Source: a virus | Length of the DNA: 64,000 nt | Virus record (IMG/VR): IMGVR_UViG_3300020056_002227 | Coordinates: 62,001 to 126,000 of that record | Reading direction: 5' to 3' (one strand) | Shown here: in pieces, positions 1-64,000 of the stretch | Layout: the number at the start of each line of letters is the position of its first letter | How positions within the stretch are numbered: the first letter of the stretch is position 1 | Program-made: the position numbers and the translations under genes | The notes under the pieces: model-generated | Databases searched by the model: none | The model's input: only the letters and a program-made list of their open reading frames with translations | What the model was told of the DNA's origin: nothing

Positions 1-447
1 AATGAAGACGTTGATCTCAGTATTCGTGTTCTCAAAGAAGGGCTTTGTACTGTTTTGATGTATGCTTTTGTTCAAGGTAAACTCCGAACCGGTACGGTCA
101 AGGGTGGAAACACGACTGAGGTGTATGAAGACTATCAGGTAGATGATGAAAACGATCCAGCGTATAATAAATCTAGGATGCTAAAAGAAATGCACCCAGA
201 TTGTGTTACACTGGCAGAAAGATATGGTAGGGTTCATCATCACGTAGATCTTGATGCAATCAAAAACAAAGATGGGTATCCTGCACGACAAAATGCTTTG
301 ATATTAAAGAAAGATGTACCCATTATTAATAAGGTAGATAACTACGGAATGAGATTGATGCGCAATTGGGGTACTGATGAACAATACCCAGACCCCAGTT
401 TTGAGATCGATGAATTCCCTGCTGGGAGGCCTTCAGTTCATGGCTAA
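1..447 (+). CDS. Glycosyltransferase, TAGT-like, C-terminal part (5' end outside window)
   Basis: The reading frame is open from base 1, so the start lies upstream. The visible 148 residues resemble the C-terminal third of the complete glycosyltransferase at 1301-2218: EDVDLSIRVLKEGLC here matches EDWDYTLRALEAGMC there, and GTVKGGNTTE matches GTNKGGNNLT, so the two are paralogues. By that comparison it belongs to the TET-associated glycosyltransferase type, inferred to put sugars on modified DNA bases. The N-terminal donor-binding half cannot be checked. Its last 8 bases overlap the epimerase gene, which suggests translational coupling. The family call rests on similarity to the neighbour rather than on a full domain. 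Confidence 0.6.
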   Translation, partial: NEDVDLSIRVLKEGLCTVLMYAFVQGKLRTGTVKGGNTTEVYEDYQVDDENDPAYNKSRMLKEMHPDCVTLAERYGRVHHHVDLDAIKNKDGYPARQNALILKKDVPIINKVDNYGMRLMRNWGTDEQYPDPSFEIDEFPAGRPSVHG

Positions 448-1285
448 AATATTAATTACTGGTGGTGCTGGCTTTGTCGGTTCACATCTTGCAGAAAGAC
501 TGGTCGCAGATGGCCATGAAGTTATCTCTTATGATAACTACTTTACCGGATCGAAAGATAATCATGTTGACGGTGTTACCTATATTGAAGGTTGTACGAC
601 ACTACTGACACCGAATCATTTCTTTGATCTGGATCTTGTATATCATCTGGGTGAATACTCTCGTGTAGAGCAATCATTCGAAGATATTGAACGTGTACAC
701 AAATACAATATCGAAGGTACCACTCGGGTCTTAGAATGTGTTCGTGAATGGGGCTGTAAGATTATTTACTCTGGTTCTTCCACTAAATTTGCTGACCGTA
801 ATGACAAAGATTATGTGATGAGCCCCTATGCCTGGTCTAAGGCAAAGAATACCGAATTGGTTAAGATGTATGCTGAATGGTTCGGTATCGATTATGCTAT
901 CACCTATTTTTATAATGTATATGGCCCGAGAGAAATCGCAGACGGCAAGTATGCTACATTAATTGCTAAATACTCTAAATTGATGGAACTTTCTGGTGTA
1001 TTACCGGTTGTATCACCTGGTACTCAACAAAGAAACTTCACACACATCGACGATATTGTAGATGCTCTGGTTCTGATTGGAGAAAATGGTCATGGTGATG
1101 AATATGGTATCGGTCACCCAGAGAGATTTACTGTATTAGATGTTGCAGAAATGTTCGGTGGTGAGATTGATATGTTGCCTCCCCGGCCAGGAAATCGAAT
1201 GGCAGCAGATGTAATCACCGATAATACACGAGCACTTGGCTGGGAACCAAAAAGAAATCTAGTAGATTATATTACTAATATGTAA
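440..1285 (+). CDS. NAD-dependent nucleotide-sugar epimerase/dehydratase
   Basis: A 281-residue extended short-chain dehydrogenase. Residues 1-20 hold the Rossmann nucleotide loop GGAGFVGSH (GxxGxxG). Further on are a serine-rich strand (SGSSTKF) and the catalytic YxxxK in SPYAWSKAK, followed by YNVYGPRE, typical of UDP-glucose 4-epimerase-like enzymes. The ATG at 440 is preferred over the in-frame ATG at 377 because GGGAGG lies 10 bases upstream and the Rossmann motif begins right after it. It sits between two TAGT-like glycosyltransferases and upstream of a UDP-glucose dehydrogenase, so it probably makes an activated sugar for them. The exact substrate (UDP-glucose, UDP-glucuronate or another) cannot be told from sequence. 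Confidence 0.85.
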   Translation: MAKILITGGAGFVGSHLAERLVADGHEVISYDNYFTGSKDNHVDGVTYIEGCTTLLTPNHFFDLDLVYHLGEYSRVEQSFEDIERVHKYNIEGTTRVLECVREWGCKIIYSGSSTKFADRNDKDYVMSPYAWSKAKNTELVKMYAEWFGIDYAITYFYNVYGPREIADGKYATLIAKYSKLMELSGVLPVVSPGTQQRNFTHIDDIVDALVLIGENGHGDEYGIGHPERFTVLDVAEMFGGEIDMLPPRPGNRMAADVITDNTRALGWEPKRNLVDYITNM

Positions 1286-1300
1286 TCAAGGACTAATATT

Positions 1301-2218
1301 ATGATTCAAGTTGAAAACTACATTGAGACCAAACCGTCTTTATTTGCCTTTGTAGAAGATGTTGAACCAGAATCGACGTTCAATGTTGCCGATCTGGTGA
1401 GAGATTTGATTGCTGATTATTCGAATCAAACTGTTCAAAAATATACCGTCTATATTCCATCAAAGGGCAGGTCAGATCAACACACCACTTATGATATCTG
1501 CAAGGAAGAAAATATTCCTTGTAAGGTTGTAGTGGAACCTCAAGATTTTGAGCAATATGCACAGAATATTGAAACAGACGATATTTTGGTTTTAGATAAA
1601 AATGACCAGGGTGTTCAATATGCCCGTACATGGATTAAAAGATATTCGATTCAAGCCAATGAAGAGTATCACTGGCAATTCGATGACGATATGAGATCAT
1701 TTACCATGAGGGTTGATAATAAGAACAAGAAGGTAAGTGTAAGACACGCAATCTCAATCATCGAACAAGTGGCAACCCTTTTCGAAAACTTTGCGGTTGG
1801 TGGTATGACCTCAAGTGCATTTGCTTTTTCTAAGCCAGCACCTGTAAAGACCAATCAACTGGGATACGGTTGTACCTTTATCAATAATGGCTTTGACCAA
1901 GAATGGAGAGATAAGACTGTAGAGGATTGGGATTATACCTTACGTGCATTAGAAGCCGGAATGTGTACCCTGTCATTTTCTCATATCAATTTTCAAACTC
2001 CCTCGTCTGGTACGAACAAGGGTGGCAACAATCTTACCGATTGGGCTACCATGGAAAAGAGAAAAGAATTCTATGATTACTTTGCCTCACTCTGGCCGGA
2101 CAATTTTAGGGTCGTTGAGATAACAACCGAGAGTTCACGTAAGGGTTACAAGTTGGAACACAAGAGGCGCTTTTTCAATGACTACAAAAACCTAAAATTA
2201 AAATTAAAAACCTCTTGA
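1301..2218 (+). CDS. TET-associated glycosyltransferase (TAGT) family protein
   Basis: A 305-residue protein. After about 45 residues comes YTVYIPSKGRSDQHTT, then VVVEPQDFEQY, a run ending in VQYARTWI, and WQFDDDMRSF, an order characteristic of the TAGT group of GT-A-like glycosyltransferases. The DDD of the last motif is the likely metal/donor site. The family is known next to TET/JBP dioxygenases in phages and is thought to glycosylate 5-hydroxymethylcytosine. No TET gene lies in this window. AAGGA upstream of 1301 is the ribosome site. The stop codon lies inside the -35 box of the following promoter. It is a paralogue of the truncated gene at 1-447. Acceptor and sugar are inferred only. 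Confidence 0.72.
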   Translation: MIQVENYIETKPSLFAFVEDVEPESTFNVADLVRDLIADYSNQTVQKYTVYIPSKGRSDQHTTYDICKEENIPCKVVVEPQDFEQYAQNIETDDILVLDKNDQGVQYARTWIKRYSIQANEEYHWQFDDDMRSFTMRVDNKNKKVSVRHAISIIEQVATLFENFAVGGMTSSAFAFSKPAPVKTNQLGYGCTFINNGFDQEWRDKTVEDWDYTLRALEAGMCTLSFSHINFQTPSSGTNKGGNNLTDWATMEKRKEFYDYFASLWPDNFRVVEITTESSRKGYKLEHKRRFFNDYKNLKLKLKTS

Positions 2219-2243
2219 CAAATAACACGAGGTGTATTATAAT
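2215..2243 (+). promoter_or_regulatory. Consensus sigma70-type (early) promoter before dexA-like gene
   Basis: A perfect TTGACA (2215-2220) and a perfect TATAAT (2238-2243) are separated by 17 bases, the optimal spacing. Transcription would begin about 2250 and read the exonuclease and UDP-glucose dehydrogenase genes. The -35 box overlaps the stop codon of the upstream glycosyltransferase. A ribosome site AAAAGGA follows at 2257-2263. Confidence 0.85.
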
Positions 2244-2270
2244 GAACACTTACCTTAAAAGGATATCTCT

Positions 2271-2885
2271 ATGAAGCACTGCATCATTGACTTTGAGACC
2301 ATGGGCGTAGATGCAGGTAACTGTGTAGTTATCGACATGTCAGCATTTGTATTTGACTGGGATAGATTCACCTCAGCAAAGCCCTATGGTTTCGAAGACG
2401 TTGCTGATGTTAGAAAATTCAAGTTTGATGTGAAAGAGCAGGTTACTAAATATAATTTTACAATCGACCCAGATACCGTAAAATTCTGGGAGAGTCAACC
2501 TTCAGACGTTCGAAAGAATATTGCTCCGAAGAAAACAGACATAAGTATTGAACAGTTTACCGACGACTTCGTAGATTTCCTCATTCCGCATGGAAAGATT
2601 TCTTATTGGTGGTCACGATCTAATACTTTCGACCCTGTTATTTTGTGGCGCTTATATAATGCTGTAGGTAAAAACAAGAAGATTCATGAGTATCTACCTC
2701 ATTGGACTCTCCGTGATACGAGATCGTGGATAGATGCAAAATTAGATTTCCCAAAAAAGAATGGGTTCTGTCCAATTGAGGACGAACAATTGTGGGAATC
2801 AACATTCAAGCATCATGATAGTGCTTGGGATGTATTGGCAGATGTAATGAGATTACAGCGCATTGATCGTGCCGAAAAACTTTGA
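2271..2885 (+). CDS. dexA: DexA-like 3'-5' exonuclease
   Basis: A 204-residue DEDD-type exonuclease. The N-terminus has CIIDFETMG (Exo I, with the metal-binding Asp and Glu), the middle has SNTFDPVILWRLY (Exo II), and the end has HHDSAWDVLADVMRL (Exo III with His and two Asp). This layout and length match T4 DexA (exonuclease A, about 227 residues), which degrades DNA from 3' ends. It has its own consensus promoter and a good ribosome site (AAAAGGA 8 bases before ATG). The following dehydrogenase starts 23 bases after the stop. The family assignment is strong; whether DNA or RNA is the main substrate here is not shown by sequence. Confidence 0.82.
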   Translation: MKHCIIDFETMGVDAGNCVVIDMSAFVFDWDRFTSAKPYGFEDVADVRKFKFDVKEQVTKYNFTIDPDTVKFWESQPSDVRKNIAPKKTDISIEQFTDDFVDFLIPHGKISYWWSRSNTFDPVILWRLYNAVGKNKKIHEYLPHWTLRDTRSWIDAKLDFPKKNGFCPIEDEQLWESTFKHHDSAWDVLADVMRLQRIDRAEKL

Positions 2886-2908
2886 CTATATACACTATGG
2901 AGAAAAAA

Positions 2909-3808
2909 ATGTTCACACAGGCATCAATCGCTAAAGTAGATATGCCCCCAAACGGGATCAAATTAGATATGGACAATAATAAATTAGGGCTCGGTATTGT
3001 AGGTAAAGGCTTCGTTGGTGGGGCTGTTTCTGCTGGATTTGATACCAAGAATGTTAGACAACACGTGGTAGATCCCAGGCATTCGACACTGTCGCTTGAA
3101 GACCTGGCTGATATCAACCCAGATATTATCTTTATCTGTCTACCCACTCCCTGTCAGCTGAATGGTAAGGTAGATGCATCTCTGATTGCTAATACTCTAC
3201 ACAAATTTAACAGTGAGAAATATGAGGGTATTGTCGTTATCAAGAGTACCGTGGCTGCATCTGTACTAGATGCCTTTGTGAAGACATATGAAAATTTGAA
3301 TATCGTTTATAATCCAGAATTCTTGACCGAGGCAAATGCTAACGACGATTTCATTAACCCACCCTTTCAGATCTTTGGTGGTGAATGGGATCTATGTACA
3401 AAGGTCGAGCAGATGTACATTCAATACAGCAAGGTCAAGCCCGTACCGTCATTTAAGATGGATATCAAGGCTGCAAGTTTTCTTAAGTATACCGTCAACA
3501 GTTGGTTGGCAACCAAGGTCACTTTCTTCAATGAACTGAGACTCCTTTACGATACATATAATATGGAAACATCGTGGGAAGAGTTTGTTGGTGTTTTGGC
3601 ACACGAACCACGGATTGGTGCATCACATATGAATGTACCTGGCCCCGATGGTCAATACGGTTTCGGTGGGAATTGTTTCCCGAAAGATACCAAAGCCTTT
3701 GTAGAAGAATCCCGAAATTCTTCTATGCTGTCATTACTGGCAACGGCAATCGAACTAAATAATTCAATGAGAAACAGCGTGAAACTAGAAGAGGTAAAAA
3801 ATGGCTGA
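2909..3808 (+). CDS. UDP-glucose/GDP-mannose dehydrogenase family protein
   Basis: A 299-residue NAD-dependent nucleotide-sugar dehydrogenase, shorter than bacterial Ugd (about 390-450), which suggests a compact C-terminal UDP-binding part. It shows the NAD loop GIVGKGFVGG (residues 29-38), ICLPTPCQ, VIKSTV, YNPEFLTEA and the catalytic cysteine in YGFGGNCFPKD (Cys256). Upstream in-frame TTG (2882) and ATG (2897) exist, but GGAG at 2899-2902 sits 6 bases before the ATG at 2909, so that start is chosen. It probably oxidises UDP-glucose to UDP-glucuronate. With the epimerase and glycosyltransferases it forms a sugar-nucleotide supply set. Confidence 0.85.
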   Translation: MFTQASIAKVDMPPNGIKLDMDNNKLGLGIVGKGFVGGAVSAGFDTKNVRQHVVDPRHSTLSLEDLADINPDIIFICLPTPCQLNGKVDASLIANTLHKFNSEKYEGIVVIKSTVAASVLDAFVKTYENLNIVYNPEFLTEANANDDFINPPFQIFGGEWDLCTKVEQMYIQYSKVKPVPSFKMDIKAASFLKYTVNSWLATKVTFFNELRLLYDTYNMETSWEEFVGVLAHEPRIGASHMNVPGPDGQYGFGGNCFPKDTKAFVEESRNSSMLSLLATAIELNNSMRNSVKLEEVKNG

Positions 3809-4013
3809 AAACAATTTGAAGCGTGAACTACTCGAAGCACTGAAAATGGGTTTCGAATCGAACATCCAACGGCATAAAGTAAATATTCAGGTGTTACTAA
3901 ATAATGCTGTTGGTGTTGCAGAGCACCCTGACGTTATGGAAACCGTCGAAGGTGAACTGTCGAAAATGGCTGAGTATGAAGATAAACTTGAAATGCTCCA
4001 AAAATACTTCTAA
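3801..4013 (+). CDS. Small conserved phage protein, unknown function
   Basis: A 70-residue, mostly helical, charged protein rich in Glu and Lys with no membrane segment or cysteine. It starts 8 bases inside the dehydrogenase gene, behind GAGGT, so it is translationally coupled. Residues 45-70 could form a short amphipathic helix pair (EGELSKMAEYEDKLEMLQ). Marine T4-like genomes often carry a protein of this size here, but I do not recognise a characterised family. Confidence 0.7.
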   Translation: MAENNLKRELLEALKMGFESNIQRHKVNIQVLLNNAVGVAEHPDVMETVEGELSKMAEYEDKLEMLQKYF

Positions 4014-4028
4014 TCGGAATTTTTTATT

Positions 4029-4892
4029 ATGGACCTAAAAATCAGTACCGAAGATCTTAGAAAGTACAGTCTCTTTGTAGGTACACCCATGTATGGTGGT
4101 CAGTGTTCTGGTTTGTTCACTAAGGCATGTACAGACCTTTCCTTGGTTTGTGGTGCACACGGAATCCCACTTAAATTCTATTATCTTTTTAATGAGAGTT
4201 TGGTACAAAGAGCTCGTAACTATGTCGTAGATGAATTTCTTCGGTCTGATTGCACTCACCTTCTTTTCATTGATTCCGATATTGGGTTTCAGGCAAGAGA
4301 CGTTCTTGCACTTCTAGGGATTCAAACCTCTGACCCCGAAAAATATAATATCGTGACTGGCCCTTACCCCAAGAAAACAATTGCTTGGGAAAAAGTGTCG
4401 AAGGCAGCTGCAGAGGGTTTTGGCAAAGATGATCCTTTTCAACTGAATCAGTTCACTGCTGATTACGCATTCAATCCTGTTAAGGGTCAAACGAATCTTA
4501 AACTATCGGAGCCCATCGAAGTGGCAGAAGCAGGAACTGGATTCATGCTTATCCCTCGGGAAGTCTTAGAGAAATATAAAGAGGCTTATCCTGAACTCTC
4601 TTATAAGCCCGATCATGTTCGAACAGATAACTTTGATGGTAGCAGAGAGATCACAGCATTCTTTGATTGTGTGATTGACCCCGAAACCAAACGATATCTG
4701 TCTGAAGATTATTTCTTTTGTAAACAGGCCCGAGCTATTGGAATCTCTGTATGGATGTGTCCTTGGATGCAACTGAATCATGTAGGTTCTTATATCTTTA
4801 CTGGTAATATGGCTGCAATTAGTCGTATCGGTGCATCTGCTACGGCAGATAAAACGGCCAGTAGAAAAAACTACAAAAAGAAGAAAAAGTGA
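4029..4892 (+). CDS. Glycosyltransferase, GT-A fold
   Basis: A 287-residue putative glycosyltransferase. An N-terminal strand VGTPMYGGQ and helix region is followed by LVQRARNYVVDEFL and the metal/nucleotide-binding DxD motif in HLLFIDSDIGF (about residues 78-88). Later come EAGTGFMLIP and an acidic segment YLSEDYFFCKQAR, placed as in GT-A enzymes where an acidic residue acts near the acceptor. The C-terminus is very basic (RKNYKKKKK), which could contact nucleic acid or a polyanion (inference). It is the third glycosyltransferase of this block and is not a close paralogue of the TAGT pair. The ribosome site is weak (GGA 10 bases upstream). Acceptor unknown. Confidence 0.72.
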   Translation: MDLKISTEDLRKYSLFVGTPMYGGQCSGLFTKACTDLSLVCGAHGIPLKFYYLFNESLVQRARNYVVDEFLRSDCTHLLFIDSDIGFQARDVLALLGIQTSDPEKYNIVTGPYPKKTIAWEKVSKAAAEGFGKDDPFQLNQFTADYAFNPVKGQTNLKLSEPIEVAEAGTGFMLIPREVLEKYKEAYPELSYKPDHVRTDNFDGSREITAFFDCVIDPETKRYLSEDYFFCKQARAIGISVWMCPWMQLNHVGSYIFTGNMAAISRIGASATADKTASRKNYKKKKK

Positions 4893-4921
4893 TTGACATT
4901 TAACCCAACTTGTTATATAAT
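4893..4921 (+). promoter_or_regulatory. Consensus sigma70-type (early) promoter of the clamp/clamp-loader operon
   Basis: TTGACA (4893-4898) and TATAAT (4916-4921) are both perfect matches with 17-base spacing. The predicted start near 4928 leaves a short leader before the gp45 ATG at 4955. Together with the promoter at 2215 this suggests that early genes use host RNA polymerase without sequence compromise. Confidence 0.87.
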
Positions 4922-4954
4922 GACACCTAAATTTGAAATGGAGAAATCTATATT

Positions 4955-5617
4955 ATGAAATTTTCTGAACGTACACTAACCATTCTCAAGAGCTTTGCAG
5001 GAATTAACAAATCCATTCTCATGCGAGAAGGGAGTGTTCTTAAGACAATTACACCTGAAAAGACTCTCATTGCGATCGCTAATATCCCTGATGAGATCCC
5101 GTCAGAAGCATGTATCTATGATATGTCTCGTTTTCTGTCAATTTTATCGCTTTACGAGGATCCCGATGTTGAGTTTAATGATAAATACTTCATTATCTCA
5201 GAGGGTCGGCGTCGTACCAAGTACATCTACGCTGACATTTCAATGATTCATACTCCGCCTGAGAAAGAGATTTCGATCCCTTCCGAAGACGTTGTTGTTG
5301 ATGTGAAATGGGATGATTTACAGTCCGTACTGAAGGCTGCTGGCGTCCTTCAGTTTAGTGAGGTTGCATTTGTTGGCGAAAGCGGCAAGTGTTATCTCAA
5401 GGCAATCGACAGTTCTACCGAAAATGCTGACGACTTTGATGTTGAAATCGGAGACACTGACGATACGTTTAAGATTATCATTAAAACCGATAACCTTAAA
5501 CTGCTACCTCAAGACTATCGGGTTACGCTTTGCAGCAAAGGTATCTCAGAGTTTCGAGGCAAGGATGTCACGTACTTCGTGGCAATTGATTCTAAGTCGA
5601 CTTATAACAAAGGATGA
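4955..5617 (+). CDS. 45: DNA polymerase sliding clamp gp45
   Basis: A 220-residue protein matching T4 gp45 in length and features: MKFSERTLTILKSFAGIN at the start, YDMSRFLSILSLY in the first third, and a two-fold repeated clamp fold ending with GISEFRGKDVTYFVAID. The trimeric ring tethers DNA polymerase gp43 and, in T4, is also the mobile activator of late transcription with gp33/gp55. It heads an operon with gp44, gp62 and regA as in T4, driven by the promoter at 4893. The GGAG ribosome site is upstream of the ATG. Polymerase gp43 is not in the window. Confidence 0.93.
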   Translation: MKFSERTLTILKSFAGINKSILMREGSVLKTITPEKTLIAIANIPDEIPSEACIYDMSRFLSILSLYEDPDVEFNDKYFIISEGRRRTKYIYADISMIHTPPEKEISIPSEDVVVDVKWDDLQSVLKAAGVLQFSEVAFVGESGKCYLKAIDSSTENADDFDVEIGDTDDTFKIIIKTDNLKLLPQDYRVTLCSKGISEFRGKDVTYFVAIDSKSTYNKG

Positions 5618-5622
5618 AAATT

Positions 5623-5883
5623 ATGAATGAGCAACAAGAACAGGTCACTATCCAATTGGGTGATATTGCAACTCTGGTACAGGTTATCGATGTTGTATCT
5701 CAACGTGGTGGCTTCCAAGGCCAAGAATTGGCAGGAGTAGGAATGCTACGTAACAAGCTCGAGATGTTTGTTCGTCAGAACAGCCCCGAGCAGGACGGTG
5801 AGGCTATGAAAGAAGCTGGTGCCGCTCCGGTCGATGTGGACGTTCCACCCGAAGGTCCGCTCGCAGACAAAGTGGTTGGCTAA
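5623..5883 (+). CDS. Small conserved protein between gp45 and gp44
   Basis: An 86-residue protein. The ATG at 5614 overlaps the gp45 stop (ATGA), but AAAGGA at 5608-5613 is correctly spaced only for the ATG at 5623. Residues 12-52 hold a helical block (DIATLVQVIDVVSQRGGFQG, then ELAGVGMLRNKLEMFV) recurring in small marine myovirus proteins. The last 30 residues are acidic and Pro-rich, probably disordered. Its place between clamp and clamp loader suggests a replication accessory role, but no function is known to me. A terminator follows directly. Confidence 0.7.
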   Translation: MNEQQEQVTIQLGDIATLVQVIDVVSQRGGFQGQELAGVGMLRNKLEMFVRQNSPEQDGEAMKEAGAAPVDVDVPPEGPLADKVVG

Positions 5884-5897
5884 CAATCACTTCTTAT

Positions 5898-5930
5898 AGA
5901 GGGATCTACGGGTCCCTCTTTTCTTTTTTA
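5898..5930 (+). terminator. Rho-independent terminator after gp45 unit
   Basis: AGAGGGA (5898-5904) pairs with TCCCTCT (5913-5919) around an 8-base loop, followed by a T-rich run to about 5930. It lies between the gp45-linked small gene and gp44 and would make clamp protein more abundant than clamp loader, fitting gp45's need for excess. No consensus promoter is visible before gp44, so read-through probably feeds it. Confidence 0.8.
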
Positions 5931-5961
5931 TTATGTTTTTATTTGATGAAGGTTTTATATT

Positions 5962-6915
5962 ATGTCCGTTGATGCAAAATCAAACGAAGTGTTATGGGTT
6001 GAAAAATATCGACCTCAAAAAATTAACGACACTATCCTCCCCGAAAAAACAAAGGCGATGTTTCGAAAATTTGTCGCCGATAACAATGTCCCAAATCTAC
6101 TACTAACCGGTGGCCCGGGTGTTGGAAAGACCACTATTGCTAAAGCTATGCTCGATGAGCTTGATTGCGATTACGTTGTCAAAAACGGTTCTCTTAATGT
6201 CAACATCGATACCCTACGATATGAAATCTCAACGTTTGCCTCTTCCGTTTCCCTCGCTGGTGGCCGGAAATATGTTATCTTTGACGAGGCAGACTACCTC
6301 AACGCTGCATCTGTACAACCCGCCCTCCGTAACTTTATAGAAGAATACTCTTCTAATTGTGGGTTCATCTTTACTTGCAATTTCAAAAATCGTATCATTG
6401 CTCCCCTCCGTTCTCGGTTATCTGAAATCGATTTCTCTATCGAACAAACCGAACGTCCTGCACTTGCTATGGAATTTTTCAAGCGCGTCAACACAATCTT
6501 GCAACAAGAGAATATCGACTACGACAAAAATGTAGTTGCCAAAGTAATCGAAAAACACTTTCCTGATTTTCGACGTGTTCTCACCGAACTGCAATCGTAT
6601 GCTGCATCCGGTAAAATTGATGAGGGTATCTTCGTCAATATCAAACAAGAATCGATTGATTCACTCTTTGCTCTGTTAAAGGCAAAAGACTTTACCTCGA
6701 TGCGCAAATGGGTTGCTAATAACTCTGATCAAGACATGAACGAGATGTTTCGTAGAATCTATGATGCTGCAACCGATCGAGTTGAATTTCGATCCTTGCC
6801 CGGATTCTGTGTGACCCTTGCTGATTATATGTACAAGGCAAATTTTGTTGCTGATCTAGAGGTGAACATGGTTGCATTCCTCACCGAGGTGATGATTGAG
6901 TGTGAATACAAGTAA
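5962..6915 (+). CDS. 44: Clamp loader large subunit gp44 (AAA+ ATPase)
   Basis: A 317-residue AAA+ ATPase (T4 gp44 is 319). It opens with LWVEKYRPQ, shared by RFC-type loaders, then Walker A GGPGVGKT (residues 50-57), Walker B VIFDEADYL (about 105-113), sensor 1 near FIFTCNFKNRI, and the SRC-like RSRLSEIDF. The C-terminal helical part forms the collar. Four copies with one gp62 load gp45 onto primer-template. GAAGG lies 9 bases upstream of the ATG. The next gene starts on the last base of its stop codon. Confidence 0.93.
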   Translation: MSVDAKSNEVLWVEKYRPQKINDTILPEKTKAMFRKFVADNNVPNLLLTGGPGVGKTTIAKAMLDELDCDYVVKNGSLNVNIDTLRYEISTFASSVSLAGGRKYVIFDEADYLNAASVQPALRNFIEEYSSNCGFIFTCNFKNRIIAPLRSRLSEIDFSIEQTERPALAMEFFKRVNTILQQENIDYDKNVVAKVIEKHFPDFRRVLTELQSYAASGKIDEGIFVNIKQESIDSLFALLKAKDFTSMRKWVANNSDQDMNEMFRRIYDAATDRVEFRSLPGFCVTLADYMYKANFVADLEVNMVAFLTEVMIECEYK

Positions 6916-7106
6916 TGGTTTTTCGTAGAGGCATTGACCCATATCATGTTTCAAAAGAAAAGGCTACTGAACGCAAAGAAATTTGTAGATCTTGTGATTC
7001 ATATCTAAGCATGACCGACCAATGTAAAGAATGTTGGTGTTTCATTAGTCTTAAAACAAAATTGAAGAAACATCTAGGTGGTGAATGCCCGAAGGGGAAG
7101 TGGTAA
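6915..7106 (+). CDS. Small zinc-ribbon protein
   Basis: A 63-residue protein with CRSC (residues about 24-27), CKECWC (about 37-42) and a final ECPKGKW, giving at least five cysteines in a spacing that fits one or two zinc knuckles. It is basic in the middle (LKTKLKKHLGG). It overlaps the gp44 stop by one base (TAATG), so it is translated by re-initiation. Similar tiny Cys-rich proteins ending in CPxGKW occur beside clamp loaders in marine T4-like phages. A DNA- or protein-binding role in replication is inferred from position only. Confidence 0.72.
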   Translation: MVFRRGIDPYHVSKEKATERKEICRSCDSYLSMTDQCKECWCFISLKTKLKKHLGGECPKGKW

Positions 7107-7294
7107 TGTTAAAGAAAAAAGTAACTTGCTTTAATTGTGGTAATAAGGTTGCTTTCAAAAAGGCTTTCACAATTAAACTAAATACGTTAGAGGGTGCACA
7201 CGAGGTTAAGATGTGTGAACCTTGCTCAGAACAATTCGACGAGATAATGAAAGAGATAGAGGAGGTTCGCAGTGAAGGATATCAGTCCGTTTGA
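7106..7294 (+). CDS. Second small zinc-binding protein (two CxxC motifs)
   Basis: A 62-residue protein starting at the ATG at 7106, which shares its first base with the previous stop codon. AGGGG at 7093-7097 supports this start over the in-frame ATG at 7085. It has CFNCGNKVAFKKAF near the start and MCEPCSEQFDEIM in the second half, a classic pair of CxxC motifs for a zinc ribbon, followed by an acidic helix. It is the second Cys-rich mini-protein in a row between gp44 and gp62. Function unknown. Confidence 0.72.
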   Translation: MLKKKVTCFNCGNKVAFKKAFTIKLNTLEGAHEVKMCEPCSEQFDEIMKEIEEVRSEGYQSV

Positions 7295-7673
7295 TTTTAT
7301 GAATGCAGCCTCTTTCTCTAAAGAGGACCTGATCGGCAACAACGAGAATCCAGAACTGATCGAAAAACAATATGCTGCTTATATTGTGAATCGAGGTTTT
7401 GCTAATTTTGACGATACGATCTTACACGCGAATGAAATGAACATGAGGCCCCATCTTTTCTATGCGGCTCAATTCGATTATTACCGTGGTGCTCTACGAA
7501 AACGCAAAAGATTTTCGAAATGGCCTAAACAGACCAAAGATGCAGATCTGGATGCAATACAAGAAGTATATCAGTGTAATAGGACTGTTGCCAAATTATA
7601 TCTTAAAGCCCTTTCAAAAGACGACATGAAGCGAGTGCATGACCGTCTAGTTGTTGGTGGAGTTGGAAAATGA
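7272..7673 (+). CDS. 62: Clamp loader small subunit gp62
   Basis: A 133-residue protein with the gp62 pattern: an N-terminal SPFDFMNAAS, a middle segment with AAYIVNRGF and DTILHANEMN, and a C-terminal helical part (VYQCNRTVAKLYLKALS) where T4 gp62 (187 residues) is longer. The start is GTG at 7272, set by a strong GGAGG at 7261-7265 with 6-base spacing; the first 23 bases overlap the zinc-ribbon gene. One gp62 joins four gp44 to form the loader. The GTG start and overlap probably tune its level below gp44. Confidence 0.88.
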   Translation: MKDISPFDFMNAASFSKEDLIGNNENPELIEKQYAAYIVNRGFANFDDTILHANEMNMRPHLFYAAQFDYYRGALRKRKRFSKWPKQTKDADLDAIQEVYQCNRTVAKLYLKALSKDDMKRVHDRLVVGGVGK

Positions 7674-7696
7674 TAAATAGACAGAATGGTTTACCA

Positions 7697-7725
7697 TTGA
7701 CGACACTACTAACAATTATTATAAA
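7697..7725 (+). promoter_or_regulatory. Possible promoter and inverted repeat before regA
   Basis: TTGACG (7697-7702) and TATAAA (7720-7725) are 17 bases apart. The -35 overlaps the inverted repeat AATGGTTTACCATT (7685-7698), which could be an operator or a short RNA hairpin for read-through transcripts. The -10 nearly touches the regA ribosome site AAAGGTGA (7724-7731), so a transcript from here would have almost no leader. Promoter use is uncertain. Confidence 0.4.
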
Positions 7726-7739
7726 GGTGACTTTAAATC

Positions 7740-8144
7740 ATGGACAACGAGGATATTTTTAGAGGCGTGGGTGTAGAGGTCAAACTACCGACTGAAGATA
7801 GCTTCCTTAAGATTAAAGAGACACTTACTCGCATCGGTATCTCTTCTAGGAAGGAAAGGAAATTATATCAGTCCTGCCACATATTACACAAAAAGGGTAG
7901 ATATTCTATCCTACATTTCAAAGAGCTGTTTATCTTAGACGGCAAACATAATACATTCACAGAGGAAGATCAGGCGAGAAGAAACACCATCGTCAACCTA
8001 CTCGAAGAATGGGAACTGCTTGAGATAGTAGATAAAGAAAAGACCAAAGAGCCCGTTGCTGGACTCAATCAAATTAAGATTATTTCTTATAAAGATAAAG
8101 GTGACTGGGAGCTTGCTGTAAAGTATAACATTGGCAAAAAGTGA
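7740..8144 (+). CDS. regA: Translational repressor RegA
   Basis: A 134-residue protein closely matching T4 RegA (122 residues): LKIKETLTRIGIS, then LYQSCHILHKKGRYSI, HFKELFILDG, TEEDQARRNTIVNLLEEW and a terminal KYNIGKK. RegA binds AU-rich translation start regions of many early mRNAs, including its own and those of the clamp loader, and blocks ribosomes. The region before its own ATG is AU-rich (about 7703-7740), fitting autoregulation. Gene order 45-44-62-regA is as in T4. Confidence 0.95.
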   Translation: MDNEDIFRGVGVEVKLPTEDSFLKIKETLTRIGISSRKERKLYQSCHILHKKGRYSILHFKELFILDGKHNTFTEEDQARRNTIVNLLEEWELLEIVDKEKTKEPVAGLNQIKIISYKDKGDWELAVKYNIGKK

Positions 8145-8151
8145 GATTATT

Positions 8152-8664
8152 ATGAATGTCTATAAGGCATATGATGAGGCCGAAATTCCGGTCTTTGCTA
8201 CAGAAGGTTCGGCATGTTTTGATATCAAGGCAAATATCAAAAACGGCCAATATCTAAAATCTTATAACAATTGGAATAAAGAACAGAGTATTCTGGTAAA
8301 AGGAGTAGGGGGTCTACGAGACGCCTTTCAACTTCCACCAGGTATTCGATGTCTTGTACCTACCGGCTTAATCTTTGATATACCCGAAGGGCATGTACTA
8401 AAGATGTACATTCGTTCTGGTGTTGCACTAAAGAAAGGTTTGGTTCTTTCTAATGGTACAGGGATCATCGACTCTGATTATGTAGAACAGACGTTTATGA
8501 TGATATCGAACATGACCGATTGTCTGGTGACAATTGAAAACGGAGAAAGGTTAGCCCAAGGTATTCTCGAGCCAACCGTTCCTTATGATCTAGTAGAAAC
8601 CAACGAAAGACCGGTGCAGAAAACTGACCGAGATGGTGGTTTTGGTAGTACGGGTTCTAGCTAA
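8152..8664 (+). CDS. dut: dUTPase (deoxyuridine triphosphatase)
   Basis: A 170-residue trimeric-type dUTPase with motifs in order: GSACFDIKA (I), IRSGVALKKGL (II), GTGIIDSDYVE (III), ERLAQGIL (IV) and the glycine-rich RDGGFGSTG (V) at the end. It has an insertion of about 30 residues between motifs I and II. It hydrolyses dUTP to dUMP, which keeps uracil out of DNA and feeds thymidylate or hydroxymethyl-pyrimidine synthesis. The ATG at 8152 is preferred over an in-frame TTG at 8131 within the end of regA. The last 8 bases overlap the convergent gene on the other strand. Confidence 0.92.
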   Translation: MNVYKAYDEAEIPVFATEGSACFDIKANIKNGQYLKSYNNWNKEQSILVKGVGGLRDAFQLPPGIRCLVPTGLIFDIPEGHVLKMYIRSGVALKKGLVLSNGTGIIDSDYVEQTFMMISNMTDCLVTIENGERLAQGILEPTVPYDLVETNERPVQKTDRDGGFGSTGSS

Positions 8665-8950
8665 ACCTAGAAACCTTTTCTACTTTACAAGTATGACGGT
8701 TATCATCAATAAAGAAGATAACTCTTGTACCTTCTTTGAAGGTTCGAGCCTTAGTGGCAAATCGAACGTCAGAATTTTGTTCGATGGGTAGATTGCAGGC
8801 TGTTTCAATCTTCCAGTAATCACCTTGTCTCTTATCGTAGACAATCATACCAGTTTTGGTCATGAGAGTAGTATTTTTTGTGATATGAACTGGAACATCT
8901 GCAAACACAGATGTTGAAAACAACAAAGCCAATAGAGTTAGATATTTCAT
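8657..8950 (-). CDS. Small exported protein with signal peptide
   Basis: A 97-residue minus-strand protein. Residues 1-17 form a clear Sec signal (MKYLTLLALLFSTSVFA) with an Ala-x-Ala-like cleavage region before DVPV. The mature part of about 80 residues has two cysteines (CNLP and HTCKVEK), likely a disulphide, and a WKIETAC segment. AAAAGGA precedes the ATG at 8950 by 7 bases, so the longer upstream reading is not used. It is the only minus-strand gene of the early half and is divergent from the RHH gene. Export suggests action in the periplasm or cell surface, for example superinfection exclusion or lysis control; that is inference. Confidence 0.75.
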   Translation of the reverse strand: MKYLTLLALLFSTSVFADVPVHITKNTTLMTKTGMIVYDKRQGDYWKIETACNLPIEQNSDVRFATKARTFKEGTRVIFFIDDNRHTCKVEKVSRFS

Positions 8951-8974
8951 AATGCTATCCTTTTGGTTGTATTT

Positions 8975-9017
8975 TTGATATATGACAGAAATATTACATA
9001 TATACACCATATATATG
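8975..9017 (+). promoter_or_regulatory. Divergent intergenic region with inverted-repeat operator candidate
   Basis: An 8-base inverted repeat, CATATATA (8997-9004) and TATATATG (9010-9017), is separated by 5 bases. It overlaps a possible -10 (TATATA, 8999-9004) lying 18 bases after TTGATA (8975-8980) on the plus strand. It sits between the exported-protein gene (minus) and the RHH-protein gene (plus). This is the usual place for autoregulation by a small RHH repressor. The AT-rich nature of the repeat means chance cannot be excluded. Confidence 0.5.
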
Positions 9018-9035
9018 AATTTGAGGATCTTGGGT

Positions 9036-9191
9036 ATGAAGAAGAACGACACTCTCATTGTTAAAATTAATGATGCAGAGAAAAAGGAATTTCTTGAGTT
9101 GTGCAAGAATATTGATACTTCGGCGAGTCGCGAAGTACGTCATTTTATTCGAAAATTTATTGCAGAGCATACAGCACAACTGAATAAATAA
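9036..9191 (+). CDS. Small ribbon-helix-helix (Arc/CopG-like) DNA-binding protein
   Basis: A 51-residue protein with the pattern beta strand (TLIVKIND), helix (AEKKEFLELCKNI), Thr/Ser turn (DTSASRE) and second helix (REVRHFIRKFIAEH), matching the RHH fold of Arc/CopG/MetJ-type repressors. The ATG at 9036 follows GAGG with 9-base spacing; in-frame starts at 8982 and 9015 lie in or at the operator-like repeat and are less likely. It is divergent from the exported-protein gene, so it probably controls that gene and itself. Fold assignment comes from pattern only. Confidence 0.65.
   Translation: MKKNDTLIVKINDAEKKEFLELCKNIDTSASREVRHFIRKFIAEHTAQLNK
9183..9190 (+). promoter_or_regulatory. Possible T4-type late promoter box before hsp20
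   Basis: AATAAATA overlaps the end of the RHH gene, 90 bases before the hsp20 ATG, and fits the NATAAATA consensus for T4-like late promoters of marine phages. The leader it would create (9197-9280) contains GTAGGA/TCCTAC and GATGG/CCATC hairpins. Confidence 0.4.
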
Positions 9192-9280
9192 ATTTTGTAG
9201 GATGCCAATTGGGTCCTACCAAATCGATGGGTATTTACCATCACTACAATTAAAACTCTTGCTTAAATAAGGAGAAACTT

Positions 9281-9739
9281 ATGACTGGTTTAAATATTAA
9301 CCACCTCACCCCGTTCACTGTAGGTTTTGATAGAATGCTTGATCGACTCGAAACGATGTCTGATCACATGAATCGAAATAATACAGGATTCCCGCCCTAC
9401 AACATCCGTAAACAGGAAGATCATTTCTATATCGACTTGGCACTTGCTGGGCTCGATAAAGATGATGTTGAAATCGAAGTAGCAGATGGAAATCTCACCA
9501 TTCGTTCCACTTGGGACGAGCAAGGTGACTACTTCAATGCTGGTGGAGATATGCTCCACCGCGGTATCTCTTTCCGAAAGTTCACCCGTAATTTCTCTAT
9601 TGCGGAAGACATTCAGGTAGTAGATGCCGAATTTGTGAATGGTCTTTTAACGATTCATCTGGAACGCATTGTACCAGAAGAGAAAAAGCCCAAGAAAATT
9701 GAAATTGGTTTAGGTGAAAGGAAACTGTTAACCGAATAG
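9281..9739 (+). CDS. hsp20: Small heat shock protein Hsp20
   Basis: A 152-residue alpha-crystallin-domain chaperone. After an N-terminal arm with a typical start (NHLTPFTVGFDRMLDRLE), the crystallin domain covers about residues 45-140: FYIDLALAGLDKDDVEIEV, RGISFRKFTRNF and the GLLTIHLER strand, with basic KKPKKIEI after it. Such genes are common in T4-like marine phages and are thought to protect phage or host proteins during infection; IbpA is the bacterial relative. The AGGAG ribosome site is 6 bases before ATG and may be masked by an upstream CTCTT (see findings). The next gene is a peroxiredoxin, another stress gene. Confidence 0.93.
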   Translation: MTGLNINHLTPFTVGFDRMLDRLETMSDHMNRNNTGFPPYNIRKQEDHFYIDLALAGLDKDDVEIEVADGNLTIRSTWDEQGDYFNAGGDMLHRGISFRKFTRNFSIAEDIQVVDAEFVNGLLTIHLERIVPEEKKPKKIEIGLGERKLLTE

Positions 9740-9769
9740 TCTTCACCCCCTTTAATATGGAGATTAATT

Positions 9770-10324
9770 ATGAATAGAAATGGTAGACGCATCCCAGATG
9801 TGACCTTTCAAACACGTGTACGAGACGATTCTATCGATGGGCCAAATCCCTATCGATGGGAAGCCGTAACCACTGGTGACCTCTTTGATGGAAAGCGAGT
9901 GGTCGTATTTTCTTTGCCCGGTGCATTTACACCGACGTGTTCCACCTATCAGGTGCCAGGTTATGAAGAAAACTATAACCTGATTCGTGATCTAGGTGTT
10001 GACGAGGTATATTGTGCTTCTGTTAATGATTCATTTGTGATGAACAAGTGGGCAAAAGATCAATGTGTCGAAAAGGTAAAAATGATCCCAGATGGTACGG
10101 GATGCTTTACTCGACAAATGGGTATGCTTGTCGATAAGTCTAATCTTGGTTTTGGTTTGAGATCGTGGCGTTATGCTATGGTTGTGACTGATGGAAGAAT
10201 TGAGGCTTTCTTTGAAGAGCCAGGACTGAGAGATAATGCTTCTGATGATCCCTATGGAGAAACTGCTCCACAGATGATTATTGATTATTTGAGATCTGCA
10301 TCATCTCTACAACAGGCAAGCTAA
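9770..10324 (+). CDS. Peroxiredoxin (AhpC/TSA, Prx5-like)
   Basis: A 184-residue thiol peroxidase. The active-site motif PxxxTxxC is present as PGAFTPTC (residues 50-57; peroxidatic Cys57). SVNDSFVMNKWAKDQ and the LRSWRYAMVVTDGRIEAFF segment are typical of the Prx5/hybrid peroxiredoxin group, where an Arg near the latter completes the site. It would reduce hydrogen peroxide or organic peroxides with glutathione/glutaredoxin or thioredoxin. In a phage it is an auxiliary metabolic gene. It ends 5 bases before a strong terminator and follows hsp20, so the two may form a stress unit. Confidence 0.9.
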   Translation: MNRNGRRIPDVTFQTRVRDDSIDGPNPYRWEAVTTGDLFDGKRVVVFSLPGAFTPTCSTYQVPGYEENYNLIRDLGVDEVYCASVNDSFVMNKWAKDQCVEKVKMIPDGTGCFTRQMGMLVDKSNLGFGLRSWRYAMVVTDGRIEAFFEEPGLRDNASDDPYGETAPQMIIDYLRSASSLQQAS

Positions 10325-10328
10325 AGAC

Positions 10329-10352
10329 AGAGGGGCTCCGGCCCCTCTTTTC
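10329..10352 (+). terminator. Strong terminator between convergent gene blocks
   Basis: AGAGGGGC (10329-10336) pairs with GCCCCTCT (10341-10348) around a 4-base TCCG loop, followed by TTTCTT. It separates the rightward peroxiredoxin gene (stop 10322-10324) from the leftward tape-measure gene (stop 10355-10353). The hairpin could also stop leftward transcripts, though the T-run on that side is poor. Confidence 0.9.
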
Positions 10353-12209
10353 TTATCCAGCAGGACTACCTAATGATCTCATAGGACCACCACTAAATAC
10401 TGTACTTACCTCTGTTTTAACATTATCACCTTGTTTGACAACGTGTGTGGTGACTGGTGCATTTGTGGTATTCTGATTAATAATAACAGGACCTTGCATA
10501 TTCGGTGCATTTTCTTCTACAGTACCCAAAACCCTTCCATTGGCATCAATAACACCTAGGTCTCTCATCATCTGGTCATTTAATGCTTTTGCCTCTTCTG
10601 CGGTGAGAGGATTCTCTAGACGTTCAAGGTATGATTGAATTCGCTCTTCATCAGCTCCTGCCAGTACTGCTGTTGCAATTGTCTGATCTTGTTGAGCCTG
10701 TAACCTTTGCAGTTCTGCTACTCTTTCTTTATCAAATTCTGCTTTGGCTCTTGCATATGCTTCGTCAGATTCACCTACATTTCGGCCTTTGCGTGCCCTT
10801 TGAGCTCTAAATTCTTTTTCTGCCAATTCATCAATTTTTTCTTGTATCTCTCTTGCAGATCTTTGTGCTGCAGCAGTAGCTTCCTCTCTGATTGCAGCAT
10901 TCTCAGCCTCTACAATATCTCTTTGGGCTTGAATTGCAGCATTACCGAGACCTATATTCTCTAATTGTTGTTCTGTCAAACTCTTAGAAAGTGCCTCTCG
11001 TTCTTCTAACATTTGCTCTAATTTTGATTCTGCATCTGTCTTGAGGTCTTCAATATTCTCAAGCGAATCTTCCATCACATTTGTAATGGCACCTTCATCA
11101 TATGCATCATCTCTTATTACGTCTGCAATTTTTTCACCGATACCGAGAGCCGCACCTACGGCTGCACCTACCACAGCACCCTTTGGTCCAAACATTAAAC
11201 CAATAGATGCGTATTTTAATACAGTACCACCAAAATCTACTGCATCGTATTTTCTGTTTTTAATCTCATTGGGAGTCATACCCATTACATTTTCGCGAAT
11301 GGCATCACCCATTGCAGGCATCAGAGTATCTAATGCCAACGTTGCCAGACCAGCAACACTAAGACTTCTGAGGTTCGGCATTCTCATGCCTTTTCCTATA
11401 TCCTTACCTCCGAGGCCTCCGCGACGACCGTCGGGATCCACATCTGGAGGAGCGGCACCACCTCTTCTTCTTAGCGCTTCAATTACACCGTAAGAAACTA
11501 AACCATCACGAATCATCTCGGTTACAGGGCCAGCAGCCAATGCGGCCGCACCAATTCCAAGACCTGCCACGGCAGCCGTTCCTGCTGTTGCAGCAAGTTT
11601 CTCTAAATTTTCAGGTGATAATGCTGCTTCCATTTGAGTTAAAATTAATGGAGTCTTCTCTGCTATCAGATTTAAAGATGTGGAAATCTTGTCCCATGCT
11701 GTTGTTGCAATGGAATCGACCATTCGATCTAATCCACCCTCAGTTCTGGAATTGAGATACCCATAACCTATTGTGGCTGCTCCAATACCAAAGGCACCAG
11801 CGGCAAGGAATTTCATATTCTGAAGACCCTTCAATTGCTCGAATAGCCCCTTTCCTTTGCCCTTATCTTTCTCTGCGGCAAGATCATTCTTTAATTTTTC
11901 TGTCTCAACTTTTTCACGCAAGGCCTTTAATTCTGCGGATTCTTGGTTTGCTTCAAGATCATCAAAAGCCCTATCTCGTGCAGCCTGCTCCCTTTCTCTC
12001 TCTGCAATATCTGCTTGAGCACCCATAGATGCTCTCATCGTATCAGTTTGTGCCGCAATATTATTTGAAATGGTATTAAAAATACCTTCAAATTTAGCCA
12101 ATTCGACCTTCACAGAGCGAATTGAATTAGAGCCTGTATTACGTAACAGCCTGCCTTCTGCTTGGAGCTTATCTATGATGGCCTGTGTTTCGGCCGAGAG
12201 TTCAGCCAT
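10353..12209 (-). CDS. Tail tape-measure-like protein (gp29 position)
   Basis: A 618-residue protein. It has an Ala/Glu-rich coiled-coil start (residues about 60-130), three hydrophobic Gly/Ala-rich stretches (about 133-155, 205-230 and 335-360, e.g. GPKGAVVGAAVGAALGIGE), a long coiled coil at about 385-500 (EEREALSKSLTEQQLENI onwards) and a flexible C-terminus. This resembles a tape measure, and its length is close to T4 gp29 (590 residues). It lies directly downstream of the gp26/gp51 chaperone frames, the position tape measures hold after G/GT genes in many tailed phages. No lytic domain is seen. Confidence 0.68.
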   Translation of the reverse strand: MAELSAETQAIIDKLQAEGRLLRNTGSNSIRSVKVELAKFEGIFNTISNNIAAQTDTMRASMGAQADIAEREREQAARDRAFDDLEANQESAELKALREKVETEKLKNDLAAEKDKGKGKGLFEQLKGLQNMKFLAAGAFGIGAATIGYGYLNSRTEGGLDRMVDSIATTAWDKISTSLNLIAEKTPLILTQMEAALSPENLEKLAATAGTAAVAGLGIGAAALAAGPVTEMIRDGLVSYGVIEALRRRGGAAPPDVDPDGRRGGLGGKDIGKGMRMPNLRSLSVAGLATLALDTLMPAMGDAIRENVMGMTPNEIKNRKYDAVDFGGTVLKYASIGLMFGPKGAVVGAAVGAALGIGEKIADVIRDDAYDEGAITNVMEDSLENIEDLKTDAESKLEQMLEEREALSKSLTEQQLENIGLGNAAIQAQRDIVEAENAAIREEATAAAQRSAREIQEKIDELAEKEFRAQRARKGRNVGESDEAYARAKAEFDKERVAELQRLQAQQDQTIATAVLAGADEERIQSYLERLENPLTAEEAKALNDQMMRDLGVIDANGRVLGTVEENAPNMQGPVIINQNTTNAPVTTHVVKQGDNVKTEVSTVFSGGPMRSLGSPAG

Positions 12210-12480
12210 TTACTTCGTTCTCCATGAAACAGTTACTGGGCTTGGGGTAATTGTCACTTAAAAGCATGTTTTCTGCCCACTCGAGTTCTTGAATAAGTCT
12301 GTTATACCAATGAGCATCATAGGCACTATTATTAGGGTTATCTCGCTCGATCTTCAGCATCGAAATGCGCATCTTAACGTATTCTTTTTTGGCCAGTGCC
12401 TTCTTCATTCTACGTTCTTCTCGCTGGAGCAGGCCTAATTTACCTACTGTTGCACATTCAAATTTTTGTTCTACCTTCAT
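12202..12480 (-). CDS. Small protein between gp51 frame and tape measure
   Basis: A 92-residue basic helical protein (LQREERRMKKALAKKEYVK) ending in an acidic tail. The ATG at 12480 overlaps the TGA of the gp51 frame as ATGA, and its stop overlaps the tape-measure start by 8 bases, so all three are coupled. AAAAGGA precedes the ATG. I do not recognise a family; the place suggests a tail/hub assembly factor (T4 gp28 would be a candidate by position only). Confidence 0.65.
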   Translation of the reverse strand: MKVEQKFECATVGKLGLLQREERRMKKALAKKEYVKMRISMLKIERDNPNNSAYDAHWYNRLIQELEWAENMLLSDNYPKPSNCFMENEVNG

Positions 12481-12650
12481 TGGTTCTTTTCCTTTTGTTT
12501 TTCGATGTAGTTAATCAACATCTGGAAATATAAATCCCTTTCGTATGGCAACATGCCTTCAATATCTGATATCGAATATTTATGATGCTGTGCCAAAGAA
12601 AATATCATTTGATAATATTCACCGAGACTAACATGACACAGCGTCAGGAA
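12477..12650 (-). CDS. 51: gp51-like tail/hub assembly domain read by -1 frameshift from gp26
   Basis: On the minus strand an open frame with no good start runs from the gp26 slip site to TGA at 12479-12477. It encodes 57 residues including LGEYYQMIFSLAQHHKYS, ISDIEGMLPYERDLYFQ and MLINYIEKQKEKN, a compact helical domain like the T part of tail assembly chaperones and like short gp51 proteins of marine T4-like phages. Slippage on T TTT TTT (12656-12650) would join it to gp26, giving 289 residues. Its TGA overlaps the next ATG as ATGA, strong evidence that this frame is translated. An alternative is internal initiation at ATG 12608, without a clear ribosome site. Confidence 0.75.
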   Translation of the reverse strand, partial: FLTLCHVSLGEYYQMIFSLAQHHKYSISDIEGMLPYERDLYFQMLINYIEKQKEKNQ

Positions 12651-13345
12651 AAAAAACTGCGCATGCCCTCGACTACAAATGTTTTCTCTTTACCTTCCTT
12701 ATTCTTATATTTCATTTCGTGACGCAATTTAGGCATCGTTTCAAAAAATGCTTGAACACCTTTAATTACATCACCTGGCATATCTTCCATGAAAGCATCG
12801 ATCTCTTCTTGCGAGTATTCACTAAAATCGTGTATCTCATCTTCAGAGGCAATTCTATCCAAACATGCGACCATGATATAGTAATTAACTAGCGGATCTT
12901 TAGGATCCAGTTTAATAATCTGACCAAACTCATCGATGGTAGGATATCTTAAAAACAAAACGTAATCTTCGTTTACCCTAACCTCATTCGTGTGAGATTT
13001 ATCCCTCGTGACCTTTACCTTAGTAATATCAAGGTCTAACTGTACGGTTTCTTCTGTGTCTGGATCTTTAATAGTAAACGACACATTATTATCCACGGAT
13101 CTTGCACGTAACTGTAACAGTACATATTCAAGATCAAACATTGCAAGGGTAGAGATATCAATGTCTACCAAACAATTATTTACAATCTGCCTTGCAGCAA
13201 GTAGCTCTTGTTCTGCATCTCCAGATTCTTGTGCCACTAACAGAATTTTTTCTTCTTTAACTGTAAATGGTCTGTATTTTATTTTTCTACCTGTAGACGG
13301 CAACTCCATCTCAGATATTGGCAAATCAATTTTTGGTAAACTCAT
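12644..13345 (-). CDS. 26: Baseplate hub / tail assembly protein gp26
   Basis: A 233-residue protein similar in pattern to T4 gp26 (208): IDLPISEMELPSTGRKI, YRPFTVKEEKILLVAQES, a middle beta part, then DFSEYSQEEIDAFMEDMP and FFETMPKLRHEMKYKN. These features also resemble G-type tail chaperones of other phages. GGGAG lies 10 bases before the ATG. The final codons read through eight T residues, and the zero-frame stop comes one codon later. The gene is followed in the -1 frame by a gp51-like domain. Confidence 0.82.
   Translation of the reverse strand: MSLPKIDLPISEMELPSTGRKIKYRPFTVKEEKILLVAQESGDAEQELLAARQIVNNCLVDIDISTLAMFDLEYVLLQLRARSVDNNVSFTIKDPDTEETVQLDLDITKVKVTRDKSHTNEVRVNEDYVLFLRYPTIDEFGQIIKLDPKDPLVNYYIMVACLDRIASEDEIHDFSEYSQEEIDAFMEDMPGDVIKGVQAFFETMPKLRHEMKYKNKEGKEKTFVVEGMRSFFS
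12649..12656 (-). promoter_or_regulatory. Probable -1 ribosomal frameshift site (T8) in gp26
   Basis: Minus-strand reading is AGT TTT TTT TCC TGA, so the heptamer T TTT TTT is in the correct X XXY YYZ phase. An SD-like GAGGG lies 9 bases upstream (12670-12666), the arrangement that stimulates -1 shifting in dnaX. A small TGAC/GTCA hairpin follows but is weak. A shift extends gp26 by 57 residues. Confidence 0.75.
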
Positions 13346-13366
13346 GGTATACTTACTCCCAATAAT

Positions 13367-14149
13367 TTAAATTCCTAATGTATTACTAATATTATCAAAC
13401 GAATTAGTTACTCTTGTCACTCTATTTACTGCATCTTGAATCGAGGTGGGTCTTCCAGCTCGAGTCGTTTGTCTCACAACATCTGCAAACCCGGCAACGG
13501 CACCAAGAATATCCAAGAGTCCAGTACCTCGATTCAGGCGAGATGTGGGTGATCCAGTCTTTTCACCAGAATATTCCAATCTCTTATAATTGAACGATAC
13601 TGGTAATGTCAGATAGCTGTCGTTATTCTCCCATGCCAGATCGATATCACCAACAATGGTGGGATAACACTTATCTAATATAACCTCATAATACTTGTCT
13701 GCGAAACTTTCTGTGCTGTAATGCCTAACGGTCATTCGACAAGCATATTCATCCCGGTAGCCTATTTCAAAAGGTAGTTTCTCATCTATCTGAGCAAACG
13801 GCCCACCCTTTGTTCCGTAATTCATAACGCTTTGAGCCCACTGGTGAAAGAAAGAAATAACCTGATGATCTGAATCACACATAAAAATTGTTTCCAATGG
13901 CCTCGCGGAGATTCCGGTTGGTAACAATGATGGCAATTGTCCTACCTGAGCATTTTCTGTCGTATTAAAAATGATGCCCGGCATGTTAACCGACTTACAG
14001 AAAAATGTAAATTCTCTGGTTCCAAATACTTTATTTTCAGCAAGAGTGCTATCCTTATAAGGAGTCATCGTAACTTCAAATAAAGATGATCGAGCCGGAC
14101 CTCCGAATCGATTCATTGTTGATTTGAATTGAGTTATATCGAATGGCAT
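13367..14149 (-). CDS. 54: Baseplate tail tube initiator gp54
   Basis: A 260-residue protein with the tail-tube-like fold signature: FEVTMTPY near the start, FFCKSVNMPGIIFNT, RPLETIFMCDSDHQVISFF, and DLAWENNDSYLTLPVSFNY followed by KRLEY. This pattern and context (beside gp26/gp51, with gp48 across the divergent promoters) fit gp54, which nucleates tube polymerisation on the baseplate; T4 gp54 is 320 residues. The last 50 residues are low complexity and helical. A gp19-type tube protein is less likely because the length is greater and gp48 is nearby. Confidence 0.72.
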   Translation of the reverse strand: MPFDITQFKSTMNRFGGPARSSLFEVTMTPYKDSTLAENKVFGTREFTFFCKSVNMPGIIFNTTENAQVGQLPSLLPTGISARPLETIFMCDSDHQVISFFHQWAQSVMNYGTKGGPFAQIDEKLPFEIGYRDEYACRMTVRHYSTESFADKYYEVILDKCYPTIVGDIDLAWENNDSYLTLPVSFNYKRLEYSGEKTGSPTSRLNRGTGLLDILGAVAGFADVVRQTTRAGRPTSIQDAVNRVTRVTNSFDNISNTLGI

Positions 14150-14152
14150 TTA

Positions 14153-14764
14153 TTATCCTCTGATTATTCTTCTTGAGTCGGCATAAACTTTTTGTTTTGA
14201 TGCTCCGACAAATTTAGCCATTGGTAAGAAAAGAGCAATGTCCCATTCACTGGGATTGATATAAACAAACCTGGATCTCGTCTGTGCATTCAAATAATGT
14301 TTAATACAAGGTTTGAATTCTTTAAATTTTGCTGCGCTACTCAATAATTCATATGATATTCTTAATTTCGTTGTCTCGTCATATTTCTTATTAGTAAGAT
14401 TTCCATATAGTGCATCCATTAATTTTGCACGTAGCACAGGAGGTAGATAGTGTACGTTAATACCCATAAACCCACCTTTTGCTTTATTTATCGGAAAAAT
14501 CAGCGGAAATCGATCCCAATAGGGTAGTGTATCTTTGTGTTTGGCATCGTATTCGAAAAGATACATATTGCCAACAACCGGTGTACTGACCATTTCACTC
14601 TTAGATTGTTTAATTACATTCTCACCGGTGACTCCAGTCTTAGATCCAGATTTGGACATTGCTTGAGCCTGATTTCGATACCACTCCCTAGCCTTAGTAG
14701 TCCGTGCAGGGACATTACCAGCACGAATACCTTTAGCTAGAATCTTATCGAATATTTCTGCCAA
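14153..14764 (-). CDS. Conserved virion-cluster protein, unassigned (gp2-type possible)
   Basis: A 203-residue protein. A basic N-terminal 60 residues is followed by a conserved core: VGNMYLFEYDAKHKDTLPYW, DRFPLIFPINKAKGGFMGIN and VHYLPPVLRAKLMDALY. Such a core occurs in marine T4-like phages next to gp4 and gp54. In T4 the gene next to the gp4 region is gp2 (DNA end protector), so gp2 is one candidate by order, but I cannot confirm it. The gene lies 1 base after gp4 and 3 bases before gp54, in one leftward transcript. A structural or head-completion role is most likely. Confidence 0.6.
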   Translation of the reverse strand: MAEIFDKILAKGIRAGNVPARTTKAREWYRNQAQAMSKSGSKTGVTGENVIKQSKSEMVSTPVVGNMYLFEYDAKHKDTLPYWDRFPLIFPINKAKGGFMGINVHYLPPVLRAKLMDALYGNLTNKKYDETTKLRISYELLSSAAKFKEFKPCIKHYLNAQTRSRFVYINPSEWDIALFLPMAKFVGASKQKVYADSRRIIRG

Positions 14765-14765
14765 T

Positions 14766-15221
14766 TTATACTCCTAATTCTTTTTCGGTCATGATGATAA
14801 AGTTCCAGCCCCTATCAGCACAAAAACTTCTTGCAGCCTTCCACTTTGCATCATTCACACCCCACGTCTTAACCTCATTTAGATACCGTCTTGATACTCT
14901 GCCAGTTTTTGTAGCATTTTTCTTTCGGGGGTCTGGTGGTAGAGTTTGTTTATATGGCTTTATCTCAATCATCGTTGTTTGCTTTGTACCGTCTGTCTTT
15001 TTCGTGTGAACAATCACATCGGGAAAATACCGATGGATTCTGCCGTCAATTGGAGATCTATAAGGTACGATTACCTCTTCAGATTGCCACCAAATTACAT
15101 CTGGGTGTGTGTCGCAATGTTTAAAAAACTTAAATTCCCACAAAGACCTATAAATAATCTTTGTAGGATCACCCTTGTATTTTCGGGGGTTCTTTGGTCT
15201 GAATCTCCCATTGTAAGCCAT
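14766..15221 (-). CDS. 4: Head completion protein gp4 (gp50/65-type nuclease fold)
   Basis: A 151-residue protein matching T4 gp4 (150) along its length: NGRFRPKNPRKYKGDPTKI, YRSLWEFKFFKHCD, WWQSEEVIVPYRSP, RYFPDVIVHTKK, MIEIKPYKQTLPP and a C-terminal VNDAKWKAARSFCADRGW. The E, D and ExK (IEIKP) arrangement is that of TnsA/restriction-endonuclease-like folds, so the protein may bind or trim DNA ends at head completion. It is the first gene of the leftward late island, behind a NATAAATA box on the minus strand (15274-15267). Confidence 0.9.
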   Translation of the reverse strand: MAYNGRFRPKNPRKYKGDPTKIIYRSLWEFKFFKHCDTHPDVIWWQSEEVIVPYRSPIDGRIHRYFPDVIVHTKKTDGTKQTTMIEIKPYKQTLPPDPRKKNATKTGRVSRRYLNEVKTWGVNDAKWKAARSFCADRGWNFIIMTEKELGV

Positions 15222-15242
15222 CTTTCTCTCTTCACATTTCCA

Positions 15243-15250
15243 TATAAATA
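15243..15250 (+). promoter_or_regulatory. T4-type late promoter box (+) before gp48
   Basis: A perfect TATAAATA, the T4 late -10 sequence read by gp55-containing polymerase, 47 bases before the gp48 ATG and pointing right into the baseplate operon. Late promoters of this class need no -35 box. Confidence 0.75.
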
Positions 15251-15266
15251 AACTCTATACTCATTG

Positions 15267-15274
15267 TATTTATT
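15267..15274 (-). promoter_or_regulatory. T4-type late promoter box (-) before gp4
   Basis: Minus-strand AATAAATA (NATAAATA class), 46 bases before the gp4 ATG at 15221. It faces the plus box at 15243-15250, so the two predicted start points fall within a few bases of each other. Confidence 0.55.
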
Positions 15275-15296
15275 CAAAAAAACAGGTAACCAATAA

Positions 15297-16334
15297 ATGG
15301 CCAATTTTACTCGACCCGAGAGGCTAAAACAAGCAGAGTATTCTAAAAAGCACTCTCTACTCTCGTTTCCAAGTACACCATTGCCGCACGGAATTCTTCT
15401 ACTCTTTAAAGAATATGATTATGCAGCAGTAGGTGGAGAAGGTGGTGATGACTATAATAGCCTAACGAGTGGTCTTTTTGCTGGACTGTCTGGTGGAACT
15501 GATAAGCCACCACCGTCGAATGTTTCTTCAATTGAATTGCCGTTTCCAAAAACCCTTACGGACCAACACGGTATCAAGGTAAATGGTTTTGACAGAAGTT
15601 TTCTATCAGAAAGACTTTCCTCATTTGCCGCAAGTGCACTAGGTGGAAGTATTGCTGAAGGTGGTGATAGGGTGGCAGGTGCAGTGTCTGATGCTGCTGG
15701 CATGGGAAAGGATGTTCTTTCCAAATTAAAGACCATCGGCGAGAGATTAAATACAGATCCCTCTGGTGTAAAGGAAGACCTCAGATCTCTTTTAGGTAGT
15801 TCGGGGCAACAAGCCAAACAGGTAATGACATATTTGCTACAGAATTATTCTGGTGATATAGGAAGAGCAATGAGTGCTGCAACTGGTGCAGCAATCAACC
15901 CAAATGAAACCCTTGCGTTTGAAGGTGTTGATCTAAAAACATTTTCATTTACATGGGATCTGTTCCCAGAAAACGAACAAGATTCTGAAAATATCAAAAA
16001 GATAGTTCAATTAATACGACAAAACATACTGCCCGATTATGGTGCGTTTGAAGGACTCAGTGTTGAGAGAGCATTGCTTACTTATCCATCCGTTTGTTTT
16101 ATTGAATTGCTTGGAGTAGACAATTCCCACTGGCCTAAATTTAAACCTTGTTTGGTATCGAACGTCTCACTTGACTATGGTGCCGGTGGTATGATAGGCA
16201 TCTTAAAGGGAGGTCGTCCTGTTGCTGTTCAACTCCAAATGACATTTAATGAATTGACAATCCACACGAGACAGGATTACCCAGGTGATACAGCGACGGC
16301 ACCTCAAGCGGAGGCAGAGAACACTGAAGGATAA
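15297..16334 (+). CDS. 48: Baseplate tail tube cap gp48
   Basis: A 345-residue protein. A low-complexity N-terminal half (residues 50-190) contains Gly/Ser-rich and helical parts. The conserved C-terminal half has LAFEGVDLKTFSFTWDLFP, then ENEQDSENIKKIVQLIRQN, YPSVCFIELLG, VSNVSLDYGAG and GRPVAVQLQMTFNELTIHT before a DY near the end. This is the tube-type fold of T4 gp48, which sits on the hub together with gp54 and starts the tail tube. It is the first gene of the rightward late operon. The acidic, Ala-rich tail after DYPGD is probably flexible. Confidence 0.82.
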   Translation: MANFTRPERLKQAEYSKKHSLLSFPSTPLPHGILLLFKEYDYAAVGGEGGDDYNSLTSGLFAGLSGGTDKPPPSNVSSIELPFPKTLTDQHGIKVNGFDRSFLSERLSSFAASALGGSIAEGGDRVAGAVSDAAGMGKDVLSKLKTIGERLNTDPSGVKEDLRSLLGSSGQQAKQVMTYLLQNYSGDIGRAMSAATGAAINPNETLAFEGVDLKTFSFTWDLFPENEQDSENIKKIVQLIRQNILPDYGAFEGLSVERALLTYPSVCFIELLGVDNSHWPKFKPCLVSNVSLDYGAGGMIGILKGGRPVAVQLQMTFNELTIHTRQDYPGDTATAPQAEAENTEG

Positions 16335-16337
16335 GAT

Positions 16338-16715
16338 ATGACAAAATATTTTGAGCCCTTTCCGACAATAGAATATCAAGGTAGATTGGTAAAAGATATT
16401 ACTCGCAGAAATAATTTCATGCGCAGTATTACGAACAACCCATATCTATTTTTACCCTACACTGTTTCCGAAGGCGAGAGACCAGAAGATGTCGCACAAT
16501 TTTATTATGGGTCAGTCGATTATGTTTGGTTAATTTATCTTGCAAATAATATCATTGATCCCTATCACGCATGGCCTATGGATGAATTTACATTCAATAA
16601 CTACATAATTAACAAGTATCAAGAACAGTCTGGCCTTGAAGGTGATGATGTGGTTGCTTGGACACAGAGTGATACAGATGAAAATATTGTCTACTATGTA
16701 AGAGAGATTAACTAA
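16338..16715 (+). CDS. 53: Baseplate wedge gp53, N-terminal part
   Basis: A 125-residue protein matching the start of gp53: FEPFPTIEYQGRLVKDITRR, then a LysM-like segment PYTVSEGERPEDVAQFYYG, VDYVWLIYLANNIIDPYHAW and FNNYIINKY. T4 gp53 is 196 residues and clamps wedges together. The usual C-terminal part is encoded by the next gene, whose ATG overlaps this stop (TAATG at 16713-16717). So gp53 appears split into two chains in this phage. Confidence 0.85.
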   Translation: MTKYFEPFPTIEYQGRLVKDITRRNNFMRSITNNPYLFLPYTVSEGERPEDVAQFYYGSVDYVWLIYLANNIIDPYHAWPMDEFTFNNYIINKYQEQSGLEGDDVVAWTQSDTDENIVYYVREIN

Positions 16716-16978
16716 TGGCAGTCGACGAGATCATCCTAGCTCCAGAATCGTTTCAAACGATTTATCTCCGAAGGGAAGATAGAGTAATTCTACGAACGGA
16801 GCAAGGTAGAAAAATTATTATCAAAAGAATTGTACCGGAAGAATGGAAACCTTACCGCATCTACGATTATGAAAGGGATTTGAACGAAAACAAGAAAGAG
16901 ATTTTCTTATTCGATAAAAGATTCTTATCGCAACTATCAAAAGAGTATGTTGATGCCCTGCGTAATTCTAGCGAGTAA
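16715..16978 (+). CDS. gp53 C-terminal part, separate small protein
   Basis: An 87-residue protein. Its second half (YRIYDYERDLNENKKEIFL then DKRFLSQLSKEYVDAL) resembles the usual end of gp53 in marine T4-like phages. It begins on the last base of the gp53 stop, so it is produced by termination-reinitiation. The two halves probably bind each other in the wedge. Alternatively it is an independent small baseplate protein; the motif match favours the split. Confidence 0.6.
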   Translation: MAVDEIILAPESFQTIYLRREDRVILRTEQGRKIIIKRIVPEEWKPYRIYDYERDLNENKKEIFLFDKRFLSQLSKEYVDALRNSSE

Positions 16979-16980
16979 AT

Positions 16981-18342
16981 ATGTCAGGTAATTTCAACCC
17001 ATCAAAAGCCTTAATTACAAAGGCCTTGCTTAAAAATCTTTCGGGTGCTACCGAAGAGATTACTGCACTCATTGGTGGCTTTGAAATTAAACAGTCAATT
17101 GCAAGTACCGCTTGGAATATTGTGTTGTCAGTTGGAGACTCTATAGGTTTACTCGAAGGGGCCAGAGAATTTGGTGAACTAAAAGGTGAAGAAGAGATAG
17201 AATTAGAAATTCAATGCATGGACTTTGAACCTCCTACAAAGGTGATATTGAATGCATATGTAATTCGAATCGATAACGTACAGCCAATGGGTAGTGGTAG
17301 AGGTTTGTTTTATGATATGCACCTCATTTCTAAAACTACCTTTGAGGCGTCAACAAAAAGAGTGACTAGTGCATTTAAAGAAAGAACAGCTAGTAAAGTA
17401 GCGCAAGAAATATTCAGTCAATATTATGGTAAAATGGGTGGGACCAGTAATATGGCAGCACAACAATTACCCTACCCAAAAGATGTTAGGAAAAGTCTAG
17501 GGTTGAAGGCTGTCTATTTCGAAGAGTCTGCTGATACATTGAGCCTTGCAACAATCATACCGAATCTACCTGCTGCCAGCGCAATGGAATTTGTAGCAAA
17601 TCGCTCTTATAGTGAAAAGAGTAAATCGTCATCATTTAGATTTTTCGAAACATTGACTAGCTACTTTTGGGTATCAGATGAGTGGTTAATTGAGTTTGGT
17701 AATAGAAATCCAGGCCGAAATATGCCACTCGTTTATAACCCTATCTCATCCTTAGATCCAAGAGATAAAGATTTAATGAGAAAGACTATTGAAAATATGT
17801 ACAATGATAAACGTGTAAGTGATATGGATGATATTCATTCTGGTGGATATAAAAATAGAGCTTTTATCATTGACCTTCTAAGAGGTAAGGTTGAAGATAA
17901 GACCTTTGAATATAAACCAGGCGAATTTGTCGAGATGGGTGGTGGTTCAATAACGAACGATACCCATACCAATCAATGGATCAATAAGTACACTACAAAA
18001 AATAATGCTCAACGGTTTTTCGTTTATAAAGACTACAAAGAAAAAAATCCTGGTGTTAATAGACCAAATCAATTCCATGCAGAAATTGTTTCTCAGCGAT
18101 TGAAGCACGAACACCACATTAATTATATGACGGCAACTGCAAAATTAAAAGGTAGATTAGATATTGAGCCGGGAATGATTGTAGATATAAAAGCATCGAA
18201 AATGAGTAATGTTGGAACCAAAGAAGGGGAAGAGAATAAAAGGCTATCAGGTAACTATCTGGTTCACTCTACCAACCATACGATGACGAATAATGTTTTA
18301 GAAACACAATTGACATTAATTAGATATATGAGTGAGAAGTGA
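16981..18342 (+). CDS. Baseplate hub subunit, gp27-like
   Basis: A 453-residue protein. Residues 1-110 form a beta-rich domain (TALIGGFEIKQSIASTAWNI and VILNAYVIRIDNVQP), followed by YDMHLISKTTFEASTKRV. Position immediately before the gp5-like spike and the two beta domains seen are as expected for gp27/VgrG-N type hub proteins that adapt the trimeric spike to the tail tube. It is longer than T4 gp27 (391). A C-terminal KLKGRLDIEPGMIVDIK resembles the last beta-barrel part of such proteins. Assignment depends partly on context. Confidence 0.65.
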   Translation: MSGNFNPSKALITKALLKNLSGATEEITALIGGFEIKQSIASTAWNIVLSVGDSIGLLEGAREFGELKGEEEIELEIQCMDFEPPTKVILNAYVIRIDNVQPMGSGRGLFYDMHLISKTTFEASTKRVTSAFKERTASKVAQEIFSQYYGKMGGTSNMAAQQLPYPKDVRKSLGLKAVYFEESADTLSLATIIPNLPAASAMEFVANRSYSEKSKSSSFRFFETLTSYFWVSDEWLIEFGNRNPGRNMPLVYNPISSLDPRDKDLMRKTIENMYNDKRVSDMDDIHSGGYKNRAFIIDLLRGKVEDKTFEYKPGEFVEMGGGSITNDTHTNQWINKYTTKNNAQRFFVYKDYKEKNPGVNRPNQFHAEIVSQRLKHEHHINYMTATAKLKGRLDIEPGMIVDIKASKMSNVGTKEGEENKRLSGNYLVHSTNHTMTNNVLETQLTLIRYMSEK

Positions 18343-18349
18343 GGGATTT

Positions 18350-19816
18350 ATGTCATTTGAATTAGGTGTAGGAATACGAGAACCACTTTTCTTTTTAGGT
18401 ATCATCGAAGATAATGATGATCCTACACTGATGGGTCGGGTTAAGGTACGTGCATTTAGTATCCACGGAACAAAAGAGGAAGTAAAAACAGAAGACTTAC
18501 CTTGGGCAATGGTGGCACACGGTAATTATGACCCGAATAATTTCTTGCCCTCGATCAACTCTTTTGTTTACGGCATGTTCTTAGATGGTCGATCCGCGCA
18601 GGTACCAGTTGTTCTGGGATTGCTTCCAACCCAATTCGTCGAGCCTGTAGATGACACGAAGATGGGCAGTATTCCAAAAAGAGATGGTAAATTACTAGCA
18701 AAAGGTTTTTCTCCAAGAGATGCTGGACAAGCTCAAATGTCTCGTTTGGCTCGTGGTGAAAATATCGAAGAGACTGGAGTCGCATCACAGGAAGTAAATC
18801 GAATCGAAGGCTTTAGAATTGGTGGTACAGATAAGAAATGGAGTGAACCCCAGACTGCATATGCTACCAAATATCCACACAATCGTGTTATCGAAACGGT
18901 ACACCATTCAATCGAACTAGATGATTCACCAGGTGGTGAACGAATTACGATTCGACACAAAGAAGGTTCATATATTCAAATTGATTCGATGGGTAATGTT
19001 GCAGAAAAATCCAAAGGAGCAAGACACGAGGTTACTACGAAAAACAGATATGAAGGTACTGGTGCTAACCACGTAGTGACGATCGGTGGTGATGCGCACG
19101 TTTATGTGAAAGGTAATAAGACCGAAGAGATTGAAGGAAATTATAATCTACTGGTGCACGGAAATGCTCAATTTGGTGTTGGTGGCCAGATGAATTTGAA
19201 TGGTGGTGATCAGATACAAATGAGAGCCGCAGATGTGAAGATTCAAGCCAACGTCGGTACTATGGCAATCAACGCAGAGAAAGAATTGCAGATACAGGGC
19301 AAGACTCGACTTAATATTAAATCAAATAACATTTATTTCCATGCAAATCTGAATCCGTTAAGCCCACTGAGTGGTAAATTTGAGGTGTTTGCAGACACAA
19401 GTACAAAACTTTTCTCTGGCACCGATGTACATATTAGATCGTCAAATATGTTTATTGATAATCATGGTCTCATCCCTTCACTCAACGGTACAGGATTTAA
19501 TGTCAGGAGCAATACTGGATTATTCATGGAATCGACTGTTGGGCCGGCTCATATCAAATCAAATACCCAAATGTCTTTACAAAGCATTGCAAATGTAAGT
19601 ATTTCGGGTCTCAGTGTATTCATTGATGATACCATCTCTATGGCAATGGGACTAGCAATCCCTGCAGCATCACCTGGAGTTCCATCATTTGCACTACCCA
19701 CCATCGATGCGGCAGAGTGTTCAATGCCGGAACCTCCTTCAAGGTCTTCGGCCCTTTCTTATATCAAATTCGAAAATACCCAATCTACCGGTGGGTATGT
19801 TTCGGCTGAGGAATAA
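18350..19816 (+). CDS. 5: Baseplate hub spike, gp5-like without lysozyme
   Basis: A 488-residue protein. The N-terminus is an OB-fold as in gp5/VgrG: FFLGIIEDNDDPTLMGRVKV, LPWAMVAHGN and FVYGMFLDGRSAQVPVVLG. From about residue 170 comes a beta-helix spike with short repeats (GERITIRHKEGSYIQIDSMG, then DAHVYVKGNKTEEIEGNYNL). T4 gp5 has a lysozyme domain between these parts; here there is only a short linker, so wall digestion must come from another protein. The ATG at 18350 with GAGGG before it is preferred over an in-frame GTG at 18332, which lies inside the previous gene. Confidence 0.78.
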   Translation: MSFELGVGIREPLFFLGIIEDNDDPTLMGRVKVRAFSIHGTKEEVKTEDLPWAMVAHGNYDPNNFLPSINSFVYGMFLDGRSAQVPVVLGLLPTQFVEPVDDTKMGSIPKRDGKLLAKGFSPRDAGQAQMSRLARGENIEETGVASQEVNRIEGFRIGGTDKKWSEPQTAYATKYPHNRVIETVHHSIELDDSPGGERITIRHKEGSYIQIDSMGNVAEKSKGARHEVTTKNRYEGTGANHVVTIGGDAHVYVKGNKTEEIEGNYNLLVHGNAQFGVGGQMNLNGGDQIQMRAADVKIQANVGTMAINAEKELQIQGKTRLNIKSNNIYFHANLNPLSPLSGKFEVFADTSTKLFSGTDVHIRSSNMFIDNHGLIPSLNGTGFNVRSNTGLFMESTVGPAHIKSNTQMSLQSIANVSISGLSVFIDDTISMAMGLAIPAASPGVPSFALPTIDAAECSMPEPPSRSSALSYIKFENTQSTGGYVSAEE

Positions 19817-19818
19817 AA

Positions 19819-21351
19819 ATGGCATCTAATTGTATAGACATAACTGATCAATCAAGAATGGCCTCAGTGGCTCTGAAAGGTGGGCCTGGAGTAGATGCAA
19901 ACGGTGAATACACCCTCAGTCAAGTAAAAATATTTTCACAGGAATATGCAAACAACATATTACGAGATATTGAGAAGAACCCTCTTGCTAGAATTACTGA
20001 GCTATATGGTGATTCGATCTATGACACCACAGATTACATTAATGGTATTTTTCTCAAAAAAGATTATGTAGAAGATGCGCTAGAGAATTATCCCGGCTTG
20101 AGTCGTAGATGGGAGAAAGGCAATCTATCAAATATAGAAATTGCTGATTTCTTGAATGACTATAATCTAACTCCAAACGGTATGATTAATAAGAGTAATT
20201 TTAATTATAACGGTTTGCTACGAGATATGGATTCATACTATCAAGCATCTTTTTCTGATAGTATTTTAGGTGGCTTCTGTAAATTAATACCTCAAGTATT
20301 CGGTGCGATTGATGCCTTCTTTGATACGCTTGTTGCAATCGAAAACGCAATTGCTAATATTCTTACCAAATTAAGAAATCTGGATGATGCTTTAAATGCC
20401 CTTGCACAAAAAGCAACGATAGAGTTCTTAATCGGTGAAATCAAAAAACTAATAACTGAACTAATTACTCAGGTTTTTGCTGAAGTGATGTCTATCGTTG
20501 AGAATTTTAATATCCAAGATGTGATAGGTGATATTAATACTTTCATTCGGGAAGATATAGTAAAAGGCATTGTGATGCAAAAAGAGAGGGCATGCTTACT
20601 TCTTAATGATGATAAACAAAAATCTGTAAAAGAAGAAGCAGAGAGTTTGATCGACTATATTACAGGTCTTTTCGAAAACCCTCAGCTAGAAGAAATCGAA
20701 TTCATGGTAATGAGATTTTGTGCTTTTGCAACCAATATCGAAGCATTAATTAAAGAAGTAAATAGACCCTTAGATGATTACACCAACCGATATCGAAGAA
20801 TAGTAGGAAGATTGAAAGCCGTTTCTAATTTGAATACTTCAACAGCAGTACGAAATGGAGGTATCCGTTTATCGGATGAGCGTAAGAAAGAGATAATAAA
20901 TAGTATGGAACAGAAATGGGATTCTGCTGAAGGGACAAATAATCCACCACCTCCCACCGTTGCAGAATATTTCGGTTTACCCAGTTGTAAGGCAGTAAAA
21001 AATGGTAGCGATCCAAGAGTTAAGATATCGGGTGATTGGGTAGATCCAGAAGTATTGGGACTCGAAGGTTGGGTGAACATAGATTTGGACGCAAAGGTAT
21101 ATCTGATGCGTTTTCAAAAGAAGGTTGGTGGACAGTTGGATGTAGTCAACGGATGGAGAACCGAAGAATATAACGAAGAAGTAGGTGGATCTCCAGAATC
21201 GTCTTATTTAAGTGGTATTGCTTTAGACGTAAAACTTGCAGGCGATTCTGATGATTGGATTCAATCAGCATATGAAAGTGGTTTTGGTTATGCAAATGTT
21301 AAGGGCAGTAATATCCACCTAGATCTGACACGAAGACCGAGGCCAGAATAA
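19819..21351 (+). CDS. Large hub-associated protein with M15-peptidase-like C-terminus
   Basis: A 510-residue protein. Residues 1-400 are mostly helical with long amphipathic stretches (about 165-260) and no known domain. From about residue 405 there is a peptidoglycan-peptidase-like domain: LDVVNGWRTEEYNEEVGG, SSYLSGIALDVK and SNIHLDLTRR. In the M15 (D-Ala-D-Ala carboxypeptidase) family the zinc ligands are the His of SxH, the Asp of AxDi and a late His. Here Asp470 and His500 are kept but the first His is Tyr463. It may be a binding or altered enzyme domain that replaces the missing gp5 lysozyme. Confidence 0.65.
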   Translation: MASNCIDITDQSRMASVALKGGPGVDANGEYTLSQVKIFSQEYANNILRDIEKNPLARITELYGDSIYDTTDYINGIFLKKDYVEDALENYPGLSRRWEKGNLSNIEIADFLNDYNLTPNGMINKSNFNYNGLLRDMDSYYQASFSDSILGGFCKLIPQVFGAIDAFFDTLVAIENAIANILTKLRNLDDALNALAQKATIEFLIGEIKKLITELITQVFAEVMSIVENFNIQDVIGDINTFIREDIVKGIVMQKERACLLLNDDKQKSVKEEAESLIDYITGLFENPQLEEIEFMVMRFCAFATNIEALIKEVNRPLDDYTNRYRRIVGRLKAVSNLNTSTAVRNGGIRLSDERKKEIINSMEQKWDSAEGTNNPPPPTVAEYFGLPSCKAVKNGSDPRVKISGDWVDPEVLGLEGWVNIDLDAKVYLMRFQKKVGGQLDVVNGWRTEEYNEEVGGSPESSYLSGIALDVKLAGDSDDWIQSAYESGFGYANVKGSNIHLDLTRRPRPE

Positions 21352-21768
21352 ATGACCGTACAGGTATACACACCGAGAACTAAGAAGCCGGTTCTCTACT
21401 CTGATATCCGAAAGGATTTGGCGCTTAGCCCTATCAGTTCGGATATTGCTGTATTGAAGGACGAAGATTCTGTAAAAGAAGCAATCAAGAATCTAATCCT
21501 TACAGACCCGGGTGAGAGACTCATGCAACCATTCATTGGTGGAGGTATTAGAGCTCTACTGTTCGAAAATATAACGCCTGCGGTCATCAAATTAATCGAA
21601 GATAGAGTAACTACTTGCATTGAAACGTATGAACCTAGAGCAGAATTGATTGATGTAACTGTGTCTTCAAATATCGATGATAATAAAGTGGGTGTACTGA
21701 TAAGATTTTTTATTCAAAGCAGACAACAGCCAATCACGCTCAACGTTATTTTAGAAAGGATAAGATAA
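21352..21768 (+). CDS. 25: Baseplate wedge gp25
   Basis: A 138-residue protein of the gp25/lysozyme-like wedge family: DIRKDLALSPISSDIAVLK, the core NLILTDPGERLMQPFIGGG and IRALLFEN, and a C-terminal beta part ending in PITLNVILERI. T4 gp25 is 132 residues. It forms the core bundle of the wedge with gp6 and gp53. It starts immediately at the previous stop codon and is followed 1 base later by gp6, the conserved T4-like order 25-6. Confidence 0.93.
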   Translation: MTVQVYTPRTKKPVLYSDIRKDLALSPISSDIAVLKDEDSVKEAIKNLILTDPGERLMQPFIGGGIRALLFENITPAVIKLIEDRVTTCIETYEPRAELIDVTVSSNIDDNKVGVLIRFFIQSRQQPITLNVILERIR

Positions 21769-21769
21769 G

Positions 21770-23650
21770 ATGGCAAATCCTAAAACACCAATAACAGAAC
21801 TCGATTTTGGTGCGGCCAAACAACAACTCAAACAATATTTGAGAACGCAAACACAATTCAAAGACTATGACTTTGAAGGCTCGAATATGAGTGTGCTGCT
21901 TGATGTTCTGGCGTATAATACGTTTCAAAACAATTTTTATACGAACATGGCAATCAACGAAATGTTTCTTGATTCTGCCGTTCTTAAGAATTCGATTGTT
22001 TCTCATGCAAAGGAATTGAATTACCTACCGAGATCTCGTAAATCAGCAAAGGCTGTTGTAAATGTAACCATCGTAGATCCCACAGAAACATCACAGACAA
22101 TTGAGATCCCGAGATTCACAGATTTCTCGTCTAATTATCTGGGTGAGAATTTTAACTTTGTGACAGATCAGACCTACGTTGCTAGAAGGGTATCTGTTGA
22201 CGAGGCTGCTGGCATTTTTGCTGGTACATTTATTGCTGAAGATGTCGAACTCTTTGAAGGTCAGACACTTACAAGTTTTCAGAGAGAAGGTTTCATTATT
22301 GACGCAGATGGAAAATTAAGGGTACAGCTGACCAATGACAATGCTGATATCGATTCTCTGGTAGTGTACGTTGATGCAGAAGAGACTGAAGATAAAAATA
22401 TCTTTACCCGAGCAAATTCAATCTTTGGTGTACGGCCTGATGATAAGGTATTTTATGTCGAAGCATATTTTGACAATTCCTACGCCATCTATTTCGGTGG
22501 TAATAATTATGGCTTGCAGCCAGAACCATTCGAAGATGTAAGAGTTCAATATAGAGTAACATCTGGTGAAGAGGGTAATGGAGCATTTAGTTTTAGTACC
22601 GGATTTAGAGAGGGTGAAATTTCTGTAGAAACCGTCTCTCCAGCACAAGGCGGTTTAGAAAGAGAATCACTTGACAGCATTCGTTATTTTGCACCCAAAT
22701 CATTGCAGATCCAAGACAGAGCAGTAACGACAAAAGATTATGAAATTCTGTTGCAACAAAGATTCCCAGAAATCACAGCAGTATCTGCATATGGTGGTGA
22801 AGACTTAGATCCACCTCAATTTGGTAGAGTTGCAATCTCTGTATTCTTGCAAGATGATGCACAGCTAATTTCAACGACACTTGCAAATACATTTATCGAA
22901 TATCTAAAAGAAAGAAGCCCTCTTAGTATTGAGCCTATTTTCGTACAGACACAATTCTTATATGCTGATATTCACGCGAAGATTAACTATACTGGTAAAT
23001 TATCTCAGAAAACACCACAAGAATTTGAGGTTATGGTTAGAAACGCGATTCAAGCATATTCTGATAATAATTTGGAACAATTCAATGCGACATTAAGATC
23101 ATCCAAGCTTGCCTCTTCTATTGATGCACTAGACACAGCAATTCAAAGTTGTCAGCTTGATATTATGCCAATCATTCAATACTCTCCGGTGTTGAATGTG
23201 GCAGCTAATCCAAGATTTAGATTTGAAACAGAATTGGTAAAACCATACCCATTCAGATTAACGAACGGATTTAATGATTACAAACCTGCAATTAAGAGTA
23301 GTGTATTCGATACCACTGGTGGTGTTTGTGTATTCATCCAAGATGATGGTGAAGGTAAATTGCAGCTTGTTACAGATAATCTTACAAATCCGCAGATTGT
23401 AAATCCAAATGCTGGAACTGTGGATTATGAAACCGGTGATGTTCGTTTATCAAAATTGATTGTAGAGGATTATCCGGGCCAAGCAATTAAGATTATGGCA
23501 AAGACAGCATCCGACGATATTAAATCTCCCACAGGCCGAGTTTTCATTATTCGTGATTCTGATGTTAGATTTAGTGCAATTCGTGAGGATAGTGATGCTT
23601 ATGGTAACCTCGATGGAAATATTAGTAGAACATCAACAACTACGTACTAG
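21770..23650 (+). CDS. 6: Baseplate wedge gp6 (baseplate J-like)
   Basis: A 626-residue protein close in length to T4 gp6 (660). The N-terminus has FEGSNMSVLLDVLAYNTFQN and NMAINEMFLDSAVLKNSIVS, typical of gp6/J proteins. The middle has DSIRYFAPKSLQIQDRAVTT then KDYEILLQQRFPEI, the most conserved gp6 signature. gp6 dimers make the ring holding the wedges around the hub. Translation start follows AGGATAAGA shared with the end of gp25. Confidence 0.92.
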   Translation: MANPKTPITELDFGAAKQQLKQYLRTQTQFKDYDFEGSNMSVLLDVLAYNTFQNNFYTNMAINEMFLDSAVLKNSIVSHAKELNYLPRSRKSAKAVVNVTIVDPTETSQTIEIPRFTDFSSNYLGENFNFVTDQTYVARRVSVDEAAGIFAGTFIAEDVELFEGQTLTSFQREGFIIDADGKLRVQLTNDNADIDSLVVYVDAEETEDKNIFTRANSIFGVRPDDKVFYVEAYFDNSYAIYFGGNNYGLQPEPFEDVRVQYRVTSGEEGNGAFSFSTGFREGEISVETVSPAQGGLERESLDSIRYFAPKSLQIQDRAVTTKDYEILLQQRFPEITAVSAYGGEDLDPPQFGRVAISVFLQDDAQLISTTLANTFIEYLKERSPLSIEPIFVQTQFLYADIHAKINYTGKLSQKTPQEFEVMVRNAIQAYSDNNLEQFNATLRSSKLASSIDALDTAIQSCQLDIMPIIQYSPVLNVAANPRFRFETELVKPYPFRLTNGFNDYKPAIKSSVFDTTGGVCVFIQDDGEGKLQLVTDNLTNPQIVNPNAGTVDYETGDVRLSKLIVEDYPGQAIKIMAKTASDDIKSPTGRVFIIRDSDVRFSAIREDSDAYGNLDGNISRTSTTTY

Positions 23651-23662
23651 GGACACTCCCAG

Positions 23663-26353
23663 ATGGCGGTAATAGAAAATAACATATCGTTCTTTATCCA
23701 GTCTCATTTTCCTGCTATCTATAGGGAGAACGGCGAAGAGCTCGTTGAGCTTGTAGAAGAATATTATAAGTGGTTGGAATCGACGGACAACCAATCGATT
23801 TATAATGCAAGAAGAATGTTTGAATATCGGGATATTGATACTACTCTCGAAAAAATGCTTATCTTCTTCCAGAAAAAATTCTTAGCAGATTTACCTCTGA
23901 AAGAAGAAACAATCAGATTTGTTACTAAAAATATTCTTGACCTTTACCGAAGAAAGGGAACACCAGCAGGTATTGAACTTTTCTTTGCTTTATTCTATGA
24001 TGAATTTGATGCTGAAATTACTTATCCAGCTAGGTTTATGTTTAAGGTTTCCGATTCCAATTGGAAAAATGGCATATACCTACAGATGTTCCCTAACAAG
24101 AATAAATTTGTTTCTAAAACAGATGTTATATACACCTACAAAGATCTCCTTAGCAGAAATATATTAGGCTCTTCTTCAGGTGCAGTTGCAGCTGTCGATA
24201 AAATCAATTTTATCATTTTAAATAATATTTTGACACCCATCATTTATATTGATGAGGTGTTGGGTGTATTCGAAAAATACGATGACCTAATTACTACCAT
24301 TAACGGCGAAGAAATTTCTTTTGGTCGTGTTGCTGGATCTTTAAGCGCAGTTGAGATTGATACTGGTAATAAAGATGCTAGTACTGGCCACAAGATTGGT
24401 GACATATACAATATAAGAACCACTACTGGTAAGGGCGGAGAGGTGATGGTGACTGAGGTCACTGATGATCTATCTGGTAGTATTAATTATGAAGTAGAAA
24501 ATGGTGGTTTCGGTTACACGATTGAAAATACCAGGCTGATTGTTTCAAATCAATCGATTCTATTCAATCAAGCAGAATATGATGCAAACAAAGATGACTT
24601 GACATTTACTCCGTTTGAAAGATTAAGAGATTTTGCTGGAAATGAAGCAATTGTTGTAGGACAAGCAGATAATGTTGTAGGTATTGAGTGTGATGCTAGT
24701 GCTGGACTTCATGGTGAATTTAGTATTAACAGAGTAATCCTTACCGTAGATCGATCTCCGAATATAACAATTAATCCTAGCTGGGTTGGACTTGTTACAC
24801 CTAAGAATATAACATCACCTGGTGATATGTACGTTGATACCGGATTAGAAAGTGATGTGAAAGTCTTGAGTCTTGACAATGCAACAAACATCAATATTAT
24901 TACCGATCCGATTGCTAATTTTATTGAGAATACCGAACCCGGTGGTCTTGCGTCTGCTCCTGTTTTCCTTAATTCAACTAATTATAATGATGTACCACCT
25001 GCTGCGGCACCAATGTCAGGTACAGCAGATCCGGTAACGCTAGCAACACCATTGAATCAGGCTTTCAATATCGAAACACTTACCATTGGTTCGATACGAG
25101 AATTTGAGAATATCGACCCTGGCAGAGATTACACATTTGATGTATTTGCTCGAGCAAAAGATGATGTGTTTTCAACACTTTCTAGGAGGCCTCAGATTAT
25201 CAGTTTCGATGATCCTGCTTCTGCTGGTGTATTTGATGTTGGAGAAATCGTTGAAGAAACTAATTCGGGCCGCACCGGTATTGTTACAAAAACTAATACA
25301 CAGCAAGGCTATATTGGATTAATACCTTACGACTATTATGGGTTCTCAGCAGAGAACGAAATTATAAGAGCAAATGGTAATATACCTATATCTCAAGCAG
25401 GAGATGATCTTACTGAAGAAATTTTAGGATTAAACGCCATTATAGATGCAGAGACACAATTTTCTATAGGTAAGATTTCGAAGGTTGCAGTAATCGATTC
25501 TGGTTTTGGCTATGTTACTGGCCAACTTGGTGAAATATTTGATGACGACAATGATATTAAAGCAATAGGTACAGTATTTGCCGAGACACAAGGTAGTACC
25601 AGTGGATTCTGGTCTGAATTTAATTCTCATATAAATGGGTATCAGGATCTTCCAGTCGATCTGAACACTCCAATATTACCCACAGAAAAACTCGTAGAAC
25701 AGCTTGAGGTATTTGTCGCGGGAGTAGAACCTACAGTTCCCCCAGAGCTTGGATTGTGGGCAAACACAGTACATTCAGATGGGTATTCATATTTTGATTA
25801 TACACTGAATGGGGAAATCAATGCAGCAGATATAACACAGCTGAGAAAACTTTCTGACGGTGCTGAAGACGTTGCTCAAGACACAATTGATAGATGGAAT
25901 AATGTAGTTGCACCGAGTCTTAAATCTCAAGTTTGGTACAAGACGTATCCAGAATACTATGTGGTCTTACCAGAAAAAATATATTATGATTCTGCAATGA
26001 AGATTCAAGATAGTGATTTCTATCAGGAATATTCATATCAAATTAAATCGACTCTTGCTAAGCAAGAATATGAGAAATTGCTAAAAGAGAATGTTCACCT
26101 TGCTGGAACGAAGATGTTCGGTGACTTTATCTTTAAGGCATTAATAGGTTCACCTCAAGAAATGAGGTTTAGAAGAAACTTTAATACACCGGGGCCCACA
26201 TATAATAATGATGGTACCGTCGATGATGGTGCACCACCTGGGTCATTACCGGTGCTTATTGATTCACCAGATTTGGAGACACTTACAGTAGATGTAATCA
26301 ATCTAAGAGTCGATAGAGACGATGTAACCGTAGATAATGATTCTACAGTTTAA
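23663..26353 (+). CDS. 7: Baseplate wedge protein, gp7-like, with EF-hand-like insertion
   Basis: An 896-residue protein. Residues 1-130 contain FPAIYRENGEELVELVEEYY, then FLADLPLKEETIRFVTKNIL and RRKGTPAGIELFFALFYDEF before DAEITYPAR. The same order occurs in the C-terminal region of T4 gp7 (1032 residues), here at the N-terminus. The rest is beta-rich with Gly-turn repeats (e.g. ENGGFGYTI, DSGFGYVTG). At about residues 711-723 lies DYTLNGEINAADITQL, a dockerin/EF-hand-like calcium loop. It follows gp6 as gp7 does in T4. Confidence 0.65.
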   Translation: MAVIENNISFFIQSHFPAIYRENGEELVELVEEYYKWLESTDNQSIYNARRMFEYRDIDTTLEKMLIFFQKKFLADLPLKEETIRFVTKNILDLYRRKGTPAGIELFFALFYDEFDAEITYPARFMFKVSDSNWKNGIYLQMFPNKNKFVSKTDVIYTYKDLLSRNILGSSSGAVAAVDKINFIILNNILTPIIYIDEVLGVFEKYDDLITTINGEEISFGRVAGSLSAVEIDTGNKDASTGHKIGDIYNIRTTTGKGGEVMVTEVTDDLSGSINYEVENGGFGYTIENTRLIVSNQSILFNQAEYDANKDDLTFTPFERLRDFAGNEAIVVGQADNVVGIECDASAGLHGEFSINRVILTVDRSPNITINPSWVGLVTPKNITSPGDMYVDTGLESDVKVLSLDNATNINIITDPIANFIENTEPGGLASAPVFLNSTNYNDVPPAAAPMSGTADPVTLATPLNQAFNIETLTIGSIREFENIDPGRDYTFDVFARAKDDVFSTLSRRPQIISFDDPASAGVFDVGEIVEETNSGRTGIVTKTNTQQGYIGLIPYDYYGFSAENEIIRANGNIPISQAGDDLTEEILGLNAIIDAETQFSIGKISKVAVIDSGFGYVTGQLGEIFDDDNDIKAIGTVFAETQGSTSGFWSEFNSHINGYQDLPVDLNTPILPTEKLVEQLEVFVAGVEPTVPPELGLWANTVHSDGYSYFDYTLNGEINAADITQLRKLSDGAEDVAQDTIDRWNNVVAPSLKSQVWYKTYPEYYVVLPEKIYYDSAMKIQDSDFYQEYSYQIKSTLAKQEYEKLLKENVHLAGTKMFGDFIFKALIGSPQEMRFRRNFNTPGPTYNNDGTVDDGAPPGSLPVLIDSPDLETLTVDVINLRVDRDDVTVDNDSTV

Positions 26354-26361
26354 GATAAATA
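26354..26361 (+). promoter_or_regulatory. Possible late promoter box GATAAATA
   Basis: GATAAATA lies 26 bases upstream of the ATG at 26387 and directly after the gp7-like stop, fitting the NATAAATA late class. AGGAG follows as ribosome site. Modest confidence because one base differs from TATAAATA. Confidence 0.45.
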
Positions 26362-26386
26362 GTTTAAAAATCTTTTAGGAGAAATC

Positions 26387-27604
26387 ATGTCAAAACAAAC
26401 TGTCAATATTGGTACTTCTGCCAACGACGGTACCGGCGATCCTCTCCGCACAGCATTTGATAAGACCAATGATAATTTCGTAGAATTATATAATGCGCTG
26501 GGTGGAAACGATATCGTAAACCTCATTAATAATGATGAGGAAATTGAGCTCTTATCTACAGCAAATAAAATTTCGTTTTTATACAATACAGAGGCTCAGC
26601 TACTTGACGTAGATCCTACCTCACATCACGGTTGTATTGCTCATGCCCACGATACCGGTGCACTGTATTATGCTCATCAAGGTGAGTGGAGAAAGTTACT
26701 AACTGATAATGCAAATACGGCCGCACCAGTACCAAGTTATACTGATCCTTTGGCAAGGCATTCTTATGGTGAAGCAATTACAGGTTCAGAAACTGATGGG
26801 TATATCTTACAGACAAATGCTGACGGCACCTATCAATGGGCAGCTCCAGGTGATGTAACAGGTGCAGTTAGAAATATCTCAGAATTAGACGATGTTGTTC
26901 TAATCAACCTGAACGCAGGTCAGACTTTGAAGTGGAATGGTTCTAATTGGATCAACGATTCAGATTTAACTGGAAGTGGTGGTTCTGCTAGTTTTACAGG
27001 GCTGACCGATACACCGGCTTCACTTGGAAGTGCTGGTCAATTTATCAGAGTTAATTCTTCTGGTAATGCGCTAGAATTTACTGCTGCTCCCTCTGGTGGA
27101 GGTGGTGCAAGTGTATTGAATGATTTGACCGATGTTTCTACAGCAGGGGCATCTAGTGGACAAGTATTAAAATACAACGGTAGTAGTTGGGCCCCCGCAG
27201 CAGATGCAACTGGAAGTGGTGGCGGTACTCTCAGTAGAACAACAGAGACTGTGACTACAAGTGGATTAATTGGTAACCAGCAAGATGTGGTGATGAATTT
27301 CAACAATGTAGGTTCTTCATTTATGCTAATGAAGGTTCAGGTAAGCCATGCAGTTTGGTTCAGAATATATGTTGATGATGCTGCTAGAGCAGCAGACATA
27401 TCAAGAGTACAGGGTGATGATATTGCTGATGGTGAAGGTCTTATTGCTGAATTCATTTCAAATGGAGCAGAAACTTTTGATATTACACCAGCCATATTAG
27501 CATATTCTAATTCCGGCTCGAGTCTTAGGTGTGCAATAAAAAATGACTCTGGTGGTGCTCAAACACTATCAGTTACCCTTACCGGAATTATCTTAGAGGC
27601 ATAA
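26387..27604 (+). CDS. Tail fibre/baseplate appendage protein
   Basis: A 405-residue structural protein. The N-terminus VNIGTSANDGTGDPLRTAFD with KTNDNFVELYNAL is a recurrent attachment module in marine T4-like fibres. Residues 60-100 include HHGCIAHAHDTGALYYAHQG, a motif also present near the end of the fibre at 56794-59178 (YHGAIAHSHADGAMYFAHSG), so the two share a domain. In the middle are short repeats around LDDVVLINLNAGQTLKWNGS, LTDTPASLGSAGQ and LTDVSTAGASSGQ. The C-terminal 130 residues form a predicted globular beta tip. Probably a trimeric fibre or collar component. Confidence 0.6.
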   Translation: MSKQTVNIGTSANDGTGDPLRTAFDKTNDNFVELYNALGGNDIVNLINNDEEIELLSTANKISFLYNTEAQLLDVDPTSHHGCIAHAHDTGALYYAHQGEWRKLLTDNANTAAPVPSYTDPLARHSYGEAITGSETDGYILQTNADGTYQWAAPGDVTGAVRNISELDDVVLINLNAGQTLKWNGSNWINDSDLTGSGGSASFTGLTDTPASLGSAGQFIRVNSSGNALEFTAAPSGGGGASVLNDLTDVSTAGASSGQVLKYNGSSWAPAADATGSGGGTLSRTTETVTTSGLIGNQQDVVMNFNNVGSSFMLMKVQVSHAVWFRIYVDDAARAADISRVQGDDIADGEGLIAEFISNGAETFDITPAILAYSNSGSSLRCAIKNDSGGAQTLSVTLTGIILEA

Positions 27605-27608
27605 TTTT

Positions 27609-29951
27609 ATGTCAAAGGAAGCATATACAGTCGTCTTTGAATCTGGAGTTGATGAAAATCTATTTTTCGATTCGGGCGACGGCCGAGATATTGAGGTCAT
27701 AAGTAGACTATCGTCGATACCCGGTGTTGCTAGTGTTAAGCTTGACGAAGAAGAAAAAACATCTCTTTTAGAAAGTGCAGAAGTAAAAAATCTTGAAAAG
27801 GCAAAAATGCCGGTGAAGTTTTCTACTGCTTTCTATGATGGACCATGGCCATCCACAGTTGTTAATACCGATTTGGTTGGAGGTGCTGATCTTACAGCAC
27901 CCCCAGTAAGTAATGGTAATTCTTATGATTATCAACCTCTCGGCAAGGCTCTTATGTCATCCGTAAACATCACCGCATCTTCAGGTCCAGCTGGATTTCA
28001 TTCCTACCAAGGTGAAGATAATTTAGTCACTGCAAACTGGGAACAAGTACCTGTAGGACGATATGTTGATATCGTTTGTATTGAAGCTGGTGTACCACCA
28101 GACACTTCATATAATAGTAGAGAATACTATTTTGATTTTGCTGAATATGATCCTCGAACATGGAATCTCACATTAACTCCAAATGGCTCATCAAATTGGA
28201 TTGTAAGTGGTACACACAGAGGTGGTACACTTTCCAGTGCCAATAATCCAACACTAATATTTCATCCAGGCGATACAGTTAATTTTACCAATAATGCTAG
28301 TAGTTCTCACCCACTAGAATTGGTAGATGGTTCGGGCAATCAATTGCCCTTGGTAGATAACCAAGGTGCGGCAAATGGCGAGACACTCACATATAAAATT
28401 TCTAAATGGGGCAACGGTGGAATTCAATTCTACTACAGATGTACAATACACACCGGCTCGATGGTCGGAGGTGTAAACCTTAGCTTAGGTGCGAATTCAA
28501 AAATTGTTAAAATGGATTGGAGCAATTATGATTCTGCGATGAATGAACCGGGCAATAACCAGATCTCAAATCCATCAGCTGGATGGCTAGATGAACATGG
28601 TATCGGTGTAATGAGTGCTGCAGCAGGGAGAATAAACAGCTGGGCAATAGGTTCCGATGTTCGAGTAATATACATTCAGGATTATGATACCTTGGTCGCC
28701 TACAATGCAGTATTAGAGTGGCATAAAGCTAAAGCTGTAAATTCAGAAACTGGTAAAAGAAATGCTACAATTTGTACCGGGGCCTGGGGATTTTCGGACG
28801 AATATTATGATAAGGCAGTACCCATTGATAATATTACAACTCTCACTTATTACAGTGATGGTGGTGGAGCTACTACAGTCAATAGACCTGGTGGTGGCTG
28901 GGGAAATGATTATTCAGCATTTGAAGCTGCACACATGGCACCAAAGCAATTCCAAGACCCATTTGACAATGTAAAAAAATGGTGTATCATAGTACCAAAT
29001 TCTACTCAAAATAGTGCTCTTAAGGCAGCCAATGTAGCATTTGACAATGTTACCACTGCCGGCCATAGCCCAATTTATCACTTTCGATCAATAGGTAATG
29101 CTGGCAATGTTTTTGCCAAAGAAGGTACTCCACAGTGGGATAATGAATTTACTGCGAATGGTCGAATTATCAATATTTCTACCTCAGGTTTATCCGTGAG
29201 TGGAGGTAGTAGTTCTTCCGTATCCAATGTAGTATATTATCCACTGCGCGTTGGAGACAATGGTATGGAAGAAGAGATTAGTATCGGAGCATATCAATGC
29301 AGCCAATTAAAGCCTTATGTTGATTTTTATAGCACGAGGGGCCCGATTGTAGATCTATTTGCTCCGGGCAATCATTGGTATGGGCCATATCATAGGTATG
29401 GTAATCCAACTGACCTTTTTAACCAGTCAGGTACTACCAGCATTAATGGTGAACTAATGGGTTATTTCATTGGAACTAGTTGTGCCGCACCAGTTGCTGC
29501 TGGAGCTGGAGCTCTATTTGTTGAAGATTATTACTCTAAGACGAGAAGCTATCCCTCAATAGCAAAGCTGAGAGAAATAATGCAAAATTATGCAGCGCAC
29601 AGATTAGAAAGTATGAATCAGATTGACTGGTCAAACGCGCCTACTGCTACCCAAACAATCATAAGCCCAGCAGGTGAACTAGCTTGGCCCGGGCCGACAG
29701 TAACATATTCAGACCCAGGATCGGCTTTTCAACCTGTACATGCTACGTATCTTGGTTACAATTTAAGCACGGGTGGTTCCATGATTATGCAAGATTTATT
29801 CGGTTCAAAGAATCTTTGTACTTTCTTGCCCAAGGCAATCTTACAAAGTAATGGAAAATTCATTAACTCTAATGGTACTGGAATAAGGCGACCAAAGCCA
29901 GGAAGAACCGGCATGATGTATCCTCGTCGTCGACTTTCAATACAGAAATAA
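27609..29951 (+). CDS. Subtilisin-like (S8) protein with inserted cupredoxin domain
   Basis: A 780-residue protein. Residues 1-65 resemble an I9 propeptide. The S8 fold follows: the Asp strand reads YVDIVCIEAGV (Glu159 where Asp is normal), the His motif is EHGIGVMSAAAG (His330), the oxyanion Asn is in SIGNAGN (about 497) and the Ser motif is IGTSCAAPVAAG (Ser624). Between the first two, residues about 183-292 form a cupredoxin: FHPGDTVNFTNN, SSHPLELVDG (His234) and YRCTIHTGSM (Cys278, His281, Met285), a complete type 1 copper ligand set. It lies between baseplate genes, so it is probably virion-borne. Whether it cleaves anything is open because of the Asp to Glu change. Confidence 0.8.
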   Translation: MSKEAYTVVFESGVDENLFFDSGDGRDIEVISRLSSIPGVASVKLDEEEKTSLLESAEVKNLEKAKMPVKFSTAFYDGPWPSTVVNTDLVGGADLTAPPVSNGNSYDYQPLGKALMSSVNITASSGPAGFHSYQGEDNLVTANWEQVPVGRYVDIVCIEAGVPPDTSYNSREYYFDFAEYDPRTWNLTLTPNGSSNWIVSGTHRGGTLSSANNPTLIFHPGDTVNFTNNASSSHPLELVDGSGNQLPLVDNQGAANGETLTYKISKWGNGGIQFYYRCTIHTGSMVGGVNLSLGANSKIVKMDWSNYDSAMNEPGNNQISNPSAGWLDEHGIGVMSAAAGRINSWAIGSDVRVIYIQDYDTLVAYNAVLEWHKAKAVNSETGKRNATICTGAWGFSDEYYDKAVPIDNITTLTYYSDGGGATTVNRPGGGWGNDYSAFEAAHMAPKQFQDPFDNVKKWCIIVPNSTQNSALKAANVAFDNVTTAGHSPIYHFRSIGNAGNVFAKEGTPQWDNEFTANGRIINISTSGLSVSGGSSSSVSNVVYYPLRVGDNGMEEEISIGAYQCSQLKPYVDFYSTRGPIVDLFAPGNHWYGPYHRYGNPTDLFNQSGTTSINGELMGYFIGTSCAAPVAAGAGALFVEDYYSKTRSYPSIAKLREIMQNYAAHRLESMNQIDWSNAPTATQTIISPAGELAWPGPTVTYSDPGSAFQPVHATYLGYNLSTGGSMIMQDLFGSKNLCTFLPKAILQSNGKFINSNGTGIRRPKPGRTGMMYPRRRLSIQK

Positions 29952-29953
29952 AA

Positions 29954-29961
29954 TATAAATA
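29954..29961 (+). promoter_or_regulatory. T4-type late promoter box before gp8
   Basis: A perfect TATAAATA 30 bases before the gp8 ATG at 29992, starting 2 bases after the stop codon of the protease-like gene. Confidence 0.75.
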
Positions 29962-29991
29962 ACCAATATCGTTTGGGATTGAGATGGTAAC

Positions 29992-31614
29992 ATGCCAGAG
30001 ATTTTAACTTCAGAATATAAGACAGATGCAACACGACGGTTTGCACAAGACGTGCAGACAAATAACTACTATGTGTTCGTATCTTCTATTAATGAATTTG
30101 TACCTGATGATACACAGGTAGCTAAGAATACGTTCTTGGAGCGAGTAATTTTTGGCAAAAAAATAAGACCAGAAGATACTCATTTCATGATTAAATATTA
30201 TCCTTGGCAGAGAGATGAAGTATTTGTACAATATGATGATACAGTACCTCTAGACTCCCAGAGATTCTATTGTGTTGTGGGCCCAAATGATAATGATACC
30301 GGAGATTATCGTGTTTATAAGTGCCTGTTTAACAATTATGGAGCAGGTGTACAAAGCCCCCCGGCATTCAACGAATCTTCAGATGACCAGATATACCGAA
30401 CAGCAGATGGTTACATTTGGAAATTCATGTATGTTGTATCTGCACTAGAAGAAGACGCATACAGTCATATTGGATATCTACCGCTGGTTGGTACATATGA
30501 CCAAGACCCGTCACCATCACCCAACGGAGGTGGAGGTGTTTCTGATATTGTCGTGGAAAATAACGAAGATAATTTTGGTTATGTGGAAGAAACCGGTAGG
30601 GTAACAGAAAGAGCAATAACAAACAGTACAATACAATATGTTCCAGAGAGTACATTCAACCCTCGTGGTAATTATTATAACGGTCAGTCGATATACTTTA
30701 CAAACCCAGATGGATCGACTTATCTTTACAGAATTACTGGATATAATTACGACGATACAATTAATAAGGGATTCATTACTCTCGACCAAGATCCCGTGGT
30801 ACAAGGTGGTGGAACTTCAGTAATTAAAGAAGCTGCAACCTTCAGCATCTTCCCTACGGTTGATATTAAAGGTGATGGTACCGGTGCTGTTGCTATTCCA
30901 AATATCATCGATAATACAATTGCGTCAATTATCGTACTTGATCCAGGTACTGGTTATAATAATGCAACTGCTACAGTTGTTGATCCAGAGAATGATTTCA
31001 ATCCAGAGGGAACCAACAGTACCGATGTAAGAGCTCAGATTCGTGCAATATTGACACCAAACGGTGATCACGGATACAATTTAATCGATGAATTTAAGTG
31101 TAGACATTATTCTTTATATGCGTATATTACAGGAGATGATAATAATCAAATCGGTGCCACCAATACTTACGGCTGTGTAGGTATCGTAAAGAATCCAGAA
31201 TTCTCCTCGGTATCGCCTCCTATCGTATTCGATAACAGGATTGGGGTTGTTAGTGAAAATATAGATAGAATAGTGGCCAACACATCGGTGGTACAGATAA
31301 ACTCTGATAACGATATTACATTCTCTGGTAGAATTCACGAAATTGATGAATCAGCAAATACATTTTATATTGCTGAATATATGGGACCATATGTAAATGG
31401 AACTGATGGTAATGGCGATACATCGCTTGATCTGTCACTAACATTTAGAAATGATACAGGCCAGATAATTGAAATAAACACACCTCAAGTAGATAATGTG
31501 ACCTTCTCCCCTTATGTACAAAGAAGCGGAAAGATTTATTTTATGGAGAACTTTAAGCCATTACCGAGAACAGAAGGGTCAAGAGAAGAATTTAAGTTCG
31601 TACTAGAATTTTAA
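29992..31614 (+). CDS. 8: Baseplate wedge gp8
   Basis: A 540-residue protein whose N-terminal third matches gp8: YYVFVSSINEFVPDDTQVAK, YYPWQRDEVFVQYDD, FYCVVGPNDNDTGDYRVYKC and LFNNYGAGVQSPPAF then DGYIWKFMYVVSA. T4 gp8 is only 334 residues; the extra 200 include a Gly-rich loop (about 170-180) and additional beta domains, common in marine T4-like phages. It forms dimers on the wedge periphery linked to gp7 and gp10. Confidence 0.82.
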   Translation: MPEILTSEYKTDATRRFAQDVQTNNYYVFVSSINEFVPDDTQVAKNTFLERVIFGKKIRPEDTHFMIKYYPWQRDEVFVQYDDTVPLDSQRFYCVVGPNDNDTGDYRVYKCLFNNYGAGVQSPPAFNESSDDQIYRTADGYIWKFMYVVSALEEDAYSHIGYLPLVGTYDQDPSPSPNGGGGVSDIVVENNEDNFGYVEETGRVTERAITNSTIQYVPESTFNPRGNYYNGQSIYFTNPDGSTYLYRITGYNYDDTINKGFITLDQDPVVQGGGTSVIKEAATFSIFPTVDIKGDGTGAVAIPNIIDNTIASIIVLDPGTGYNNATATVVDPENDFNPEGTNSTDVRAQIRAILTPNGDHGYNLIDEFKCRHYSLYAYITGDDNNQIGATNTYGCVGIVKNPEFSSVSPPIVFDNRIGVVSENIDRIVANTSVVQINSDNDITFSGRIHEIDESANTFYIAEYMGPYVNGTDGNGDTSLDLSLTFRNDTGQIIEINTPQVDNVTFSPYVQRSGKIYFMENFKPLPRTEGSREEFKFVLEF

Positions 31615-31629
31615 GGAATCGGATTAAAA

Positions 31630-34600
31630 ATGCCAATTAATACAGATCTCAATGCAGCACCATATTTTGATGATTTTGATTTAGAAAATCAATATCACCG
31701 TGTGCTGTTTAAACCGGGCTATGCCGTTCAAGCAAGAGAGCTGACACAGCTGCAAACAATGTTGCAGAGTCAGATTGAACAGTTTGGCGATAATATCTTT
31801 AAAGAAGGATCTATCGTTAAAGGTTGTAACTTTACCGAATTAGATGATCTTCAGTATGTACGACTTCAAGATACGTGGATCCCATATGATGCTAATGGTG
31901 TTGCCCAAGCTCAAACTGGTTTTGATCCTAGAGCATATGTGCCACAAAGAGTAACTGTAGTAGCAGAAGGTGTAGAAACAGAGTTTGATGAAATTTATCA
32001 GTTGACTGGTGAAACGTCTGGTCTTCGCGCAAATGTAATTGCAGCTGATCAAGGAGTTGAGGTTCGAACTCCAGACCTCAACACATTCTATATCAACTAC
32101 CTAAATTCGAACGAAACAAATAACTATCGTGTTTTCCAGCCTGGTGAAGTTCTGACACTTTCTTTGCTGAGATTCAAAGCAGGAACACAAGATCCTGCCG
32201 CAGGCCAAGGACAAGCAGTAATACAGGGTAAAGTAACGACAACCAATGTCGTAACCACTACTGGCAAATCTTTTGGTATTCAATCTGCTCCTGGTATTAT
32301 TTTCCAAAAAGGTCATTTCCTTTTTGCTGATGCTCAAACACTTGTCGTTTCGAAATATAATAATTTACCAAATGATGTTAACGTAGGTTATAACGTACAA
32401 GAATCTACGATTGCCGCAATTAATGATGGTTCTTTGTATGATAATGCAAATGGCTCTAGGAATGAGAACGCACCAGGCGCTGACAGATTAAAACTGGTTC
32501 CATCTCTCACAGTTCTAACCTCATCCGAAGCAGAAACTGCTGCTGATTTCTTTACACTGGTCCGCTACCAAAACGGTAATGCAATCACACTAAGAGACGT
32601 TTCTCAATATAACGTATTAGGTGATGAGCTTGCCAGAAGAACATATGAAGAATCTGGTAACTATGTACTAGAGAAATTTCCATTAGGTACAGATGATCGT
32701 ATTCCTGCCGGTGCTTCAAATACTGAAGTTTATGCGGTTCTAGGATCTGGTATTGCATATGTTAAAGGCTATAGGGTAGAAAATTCTGCTGACAGATCAT
32801 TTAAGATTGATCAGATCGTTGAAACTGAAACTGTTTCAAACCAATCGATCTCTTTTAATTACGGTGGTGGCTATCCCATAGACTATAATAATGGTACGAA
32901 TTGGGTTTCTTCAGGAACAACCGATATAGATTGGCACTCGGTTATTTTACGAGATCCATTATCATCAAATATGGGCTCTGCAGTTGTATATAATATTACA
33001 CCCACAGAAGTTTATATGACAGGTGTTGAAGTGAATGGTGGAGAATTTGGCAACGATATTCATGAAATTTTTGATAGTAATGGTGCCATTGTTTTTGATG
33101 GTGATTTCGGTGTAACACCGGGTGAAGGTGGAACTTATCAAAAACAATCTGGAAATGAAGCACTCATTTTTCCCACTGGTCATCGCAGTCTTTTCTCAAC
33201 CGAAAAAATGGCCATCCCCGTTAGAGTTCGTGAAAATGTAAGCGGCATTACAGGTAATACAATCACAATTAACGCGAACCCCGGCGAAGATTTCAATTGT
33301 AATAATGATGAAGTCCTAGTTGTAGGTAGTGGTCCTTCACAAGTACGGGTTATCAGTGTTGCAACAGCTTCTAATAACAGCCAATTAATTATTGGTTGTA
33401 ATCCTGCAGATTCAGTTGGCTCACAAGCAACAGTATATTTCAATAAGAGACTTGTTGGTAGTACCGTAGACGGTGTATCTCCATTTGATAAAGTGGTTCG
33501 AACACCATATATCAGACAGACTTGGAACGCAAGCCAATCAAAATATTCTTTAGGATTCCCAGACGTATTTGATATTATCAGTATTACAGACGCAAACGGT
33601 GTTGATGTAACTGAAAGTTTCAGATTGATTTCTAACCAGAAAGATACCTACTATGATATTTCATATATGGAATATATTCCTGGTCGACCGCAGCCTACAG
33701 GCTCAATGTTAATTCAATTAAAAGTATTTGAAATTAGTCAAGGCTCTGGAGAATATTTCTTCACGATTAATAGTTATCCATCAACATTAGATCTATACGA
33801 TATTCCGGTCTATAAAGCCAAGAATGGATCATCATATAATCTGCGAGAATGTCTTGACTTTAGACCCTACGTAGATAAAGATTCGAATGTAGATTATACC
33901 GATGATGTTGCTGCAGCATCTGTTCCTTCTTCTGCTGTTGGTGACAACTCAAAAGTATTCACTACAATAACTCCAATAACCCCAGCTAGAAATGCCTCTG
34001 CCACCGCAGAGATAACATATTATCTTCAAAGGGTAGATACGGTTGCTTGTGACTCTTATGGGGGAATTAAATTAATTAAAGGAAGGGAAGAAAAGCTTGC
34101 GGCACCTCCAACACTAGATCCCGATCAGATGGCTCTCGGCCACGTGTTTGTACCCGGCTATCCTGCTCTTTCGGAGAGAGAAGCAAGTAGAACAGGAAGA
34201 AAGGCTTACGGTGTCCACACAAAAACTAGTGGAATCAAAGCATTTACCATGAAAGATATGCACAGTCTGAGTAAACAGATTGATCGACTATCTTACTACG
34301 TTTCTTTGAGCCAACTTGAATCTTCTACACAAAATATGTTTATTCCAGACGAGCTTGGCCTAAACAGATTTAAGAATGGTTTCATCGTAGATCCTTTCAA
34401 CGATCTTACCGTTGCTGATGTATCGGACCCATTCTTCAAAGCAGCAGTACCTTTTAATCAAAAGATATTGACACCTGCCTTGAAAACATTTCCAATTGAT
34501 TTGGTTTATAAAACAAGCTCTGGTGCTTCTATTTTCCCGGCACCAAGTAATCCCAAGGCAGCAACTCTGGGTAGAGATGCTAGTGTAGAAATTCTTTCTC

Positions 34601-37200
34601 AAACTTATGCAACTGGATTTAGAAACTGCGTAAGTAATGCTTACAGTTACAGAGGTGTTGGTGAAATTTCACCTCCATACGATGCGGCGTATGATACTAC
34701 AGTGAATCCAGCAGAAATCAATATTGATATGACCGCTGCATTCACGGATTTCGTCGATAATCTCCAAGAGTTTATTCCTCTTACCGATGTGACCACAGAA
34801 AGAGTTGTGGGGCCGTTAGAGACTTGGAATGATGTCGGACCTGGTTGGGCTCCCCCAAGAATGGCTAATTGGGGTAACTGGGGTGATTTCCAATTCCCAG
34901 GTGCTGGAAACACATTCACCCAGAGAATTGAAACGACAACCAGAAGCATCGAATTGAATCAAGCTGCACAAGTTCAGAATATTCAGGTTGGAGAATTCGT
35001 ACGGAATTTCAATTTTGAACCTTATATGGCTGGCCGAGACGTTAAGATTTATATGTCGGGTTTGAGACCAGATGCAAGACACTGGTTCTTCTTTGATGGA
35101 GTAGATGTTAATCCTCATGTGTTCCCAGGTACAGAAGCAGACAGAGCACAAGACGTGGAGAGAACAAAAGCCGGTGGTGTTGAGGTTACCACAGATTCTA
35201 ATGGCGTATTAAGAGCGGTCTTTGCTATTCCACCAGAGACGTTCTTCGTCGGTGATCGTGTCCTTGAAATTGTAGATGTCGACACATATGATCAGATAGA
35301 TTCTGCTGCAATTTCGAAAGGATTTGTCACATATCGAGCCTATAACTTCTCCGTAGAAAAGACCTCTGTCGGTGTATCTACAAGAGCACCAGATTTCGAT
35401 ATCAACACATCATCTTCTTTCAGAAATGTGGTAAGACGTATTCCTGCTGGAGATCCTCTTGCTCAAACATTCTTTATTAAGAAAGGTATGGGTCAAGGTA
35501 GTAACAGTATATACATTTCCAATATTGACTTGTTCTTTAAGCGTAAGAGTACAACCAATGGAGTTACTGTTGAACTGAGAGAGGTGGTCAACGGCTATCC
35601 TTCTGGTCAAGTTCTTCCATTCGGAAAGGTCCATAAGTTACCTGGTGATGTAAATGTGTCAGACGATGCTTCTGTAGCAACAACATTCTCATTTGATGCA
35701 CCCGTGAGAATGGATGTTGAAAAAGAATATGCAGTATCAATTAAACCTGATGCTCAAGATCCTAATTATTTGGCATTCATCTCTCAAGTCGGTGGTGTTG
35801 ATTTGACACCAGGTGATACCCAAGGATCTGCAATTGTTCAAGACTGGGGTGACGGTGTTCTCTTCAGTTCTACTAATAACAGTGCTTGGAGATCTTATCA
35901 AGACGAAGATCTGAAATTCACTCTGCGTAGACATAATTTTAATCAGTCTACCGGTAGTGTAACACTCACAAATAATAAGAATGAATTCTTTACACTATCC
36001 GGTGGTAATGGCAGATTCAAGTTGGGAGAAAAAATCTATCAGACAAAGTCGAGAGATTCAGCAACAACCGGTAACCTTGGACTTTCTGATTCAGGTGGTG
36101 CAAGAGTTACACTAACTGGTACAGCACTTGATCAAACCTATTTCGATGGTGATTATATTATCCTAGAGGTAGGAGGTGATAAAGACATCTTTAGAGTTGA
36201 GAGTGTACCTGGAGCCACTTCCATCATTGTGAACAAACCAGTAAACCTTGGTGCAGGGCCGACATTTATAGATACTGGAATTCAACACTCTCCGGTGGTT
36301 GTGGGTGAGATTTCTTTCTGGGATCGTAATGATCCTACTAAGATGCATCTAGAGGCAAGCACTGCTAATTCTACACGATTCTTTACCACTGGTACCATCA
36401 ACGGCTTGGATAGTGGATTTACTGCAACAATCGATTCGGTAGATAATATTAATCTAAGTTATTTCCAGCCCATGATAATGAAGGCTTCTGATTCATCATC
36501 TAAGACCAGTGGCTTCGGAACATTCAACCCTTATGATGATGGTAGTACAACTTATTCGATGCCGATTAGATTCAATGATAATAACCACTTCAATGTAAGA
36601 GGTACTATATTATCAAGTGCAAGTAATATTGTAACGAATCCAAACAGTACTGCTGAGTTTTCATTGACTATAGAGATGGAAAATTCGGGTGATGTTACTT
36701 CCACACCTTTCGTAGATGTGGAAGTTTCGAAAATGATTGCATATCAATATCAATTAAAAGATACAAGTGCACCGGGTTACAGCCCTCTTTCCAACCCGAC
36801 CTCGATGTATATTTCAAAAGTAATCGAATTAGCACCAGAACTGGATGCTGAAGATATTTACGTAGCAACAACGGAATATAGACCACCTGGTTCCACAGTC
36901 AAAGTTTATATGAGAGCACAAAATCAATATGACAGCCAATCATTCAAAGAAGTACCTTGGGTAGAACTTGAATGCTTTGAAGGTTCCGATGTAAATTCTT
37001 CTATATCCGACATTAATGATTATAGGGAATTTGGCTACAGGCTTCCAGAAAATTATTCGGGGTTGTATCAATATGCAAGCAATGCCGGACTTAAGAATTT
37101 TTCTGGGTTCCGTAGATTTGCTATAAAGATTGAATTGATTTCACCAAACGTACATACTGCACCAACACTAAGAGATTATAGAGCGATTGCAGTTACATAA
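31630..37200 (+). CDS. Giant baseplate/tail structural protein, DUF4815 type
   Basis: A 1856-residue protein. The N-terminus APYFDDFDLENQYHRVLFKP then GYAVQARELTQLQTMLQSQ, followed by QFGDNIFKEGSIV, is the DUF4815 signature widespread in T4-like marine phages. The C-terminal half is built of beta domains with carbohydrate-binding-like features (AQTFFIKKGMGQGSNSIYIS, VTVELREVVNGYPSGQ and NEYAVSIKP-like strands) and ends with APTLRDYRAIAV. Position after gp8 suggests the gp10/appendage place at the baseplate rim. No enzymatic motif is seen. Confidence 0.75.
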   Translation: MPINTDLNAAPYFDDFDLENQYHRVLFKPGYAVQARELTQLQTMLQSQIEQFGDNIFKEGSIVKGCNFTELDDLQYVRLQDTWIPYDANGVAQAQTGFDPRAYVPQRVTVVAEGVETEFDEIYQLTGETSGLRANVIAADQGVEVRTPDLNTFYINYLNSNETNNYRVFQPGEVLTLSLLRFKAGTQDPAAGQGQAVIQGKVTTTNVVTTTGKSFGIQSAPGIIFQKGHFLFADAQTLVVSKYNNLPNDVNVGYNVQESTIAAINDGSLYDNANGSRNENAPGADRLKLVPSLTVLTSSEAETAADFFTLVRYQNGNAITLRDVSQYNVLGDELARRTYEESGNYVLEKFPLGTDDRIPAGASNTEVYAVLGSGIAYVKGYRVENSADRSFKIDQIVETETVSNQSISFNYGGGYPIDYNNGTNWVSSGTTDIDWHSVILRDPLSSNMGSAVVYNITPTEVYMTGVEVNGGEFGNDIHEIFDSNGAIVFDGDFGVTPGEGGTYQKQSGNEALIFPTGHRSLFSTEKMAIPVRVRENVSGITGNTITINANPGEDFNCNNDEVLVVGSGPSQVRVISVATASNNSQLIIGCNPADSVGSQATVYFNKRLVGSTVDGVSPFDKVVRTPYIRQTWNASQSKYSLGFPDVFDIISITDANGVDVTESFRLISNQKDTYYDISYMEYIPGRPQPTGSMLIQLKVFEISQGSGEYFFTINSYPSTLDLYDIPVYKAKNGSSYNLRECLDFRPYVDKDSNVDYTDDVAAASVPSSAVGDNSKVFTTITPITPARNASATAEITYYLQRVDTVACDSYGGIKLIKGREEKLAAPPTLDPDQMALGHVFVPGYPALSEREASRTGRKAYGVHTKTSGIKAFTMKDMHSLSKQIDRLSYYVSLSQLESSTQNMFIPDELGLNRFKNGFIVDPFNDLTVADVSDPFFKAAVPFNQKILTPALKTFPIDLVYKTSSGASIFPAPSNPKAATLGRDASVEILSQTYATGFRNCVSNAYSYRGVGEISPPYDAAYDTTVNPAEINIDMTAAFTDFVDNLQEFIPLTDVTTERVVGPLETWNDVGPGWAPPRMANWGNWGDFQFPGAGNTFTQRIETTTRSIELNQAAQVQNIQVGEFVRNFNFEPYMAGRDVKIYMSGLRPDARHWFFFDGVDVNPHVFPGTEADRAQDVERTKAGGVEVTTDSNGVLRAVFAIPPETFFVGDRVLEIVDVDTYDQIDSAAISKGFVTYRAYNFSVEKTSVGVSTRAPDFDINTSSSFRNVVRRIPAGDPLAQTFFIKKGMGQGSNSIYISNIDLFFKRKSTTNGVTVELREVVNGYPSGQVLPFGKVHKLPGDVNVSDDASVATTFSFDAPVRMDVEKEYAVSIKPDAQDPNYLAFISQVGGVDLTPGDTQGSAIVQDWGDGVLFSSTNNSAWRSYQDEDLKFTLRRHNFNQSTGSVTLTNNKNEFFTLSGGNGRFKLGEKIYQTKSRDSATTGNLGLSDSGGARVTLTGTALDQTYFDGDYIILEVGGDKDIFRVESVPGATSIIVNKPVNLGAGPTFIDTGIQHSPVVVGEISFWDRNDPTKMHLEASTANSTRFFTTGTINGLDSGFTATIDSVDNINLSYFQPMIMKASDSSSKTSGFGTFNPYDDGSTTYSMPIRFNDNNHFNVRGTILSSASNIVTNPNSTAEFSLTIEMENSGDVTSTPFVDVEVSKMIAYQYQLKDTSAPGYSPLSNPTSMYISKVIELAPELDAEDIYVATTEYRPPGSTVKVYMRAQNQYDSQSFKEVPWVELECFEGSDVNSSISDINDYREFGYRLPENYSGLYQYASNAGLKNFSGFRRFAIKIELISPNVHTAPTLRDYRAIAVT

Positions 37201-37212
37201 GGCTTTTAAATT

Positions 37213-37395
37213 ATGCAAAATAGAAGAGATTCCGAAACACAAGCAGTTTTGAATACAGATGCACATGCTTTTAATAAATACAAAAGGGAAAGAGAATACT
37301 ACCGAAAAGTCACTCAAATGGAAAAAGACATTGTTGAAATTAGAACTTGTCTGGTATCTATTTGTCAACGTATGGAAAAATTAGAAAGTAGATAA
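37213..37395 (+). CDS. Small coiled-coil protein
   Basis: A 60-residue charged helical protein: LNTDAHAFNKYKREREYYRK then TQMEKDIVEIRTCLVSICQR with heptad-like hydrophobic positions. It sits between two large structural genes, 12 bases after the first, and ends 2 bases before the next. Similar small proteins occur at this place in marine T4-like phages. Possibly an assembly factor or a trimerising clip. Function unknown. Confidence 0.65.
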   Translation: MQNRRDSETQAVLNTDAHAFNKYKREREYYRKVTQMEKDIVEIRTCLVSICQRMEKLESR

Positions 37396-37397
37396 CA

Positions 37398-38540
37398 ATG
37401 GCCAGAAATATAGTAAATATCGAAACTACACAGACGTTTCAGAATTGGTTAGATAAGACCAATGAAATGGCCGCGGCATTCCGTACCAACGCGGTAACAG
37501 CATCACCGACCGGAGATACAACTGCAGGTAATGCTACTCTTCAAGGAATCTTTAGTGCAGAAAGTTTGGTTGCAACTAGCGGGGCATTATCTGCGGATGA
37601 AATCAGATCTGCTACTGCAAATGAAACAATTGAATTTACCTCCGTTGTTGATTTTAATTCCGGCGATCAAGTCACTGCTATTTTCACCAATAATAATGGT
37701 GGCAGAACTCGATATACAGATACGACCATTGCTTGGGACGTAGGTCTTAAGGACAGCGGTGGTAATTTTATCATCGATACTGGCTCCGCACCAATCAAGT
37801 TCGAACTGACTACTGCTGGTGTTCTTTCAGTACCTGTATTCCGATCAGATAATTATCAGAATGCTGATGGGTCTCCATTCGAGCCAGGTACAACCATTAA
37901 CGAATTATCTGATATCGGTGATGTATCAACCACGACACCTGCGAATGGTCAAGTACTCAAGTGGGATGGATCTGAATGGGCACCGGCAAATGATTTGGTC
38001 GGTACTGCTACAAGTGGTATTCAAAATGTTGTTGAAGATTCTACCCCTCAGTTGGGTGGTAATCTAGACCTGAATGGCAGAAGTATTGTAGGTTCGGGTG
38101 CCATGCAGATTACCGGTAATATTATCACCACCGGTGGTGTCCTGAGAGCCGACGGTACCGGAACTCACACTATAGGTGGTGCGATGAATGTGGGTGATAC
38201 GGTTACGGTCACAGGAGATGTACATGCGACAGGTAACGTAAGATCAGCCCACAGCACATCAGATATTCGTTTAAAAGAAAATTTAATAAGAATTCACAGT
38301 CCTTTAGATAAGGTAATGAGCCTTAATGGATATACCTTCAATTATAAGAACAACGAAGAAAGATCTGCTGGTCTTATCGCGCAAGAGGTTGAGAAGGTAT
38401 TGCCTGAAGTTGTTTATGAATTTGAAGAAGAGGGTACCCAGTATAAAGCCCTACGCTATGAGAATATGGTATCGCTTTTAGTTGAAGCAATTAAAGAATT
38501 AAAAGAAGAGATTGAAGAGTTAAAATCTGGGCGCAATTAA
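37398..38540 (+). CDS. Tail fibre with S74 self-cleaving chaperone domain
   Basis: A 380-residue fibre protein. The N-terminus IVNIETTQTFQNWLDKTNEM is a common attachment segment. Residues 60-270 are a thin beta stalk with short repeats (INELSDIGDVSTTTPANGQV and TPQLGGNLDLNGRSIV). From about residue 285 is the S74 intramolecular chaperone: SDIRLKENL with the Ser288/Lys293 dyad, SAGLIAQEVEKVLPEVV and a terminal coiled coil. In this family the chaperone trimerises the stalk and then cuts itself off before the catalytic Ser. A second S74 protein ends at 54027. Confidence 0.85.
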   Translation: MARNIVNIETTQTFQNWLDKTNEMAAAFRTNAVTASPTGDTTAGNATLQGIFSAESLVATSGALSADEIRSATANETIEFTSVVDFNSGDQVTAIFTNNNGGRTRYTDTTIAWDVGLKDSGGNFIIDTGSAPIKFELTTAGVLSVPVFRSDNYQNADGSPFEPGTTINELSDIGDVSTTTPANGQVLKWDGSEWAPANDLVGTATSGIQNVVEDSTPQLGGNLDLNGRSIVGSGAMQITGNIITTGGVLRADGTGTHTIGGAMNVGDTVTVTGDVHATGNVRSAHSTSDIRLKENLIRIHSPLDKVMSLNGYTFNYKNNEERSAGLIAQEVEKVLPEVVYEFEEEGTQYKALRYENMVSLLVEAIKELKEEIEELKSGRN

Positions 38541-38549
38541 TTTGGTTTG

Positions 38550-38557
38550 AATAAATA
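38550..38557 (+). promoter_or_regulatory. Possible late promoter box AATAAATA before giant adhesin
   Basis: AATAAATA lies 52 bases upstream of the ATG at 38610, in the 69-base gap that also contains a 13-codon mini-ORF (38568-38609). Confidence 0.4.
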
Positions 38558-38609
38558 TACCATTGATATGTATCCGTCTAAATATAAGAAGAAAAAGGGT
38601 AAAGACTAA

Positions 38610-41600
38610 ATGTCTAAGATTTCAGAACTCGGGCCGATTACAGGTGCCAATACTAGGTCAGAAGATTTATTTGTTATCGTAAACCTAGTACAGGGCGACG
38701 ACGGTACTAAAAATATTACTCGAAAAGAGCTCGTAGAAGCACTACAGTACGAGATTTTCAGTAGAATCCGAATCACTGGTGAATCGATCACCACTACCTT
38801 CATTTCGAACTCGGATCTTGACAACGTTAGAATCGATAATTCTACGATGGAAGATTCCGATATTTCTCGTAGTGATTTCAATAACGGTACACTCAGAAAT
38901 TCATCTGGTGACAATCTTGTAATCATCAACTCTCAATTCAATGACGGTACTGCTGATAACATCGTTATTACAAATTCCCAATTCAATCAAGGGGATATGG
39001 AAGATGTTGATGGCGATAATGTTCGCTTAATCAATTCGACGATTGATGACAGTGCCATCAGTGATTCAACTGCCAATAACATTAGCATCACAGATTCTAC
39101 ATTTAATAATGGTGCTCTATCTAACAGTACAGCAAATAATTTAGCCATTACCGCATCTACATTCGATAATGGTGAATTAACTAACAGCACTGGTGATAAC
39201 CTAGACATCACAAATTCTAATTTCGAAAATGGTACCATTGCCAATACTCAAATCGAAACCTCGGTATTCCAGAATGGTGTTGTTAGAGATTCAGATCTTA
39301 TTAATGTTGATATTACTGACTCGACATTTGATAATGGTGACCTAACAAATTCATCCGGCGACAATCTGACGATTGTAAATTCTGATTTCTCCGATGGTAC
39401 TGGTAATAATAATGTCTTTACCAATACCACAGTAGATAGAAGTTTAATTACAAATTCTGAAATTGCAAACACATCATTCACAGGTACGATGGATGGTGTA
39501 GTTGCTACTAACATGACCATTACCAGTTCTACTGCTGATGGTTTCAGCCAGAAGAATTCTACATTCGAAGACGGTGGTATTGACCGTTCGACTTTCGAAA
39601 ATGGTGTTATCGACAAATCTAAGCTTGTTGATTTCGATATGGAGATCAACGATGAGTTCGAACCACATATCGACGAGAACAGCTGGTTTGCACTCAAGAA
39701 TGAAAAGACTGGAGAGGTTGAGAGAATTACCTATGCTCAATTCTTCAGCGAGATTTCGAAGACCACTGAATCCGACCTGAAGATTTATGTGGATGCTGCA
39801 AAGGGTGATGATGATAATCCCGGCACGGTACTTCAACCAATCAGAACTCTTGAACGTGCTTCTGAATTGGCAAAAGAAAAGGCTGGTGGTTCTTTCGACC
39901 GAAATGCGATCAACAACGCCATTCATATCACGGTAGGCCCGGGTACATATTACACGAAAGGTAACATTGCATTACCAGATGATTGTGCCATGACCTCTAC
40001 TGCTGGTCAGTATGCTACAGTAATCGAGGCTTTGCCAGGATATGAACAGAACAACGCAATTCTTGTCGGTTCTGGTAACTACGTACAGGGTTTCGCATTC
40101 CAGAATTGGAAGATCGATAACTTCGATTTCCCAGAAGGTGGCTTTGCTTGTGCTTATAGACCCGGTGCTAAACTACTCCGATCTCCATATATCAGAGACA
40201 GCTCCCAGTTGTCTAACTTCCTACGAGAAGACGTAGAACCACCACTCCAGCCGTTCAATACCAAGGGCAATGTACTTGACCTCGGTAGAGAGTTTATTCT
40301 GGAAGTCGGCCATACAGGTGCCTTCTTACAAGACGACGAGATTACATTCTCCAGTGGTGCGAAAGGCTATATCTCATGGGATGATACAAATGATGCAGAT
40401 GCTGGTTTAACCCCAGACCTTGCTACAAACCGAAAAATCTTCGTCCGTAACCTGAAAAATAATAAAGGTTTTGCTGTAGGCGATACGGTTCGTTCTGAAT
40501 CTGGTGGTCTTGGTGTTATTCAAGAAATTGGCATCGATAACTTCCCGAACCCACTTGTCGGTAGAGGTGGTGGATGTATGTTGGCAGATAGAAGAGTCCT
40601 AGACCCCGACTCTCTCTACACATATGTTCTCTGCTTTGGTTTTACCCCTCGTTCTCAAAACGGTATGGGTTATGTAGCAAGAGACGGTGCTGGTGTTAAC
40701 GGAATTGGTTCTCTGTCTATCTTCGTTCGGGTGGCATTCTATGCTCTGAACGGTGGGCAGATGACTCTGAACAACTCTGGTACTCAGTTCGGTGATATCT
40801 CAATGAGAGCAAAAGGTAGTACCAAGATCTTTGCTCCGAAAGACACCACAGCCAATATGCTTGGTAACAGTGCCTTTGCAGATGTAATTACAGATAACGA
40901 AGATTTGATCATACAAGATATGGTCGAATACCTCACAGCAAATACAGCATCTGGTGGTCTTGGTTATACTGGCTACGATGCTGCTAAGTGTGAAAGAGAT
41001 TCTAAAATTATCATTGATGGTCTTGGATATGATATGTCGCTCGACACCAACTACTGGGGTCGACTTGCAGGCATTACATATCGTTCACCCATTTCTAGTA
41101 AGGTTGTTGGTGAACAGCTCGAAGCAACACTTGGAGCTAACAGATATTTGCAAGACAGAATCAATGATGTATTCCAAGGTTCAAACACGGAAATCTTTAC
41201 AAGAGCAAACACCTCTTGGAATGAACTCTACAATGTAGTAGAATACGGTGAAGAGAATATGAATCCAATCATATTCGCTGACACTGGTAATTCTGCTAGA
41301 ACATCTGCAAGAGAAATCATTCAAGACAATAGATCGTTTATCCAAGACGAATTGCTCGACTGGATCGATGACAATGACCAATTCTACGCTTATGATAGCG
41401 TCAAGTGCCGAAGAGACACAACAGAATATATTCTTCCAGCAGTAAAATATGATATGCTACTCGACACCAACTACAACTCGGTGAGAGCAGGTGGTGCATA
41501 TTACATGAAGTCTGCTGAGAAGGTTGTCGGCCAACAAAGAAATGAAACGATTGCAGCATATAAGAGACTGAAAGAACAGACCAATGAGTTGATTGATGCT

Positions 41601-44600
41601 AATTCTTTCATTGGAACAACGCGTGTTGATGAAGGTTTTGATGAGATCATTGCTGCCCTTGATAACCGAGGCACATTATATACACCTACAGATGCGACAT
41701 ATGACCCAGATACTGGTCTCATGGTTGCAACAATCGGTGCTCATACACTCACCGTTGGAAGAAAGATTCTTATCGGTGAAGGTGGAATCACATTTAGTTG
41801 CGGCACAGATGGTAACGTAACTCAAATTTCTCACCCAAGACCAACAGATCCTGCATTCAACAGCCCGTTGGAAATCTTGGCCGTTACAGCAACCACGATT
41901 ACAGTTGACGTTGGAACATCTTTCTATAAAGGTGTACACACATTCGTATCGGCACTAGATAACTCAATCATCGAATTGGGCTCTGAAATTACTTTCTCAG
42001 ACGATGCAGCAATCCCTGCTGACAGACGTAATGCAAGAAAGCAACTGCAGGCTAACAGAGGTTTCTTGCAGGATATGGTTATAGGATATATCGACAATAA
42101 CTATTTCCTATACGACTCTGAAAAGTGTGAGCGTGATATGACTCAATACATTCTACCTGCGGTAGAAAGAGACGTTATCACTGGATCCAATTTCAATGCT
42201 CGTCAAACAGGTATTGCTTACAGAGCCGGCACGATGGGTGCCGAGACAGTGGTCAGACAGCAATTACCAGAGACTGTTGGCGCAATCGAACATCTGAAAG
42301 GTTTAACCACTGCTGGGGTAAATGATCCAGCTGCATCTCACAGAGCAGAAGAATCGTTTAATCAGATTATTGATATTGTTAATAGCAATGGTAAGACATA
42401 TACTCCTACGTCTGGAACAACATATGATCCTGATACTGGTCAAATGATATTAGAGATTGGCTCTCATGATCTGCAAGAAGGTCAATCTATTATCATTGCA
42501 GACGAGAGTGTTACCTTTACCTGTGCCTTAGATTCTAATGTGACACAACATTCTTACCCACAGAAAGGTCATCCTGCATATAGAACTCCTGTAACAATTA
42601 ACAAAGTTACAGCAACCACTATATCCGTCAATGTTGGTGGATATGAGAATGGTACGGTTCACACATTTGTAAGTGCAACTGCTGATTGTATTAAGGCTGG
42701 TTCTTATATCAGTACATATACTCCATCTGATGCTCAATACGATCCAACTAATGGCGTAATGGTTGCAGTTATAGGCAAACACAATTTGGTCAAGGGAGAT
42801 TACATTCAATTCAAACCTTTGAGTATTACGTTTGAATGTAACGGAGATCAGATTACACACCCAAGACCTACTGATCCATTCTATAATAAGCAAATTAAAG
42901 TTGATGCAGTAACAGCAACATCGATCACAATGAATGTTGGTGATGCTGGTGGTTATACGGGTGCCCATACATTTGTAAGTGCAGAAGTTGGTGCGATCGA
43001 AGCAGATCCTATCATTTGGACAGATCCTGCAACATATCTGGATTACTATACACCGACGGATGCTACATATGATCCTAGCACGGGTATCAGTACGGTCACA
43101 TTACCAGGTCATGATATTGAAATTGGTGATTATGTTGAATTTGCTCCTTATAGTTTCACATTTACTTGTGCGGATGATGGCAATGCTACTGAGCATTCTT
43201 ATCCTCGTAAGGGTGACAGTAATTATCGTGAAACAATGGAAGTCACCAACGTCGCTGGAGATGTTATCACGGTTAATGTTGGTGGAACCGGTGGTGGTGG
43301 GTTACACACATTTGTAAGTGCATCAGATGCTGCCGTTGCTAAGACAACTTATAATTCTCAGGGTCAAAGAGCAAGAGAACAATTACAAGCTAACAGAACA
43401 TTCCTCCAAGAAGAGGTAATGGCCTTCCTCGATACGCAATACTTTGTCTTTGATGGCGATAAGTGTTCAAGAGACACAGGATATATTCTTGAAGCTGTCA
43501 GACGTGACGTATCTACTGGGTCGAATTATAATTCGGTCTATGCTGGTCTTGCATATCGTGCAGGAACTACCAGTGGAGATTATGTCATTTCAGACCAACT
43601 TCCACAAACCGTTGCTGCAATAGGTTATCTGAAAGATGAAATTGCAAGCAGAGTAACTGGTTCAGAGTTGACTGCCGCTAATGCAGGATTCGATGAGATT
43701 ATCGATATCTTGAGTAATGGTACAGGAAATGCAGATACCTTGAATTTTGGAACTGCAACTGTTGGTATTACTGGTCAAAACGGCAGATTACATTTACAAG
43801 CAAATAAGACATTCTTGCAAGAAGAAGCAATTGCGTACATTGCACAAGAATTCCCCGGCTTTGTTTATGATCAAGCCAAGTGCAGAAGAGATATTGGTTA
43901 TCTAGTAGATGCAATTTCTTTCGATATTTCTCATGGGTCTAATACCTCTGCAATCAATTTTGCTAGATTGTATTTCGATAAGGGTATTAGTACACTGCCT
44001 GAAAATCAAAAGGCTAAGACCGCAGAGGTTTATGAACACCTTGCAAATGTTGCTTCTAATATTGTACAAGCAATTGGTGTTACACCCACCACAGGCAATG
44101 CACAAAGTCAAGATATTGCAAATGCCGATGCTGGAATTGAAATTGCTAAGAGAACATATGATCTGATGGATCTTACTGCTAAGGTGATCAGAGAGGATAC
44201 TCTTGATTGGTTGCCAACAGCAATTGAACCCGGTTACAACACCGTGGCTCAGATGACAGCATCTAATACAATTGATGGAATTACAGAATCACTTCAGGGT
44301 GGTGTAATTAAGTACCTCAGAGAATTCCACAACGGTCTTCCTTATAATAAAGAAAAGTGCTACAGAGATGTCGGTCTCATTACCGATGCAATTTCTAAGG
44401 ATATCGAATACGGTGGAAATGCATCCACAATCGAAGCTGCAAAATATTACTTCACTGTCGATGAAAGACTTGCATCTTCTTATGAAGAACTCAGAACCAA
44501 GAACGTTCTTTCTATTCCAGTAACAGGTCAGTTCTCTGTGCTGGATGATCTGGCTGCAGTATCTGGTCTTAGAGAGGCTACAAATATTCTGCCTCAAGAA

Positions 44601-47600
44601 CAGCGTATTCCTACCAAGAGAGCGTTCGAACATCTGGCTGCAACCGCGGCCTCTATCGTTCAAGAAGTTGCAGTAACACCTACCACAGGTAATGCTCAAG
44701 TACAGGACGTATCTGGTACAGCCGCAGATGCTGCTACAGGTACAGCAGTGGCAAACCTGTTTAATATTATTTCTGGTGTTGTCGATGATAATGATCTCGA
44801 CAATCTGACCACTACCGAAGTCAAGCCACTTGCTGATCCTAATAGAACAGTTGCTCGTCAGCAGATCCAAATGAACAAAGAGTTCATTATTGATGAGGTT
44901 GTTGCTTATCTCAACGATGAGTTCTTCACCTTTGACGGTGAGAAATGTAAGAGAGATTTGGGCCTGATCATAGATGCAGTAAGACGAGACGTACTGACTG
45001 GTTCTGATTTCAATTCAAACTTTAACGGTCAGGCTTATAGGTCTGGAACTGTAGGTTCGAATTTGGTCATTGATGAACAGCTCACAGAAACCGTTTCTGC
45101 TATCAGATATGCAAAAGACCTTTGCGTGAATTCGATCGTCGATCCTGCTACGGCAACAATTGCTGCAGCAAGATTCGACAAGATTATCGATATCATGGGT
45201 AATGGTACTGCATATTCTAACGTAATTGAATACGGTTTTGATTCTGTCACGGCTGAAAGAATTAATGCAAGATCACAGTTACAGCTCAATAGAGCGTTCA
45301 TCCAGGCAGAAATAACTGCATGGATTGCACTGAATTACGGATCACTCACATATGATGTTGCTAAGTGTGAAAGAGACGTTGGCTATCTGGTAGATTCTGT
45401 GTCTTGGGATATTCAACACGGTGGTAATACAGCTTCGAGAAATAATGCAACACTGTATTTTGAGAATGCTGTAAGCACTCTACCTGAAGATCAACGTGCT
45501 CCTACTGCAGCCGCATTTGTTCACCTTGCTGCAGTTGCTAGATTAATTGCTAATGGTGATCCTGTCACACCTACAACTGGTAATGCCCAGACACAGAATA
45601 CTGCTTCTGGTAACTCCGGTGGACCAATTGCAAGTGTTGTAGAGTCTCTATTCACAATTGTCGCAAATGCAATTCAGCAAAATGGAATCGACGGATTACC
45701 TGCTCTTGAAGAGCCTATTGTAACTGCTTATAATCCAGAATTGCAAGCCGCATATAATTCTATGGGCACAGCAAAGATAACTGCCCAAGACGGCGTATTG
45801 CAACACCTTTCTACTTACTTCAATACTCTTTACTACAATGAAGATAAGTGCAGAAGAGATACCGGCTACATTATCGATGCCGTATCACACGATATTCAAT
45901 ACGGTGGTAATGCTGCTACTGTAAATGCTGCTCACAACTACTTCCAAAATGCTGTAAGTACATTGCCTCTCAATCAGAGAGAACCTACCAGAAAGGCATT
46001 CTTACGCTTGGGTATGGTGATGAATCATATTACCCGCGAGATGGAAGTAACACCGACTGTTGGAAACACACAGACTCAATTCTATAACCATGTTGCTGCA
46101 AATCCTGCAACAGGCATGTTGGTTGAAGATCTGGTTAAGATTGTTGCTAATTCGGTTGATGATGCAACTCCGGCAACTACAGCAATTCCTGCAATTGTTG
46201 AACCTTCTCAGACATGGGTTTCTGGCAATTACACCAGTGCTGTAGATGTGATAGAGAGTTCTTCTAAGACATGGGCAGACGGTGTGATCAGTCACATTAG
46301 TACCACTTACAACGGATTGAGCTTCCCACGAGGTAAGTGCAGAAGAGATGTTGGATATCTTGTTGATGCCGTTTCTCACGATGTTCAATACGGTGGAAAC
46401 TATGCTAGTAGAATTGCGGCAGGAATTTATTTTGAGAATGGAATTTCTGTACTCCCAGCAGACACTAGAGTACAAACCGCTGACATTTATAATTTCCTAG
46501 GTGTTCTATTGGCTGGTGTTGTGCAAGAGACTGATGTTTCTAATACTACACTAACAGATACAGCACAAGATACAAGTGGTACTCCTGCTACTCTAACCGA
46601 AGGTACAAGAGTTGCAGAGTTGATATCGATAGTAGAAACCGTAATTAGAGATGACGATTTAGATGCTCTGCCAATTATGGAAGAGCCAGATACATCTTGG
46701 GTTGCGGCAGATCTCATTGCAACAGCAGAGATGATCGATGACAATACCGAAGAGCTGTCAATTGATCTGGTCGAATTCTTAAGAAGAGAATTTGATGTTC
46801 TGGATTACAACCGAGATAAGTGTCGACGAGACACTGGATATCTACTTGATGCATTTAGCTATGATCTGAACTATGGAGGTAATACTGCATCTCGCTGGAA
46901 TGCTGACTTCTACTTCTGGAATCAGATTTACAGAATCCCAGAAGATCAGAGAGTACCTACTGCTAGATCTTATCAGCAACTCGGTCGAATCTGTAAAGAT
47001 GTTGTCCTTGGTAAATACCCAGGTCAGGTCGTCAAGAGTGGAACTGGAACCGAGGTAGAATCTAAAAAGGTTCAGGACCTTGCAAACATCTTCTACCTGA
47101 CTCAAATAAATAACGATACAACATATCTACCCGTAAAAGAAGAGCCAGATTATAGCTGGATTCCAGATATTGTATCTGATGTGTCATCGATTCTGGAGTT
47201 TAATAAGATTGATCTAGCTTTCGATACAGTAAGATATGTAAATGCGACATATAAATACATTGATATTAATCTCACACGTAGAGATGGTTTGAATTTGTTG
47301 AAGGCCATTGAGCAAGACTTTAAGACGCTCAACCCACAGGGGCCACCTGCTTCAGATGATTACCTAGAGAACGGAGATAGACAAAGAACCAGAGCATATA
47401 CAGCTGCATTGTTTGATTTCAATGGTAATCAGGCATTCCCTGTATTCAATGCTACAACACCTGGTTTGAGGTATCAAAGTTCTGTACAAAGAAGTGCTGG
47501 TGATGCAACTGATGTTGATGGTGCAATCCCTCTGGCAGACCGCAAACCATATTATGCATATATTGTGGCAACAGACTTGAATACAAGTTTCTACGCTGGA

Positions 47601-48098
47601 GATATATACTATTGGGATGGAACACAATGGATATTTGATGGGCCAAACAATACCGATCTACTAGATGCCTTTACTGGTGCTTGGGAGAGAATGAGAGATT
47701 ATCTAGTTACTCTTTCACCAGATGCAGATCACACTGCAATGATTAATGGCTTGATCGATGATTGTTTGATCGATAACGTACTAAGACCAGAAACATTGAC
47801 ATTCGGGTCTCTAGTTGAATCGATTGCTCACCAGTTTAACGGTGCCTCTGCTGGTGTAAACAGAAACGCACTTCCATTGAACTTCCGAAACCTTGGTCTG
47901 CCAATCTCGGCACTGGCCTCGGTTCTCTCAGAAGATGGAGGACGTGTGAGATGGTCTGGTGCTGATGAATTGAATAACCAGTACTTTGCAAGGGGTTTGA
48001 GAATCAACGGTAGAACAGGAAGAATTGAAGGTAGACCATTTACCTCATCGGTAAGAAAACTTGCAAGAAGAGCTTCTAACAGCAGAGCTTCAGTATAA
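38610..48098 (+). CDS. Giant repeat adhesin/tail structural protein (VrlC-like type)
   Basis: A 3162-residue protein. Residues about 65-340 are beta-helix-like repeats of a roughly 20-residue period (e.g. ITDSTFNNGALSNSTANN). Around 389 begins a pectate-lyase-like beta-helix opening (KIYVDAAKGDDDNPGT). From about 760 to 2890 is an array of helical modules marked by KCxRD, for example KCRRDVGYLVDAVSHDVQYG; I count 11 clear copies and one degenerate copy. Among them are four beta modules that start with YTPTDATYDP and end with HTFVSA. The C-terminus has GGRVRWSGADELNNQYFARG and an Arg-rich tail. Very large proteins of this style in cyanomyoviruses are called VrlC-like; role in adsorption is inferred. 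Confidence 0.75.
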   Translation: MSKISELGPITGANTRSEDLFVIVNLVQGDDGTKNITRKELVEALQYEIFSRIRITGESITTTFISNSDLDNVRIDNSTMEDSDISRSDFNNGTLRNSSGDNLVIINSQFNDGTADNIVITNSQFNQGDMEDVDGDNVRLINSTIDDSAISDSTANNISITDSTFNNGALSNSTANNLAITASTFDNGELTNSTGDNLDITNSNFENGTIANTQIETSVFQNGVVRDSDLINVDITDSTFDNGDLTNSSGDNLTIVNSDFSDGTGNNNVFTNTTVDRSLITNSEIANTSFTGTMDGVVATNMTITSSTADGFSQKNSTFEDGGIDRSTFENGVIDKSKLVDFDMEINDEFEPHIDENSWFALKNEKTGEVERITYAQFFSEISKTTESDLKIYVDAAKGDDDNPGTVLQPIRTLERASELAKEKAGGSFDRNAINNAIHITVGPGTYYTKGNIALPDDCAMTSTAGQYATVIEALPGYEQNNAILVGSGNYVQGFAFQNWKIDNFDFPEGGFACAYRPGAKLLRSPYIRDSSQLSNFLREDVEPPLQPFNTKGNVLDLGREFILEVGHTGAFLQDDEITFSSGAKGYISWDDTNDADAGLTPDLATNRKIFVRNLKNNKGFAVGDTVRSESGGLGVIQEIGIDNFPNPLVGRGGGCMLADRRVLDPDSLYTYVLCFGFTPRSQNGMGYVARDGAGVNGIGSLSIFVRVAFYALNGGQMTLNNSGTQFGDISMRAKGSTKIFAPKDTTANMLGNSAFADVITDNEDLIIQDMVEYLTANTASGGLGYTGYDAAKCERDSKIIIDGLGYDMSLDTNYWGRLAGITYRSPISSKVVGEQLEATLGANRYLQDRINDVFQGSNTEIFTRANTSWNELYNVVEYGEENMNPIIFADTGNSARTSAREIIQDNRSFIQDELLDWIDDNDQFYAYDSVKCRRDTTEYILPAVKYDMLLDTNYNSVRAGGAYYMKSAEKVVGQQRNETIAAYKRLKEQTNELIDANSFIGTTRVDEGFDEIIAALDNRGTLYTPTDATYDPDTGLMVATIGAHTLTVGRKILIGEGGITFSCGTDGNVTQISHPRPTDPAFNSPLEILAVTATTITVDVGTSFYKGVHTFVSALDNSIIELGSEITFSDDAAIPADRRNARKQLQANRGFLQDMVIGYIDNNYFLYDSEKCERDMTQYILPAVERDVITGSNFNARQTGIAYRAGTMGAETVVRQQLPETVGAIEHLKGLTTAGVNDPAASHRAEESFNQIIDIVNSNGKTYTPTSGTTYDPDTGQMILEIGSHDLQEGQSIIIADESVTFTCALDSNVTQHSYPQKGHPAYRTPVTINKVTATTISVNVGGYENGTVHTFVSATADCIKAGSYISTYTPSDAQYDPTNGVMVAVIGKHNLVKGDYIQFKPLSITFECNGDQITHPRPTDPFYNKQIKVDAVTATSITMNVGDAGGYTGAHTFVSAEVGAIEADPIIWTDPATYLDYYTPTDATYDPSTGISTVTLPGHDIEIGDYVEFAPYSFTFTCADDGNATEHSYPRKGDSNYRETMEVTNVAGDVITVNVGGTGGGGLHTFVSASDAAVAKTTYNSQGQRAREQLQANRTFLQEEVMAFLDTQYFVFDGDKCSRDTGYILEAVRRDVSTGSNYNSVYAGLAYRAGTTSGDYVISDQLPQTVAAIGYLKDEIASRVTGSELTAANAGFDEIIDILSNGTGNADTLNFGTATVGITGQNGRLHLQANKTFLQEEAIAYIAQEFPGFVYDQAKCRRDIGYLVDAISFDISHGSNTSAINFARLYFDKGISTLPENQKAKTAEVYEHLANVASNIVQAIGVTPTTGNAQSQDIANADAGIEIAKRTYDLMDLTAKVIREDTLDWLPTAIEPGYNTVAQMTASNTIDGITESLQGGVIKYLREFHNGLPYNKEKCYRDVGLITDAISKDIEYGGNASTIEAAKYYFTVDERLASSYEELRTKNVLSIPVTGQFSVLDDLAAVSGLREATNILPQEQRIPTKRAFEHLAATAASIVQEVAVTPTTGNAQVQDVSGTAADAATGTAVANLFNIISGVVDDNDLDNLTTTEVKPLADPNRTVARQQIQMNKEFIIDEVVAYLNDEFFTFDGEKCKRDLGLIIDAVRRDVLTGSDFNSNFNGQAYRSGTVGSNLVIDEQLTETVSAIRYAKDLCVNSIVDPATATIAAARFDKIIDIMGNGTAYSNVIEYGFDSVTAERINARSQLQLNRAFIQAEITAWIALNYGSLTYDVAKCERDVGYLVDSVSWDIQHGGNTASRNNATLYFENAVSTLPEDQRAPTAAAFVHLAAVARLIANGDPVTPTTGNAQTQNTASGNSGGPIASVVESLFTIVANAIQQNGIDGLPALEEPIVTAYNPELQAAYNSMGTAKITAQDGVLQHLSTYFNTLYYNEDKCRRDTGYIIDAVSHDIQYGGNAATVNAAHNYFQNAVSTLPLNQREPTRKAFLRLGMVMNHITREMEVTPTVGNTQTQFYNHVAANPATGMLVEDLVKIVANSVDDATPATTAIPAIVEPSQTWVSGNYTSAVDVIESSSKTWADGVISHISTTYNGLSFPRGKCRRDVGYLVDAVSHDVQYGGNYASRIAAGIYFENGISVLPADTRVQTADIYNFLGVLLAGVVQETDVSNTTLTDTAQDTSGTPATLTEGTRVAELISIVETVIRDDDLDALPIMEEPDTSWVAADLIATAEMIDDNTEELSIDLVEFLRREFDVLDYNRDKCRRDTGYLLDAFSYDLNYGGNTASRWNADFYFWNQIYRIPEDQRVPTARSYQQLGRICKDVVLGKYPGQVVKSGTGTEVESKKVQDLANIFYLTQINNDTTYLPVKEEPDYSWIPDIVSDVSSILEFNKIDLAFDTVRYVNATYKYIDINLTRRDGLNLLKAIEQDFKTLNPQGPPASDDYLENGDRQRTRAYTAALFDFNGNQAFPVFNATTPGLRYQSSVQRSAGDATDVDGAIPLADRKPYYAYIVATDLNTSFYAGDIYYWDGTQWIFDGPNNTDLLDAFTGAWERMRDYLVTLSPDADHTAMINGLIDDCLIDNVLRPETLTFGSLVESIAHQFNGASAGVNRNALPLNFRNLGLPISALASVLSEDGGRVRWSGADELNNQYFARGLRINGRTGRIEGRPFTSSVRKLARRASNSRASV
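38865..39620 (+). repeat. Beta-helix-like short repeats (N/S/D-rich) in giant protein
   Basis: Coding repeats of about 60 bases (20 residues) built around a core like NSxFxNGxLxNSxxDNLxIT, at least eight recognisable copies. The composition (Asn, Ser, Thr, Asp) and Ile/Phe spacing fit pentapeptide- or beta-solenoid-type coils. The copies have diverged at DNA level. Confidence 0.7.
40975..47290 (+). repeat. Array of KCxRD modules interleaved with HTFVSA modules
   Basis: KCxRD cores start near 40985, 41402, 42122, 43462, 43877, 44355, 44941, 45360, 45844, 46336 and 46818, with a degenerate one near 47277 (LTRRDGLNLLKAIEQD). Spacing is 410-590 bases except where the beta modules (about 41680, 42403, 42718 and 43048, each about 290 bases) are inserted. 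Each helical copy keeps one Cys, Arg-Asp and a Gly-x-Asn turn. Confidence 0.75.
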
Positions 48099-48113
48099 AG
48101 GATAGAGAAATAA

Positions 48114-48584
48114 ATGTCATATACAACTAAAATAGATCCAGTAGACGGTACTACGATTATCGTTACTACCCAGGCTCCGGATGCACTACCAATTGGAAAG
48201 ACCCTGGAGTTGAGTACAGAATGGCAGGTACTTATTGATGTTCCAAAATTTGAAGTTCCTGAGCTTGTATTCGGTGGTTCTACCACTATCGAACCTGGAA
48301 TTGGTGAGGTAATTTCTCCTCTCATTGTTGCAAATAAAACAAGTAATACTGTTGCAATTGATGTGAGAACGCACCGATTCATAGAGCCGGTGCCAGGCCA
48401 AGGAAATGAATTTTATCTTATTAGAAACCTTAGGATACCTGCTTATGATACCATACCAATTCCGCTTAATGGACAGTTTTTTGCTACAGGTGACACATTA
48501 GAGGCCAAGGCCAGTGCAAACTTAGCAATTGACTCAACTATATCATATACCTTAGGACAAGCGGAAGAGTACGATGTCGACTAG
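48114..48584 (+). CDS. Small structural protein in adhesin cluster
   Basis: A 156-residue beta-rich protein without Cys. Segments such as TTIIVTTQAPDALPIGKTLE and NKTSNTVAIDVRTHRF, then RIPAYDTIPIPLNGQFFATG look like a jelly-roll or Ig-like domain. The last pattern (IPAYDTIPIPLNGQ) is typical of small head/tail decoration or fibre-linking proteins in marine T4-like phages. It overlaps the next gene by 11 bases. Role unknown, probably virion-associated. Confidence 0.65.
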   Translation: MSYTTKIDPVDGTTIIVTTQAPDALPIGKTLELSTEWQVLIDVPKFEVPELVFGGSTTIEPGIGEVISPLIVANKTSNTVAIDVRTHRFIEPVPGQGNEFYLIRNLRIPAYDTIPIPLNGQFFATGDTLEAKASANLAIDSTISYTLGQAEEYDVD

Positions 48585-51500
48585 ATTTAGATCCATTGGC
48601 TCCAAGACCATTACTCTTGGGCAGGGAATACCACAACAGTTTCCCATTCAATTAGATCCAGCCCCATTTGAGGGTGCCATTGTTTATGCAGATAATGGTA
48701 CAATTAAACTCTCGAATGGTACGGCGTGGGTTGATGTTGGAGCAGGGCCTCAAGGTGTCCAAGGTTTTACAGGTACCCAAGGTGTCCAAGGTATCCAAGG
48801 TGAGTATGGGCCAGGATTTACAATCATCGGTTCGGTACCAGATGTAGACGCAGGTGGTGATCCACAAGCAACTTTAAATGCAGCATTCCCCAGTCCAAAT
48901 ATAGGTGAAGGTGTCATCGATGATACCGACGACGAGCTTTGGATTTGGGATGGTACCAATTGGATTAATATCGGTTCATTCCGTGGTGTTCAAGGTCTTC
49001 AAGGCACTCAGGGTGTTCAAGGTCTTCAAGGCACACTCGGAGAAAAAGGTATTCAAGGTACCCGTGGTTATAGAGGACCACAGGGAACCCAAGGTACTCA
49101 AGGTTTCCAAGGTGTTCAAGGCTTCCAAGGCAATCAGGGCATACAAGGTGTCCAAGGGCCTCAGGCCTCACAGGGTACCCAAGGTATTCAAGGTAATCAA
49201 GGACTTCAGGGTCTTCAAGGTGTTCAAGGACCGCAAGCTTCACAAGGAACTCAAGGCTTCCAAGGCAATCAAGGGATGCAGGGTTTCAACGGTGATGATG
49301 CTGGATCGGTATATGAATATCGACTACTAAATTCTAATATTGAGGCTGACCCAGGTAGTGGTCAGATGATTTGGAATTTACCTAGCAACCCAACCGATAC
49401 TTTCTCCACAACTACAAGAATTTGGATTGACGATGAAGCCTTCTATGGCGTAAACATGGAAGGAATTTATTCGGCAATCGCAGCAGCAGACTCTGTTAAT
49501 AAAGCCTACATGAAGGTAACAAAGCGTGGGCAACCAGATGATTATGTTGTATTTACTATTCAGGCAATTTCTGATAGTACCGGTTACTGGCAATTAGATG
49601 TAACATTTATAGCCGGTAATGCAATCAGAGAGAATTTCGTTGAAGAAACATCACCTGGTGTTTTTACTTCTTATCCTCTACTCGTAGATTTTTCTATCAG
49701 TGGTGATAAGGGAATTCAAGGTGATCAAGGCACCCAAGGTTTCCAAGGACTACAAGGACCTCAAGGTCCACAAGGAATGCAGGGAACACAAGGTGTTCAA
49801 GGTGTCCAAGGCCCACAAGGGCTTACCGGTAATCAAGGTACCGTTGGTGCTTACGGCGGTGTAACATTTAGATACGAGTATAATGCTCTCGATGTAACTA
49901 ATACAGACCCCACACCCGGATTCTTAAAGGGTGATAATGCAATATTAGGTAATGCTACTGAATTATACATTGACGTCACTGATGCTGATGGTGTTACCAT
50001 TAGTGCAATGCTTGCAGATTTCTATGCGTCTTCAAATCCAAATAGTAAGGGCTATTTGAAACTGGCAGATGCATCCAACGTCTATAATTATGCTCTCTTT
50101 GAGGTGACAGGTGGTAACCTTGTAGGTACTGCTGGAACTGGATATCACGCAGTAGCAGTAAATAGTCTTGTTACAGGTCAAACCTATTCTAACGGTACAG
50201 ATTTCCGAATCTCATTTATAAGAACTGGTGATCAAGGCATACAGGGCAATCAAGGTACTCAGGGTATTCAAGGTTTCCAAGGTTCACAGGGTACTCAAGG
50301 CTTCCAAGGATCTCAAGGGACTCAGGGTATCCAAGGTGTTCAAGGACCACAAGGTCTTCAAGGTACTCAAGGTTTCCAAGGAACACAAGGCACACAGGGC
50401 ATTCAAGGATTACAGGGTGTACAAGGTTCCGTTGGTGATTTCGGTGGCCTTACATTTGATTATACATTCGATTCTGCGACCACTGATGCAGATCCTGGTC
50501 AAGGTAATTTAAGGTTTGATAATGCTGCATTTGATTCAGCAACTAAAATGTATATCGATGACCTCGATGATGCAGCTAATGATCTTTCTCCACTCTTCAC
50601 GGAACTTGACATTAATGCAAGTGGTGTAAAAGGCCTGTTTAGAATTATTAATGCAGCCGATGTTACCGAGTTTGCTACATTCAATTATACAGAAATCACA
50701 GATTCTACCGGTTATCATACCTTTGATGTAGCCCACATTGCTGGTGTAACCTCGTTCACAAATGGCGCAGATATTAGAATTACATTTGTTCGAACTGGAG
50801 ACCCAGGCCCTCAGGGTGCTCAAGGTTCTCAAGGACCTCAGGGTACCCAAGGTTTCCAAGGTGTTCAAGGGCTACAAGGTATCCAAGGTACACAGGGCAT
50901 CCAAGGCACACAGGGCATCCAAGGTATGCAAGGTACCGTAGGAGATCACGGTGGACTTTCTTGGAATTATCTCTTTGATTCAAATACAAGTTCTGGATCG
51001 GCCCCAGTTGCAAATAGCTGGAAGATTGATAACTCCAATATAACGCTTGCAACGAAGCTTGTCATCGATGATATTCCAGATGATGCATACAGCAACGAAT
51101 TAGATGACTTCTTTACCTATCTTGGTGCAATACCCGGTTCTCCAAAGGGTCATATTCTTATTGAGAGCACAGCGGATAACGATGGACCTGCAGGTCATCA
51201 CTTTGTTGTCTACGAGTTTACTGCATTTAACTGGGATAGTGCATCTGAATTATACGGTATCTTTGATGTAAACTACATTGCATCAGGAGCTGTAACAAGT
51301 AATAACTGGAATAACGTAGAGTCCGATCACGGCCCAGATACACTGGTTCACTTTATTCCGGCTGGACCACAAGGTACTCAGGGACCACAAGGTACTCAAG
51401 GATTTACTGGTATTCAAGGTGGTGCAGGTGCCTCCGGTGGTGTAACATTCGAATATGAGTTCGATACAGATACTGGCACTTCTCTCTTAGGTGCACCTGG

Positions 51501-54027
51501 ATTATTGAAGTTCAACAATGCTTCTCTATCTTCAGCCACTGAAATGAGAATCAGTGATACTACTCAGAATGGTGCAAACCTTGATACACTTCTGAATAAT
51601 TATATTCTGAACAACCCAGGGCCCATCAAAGGCTTTTATAAGATCATTTCAATTAATGATCCTACGAAATATGTTGTTTATTCTATTACTGGTGGATCAA
51701 GCACTCTCACACAATTTGTAATAAACAGTACATATGTTACAGCCTCTACCGGTGCTGATGCTACATATTTTGGAAACAACCCAGCGCTATTCATTACCTT
51801 CAGTAGAAATGGAGATGACGGGCCACAAGGTGTTCAAGGTTATCAAGGTACTCAGGGCATTCAAGGTATTCAAGGTATTCCCGGCCAAGGCACACAAGGT
51901 TTCCAAGGTACTCAGGGTATTCAAGGTGGCCAAGGTGATCAGGGTGAAGCTGGTGCCTTCGGCGGTGTAACATTTGACTATACATTCAGAACTGATACGA
52001 ATCTAACTTCGGTCGCCCCCGGCGAAATAGAGCTCAACAATGCAGCTGCAAATATTGCCACACAGATGGCAATTCACCACAGGGACGATAACTTTATTGA
52101 TATCAGTCAATATTTAGCTACGATTGATGATTCTACAAGCCCCATTAAAGGACACTTTAGAATCTCAGAAGTAGGCACACCATCTAATTTCGTTCTCTTC
52201 ACAATAAGTTCGATGACCGTTGGTGGTAGCTTCAATACCATAACCTGTTCATATGTTGACGGGTCTCTTGGTTCCGGCACATTTACAGACCAGGCAGATG
52301 TTGTAATTACATTTGCTCGAACAGGTGATCAAGGGCCTCCTGGTGCTCAAGGAGCTCAAGGACCTCAGGGTACCCAAGGTTTCCAAGGTAACCAAGGTAT
52401 TGCTGGAGACGGTAATCAAGGTACTCAGGGACCTCAAGGTTTCCAAGGTACCCAAGGCTTTACTGGTGGCCCAGGTGACGAAGGGCCACAAGGACCACAA
52501 GGCCCTCAAGGATTCCAAGGTATTCAAGGTTTTGAAGGTAGCCAAGGGCCTTCGGGTGCTGGTTCTCAAGGCCCACAGGGAATGCAAGGAATGCAGGGTG
52601 TTCAAGGCTTTGTAGGATCTGGTGGTGATGGTAACCAAGGACCTCAAGGTTTCCAAGGAATGCAGGGAACACAAGGGGTTCAAGGTTTCCAAGGTATTTC
52701 TGGTGGTGATGGACAACCAGGTGGCCCAGGTTCTCAAGGGCCTCAGGGCACCCAAGGTATCCAAGGTACTCAAGGTATCAGTGGTGATGGAGGCGATGGA
52801 TCACAGGGTGCTCAGGGACCACAAGGTTTCCAAGGTATTCAAGGTATTCAAGGTATTACTGCGTCAGGTGGTGTAGGGCCGCAGGGACCACAAGGTACTC
52901 AAGGTGTTCAAGGTATACAAGGATTTGGCCAAGAAGGTGGTCAGGGTACTCAGGGTTTACAAGGACTACAAGGTATACAGGGGCCCCTTGGTACTGCAAG
53001 TACCGGCGCACAAGGTATGCAGGGTACTCAGGGCTGGGAGGGCCCTCAGGGTTCTATAGGGATCGGTGATCCCGGTACACAAGGCCCTCAGGGTATTCAA
53101 GGTATCCAAGGTTCACAAGGTACTACAGGCTCCGGTGCAGATGGTTCTCAAGGCTTCCAAGGGACACAAGGTACCCAAGGCTTTACGGGTGCTCAAGGTA
53201 ATCAAGGTTTTACCGGAGCAGGAGATGTTGGAGCTCAAGGTGCTCAAGGCCCTCAAGGTACTATTGGTCTCACTGGCTCACAGGGTGCTCAAGGATTTGA
53301 AGGCGCAGGTGATGAAGGCGCTCAGGGACCACAAGGTACTCAGGGCATACAAGGTGACTTTGGACCACAAGGTACTACTGGTGCGGGTGCTCAGGGTGCT
53401 ATTGGTTTCCAAGGATTCACTGGTTTCCAAGGTACTCAGGGCTTTACAGGTAGTGCAGGTGCTTCAACATCTATTGATGTACAAGATGTTCATACCTCTG
53501 GTCTTCAAAGTACCGACCTACTCGTAACCTTTGTTCAAGGCGGAACCGGTAATAGACCTTTGTATGCTACACTGACACCCAACCCAGCACCAAGTGCCGG
53601 TGCTCAGAATTTCCTATACAGAGCTGACCAAGATAAACTATCAGTAGAGAATATCTTTGTTGGAGGCACAATTACTCAAGATACTGGTGCTTCATGGACT
53701 GCTTCAGATGGTACTTTAAATATAACCGGAAGTCTTGAAGCTTCAAATGATTTGATTACAGCTTCTGATGCAAGATATAAAGAAAATGTTATTGATATCG
53801 AAAATGCCCTAAGCAAGGTCTTGGCAATGAGAGGTGTCAATTATAACATGATAGGTGATGATACACAGAAAATTGGTTTGATCGCACAAGAAGTGCAAGA
53901 GGTCATACCAGAAGTTGTATCTAATAATAATGATAGACTTGGGGTTTCATACGGTAATATAGTCGCACTATTGATCGAAGCCATTAAGGAGCAACAGGCA
54001 CAGCTTGACGATTTGAGAGGTAAGTAA
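48574..54027 (+). CDS. Collagen-like Gly-X-Gln rod fibre with S74 chaperone
   Basis: An 1817-residue trimeric fibre. Eight collagen-like blocks of Gly-X-Gln/Gly-X-Y triplets (e.g. GTQGIQGVQGPQG) alternate with six copies of a bead domain of about 120 residues, which starts GGVTFEYEFDTDTG-like and ends FxRTGDQG. The last rod (52324-53460) is nearly 380 residues. At the end is an S74 domain: SDARYKENV (Ser1731, Lys1736), IGLIAQEVQEVIPEVV and a coiled coil. Collagen-like phage fibres form triple helices without hydroxyproline; here Gln largely takes the third position. Confidence 0.88.
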   Translation: MSTRFRSIGSKTITLGQGIPQQFPIQLDPAPFEGAIVYADNGTIKLSNGTAWVDVGAGPQGVQGFTGTQGVQGIQGEYGPGFTIIGSVPDVDAGGDPQATLNAAFPSPNIGEGVIDDTDDELWIWDGTNWINIGSFRGVQGLQGTQGVQGLQGTLGEKGIQGTRGYRGPQGTQGTQGFQGVQGFQGNQGIQGVQGPQASQGTQGIQGNQGLQGLQGVQGPQASQGTQGFQGNQGMQGFNGDDAGSVYEYRLLNSNIEADPGSGQMIWNLPSNPTDTFSTTTRIWIDDEAFYGVNMEGIYSAIAAADSVNKAYMKVTKRGQPDDYVVFTIQAISDSTGYWQLDVTFIAGNAIRENFVEETSPGVFTSYPLLVDFSISGDKGIQGDQGTQGFQGLQGPQGPQGMQGTQGVQGVQGPQGLTGNQGTVGAYGGVTFRYEYNALDVTNTDPTPGFLKGDNAILGNATELYIDVTDADGVTISAMLADFYASSNPNSKGYLKLADASNVYNYALFEVTGGNLVGTAGTGYHAVAVNSLVTGQTYSNGTDFRISFIRTGDQGIQGNQGTQGIQGFQGSQGTQGFQGSQGTQGIQGVQGPQGLQGTQGFQGTQGTQGIQGLQGVQGSVGDFGGLTFDYTFDSATTDADPGQGNLRFDNAAFDSATKMYIDDLDDAANDLSPLFTELDINASGVKGLFRIINAADVTEFATFNYTEITDSTGYHTFDVAHIAGVTSFTNGADIRITFVRTGDPGPQGAQGSQGPQGTQGFQGVQGLQGIQGTQGIQGTQGIQGMQGTVGDHGGLSWNYLFDSNTSSGSAPVANSWKIDNSNITLATKLVIDDIPDDAYSNELDDFFTYLGAIPGSPKGHILIESTADNDGPAGHHFVVYEFTAFNWDSASELYGIFDVNYIASGAVTSNNWNNVESDHGPDTLVHFIPAGPQGTQGPQGTQGFTGIQGGAGASGGVTFEYEFDTDTGTSLLGAPGLLKFNNASLSSATEMRISDTTQNGANLDTLLNNYILNNPGPIKGFYKIISINDPTKYVVYSITGGSSTLTQFVINSTYVTASTGADATYFGNNPALFITFSRNGDDGPQGVQGYQGTQGIQGIQGIPGQGTQGFQGTQGIQGGQGDQGEAGAFGGVTFDYTFRTDTNLTSVAPGEIELNNAAANIATQMAIHHRDDNFIDISQYLATIDDSTSPIKGHFRISEVGTPSNFVLFTISSMTVGGSFNTITCSYVDGSLGSGTFTDQADVVITFARTGDQGPPGAQGAQGPQGTQGFQGNQGIAGDGNQGTQGPQGFQGTQGFTGGPGDEGPQGPQGPQGFQGIQGFEGSQGPSGAGSQGPQGMQGMQGVQGFVGSGGDGNQGPQGFQGMQGTQGVQGFQGISGGDGQPGGPGSQGPQGTQGIQGTQGISGDGGDGSQGAQGPQGFQGIQGIQGITASGGVGPQGPQGTQGVQGIQGFGQEGGQGTQGLQGLQGIQGPLGTASTGAQGMQGTQGWEGPQGSIGIGDPGTQGPQGIQGIQGSQGTTGSGADGSQGFQGTQGTQGFTGAQGNQGFTGAGDVGAQGAQGPQGTIGLTGSQGAQGFEGAGDEGAQGPQGTQGIQGDFGPQGTTGAGAQGAIGFQGFTGFQGTQGFTGSAGASTSIDVQDVHTSGLQSTDLLVTFVQGGTGNRPLYATLTPNPAPSAGAQNFLYRADQDKLSVENIFVGGTITQDTGASWTASDGTLNITGSLEASNDLITASDARYKENVIDIENALSKVLAMRGVNYNMIGDDTQKIGLIAQEVQEVIPEVVSNNNDRLGVSYGNIVALLIEAIKEQQAQLDDLRGK
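52324..53460 (+). repeat. Tandem 9-base collagen-type repeats (longest block)
   Basis: Codes for Gly-X-Y triplets dominated by CAAGGT/CAGGGT (Gln-Gly) pairs, giving a visible 9-base DNA period. Shorter blocks of the same kind lie at about 48748-48813, 48982-49295, 49705-49850, 50227-50430, 50797-50940, 51361-51430 and 51808-51955. Such DNA is prone to slippage and recombination, so length variation is expected. Confidence 0.85.
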
Positions 54028-54030
54028 ATA

Positions 54031-54720
54031 ATGGCTCTACAGACTAGTGGCGCGATTAGTATCAATGATTTAAGAAATGAATTTGGTCTCGGCGGAACTC
54101 GAGGCCTTAATTCATTTTATGCTGATTCTTCAGACCCTTGGATCGGTACAATTCCCACCAGCGGCACCATTGCCATGAATGATTTCTATGGTTCTAGTGT
54201 TAGAACTGCACGGCTGGGAAGGCCGGGGTTTGGTGACGCAGCAACTTCTACTGGTTATCTTAATCGCAGAATAGGATGGTCGCGACAAGATGGAAGCCAA
54301 TTCTATCTTTATGAATATGGTAGTACGAATGCAGCATTCGGTAGTATTACGAGATCCACAAGCTTATCTACTACTGCACAGCTTGGTGGTATTTGGATAA
54401 CTCAATATTGGTACGGTTCCGGCCCGTCCCGGCCGATCTTTAGTATCTCCCATAGAAGTAGCTCGGACAGTGGATGGACTACCGTACGGTTAAAAGGACC
54501 TTCATTTCCTAGCGGTGGCCAGGTGCAATTCTCACTTAACAGAACATCGAGATATACTTTTGCCCGACACTCATACGGTACTACTGAACAAAGAAATTAT
54601 TATGCTTGGCGATATGTTTGGTGGCAGAGTAGCGGCATGAGCTCTTTACTCACTTCTATTGCTAATTTGTTTGTATATTGCAGAATATATAATAGATCCC
54701 TTTATGTAAAATTTGAATGA
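54031..54720 (+). CDS. Tail tip/adhesin-type structural protein
   Basis: A 229-residue protein. The N-terminus MALQTSGAISINDLRNEFG and the later TSGTIAMNDFYGSSV are standard attachment motifs of many phage tail adhesins and distal tail proteins. The rest is a Ser/Tyr/Arg-rich beta domain with several Trp (DGSQFYLYEYGSTNAAFG and GIWITQYWYG), suitable for sugar binding. Followed after 8 bases by a tail-fibre chaperone. Likely a host-recognition tip. Confidence 0.65.
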   Translation: MALQTSGAISINDLRNEFGLGGTRGLNSFYADSSDPWIGTIPTSGTIAMNDFYGSSVRTARLGRPGFGDAATSTGYLNRRIGWSRQDGSQFYLYEYGSTNAAFGSITRSTSLSTTAQLGGIWITQYWYGSGPSRPIFSISHRSSSDSGWTTVRLKGPSFPSGGQVQFSLNRTSRYTFARHSYGTTEQRNYYAWRYVWWQSSGMSSLLTSIANLFVYCRIYNRSLYVKFE

Positions 54721-54728
54721 GGCTATAG

Positions 54729-55259
54729 ATGATTACTTACAAAATATTAAGAGTGAATACCGCAACTCAAACTGTTCAGATTCGTTATTCGAAAGATAAC
54801 TATGATGATTTCTATGCGCAATACACTTACGATATTCCTTTCACCGAAGAAAAATTGCACCAATTGGCAAAAACTCAAATAGAGGAAGCAGCACATCATT
54901 GGCAATTGGCTGATGATGCACAAGATTTTCAAATAGAACAGGATACAGGTGTAGTCAAGGATAGAATTTATGAAGCCACACCTGATTATGATCACCTAAC
55001 ACATACAATAGAACCTGTTATTACGGAAACGGAAACCACCGAAACATACGGCTACAGGGTAGTAGAGTTAAGCTCTGATCAAAAGGCATTTAATATTAGA
55101 AATCAGAGAGATGGTTTTCTTTTTGAAACTGATATCTATGCACTTTCTGATAGAACAATGTCAGATGAGATGATTGCTTATCGACAAGGATTAAGAGATA
55201 TGACAGATCAAGAAGGGTTTCCCGATAACGTTATTTGGCCGGTTCGTCCGATAGATTAA
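54729..55259 (+). CDS. Tail fibre assembly chaperone-like protein
   Basis: A 176-residue protein. The C-terminus reads YRQGLRDMTDQEGFP then NVIWPVRP, the Phage_tail_APC / tail-fibre-assembly signature (Arg-x-x-Arg-Asp-x-Thr ... Trp-Pro-x-x-Pro). The N-terminal half is beta-rich and acidic. It sits after a tail-tip gene, as such chaperones usually do. It helps folding or attachment of the neighbouring fibre and usually does not stay in the virion. Confidence 0.72.
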   Translation: MITYKILRVNTATQTVQIRYSKDNYDDFYAQYTYDIPFTEEKLHQLAKTQIEEAAHHWQLADDAQDFQIEQDTGVVKDRIYEATPDYDHLTHTIEPVITETETTETYGYRVVELSSDQKAFNIRNQRDGFLFETDIYALSDRTMSDEMIAYRQGLRDMTDQEGFPDNVIWPVRPID

Positions 55260-55260
55260 A

Positions 55261-56319
55261 ATGAGCTCCCTTAAGTTTTATGTCTTAACATGCAGGAATT
55301 TATTTGCCTTAAAAAGACATGAAAAAACTATTCCAAAAGAAGATTTGTGTATTATCATTAATACACAAAATTCTACCTACGAAGCTGAAGCAGTTTCTTA
55401 TTGCCAAACTGCTGGAATCGAATATCACGTAACTGCCAGTGACGGTACTGCTGCTACTGGTAAAAACTTTTTCTGCGACATATTCGAAGCCTCTACCAAT
55501 GATTATGCTGTTTTAATTGACGGTGATGATTTCATCACACCACATGGTGTATGGACATATAAGCAGGTTGCGGCAATGCCCACACCACCGGATGTTGTAG
55601 CACTTGAATATCAATATGCATTCTATAGGGCTTGGGGTTATACTCCAGTTATTCCAGCACAGGTAGAAGATTGGAGCATATATGACCCGGATCGTGTACC
55701 AGCATGGGGTACACGATGTTTCACTAAACCAAAAGTTTGGTGGGAAGAAGCACTGTCAGGAGATCTCATTAAAGTTGGAGAAAATGAACCAGACGATTTT
55801 GCTCAAACTCTTCATGACATTCATAAAGCATGGGCAATTCACTGTCACAAATATATCAATGAATGGGAAACACATTGTAGGCTGGTATTTTTCTCTAAGA
55901 AGGCTGTCGATGGCTTCAGATTCGATAATCAATACAGGGTGGGCGAAGATACATTAATGTATTTTGAATTAAAACATGCACACATGCAGGGTAATCTTGT
56001 AATGAAACACCTATTCGATAGATATCCTACTTATGTGTATGACACAAGAATAGGTGGTGTGGTAGAAGAAGCCAGAGATGAAGCCGGTACTGATCGTGGC
56101 TTTGTTCAATGGCTTACACTTCTAGTTCAAGGTTATGATGAATTGGAATTGGCTGGTAAAATGCACGAAGAAAAATTGCCAGAATTAAAGGTACACACTT
56201 ACACTGCACCAGAAGATACTTTTAATGCAGATGACTGGGATATAATTTGGCCAGAAGGTTACAGACCAGATGTAATGGGTCTCGTTAACTATCCAGGTAA
56301 AAGATTCATCAAACTATAA
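55261..56319 (+). CDS. Glycosyltransferase family 2-like protein in tail-fibre cluster
   Basis: A 352-residue protein. Starting LKFYVLTCRNLFALKRHE, it has a GT-A core with the metal-binding DGDDF (YAVLIDGDDFITPHG, about residue 80-90), then a conserved VGEDTLMYFELKHAH (acidic ED motif as in GT2 enzymes). It resembles GT2 proteins but lacks close resemblance to the glycosyltransferases at 1-4892. No ribosome site is clear; it starts 1 base after the chaperone stop, so it is coupled. It may glycosylate a fibre or host surface; acceptor unknown. Confidence 0.68.
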   Translation: MSSLKFYVLTCRNLFALKRHEKTIPKEDLCIIINTQNSTYEAEAVSYCQTAGIEYHVTASDGTAATGKNFFCDIFEASTNDYAVLIDGDDFITPHGVWTYKQVAAMPTPPDVVALEYQYAFYRAWGYTPVIPAQVEDWSIYDPDRVPAWGTRCFTKPKVWWEEALSGDLIKVGENEPDDFAQTLHDIHKAWAIHCHKYINEWETHCRLVFFSKKAVDGFRFDNQYRVGEDTLMYFELKHAHMQGNLVMKHLFDRYPTYVYDTRIGGVVEEARDEAGTDRGFVQWLTLLVQGYDELELAGKMHEEKLPELKVHTYTAPEDTFNADDWDIIWPEGYRPDVMGLVNYPGKRFIKL

Positions 56320-56354
56320 TCCTCCTAGTCTTTCAGTTCCTTTATTCTAGTAAT

Positions 56355-56362
56355 TATAAATA
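56355..56362 (+). promoter_or_regulatory. T4-type late promoter box in fibre cluster
   Basis: A perfect TATAAATA 18 bases before the ATG at 56381; an AAAAAGGA ribosome site lies between. The leader from the expected start (about 56369) would be near 12 bases. Confidence 0.75.
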
Positions 56363-56380
56363 CACTAAAAAGGAATTGTC

Positions 56381-56776
56381 ATGTCCTCAAGAGCAAATAT
56401 TTACATTGATCAAGCAGCAGACTTTCGTGTCAGCCTCGAGTTATTCGATGCAGATGACGACGAGCTGGTGATCGATAGCTATAATTTCTTTGCAAGTATG
56501 AGAAAAACCTACGGTACTACTAAAATATGTGATTTCGATGTTGAAAAGAATGGTAATGATATAACCTTGGTGCTTGCAGATGAACTTACAAAAACTCTCA
56601 AGCCCGGTAAATATCAGTATGATGTATTGATGGAAAAGCCAACCGGTGAGATCTCAAAGATTGCGGAAGGTCTTGCAATCGTGGTGGACACAATAACAGA
56701 CACAACAACATACACACCCAGTTCAACCAATACACCTCCTACTGGAGATGGTGTGGCTGATGGTGGATCATTCTAA
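56381..56776 (+). CDS. Small beta-sandwich virion protein
   Basis: A 131-residue protein. A beta-rich first 100 residues (IYIDQAADFRVSLELFDADD, MRKTYGTTKICDFDV and GKYQYDVLMEKPTGE) is followed by a Thr/Pro-rich disordered tail. This pattern (IDQGADF..., S.RKSY..., G.Y.YDV) is common in small structural proteins next to fibres in marine T4-like phages, with an Ig-like fold. Function probably adaptor or decoration. Confidence 0.68.
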   Translation: MSSRANIYIDQAADFRVSLELFDADDDELVIDSYNFFASMRKTYGTTKICDFDVEKNGNDITLVLADELTKTLKPGKYQYDVLMEKPTGEISKIAEGLAIVVDTITDTTTYTPSSTNTPPTGDGVADGGSF

Positions 56777-56793
56777 TATAGAGGAATACGTAG

Positions 56794-59178
56794 ATGGCTT
56801 TCATAACGATTCTACACAAAAGAAGCAATGTAGAAGATAGACGCCCGACGACAGAGGATTTATTTGAGGGCGAACTTGCACTCAACACTTTTGACGGAAA
56901 ATTATTTTTTAAGACTGTTAAAAATGGGGTAGAGAATGTCATCGAAATTGGTGAGAATTTTGATGGTCAATATTCTAATCTTACAGGTGCACCTACATTA
57001 TTGAGTTCATTCACCAATGACCCTGGTTATATTACAGATTACACAGTCACACTTGCGGATGTAACACAACACGAATCCGGCATCACGATCACAGAATCAC
57101 AGATCAGTGATCTACAAAATTACCTCACGGCTGTTTCTTTTGGACAAGTTACTGACAAGCCTACTACATTGGCAGGATATGGAATTACAGATGCAGCCAC
57201 AGCTGCACAGGGTGCTCTAGCAGATACTGCACTTCAACCAGGTAGAAATATTAGCACATTGCAAAACAATGTAGGATATCTCACCTCGGTTTCGAATACA
57301 GACGTTACTCAACACCAGACAGATATTATCATCACGGAATCTCAAATTAGTGATTTACGACCATATCTCTTATCTGTATCGAGCAGTGACGTTACTCAAC
57401 ATCAAGCTGATCTTCAGCTAACACAGTCTCAGATTACTGATTTCTATGTATCAAATAACGATGTAACACAACATCAGTCGGAGATTCGAATTACTGAATC
57501 TCAAATTACAGACTTAAAGACATATGCCACTGCTGATAATGCAATGAATTTTACCAATAAGACTGGTAATATTACACAGTGGACCAATGATGCCAATTAT
57601 ATCACAAATGCTCAAGAAATCAATGATCTAACTGCAAATGTTACTTGGACCACGGTACCGGATCCTTACATATCTCAGTCTGCTGTCGTACAGCATGAAC
57701 GTCAATTAATTATCTTTGAGAATCAGATTGGTGATTTACAGGATTATCTGACAGCAGTTTCTAATACTGATGTAACTCAACATCAATCTGATATTCGATT
57801 AAATCAGTCTCAAATCGTTGATTTTGCTGTAACCAATACAGACGTTACTCAACACCAAACGGACATTAGAATCACTGAGTCTCAGATTACAGATTTACAA
57901 GCATATCTGACTTCTGAAACGACAACATCACTGGTTGCAAATACTGTAAGTCAAGAATTACTCTTCACAGATGAAACCGGTGCAGTCAATTCAGTTGATC
58001 TAAGTTGGGCTGTAGATGATACAAATCTTGCAAGATTGGTTTCGGGTACATTAGATGCCAATACAGGTATTGCTACATTTACAAGAGATGATGCCAGCAC
58101 ATTCACGGTTAATTTCAATCCGTTATTCGATGATACCAATTTGACCAGAATTAATGCTGCTTCTTTCGATACAGCAAATGGTGTATTGACTCTTACAAGA
58201 ACTGATGCCACAGAAGTTACCGTAGACCTCGATGGAAGATTTTTGACAGAGGTTACAAATACAGCAGTAACAGCTCATCAGTCTGATCTTCAAATTACCG
58301 AATCTCAGATTACAGACCTGCAAGCTTATATCACAGATTACACGGTCACGGTTGGTGATGTAACTCAACACCAAGGTGCTCTTCAGATTCTAGAGTCACA
58401 GGTCGTTGGTCTTGGGCCATATGCTCCATTATCTAATGGTGTGGTACCAGATGCTAATATTTCAAACACATCGATCATTCAGCACCAATCGGAACTGACA
58501 ATTACAGAAAGTCAGATTTCAGATTTGGGTTCTTATCTCACTGCTGAGGCAGATACGCTGGACGATGTAATTGGTAGGGGTGCAACCACAACCACTACGG
58601 CTGTGATCCCATTCCTTTATGCTAATCAAGCAGCATTCCCTGACGCATCTACATATCACGGTGCAATTGCTCACAGTCATGCCGATGGTGCAATGTATTT
58701 TGCTCATAGCGGCTCTTGGAATTTGTTGGCGAATGACACATCTAATCGTAGGGTTGATATCGGCCGAGACAGAGACGATAGTTTTGCAAGGTCATTGAAT
58801 GTAACCGGTCCTATTACATGGGCTGGAAGTCTTGATACCATGGTTGGTCGTGGTGTTACTGGTGCAACAACCTATACGGATAGATTCTCAATTAAGCATA
58901 GTATTACTGGTGCTACTGACGATATCCAAATTGAACTTGTCCCAGGCAATGGTGCTGGTGGTAGAGGCAGTGTGGGTGTTATTGGTGGTTTGAAGGTCAC
59001 AGACGAGATCGAAACTGCTTCAACCTTAAATCTAACTCCATTATCTGCTGCACCTTCAAGTCCGGTGGCAGGAATGTTTGCTGTTGCGGATTATACTAAC
59101 TGGGATCCGGCATCATCATCTACACCAAGGCCATATCCAGTATTTTATGATGGAGCGGTCTGGAATCCGCTGTATTAA
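56794..59178 (+). CDS. Tail fibre with repeated TQHQ/ITESQI modules
   Basis: A 794-residue fibre. The N-terminus ITILHKRSNVEDRRPTTEDL then FEGELALNTFDGKLFFKT is a capsule-type fibre attachment motif, also present in the partial gene at 63896. From about residue 88 to 585 there are ten copies of a 23-residue core like DVTQHQSDIRITESQITDLQ. Near the end YHGAIAHSHADGAMYFAHSG repeats the motif seen in the 26387 protein. GAGGA precedes the ATG. It is probably a trimeric fibre with a host-binding C-terminus. Confidence 0.75.
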   Translation: MAFITILHKRSNVEDRRPTTEDLFEGELALNTFDGKLFFKTVKNGVENVIEIGENFDGQYSNLTGAPTLLSSFTNDPGYITDYTVTLADVTQHESGITITESQISDLQNYLTAVSFGQVTDKPTTLAGYGITDAATAAQGALADTALQPGRNISTLQNNVGYLTSVSNTDVTQHQTDIIITESQISDLRPYLLSVSSSDVTQHQADLQLTQSQITDFYVSNNDVTQHQSEIRITESQITDLKTYATADNAMNFTNKTGNITQWTNDANYITNAQEINDLTANVTWTTVPDPYISQSAVVQHERQLIIFENQIGDLQDYLTAVSNTDVTQHQSDIRLNQSQIVDFAVTNTDVTQHQTDIRITESQITDLQAYLTSETTTSLVANTVSQELLFTDETGAVNSVDLSWAVDDTNLARLVSGTLDANTGIATFTRDDASTFTVNFNPLFDDTNLTRINAASFDTANGVLTLTRTDATEVTVDLDGRFLTEVTNTAVTAHQSDLQITESQITDLQAYITDYTVTVGDVTQHQGALQILESQVVGLGPYAPLSNGVVPDANISNTSIIQHQSELTITESQISDLGSYLTAEADTLDDVIGRGATTTTTAVIPFLYANQAAFPDASTYHGAIAHSHADGAMYFAHSGSWNLLANDTSNRRVDIGRDRDDSFARSLNVTGPITWAGSLDTMVGRGVTGATTYTDRFSIKHSITGATDDIQIELVPGNGAGGRGSVGVIGGLKVTDEIETASTLNLTPLSAAPSSPVAGMFAVADYTNWDPASSSTPRPYPVFYDGAVWNPLY
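57055..58545 (+). repeat. Ten-copy coding repeat in tail fibre
   Basis: Ten units contain DVTQHQ-like then ITESQI-D-L-like halves, spaced irregularly with longer linkers between groups. His is kept in all ten units. The same motif is widespread in marine phage fibres. Confidence 0.75.
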
Positions 59179-59192
59179 GATCAGGCTAAAAC

Positions 59193-59200
59193 CATAAATA
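59193..59200 (+). promoter_or_regulatory. Possible late promoter box CATAAATA
   Basis: CATAAATA, 51 bases before the ATG at 59252, fits NATAAATA. Next to it is a short AT-rich leader without clear hairpin. Confidence 0.42.
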
Positions 59201-59251
59201 GCTCAGGTACTTCTATGACTAAAGCTATATAAGAATAACAGGACATAAGGG

Positions 59252-62200
59252 ATGAGCATCAAGATAAAGGTTGGCGGATCTAAATCGATTCGATCTGTAC
59301 CTAAACAAGATTCGACTCGTACAGTTGTTGCCGCAGGTGAGAAAAAGCCTGTAATTACCCCAGATTCTATCGCCCTTGGTGTAGATACTGTTGGTGCTTA
59401 TGTTCGTAGCATCCAAGAAGGTATTGGGCTTGATGTAACTCTTAATAATAGAGAAGATGCAGAAGTAACGATTTCACACGAAATCACAACTGCCGAAGTT
59501 AGTTCCAATAATTCGATTTTAGGGTTCACACGAAATGTAGATATTGATCAGTTTGGTCATGTCACTGCGTTCTACAATTCTTCACTCAATCCTGATAATT
59601 TTACCTCTGATGGTACCATCATTACTGCCAAAGATATCGTCTTTGGTAATACTGCCATCACAATCGGTGAATCTACTGATACAATAGAAGGTCTATCGTC
59701 ATTTAATGTGGGTAATCTTACACTCACTGGTAGTACGATTTCATCTCCAGCGACAATCAATTTCAATTCAAATACATCGCTGATTAATGTCGGTGGAGCA
59801 ACCATCACTGGTCTCGGTACACCTACAGGGCCGTCTGATGCAGTAACAGTAGACTACTTAAGCAATTCTCTTACGACTGTACCAGATCCAGTAGACCCCA
59901 CCGACGCTGCAAATAAGAGATACGTAGATCTTCAAAGAGATAATATTCTTTCTAGGATGACTGCTCTTGCAGCAACCACTGCTGATCTGGGTTCGAACTA
60001 CACGTTCTCGGGTAATACAATTACTAGAATACCCGGGCCGAGTTTTCAGATTGATGCTGTAACCGTATGGGAAGTTGGTGACGGTCTCTTAGTAAAAGAT
60101 CAGAATGACCCTACACAAAATGGTCACTACCAGTTAACACAGAAAGGTGATGCTACAACACCTTGGATCTTAGAGAGATCGACACTCACAAATGAATCTG
60201 GTGAGATTGCTGGCAATGCAGTATTTGTAACCGATGGTTTTGCTAATAAGCATACAGGGTGGGTTGCAACTGTAGAGGATGATGAGAGGTTTATTCTAGG
60301 TACGGATGATATCACCTATGTTCAATTCCAAGGTGAGGGTCTTTATACAGCTGGTCGAGGGCTTACACTACTCAATAATACAGAATTTGAGGTCGACCAT
60401 ACCCAAACCTTCTCTACTATTAATGGTCTTGGTGATAATCTGATTATATCATCTACTTTGGTAGATGTCAATAGTAATGGCGGATTAATTTTACCAGTTG
60501 GTACAACACTTCAGAGACCAACACCACAGCAAGGAATGATTCGGTATAATACTACCGATTCCAGATTTGAAGCATATAATGGTGTTACATGGTCTGGGTT
60601 AGGTGGTGTAGTTGATGCTGACCAAGACACATACATTCGAGCAGAAACTTCTGCTGGTGCTGATGGTGATGACCTTGAGTTCTTTACTGCAAATGTTCGT
60701 AGATTAACCATTGATGATCAAGGTGATTTAAAATACGGTGTTGCCAGTAACCGATTTACAGTAGATTTTAATACTGGTGATGCAATATTCAAAGGTGCTG
60801 TAGATTTTCAGGCCAGATCAGCAATAACAATTCCTCGTGGATTCACGATAGAAAGACCAAGCACTCCTGTTGCTGGTATGATTCGCTTCAATGATACTAC
60901 GGATTCTTTCGAGGGATACAATGGAAATAACTGGGGTACCCTAGGTGGTCTGGTAGATTCTGACCAAGACACCTATATTCGGGTAGAAGCTTCACCCGGC
61001 ACAGATAATGATGATATCGAATTCTATACTCGAGGCACAAGAAGGTTAACAATTGACCAAGACGGCAATATCAATATTGGTGCCGCAAGCAACAAAATAA
61101 CAATTGATTATCTGACGGGTGATACCGTATTTGCCGGCAGTGTTGACTTTAATTCTGTAGGTGCAATTACGGTTCCAAATGGTGCAACCGTTCAAAGACC
61201 ATTAACACCCGACGAAGGGATGCTTCGTTTCAATAGCACAGATGGCAGATTTGAAGGCTATGACGGCACAAACTGGGCTGGACTTGGTGGTGTTTCAGAC
61301 CTAGATAATGATACCTATATCAAGGCAGAAACAAATCCTGGTGATGACAATGATCGACTTGATTTCTATACTGCTGGTGTTGAAAGAATCCGTCTTAACA
61401 GTCTCGGTAATTTCAGATTCGGTCAAAATTTTGACAAGTTCACAGTTGACTATGCTACTGGCCACGGTTCATTTGCAGGTACTCTGGATGTAGGAAATCA
61501 ATTAACTGCCGCAAGTGCTGCAGTACAAGATCTCACGATTGCTAGAGTTGTCCACGTTGGTAATAACGGTGAATTGATCGACGATGATGGATTTACATTC
61601 TTCAATGATGAACTGACAGTACCAGATCTTCATGCGACTGGTGATTTAACCGTTGATGGTGATACGTCATTTGGTCAATTATCAGTTGGTGATCTCACAC
61701 CAAATCGTGTTATATTTGCAGGACCAGATGGTAGATTAACAACCGACACAACACTTAGATTCAGCACCACCGGGCCTCGTATGGTGGTCAAGGGCTTCCT
61801 TGACGTAGAAAAAGATCTTACTATCGGTGGTAATTTAATTATTGGTGATGCTGCTACTGATACAGTTACAGTCGTTTCAGATTTTGATAGTAACTTGGTG
61901 CCAGATGAATTTGGTAATTACACACTCGGTACAATCGGTAAGAACTGGCATAGAGTCTTCACTCCCACAATTTTAAGTGATACTGAAATAGTCACGATTG
62001 ATGGTGCTGGTGCTCTTAAACTGCCTGTAGGTACACGTGCTGAAGGACCTGATGCCTCTACCCGTCAAGCAGGTATGATTCGATTTAATTCACAGGATAA
62101 TCGATTCGAAGGTTATGATGGGACACGATGGTCTGGTCTTGCAGGTTCGGTTGTAGATATTGACCAAGATACAAAGATTCTTGCTGAATCTACCTCTGAT

Positions 62201-63853
62201 GTAGATAGACTAGAATTCTTCACTCAGGGTGTTCGAAGATTCTTCATTGAAAATGATGGAAAGATTACCACCGATAGTGGTGTCGACCTTGTCTTTGATG
62301 TATCTGGTAATATCAATGTTGGTAATAGTATTATAACAGGTTTAGCCAAACCTGTCAACCCCACAGACGCAGTTAGTAAAGAATATTTGGAAGATGATTT
62401 TACGTCGACAATGACGTTCAATCAGGAGAACGGCCCTCTCACCGGAATTACTAGAACGGTAGATGCAGTTGCTGATCCCACAATTAATCTTGTAAATGGA
62501 TTAGAAATTAAGGCATTCGATACTGCCAATAACTCAATCGATCTTGGTCTTACGTCTCCAATGGCTGGTAGTACGGGGATATACGGTAATGATGGCTTTA
62601 CACCAAGAATCAGAATTACCGAAGATGGTCGAATTGATTTTGCTACCGAGATTCCAGTAGAACTCCAAGCCAACGCAATTCCAGACTTTACAGAAACTGC
62701 CCGTGACATTATTGCTCTGATGCTTGAAGAAGGTATTCAGAGAGGTATTGCTGTTACCAACGATGATGCCAATGATACAATGGATTTTATCGTCGATGAT
62801 TTTGATATCATATTGACAGGTGATGTTACAGGTACAGGTCGGGTTACAGCAGCGTCGAATACTACAATCAGTACGAGCTTTGATACAGTAGTTCTTGATC
62901 AACGATATCTCAACACGACTGGAGATACTGCAACAGGAAACCTTGCTGCTCCTAGATTTGTAGATTCTGGTAATACAGTATTTTATGTTGAACCGGCAGA
63001 TGTTTCAAGGATTAAAGATTTACACGTTGGATATCTAAACCAGTCTGCTAGAATTGATCTTTCAGATGGTATTGGTACTGTATCCACGATCTTTGCTCTT
63101 GGTGGAAAAATAGGTTTCTTAAATAGTGCTGCAAATTGGTCTTTAAATGTCGATAAGACTACGGGGCAATTATCGGCATTTGGGGATACTCATTCATATA
63201 AATTTGTAGATTTAGATGCCCCCACATATTTCTTGCATCCAGGTGATACCGATTCTGTATTCAAGCAATTGGCACTGGATAATCAACTTGATGTTGGTTC
63301 TAATTTAACGGTTGATTCATTAGGGCTTTCTACTGTAGCAGGTGATTTGATTCTTCGGCCTCAAAGTGGCACGATAGATGCAAACACATCAATTATTTCA
63401 AATCTGTCAGACCCGATTGCAAACCTTGATGCTGTCAATAAACAATATCTTGACGGGCAATTATCAACAAGTATTAATAATCTGGTCGGCGGTGCTGGTC
63501 TTACATATAATGCCAACACCACGACATTTGATGCAAACGTCGATAATATCACATTAGAAATTGTCGGCGATATTATAAGAGTAAAAGATAGCGGTATTGC
63601 AAATGCTAAGATCGCTAATCCCTTTATATCTTTTGCAGCCGAAACAGGGAATACAGATATTGTTTCTCTGGGTGAGGTAATTACCTTTGCAGCTGGAGAG
63701 GGTATTGATACACAGGTAAGTAATAACCAGATATTGATTGCTGGAGAATTGGCAACCACCACAAATGTAGGTGTTGCTTCTTTTGCCGCAGCCAATTTTA
63801 ACGTAAATTCAGGAGAGGTTACCGTCGCCGAAATAGACGGTGGTACTTTTTAA
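59252..63853 (+). CDS. Large proximal tail fibre-like protein
   Basis: A 1533-residue fibre. Residues 1-210 form an attachment region (GGSKSIRSVPKQDSTRTVV). Repeats of about 115 residues follow around QRPTPQQGMIRYNTTDSRFE then AYNGVTWSGLGG and DADQDTYIRAE; four copies begin near bases 60508, 60850, 61190 and 62030. The copies resemble S-shaped stalk units of long tail fibres. Later parts have TGLAKPVNPTDAVSKEYLED (also near the start as ITGLGTPTGPSDAVTVDYL and near the end as SNLSDPIANLDAVNKQYL), typical fibre-shaft stitches. The gene has a good ribosome site (AAGGG). Likely the proximal part of the long tail fibre. Confidence 0.72.
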   Translation: MSIKIKVGGSKSIRSVPKQDSTRTVVAAGEKKPVITPDSIALGVDTVGAYVRSIQEGIGLDVTLNNREDAEVTISHEITTAEVSSNNSILGFTRNVDIDQFGHVTAFYNSSLNPDNFTSDGTIITAKDIVFGNTAITIGESTDTIEGLSSFNVGNLTLTGSTISSPATINFNSNTSLINVGGATITGLGTPTGPSDAVTVDYLSNSLTTVPDPVDPTDAANKRYVDLQRDNILSRMTALAATTADLGSNYTFSGNTITRIPGPSFQIDAVTVWEVGDGLLVKDQNDPTQNGHYQLTQKGDATTPWILERSTLTNESGEIAGNAVFVTDGFANKHTGWVATVEDDERFILGTDDITYVQFQGEGLYTAGRGLTLLNNTEFEVDHTQTFSTINGLGDNLIISSTLVDVNSNGGLILPVGTTLQRPTPQQGMIRYNTTDSRFEAYNGVTWSGLGGVVDADQDTYIRAETSAGADGDDLEFFTANVRRLTIDDQGDLKYGVASNRFTVDFNTGDAIFKGAVDFQARSAITIPRGFTIERPSTPVAGMIRFNDTTDSFEGYNGNNWGTLGGLVDSDQDTYIRVEASPGTDNDDIEFYTRGTRRLTIDQDGNINIGAASNKITIDYLTGDTVFAGSVDFNSVGAITVPNGATVQRPLTPDEGMLRFNSTDGRFEGYDGTNWAGLGGVSDLDNDTYIKAETNPGDDNDRLDFYTAGVERIRLNSLGNFRFGQNFDKFTVDYATGHGSFAGTLDVGNQLTAASAAVQDLTIARVVHVGNNGELIDDDGFTFFNDELTVPDLHATGDLTVDGDTSFGQLSVGDLTPNRVIFAGPDGRLTTDTTLRFSTTGPRMVVKGFLDVEKDLTIGGNLIIGDAATDTVTVVSDFDSNLVPDEFGNYTLGTIGKNWHRVFTPTILSDTEIVTIDGAGALKLPVGTRAEGPDASTRQAGMIRFNSQDNRFEGYDGTRWSGLAGSVVDIDQDTKILAESTSDVDRLEFFTQGVRRFFIENDGKITTDSGVDLVFDVSGNINVGNSIITGLAKPVNPTDAVSKEYLEDDFTSTMTFNQENGPLTGITRTVDAVADPTINLVNGLEIKAFDTANNSIDLGLTSPMAGSTGIYGNDGFTPRIRITEDGRIDFATEIPVELQANAIPDFTETARDIIALMLEEGIQRGIAVTNDDANDTMDFIVDDFDIILTGDVTGTGRVTAASNTTISTSFDTVVLDQRYLNTTGDTATGNLAAPRFVDSGNTVFYVEPADVSRIKDLHVGYLNQSARIDLSDGIGTVSTIFALGGKIGFLNSAANWSLNVDKTTGQLSAFGDTHSYKFVDLDAPTYFLHPGDTDSVFKQLALDNQLDVGSNLTVDSLGLSTVAGDLILRPQSGTIDANTSIISNLSDPIANLDAVNKQYLDGQLSTSINNLVGGAGLTYNANTTTFDANVDNITLEIVGDIIRVKDSGIANAKIANPFISFAAETGNTDIVSLGEVITFAAGEGIDTQVSNNQILIAGELATTTNVGVASFAAANFNVNSGEVTVAEIDGGTF
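60508..62270 (+). repeat. Four-copy coding repeat in large fibre
   Basis: Copies start with RP...GMIRFN...RFEGYxGxxWxGLGG and then DxDQDTYI; the first three are adjacent (about 340 bases each), the fourth is separated by 570 bases of other sequence. Confidence 0.7.
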
Positions 63854-63895
63854 AAACTAGATCTATATAGATCGTGAAATGGAAAGGGCATTTAT

Positions 63896-64000
63896 ATGTC
63901 GACATTAATTAGGCTTCGCAGAAGTGCTGTCCCCGGCCGTGCACCGACTACTGCACAACTTGAATTGGGTGAGATCGCACTTAATACTGCTGACGGCAAA
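63896..64000 (+). CDS. Tail fibre protein, N-terminal start (3' end outside window)
   Basis: The ATG at 63896 follows GGAAAGGG and opens a frame that runs to the window end (35 codons). It encodes MSTLIRLRRSAVPGRAPT then ELGEIALNTADGK, the same attachment motif as in the fibre at 56794 (GELALNTFDGK). So another fibre gene begins here. Nothing more can be said without the rest. Confidence 0.75.
   Translation, partial: MSTLIRLRRSAVPGRAPTTAQLELGEIALNTADGK

Follow-up and report, generated by a model that had tools for sequence, protein, structure and literature searches.

A recurrent phage module of TET-associated-type glycosyltransferase, sugar epimerase and UDP-glucose dehydrogenase genes with a probable role in DNA glycosylation

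The sugar-related genes located between gp43 and gp45 of a 170-kb T4-like marine phage (169,742 bases) raise the question of which sugar is produced, from which precursor and on what it is placed. The window analysed here, a stretch of 64,000 nucleotides (positions 62,001 to 126,000 of IMG/VR record IMGVR_UViG_3300020056_002227), opens with these genes, which are arranged as follows:

1 to 447, + strand: TAGT1, a TET-associated-type glycosyltransferase (PF20691), C-terminal 148 codons; full gene at record positions 61221-62447, 408 aa
440 to 1285, + strand: EPIM, an NAD-dependent UDP-uronate-type sugar epimerase of the GEYxR subfamily (PF01370), 281 aa
1301 to 2218, + strand: TAGT2, a second TET-associated-type glycosyltransferase with HWQFDDD motif (PF20691, E=2e-24)
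2271 to 2885, + strand: DexA-like 3'-5' exonuclease (PF16473, E=3e-14; phrog_255, E=6.8e-33)
2882 to 3808, + strand: short UGD, a UDP-glucose 6-dehydrogenase of 308 aa (PF03721/PF00984; phrog_9148)
3801 to 4013, + strand: 70-aa phrog_1811 protein, no assigned function
4029 to 4892, + strand: GT-A-like glycosyltransferase with lysine-rich tail (phrog_1574, E=8.9e-60)
4955 to 5617, + strand: gp45-like sliding clamp, the downstream landmark (synteny with T4-like relatives)

All genes named in the initial annotation are present and intact, and family matches confirm its layout of a TAGT pair flanking an NAD sugar epimerase, followed by UGD and a GT-A enzyme. Since the TAGT1 gene occupies record positions 61221-62447, starting 780 bases upstream of the window, only its last 148 codons lie within it; the TAGT1 and EPIM genes overlap, the EPIM ATG (440) preceding the TAGT1 stop codon (445-447). 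The DexA-like exonuclease and the phrog_1811 protein, both lying among the cassette genes, had been omitted. The exonuclease is probably a neighbour rather than a member of the sugar module; it occurs in the vicinity of 20 of the 38 cassette loci, these all being T4-like as far as could be judged. The GT-A enzyme, which ends in a KKKKK tail, had been counted as a third transferase of the cassette, a membership that does not hold: the phrog_1574 enzyme adjoins gp45 in the T4-like phages Cr30 and DLP_6 as well, with no UGD/EPIM/TAGT cassette annotated near it there (both phages carry a distant TAGT elsewhere in the genome). Therefore, this enzyme and the exonuclease were dropped as cassette members and treated as resident, the GT-A enzyme being a T4-lineage gene outside the module.

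The association of TAGT, EPIM and UGD extends well beyond this record. A TAGT lies within about 8 kb of EPIM in 35 of 47 environmental viral EPIM clusters (lineages), 28 of which have UGD as well, whereas no TAGT is found near EPIM in any of 46 bacterial clusters (35/47 versus 0/46, Fisher p=1e-15). TAGT-N is immediately upstream of EPIM in 46 of the 76 viral EPIM loci, a count that includes near-copies. A point against the pathway is that 70 of the 78 viral TAGT loci have neither EPIM nor UGD within about 8 kb. In Vibrio phage Kuja the genes are split between loci; elsewhere the orders seen include TAGT-EPIM-UGD, pol-TAGT-TAGT-UGD-EPIM and, next to terminase, UGD-ParB-TAGT-TAGT-EPIM. Cassette or TAGT loci repeatedly adjoin DNA polymerase or terminase; a survey of families near TAGT loci returned these two together with other SDR epimerases and MazG-like proteins, and a dCMP deaminase was found near cassettes. 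TAGT, EPIM and UGD thus form a real, recurrent sugar module near DNA-replication genes.

Both transferases exceed the curated PF20691 cut-off of 27.5 bits, matching model positions 1-205 (full-length TAGT1, 152.6 bits, E=1.7e-44; TAGT2, 87.1 bits), and the acidic motif, HWLMDDN in TAGT1, is conserved as HW..DD[N/D] across the aligned TAGTs. On the evidence of its AF2 model (pLDDT 79.6), which matches GT-A enzymes with Z about 14 and rmsd about 4.9 over 236 residues, TAGT1 is a glycosyltransferase of predicted GT-A fold. Its N-terminal GMPxF domain, outside the window, aligns by hhalign (probability 95.9%) with the C-terminal end of a ParB-like protein from the L034 cassette; the C-terminal 400 aa of the TAGTs of 754-762 aa gave no clear family match. 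TAGT2 is missing from the closest relatives, the alignment to the nearest of which breaks at 1283 and 2230; further, positions 1402-2222 are 76% identical to contig L029, with almost no similarity to it elsewhere. TAGT2 is thus an accessory gene with its own mobility. The two-step (disaccharide) decoration proposed initially fits the presence of two TAGTs of differing type, but its second step would depend on an optional, mobile gene.

Regarding the acceptor, the T6 enzyme that is reported to add sugar to DNA belongs to PF20691 (PMC13216743), and TAGT1 lies one gene away from gp43. The earlier proposal of modified cytosine is nevertheless unsupported, because neither a dCMP hydroxymethylase nor a C5-methyltransferase was found: the 169,742-base record gave no match to PF00303 (thymidylate-synthase-fold dCMP hydroxymethylase or 5-hydroxy-dCMP synthase; controls and Kuja positive) or to PF00145 (C5 cytosine methyltransferase). 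PF11440, the alpha-glucosyltransferase that adds the first glucose, was likewise without match in the record, whereas T6 gave a match at 5.6e-260, and the TET model PF12851 matched neither the record nor any of 65 contigs with TAGT or EPIM, being silent in the controls too. The neighbour-family survey, read for a recurrent base-modifying enzyme at TAGT loci, contained no hydroxylase. The only 2OG oxygenase identified in the record (PF13640, positions 51434-51976; PF12851 sub-threshold, E=0.009) is prolyl-hydroxylase-like (PiuC/YbiX type) and lies 10 kb upstream with no evidence of linkage; it was set aside as a base hydroxylase, although such a role is conceivable. The record also has one ThyX gene.

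The missing acceptor-making enzyme (PF00303, PF00145) would also suit a cassette that decorates glycans of the virion or host surface (capsid, portal, tail or LPS) instead of DNA. Bacterial EPIM and ugd pairs sit among polysaccharide-type genes, and the minus-strand gene block of the record holds a GT8/GT25/sulfotransferase/methyltransferase cluster. In addition, a TAGT of Vibrio phage 1.076.O lies between portal and head genes, so acceptors other than DNA are possible. We consider this explanation rather unlikely, as TAGT is absent from the vicinity of bacterial EPIM (0/46), the genes stand between gp43 and gp45 in a setting by DNA polymerase or terminase that recurs at other cassette and TAGT loci, and the characterised PF20691 member acts on DNA (PMC13216743).

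The short UGD (PF00984/PF03721, E about 4e-14) keeps the catalytic Cys, Lys, Asn and Asp as well as the Rossmann motifs (GFGGNCFPKD, NPEFLTE, KST, LKYTVN and GIVGKGFVG, all conserved). In a profile search, the C-terminal UDP-binding domain PF03720 was absent from this protein, which ends at 308 aa, a feature common to the other short UGDs of the set (281-319 aa). EPIM matches PF01370 (E=9.8e-41) and falls below every NCBIfam equivalog cut-off. Bacterial EPIM directly adjoins ugd in 28 of 80 loci, the EPIMs of these pairs being about 65% identical to the phage protein; UDP-glucuronic acid is therefore probably the EPIM substrate. Together with the TAGT+EPIM+UGD linkage, this supports the initial view that a non-glucose sugar could be made, the probable donor being derived from UDP-glucuronic acid.

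The likely product is indicated by residues S112-S113-T114 of EPIM, where a hydroxyl residue replaces the Glu of UDP-glucuronic acid decarboxylases; T114 is nearly invariant in the alignment, with Ser in some cassettes, and a UDP-glucuronic acid 4-epimerase has Ser128 at the same position (PMC7984243). A 4-epimerase yielding galacturonic acid is thus favoured and, as judged from the sequence, UDP-galacturonic acid is the most likely product. Arg185, the carboxylate grip of the UDP-glucuronic acid 4-epimerase (PMC10107529), is absent in EPIM, which has an invariant Ile165 there when aligned by motif; the invariant R74 of GEYxR might stand in for it. A decarboxylase or bifunctional EPIM would instead derive a pentose (xylose or arabinose) from UDP-glucuronic acid, with a product similar to the arabinosyl or pentosyl cytosine of RB69 and Thanatos. 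Human UDP-glucuronate decarboxylases are among the best PDB sequence matches of EPIM (E 6e-26, tied with UDP-glucose 4-epimerases), and T4-like phages with pentosylated cytosine are known (PMC12838424, PMC13390438). Nevertheless, a pentose appears unlikely, since the structures nearest to the EPIM model (pLDDT 92.4) are UDP-sugar 4-epimerases (Z 34.8 versus 31.9 for a decarboxylase) and the RB69-type thymidylate-synthase-fold 5-hydroxy-dCMP synthase was not found in the record. The replacement of the catalytic Glu of the SxSE motif by Thr or Ser in the aligned EPIMs further argues against decarboxylation, and EPIM as a canonical UDP-xylose synthase was rejected on this ground.

Co-inheritance of unconnected neighbours through lineage history is highly improbable, even though gene order is identical in many of the sampled contigs, which are close T4-like relatives, because the linkage occurs in varied orders in unrelated phages (Kuja, the siphovirus-like L034 and T4-like phages), sister cassettes carry a full-length UGD in place of the short one, and cassette TAGT-N genes fall at several separate places in a quick TAGT tree, with at least five label changes forced by well-supported branches.

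We therefore favour, with moderate confidence, a phage DNA-glycosylation cassette that would place a sugar derived from UDP-glucuronic acid, and then a second sugar, on phage DNA. UGD would convert host UDP-glucose to UDP-glucuronic acid, and EPIM would turn this into another, related UDP-sugar, for which UDP-galacturonic acid made by 4-epimerisation is the most likely candidate. TAGT1 would join the sugar to the hydroxyl of a modified base in freshly synthesised phage DNA; TAGT2, as mobile accessory, may add the second, and the bulky, probably charged decoration could shield the DNA from nuclease defences. A more specific form of this proposal is tentative: a module, mobile and widespread among environmental phages, that decorates DNA via TAGTs with a uronic acid (in the likeliest case galacturonic acid or its disaccharide), the base hydroxyl coming from neither a thymidylate-synthase-type hydroxymethylase nor TET but possibly from a hydroxylase not yet described or an enzyme of the ThyX family.

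If correct, the proposal would extend phage DNA glycosylation to UDP-glucuronic acid-derived sugars, through a module present in dozens of environmental phage lineages, and would help to explain the solitary TAGTs whose function had not been settled in 288 of 753 glycosyltransferase-bearing phage genomes (PMC13216743). It would also yield transferases that modify DNA from new sugar donors, and would suggest that the acceptor base arises by a route not yet recognised, while a uronic acid would mean charged, sugar-coated DNA. Further, the separate mobility of the TAGT2 add-on suggests that defence systems select for exchange of the outer sugar.

Among known systems, the TAGT of T2/T6 (beta-glucosyl-HMC-alpha-glucosyltransferase, gene ggt) shares PF20691 and the GT-A fold with the cassette TAGTs, and its T6 gene lies beside gp42 and gp43 (DNA polymerase). 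The T6 enzyme adds the second sugar to DNA (PMC13216743) and needs gp42 hydroxymethylcytosine and the first glucose from the alpha-glucosyltransferase, whereas neither enzyme was found in the record; its sequence is very distant from the cassette TAGTs, on a very long branch of the quick tree. Unlike in T6, the module with its UGD and EPIM implies that the donor is not glucose.

Arabinosyl-cytosine of RB69/Mosigvirus and pentosyl-cytosine of Shewanella phage Thanatos are made by phages that, like the present one, are T4-like and have sugar-nucleotide genes, an epimerase gene among them, in their replication region; two transferases give their DNA mono- and disaccharide decorations (PMC6024577, PMC13390438, PMC12838424). 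Their pathways rely on a 5-hydroxy-dCMP synthase of thymidylate-synthase fold and on a transferase predicted to be GT-B, whereas the record has TAGT and no such synthase; their UDP-pentose arises via isomerase, kinase or NTP-transferase type genes, including a bifunctional NTP-transferase/kinase (ORF53_52c, TH1_060), rather than via UGD and EPIM.

Bacillus phage SP-15 also encodes a UDP-glucose dehydrogenase, within a sugar cluster, and its DNA carries glucuronic acid on modified uracil, with a ThyX-family enzyme proposed as hydroxymethyluridylate synthase (PMC5977210). In SP-15 the glucuronate is linked to dihydroxypentyluracil in the form of phosphoglucuronate, the gene order is unrelated, no PF20691 gene was found against two TAGTs here, and it has two ThyX genes instead of one. 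In Vibrio phage vB_VchM_Kuja (Ackermannviridae), UGD adjoins an epimerase 52.6% identical to EPIM, and a tandem pair of TAGTs is present at another site; unlike in the record, the cassette genes occupy two separate loci, and Kuja has a full-length UGD and a thymidylate-synthase-fold enzyme (the literature searched gave nothing on Kuja DNA chemistry). Among cultured phages Kuja comes closest to having the cassette, while C48C1 carries EPIM and UGD but no TAGT. Bacterial ugd-epimerase pairs in polysaccharide-type loci share the EPIM and ugd adjacency but have no TAGT. The cassette is best read as a variant of known phage DNA glycosylation, and the module probably lets the phage attach a UDP-glucuronic acid-derived sugar to its own DNA in a manner unlike the known phage DNA-sugar pathways.

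The virus record (169,742 bases, of which the window covers 62001-126000) carries the T4-type replication genes UvsW, gp55, gp47, gp46, gp43, gp45, gp44 and gp62, and its DNA polymerase is nearest to those of Phage C48C1 and Synechococcus phages (44-45% identity). The gene set listed in the initial annotation, i.e. two TET-associated-type glycosyltransferases (TAGT1 and TAGT2), a sugar epimerase (EPIM), a UDP-glucose dehydrogenase (UGD) and a GT-A enzyme, was correct, these genes being found at the locus, which opens as follows:

Record 61221 (before the window): start of TAGT1, 408 aa
Window 440: ATG start of EPIM, in an 8-base overlap with the TAGT1 stop

EPIM is followed by TAGT2, a DexA-like exonuclease, UGD, a 70-aa protein, a phrog_1574 glycosyltransferase and the gp45 clamp. 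Hsp20-like (window 9281-9739) and peroxiredoxin-like (9770-10324) genes adjoin each other, a pairing conserved in relatives. The DNA polymerase gene of the relatives L022-L025 is interrupted by ~1.6 kb (for example, L024:4376-8483), resembling an intron, intein or insertion. A minus-strand cluster of GT25, sulfotransferase, methyltransferase and GT8-like genes (record 25055-28744; L004:3055-6744) may serve decoration of the virion or host surface.

The TAGT-EPIM-UGD module is real. When 362 fetched loci were searched with HMMs of its three members (EPIM clustered at 85% identity), TAGT was located within ~8 kb of EPIM in 35 of 47 viral clusters, accompanied by UGD in 28, a fraction that is indicative, since cassette members partly seeded the alignment used for fetching and the contigs are incomplete pieces. 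In the same survey, TAGT was near EPIM in none of the 46 bacterial clusters (viral versus bacterial, p=1e-15). TAGT-N lies directly upstream of EPIM in 46/76 viral loci (near-copies included), and gene order varies: TAGT-EPIM-UGD in this lineage, polymerase-TAGT1-TAGT2-UGD-EPIM in the loci L029/L031, and UGD-ParB-TAGT-TAGT-EPIM, with terminase immediately after, in L034 and its relatives, while Vibrio phage Kuja splits the module into UGD-EPIM and TAGT-TAGT loci. The cassette TAGT-N genes form no single clade in a quick tree. Furthermore, short and full-length UGD forms interchange between cassettes, which points to UDP-glucuronic acid (UDP-GlcA) formation as the function conserved.

UDP-GlcA is also the most likely predicted substrate of EPIM, since ugd is the direct neighbour of bacterial homologues (~65% identical) at 28 of 80 loci, among them ones in Gammaproteobacteria, Campylobacterota and Bacteroidota. 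By fold, EPIM comes closest to UDP-sugar 4-epimerases (TM0509, with Z 34.8 and an rmsd of 2.0 across 277 residues), the lead being modest over human UDP-GlcA decarboxylase (Z 31.9) and Bacillus UDP-GlcA 4-epimerase (31.7). UDP-GlcA decarboxylases place a catalytic Glu at the position of 4-epimerase Ser128 (PMC7984243), where alignments of EPIM have Thr or Ser; the GEYxR motif is invariant, and 4-epimerase Arg185 is replaced by Ile165. UDP-galacturonic acid is the most likely product, with a pentose a conceivable, less probable one.

DNA is favoured as the acceptor, given that a T6 member of PF20691 (the TAGT family) is reported to add a second glucose to DNA (PMC13216743), that its gene likewise adjoins gp42/gp43, and that the TAGT1 N-terminal domain, or a small standalone gene in its place, resembles the C-terminus of the ParB-like protein of the L034 cassette. 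Decoration of phage DNA by a sugar-nucleotide and transferase module, as initially proposed, is the well-supported leading explanation, the transferred sugar probably being derived from UDP-GlcA. The accompanying proposal of modified cytosine as acceptor is unsupported, as searches of the record found no dCMP hydroxymethylase or C5 methyltransferase; no alpha-GT was found there either, and these negatives temper the case for DNA. Among the other EPIM- or TAGT-bearing contigs tested, most of them fragments, a match to PF00303 (the family including dCMP hydroxymethylase) was absent from nearly all, only Kuja and the L167 contig being positive.

TAGT1 and TAGT2 differ in motif (HW..DDN versus HW..DDD), and in a quick tree TAGT2 groups alongside the second TAGTs that other cassettes carry (L051 and L147). 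When the DNA is aligned with that of L014, the closest relative, similarity is interrupted at 1283 and 2230, the exact flanks of TAGT2; L014 has another gene pair at this site and L015 neither. TAGT2 alone retains 76% DNA identity to its counterpart in the L029 lineage; the remaining genes of that lineage, except a short clamp-loader stretch, are too diverged for DNA alignment. These breaks and this lone identity show that TAGT2 is a separately mobile accessory gene, which would suit an optional outer sugar.

TAGTs outside the cassette (L051-L128) often occur in pairs and often directly 5' of terminase, a different SDR epimerase adjoining them in 9 loci. An unannotated TAGT of Vibrio phage henriette 12B8 (L045:5001-5858) is flanked by clamp loader and dUTPase/DNA polymerase, and TAGTs of 754-762 aa (L167:3625-5913 and L165:5009-7273) carry a C-terminal ~400 aa without an assigned family.

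The phrog_1574 glycosyltransferase is regarded as resident in the T4 lineage. In phages Cr30 (Caulobacter) and DLP_6 (Stenotrophomonas) its relatives adjoin gp45, with no UGD, epimerase or TAGT annotated nearby, and each genome has a distant TAGT elsewhere.

The record encodes one ThyX and also a serine hydroxymethyltransferase. The latter is full-length (PF00464, E=1e-145; record 4065-5210, minus strand; L005:2065-3210), neighbours DNA ligase, ribonucleotide reductase and ThyX genes, and possibly supplies the ThyX folate cycle. Bacillus phage SP-15, with glucuronate-bearing DNA, encodes a UGD as this record does, and the hydroxymethyluridylate synthase proposed by its authors is a ThyX-family protein (PMC5977210). 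By analogy, a similar role for the ThyX of this record might be speculated; it may merely make dTMP. No description of TAGT, EPIM and UGD together was found in the open-licence literature searched, and the cassette would be a variation on known phage DNA glycosylation.

Follow-up and report, generated by a model that had tools for sequence, protein, structure and literature searches.

Within a 64,000-nucleotide stretch of DNA (the window), part of a 169,742-base IMG/VR virus record, a gp26-like gene on the minus strand is followed by a short gp51-like coding sequence in the -1 frame. This arrangement raises the question of whether two proteins are encoded separately at this locus or whether both sequences belong to a single recoded gene. 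The features of the locus are listed in Table 1.

Table 1. Features of the gp26-gp51 junction and its neighbors (window coordinates)
Feature	Position	Strand	Remarks
Tail-tube-like protein	13367-14149	-	Upstream of gp26; PHROG 45 tail tube, E = 3.9e-36
gp26-like gene, predicted TAC-N (short tail assembly chaperone)	12644-13345	-	233 aa
SD-like GAGGG, putative stimulator	12670-12666	-	9 nt upstream of heptamer
Slippery heptamer T TTT TTT	12656-12650	-	In gp26 phase
gp26 stop codon TGA	12644-12646	-	Predicted to be read by non-shifting ribosomes
-1 frame extension, gp51-like C domain	12477-12650	-	57 codons + stop
Downstream stem, 5' arm GCTGTGTCA	12642-12634	-	7 nt after heptamer
Downstream stem, 3' arm TGGCACAGC	12595-12587	-	Pairs with 12642-12634
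92-aa ORF	12202-12480	-	Start overlaps extension stop (ATGA)
618-aa ORF, candidate tail tape measure	10353-12209	-	Position and weak profile match

The 3' end of gp26 reads AGT TTT TTT TCC TGA, in which the heptamer follows the X XXY YYZ pattern of a -1 frameshift site in the phase of gp26. Its T8 is the sole homopolymer A or T run of at least eight in the 64 kb. The -1 frame is bounded upstream by a TAA at 12692, and within the window it holds no ATG, GTG, or TTG before an ATG at 12608, which lies inside the conserved part of the extension. At the other end the TGA of the extension (12477) and the ATG of the next ORF (12480) overlap as ATGA. The initial annotation had described this anatomy, which is more than a chance arrangement, and its account of the gp26 end and of the in-phase heptamer was exact; the GAGGG nine bases upstream, the 57-codon -1 frame lacking a usable start, and the stop-start overlap were likewise found as described.

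Database searches related both parts of the junction to baseplate hub proteins. gp26 matched Pfam T4_baseplate (E = 1e-53) and PHROG 150 (E = 1.2e-58), and the extension matched PHROG 634, "baseplate hub assembly catalyst" (E = 5e-21). The profile built from the fused products covered residues 6-243 of the 249 in T4 gp51 (E = 2e-10), which also has a T4_baseplate domain (4e-52), whereas T4 gp26 aligned along almost all of its length with the N part of that profile alone (E = 1.3e-17). The fusion therefore corresponds to a long chaperone, TAC-NC, and the same alignments, together with the T4_baseplate domain of T4 gp51, indicate that in T4 each form, short and long, has a gene of its own. Indeed, T4 genes 26 and 51 differ from the window locus in being apart, on opposite strands, and devoid of a slip site. 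A 2022 study of these genes reportedly found that several T4-like groups share the frameshift whereas T4 relies on genes 26 and 51 as separate units, and our profile alignments agree with that account. Both T4 proteins appear as hub assembly chaperones in PMC3004832. The AlphaFold model of gp26 (pLDDT 86) matched T4-like gp26 proteins in BFVD, and the HK97 tail assembly chaperone (PDB 2ob9) was placed third in the PDB fold list at a non-significant level (E = 0.7, probability 0.51). A sequence search of solved structures gave no match for T4 gp51 and only chance-level matches for gp26.

Relatives were taken from viral contigs and named phages, and 133 distinct junctions were compared. The extension was in the -1 frame of gp26 in every one of the 80 intact junctions of a first set (the window and 79 contigs). 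The heptamer T TTT TTY stood at a constant spacing from the gp26 stop codon in 52 of 53 distinct window-clade junctions, the sole exception (L028/L030 type) being G TTT TTT, and at a fixed place in all 55 distinct cyanophage-type junctions; from codon usage the T TTT part would be expected at frequencies of only ~0.34 and ~0.48, respectively. It is also present in S-PM2, S-PRM1, P-HM1, S-RIM32, and S-SKS1; in Cr30, KVP40, DLP_6, HTVC008M, phiM12, Aeh1, and phage 65; and in Ps15, Ci1, IG49, SRB7757, and Melnitz. The initial annotation had named alignment of the slip site and -1 frame in related phages as a check, and related genomes with their own gp51 start and no slippery run as contrary evidence. 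The alignment gave the counts above, and with few exceptions the named T4-like phages beyond the T4 clade keep the heptamer. A near-identity DNA search among known phages gave no match, and contig scans with the gp26 of K444, KVP40, and Ps15 gave few or no loci.

The same comparison bears on two readings in which the ribosome does not change frame. The first is that the split frame reflects sequencing error or gene decay in what is truly one open frame. Homopolymer indels are common errors, and in one relative (L185) the frame is lost within the run; nevertheless, the -1 split recurs in 80 independent junctions and in finished isolate genomes. We give this reading practically no credence, and it is refuted by the comparison with relatives. 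The second is that RNA polymerase slips on the T8, so that some transcripts carry an extra T. The run is long for a sequence of 40% GC. However, although the T8 singled out by the initial annotation is present in the window, it is not conserved: in most relatives the run is T7 with an A after it, and in many it is just T6 before a C (TTTTTTCG). Because T TTT TTY is what the relatives conserve, we regard T8 as incidental and T TTT TTY as the unit. Six Ts are too short for efficient polymerase slippage, and yet the codon phase of the run is kept; moreover, the SD-like and stem signals described below are ribosomal. Transcriptional slippage is thus very improbable.

The extension behaves as coding sequence in the -1 frame. 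Over the 138 nt after the gp26 stop in 53 window-clade sequences, this frame contained no stop codon and had a median dN/dS of 0.17, whereas each of the other two frames had a stop in every sequence and dN/dS values of ~1.2 and ~2.1. Purifying selection thus acts on the extension in the -1 frame only. An alternative is that the gp51 C domain is made as a protein in its own right, either with a start codon of its own or by termination-reinitiation where gp26 stops. Public records annotate gp51 in this way, as a separate short gene, and an ATG overlaps the gp26 stop (TAATG/TGATG) in 21 of 53 (~40%) window-clade relatives; the Vibrio phages K444 and D506, without a heptamer, also have TAATG. However, the codon overlapping the gp26 stop varies freely (ATG, GTG, GCG, ACG, or AGC), and the absence of an ATG, GTG, or TTG before the core is shared by the window with 16 of 52 window-clade and 13 of 55 cyanophage-type junctions. 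The extension has no conserved start codon. In Melnitz a TAG closes the -1 frame just before the slip run, so that the extension there can be entered only by a shift or from an internal start after the run.

Signals in the RNA on both sides of the heptamer bear on the same alternative. Upstream, pairing with the anti-SD sequence peaked in all three groups at a motif ending ~7-10 nt before the heptamer, with energies of -6.3 to -6.7 kcal/mol against a background of ~0, and was stronger than after synonymous recoding (mean z -0.9 to -1.4). The SD-like GAGG lies ~9 nt upstream of the heptamer, a spacing that suits stimulation of frameshifting, as in E. coli dnaX. Relative to the downstream ATG position it lies ~19 nt away, which is too distant for initiation and argues against a gp51 made from its own start.

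Downstream of the heptamer, folding in the 53 window-clade sequences was much stronger than in synonymous-codon versions (mean z -4.2; 96% below -2), whereas control windows along gp26 gave z values of -0.6 to +0.1, about -0.3, and the next window gave +0.5. The fold has a core of 9 bp. The consensus arms of the clade are GCTGNGYCA and TGGCNCAGC, the covarying partner lying ~40 nt further on; with only 51 nt of downstream sequence the signal in the window clade was weak because the partner arm lies beyond it. In the stem alignment 95% of cells pair, against 25-45% in slid registers, and both sides have changed in 15 cells. The stem exceeded all 500 shuffles on three measures, and no shuffle reached its covariation score. 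In the key column a base of a Cys/Ser codon (TGY or AGY) is matched to position three of an Ala/Val codon, as UA 18 times, AU 12 times, and UG 10 times. Folded alone together with the upstream part, the window sequence adopts a competing structure with an unremarkable z of -1.1, and the case for the stem therefore draws on the comparison across relatives and on a ribosome covering the upstream part. Rfam contains no family for this stem. An SD-like element upstream and a structure 5-10 nt downstream, the pair of elements looked for in a stimulator, are both present. A separate gp51 protein would leave the conserved heptamer and the stem unexplained, and as an alternative to a fusion it is very improbable. 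Where TAATG or TGATG occurs, reinitiation may add some unfused C domain.

In cyanophages the same place is occupied by short hairpins of several different designs (mean z -2.7). The heptamer may thus have stayed fixed while the stimulatory RNA was rewired, from the stem of the window clade to unrelated cyanophage hairpins and to an Ackermannviridae extension without a classical heptamer; we lean, if only slightly, toward this view. If it is right, the locus represents a set of naturally occurring frameshift signals, all selected steadily for a given ratio of TAC-N to TAC-NC.

The initial annotation had proposed that gp26 and gp51 are joined by a probable -1 frameshift, and the conserved slip site, the dN/dS values, the RNA signals, and the homology to T4 gp51 all support this. 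Judged from sequence comparison, -1 ribosomal frameshifting is very probably the main route to the gp26-gp51 fusion, and genes 26 and "51" would be one recoded tail assembly chaperone gene. Most ribosomes would stop at the gp26 TGA and release the short chaperone. A minority, slowed by the upstream GAGGG and by the stable stem 7 nt downstream, would shift back by one base on T TTT TTT and then read the 57 codons of the -1 frame, giving a TAC-NC of 289 aa. If lambda gpG/gpGT is a guide, the tape-measure protein might be coated by numerous short and a few long copies, the C-terminal part recruiting tail-tube subunits before the chaperones leave. The occurrence of slippage in cells, its efficiency, and the binding of tape measure and tube are what we infer.

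The resemblance to lambda gpG/gpGT lies in the pairing of a short chaperone with a -1 frameshifted long form and in a gene position beside a tail-tube-like gene and a tape-measure candidate. The two systems differ in slip site (GGGAAAG in lambda, T TTT TTY in the window) and have no detectable sequence homology; moreover, the window phage is contractile-tailed. Comparative evidence strongly favors a -1 frameshift that yields the fusion, which would be the functional counterpart of lambda gpG/gpGT. Another related system is the TAC gene of a myovirus, Pseudomonas phage Adele of the Vandenendeviridae (PMC12846349), with a conserved -1 frameshift at a poly-T motif, although this is a different family and its motif is GTTTTT.

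According to a 2016 review (PMC5009743), G-T frameshifting is a conserved trait of phages with long tails, "except T4". The TAC genes of T4-like phages have since been identified, according to the title of Vladimirov, Gautam and Davidson (2022, Virology 566:9-15; title via PMC10885494), and PMC12846349 cites that study when it attributes poly-T signals for -1 frameshifting to the TAC-N genes of T4-like phages. The G/GT logic of T4-like phages, which the initial annotation presented as new, had already been published. Because gp26 and gp51 were described in 2022 as the TACs of these phages, with poly-T sites in several groups, the window is a further, well-supported member of a known system, with which it has the genes and the junction type in common. 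The uncultured clade of the window and its covarying stem may lie outside what Vladimirov et al. covered, as far as the citing papers convey. Literature searches brought up no paper directly on a gp26/gp51 frameshift, that study being represented by the papers citing it, and neither the covarying stem nor its replacement from one lineage to the next was found there. Relative to the published trick, the addition here is a conserved RNA signal flanking the slip site.

The initial annotation had a tape-measure gene following the junction; a large ORF does lie downstream, but the 92-aa ORF intervenes, and identification of the 618-aa ORF as a tape measure is by inference. ORFs of 89-92 aa are found at the place of the 92-aa ORF in only six window-clade loci. 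Counterparts of the 618-aa ORF in 32 relatives have 548-677 aa. Profile comparison with T4 gp29 and other tape measures gave a single match, a weak one to the protein annotated as tape measure in Caulobacter phage Cr30 (E = 2e-6 over 45 columns); both Cr30 and HTVC008M have an annotated tape measure in the corresponding position. It is plausible from position and profile that the 618-aa ORF encodes the tape-measure protein. Genes for Hsp20 and peroxiredoxin (9281-10324, plus strand) directly adjoin the tail genes. On the same strand, gp53 (baseplate wedge; 16338-16978) is split into ORFs of 125 and 87 aa that lie in different frames, share one base, and match PHROG 232 positions 1-128 and 152-195, respectively.

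These results extend the logic of the frameshifted tail chaperone to uncultured T4-like phages that form one clade, and the locus offers many naturally varying -1 frameshift signals. Cyanophage gp51 was reported to be only ~20% as long as its T4 counterpart, and Aeh1 to lack gp51 (PMC3037559). The part that seemed absent lies in the -1 frame and has no usable start; in Aeh1 we located the C domain in that frame, where no start codon precedes the core. Production from separate genes in T4 and from one gene in the window phage and most relatives explains both the short cyanophage gp51 and the apparent lack of one in Aeh1. Public annotations of the gp26/gp51 pair are often wrong.

Several junctions depart from the common type. 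In four Ackermannviridae (L193-L196, of which L193 and L196 are Vi01 and Klebsiella 0507-KN2-1) a conserved -1 extension follows gp26, and ATT TTC ATT TAA replaces the classical heptamer. Vi01 and 0507-KN2-1 have no start codon before the core, which suggests slippage on a T TTC tetramer or some other mechanism; the C domain is unannotated in these two phages and in phiEa2809. The Vibrio phages K444 (L095, 3180-3240) and D506 (L192, 2190-2240) have lost the slip run, the ATG of the C domain overlapping the stop as TAATG; it is possible that reinitiation replaces frameshifting there. In the SP15-like Listeria phage LIS04 (L101, 4150-4430) a C-domain-like sequence, WTDTESMAVFERTELYSRLL, follows gp26 in the +1 (= -2) frame and adjoins AGTTTTTTAG, so that a -2 or +1 shift is possible. 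Finally, in L185, a near-identical relative of Stenotrophomonas phage Ps15, gp26 continues into frame +1, as though the T run were a base short, which is either an assembly error or a real variant.
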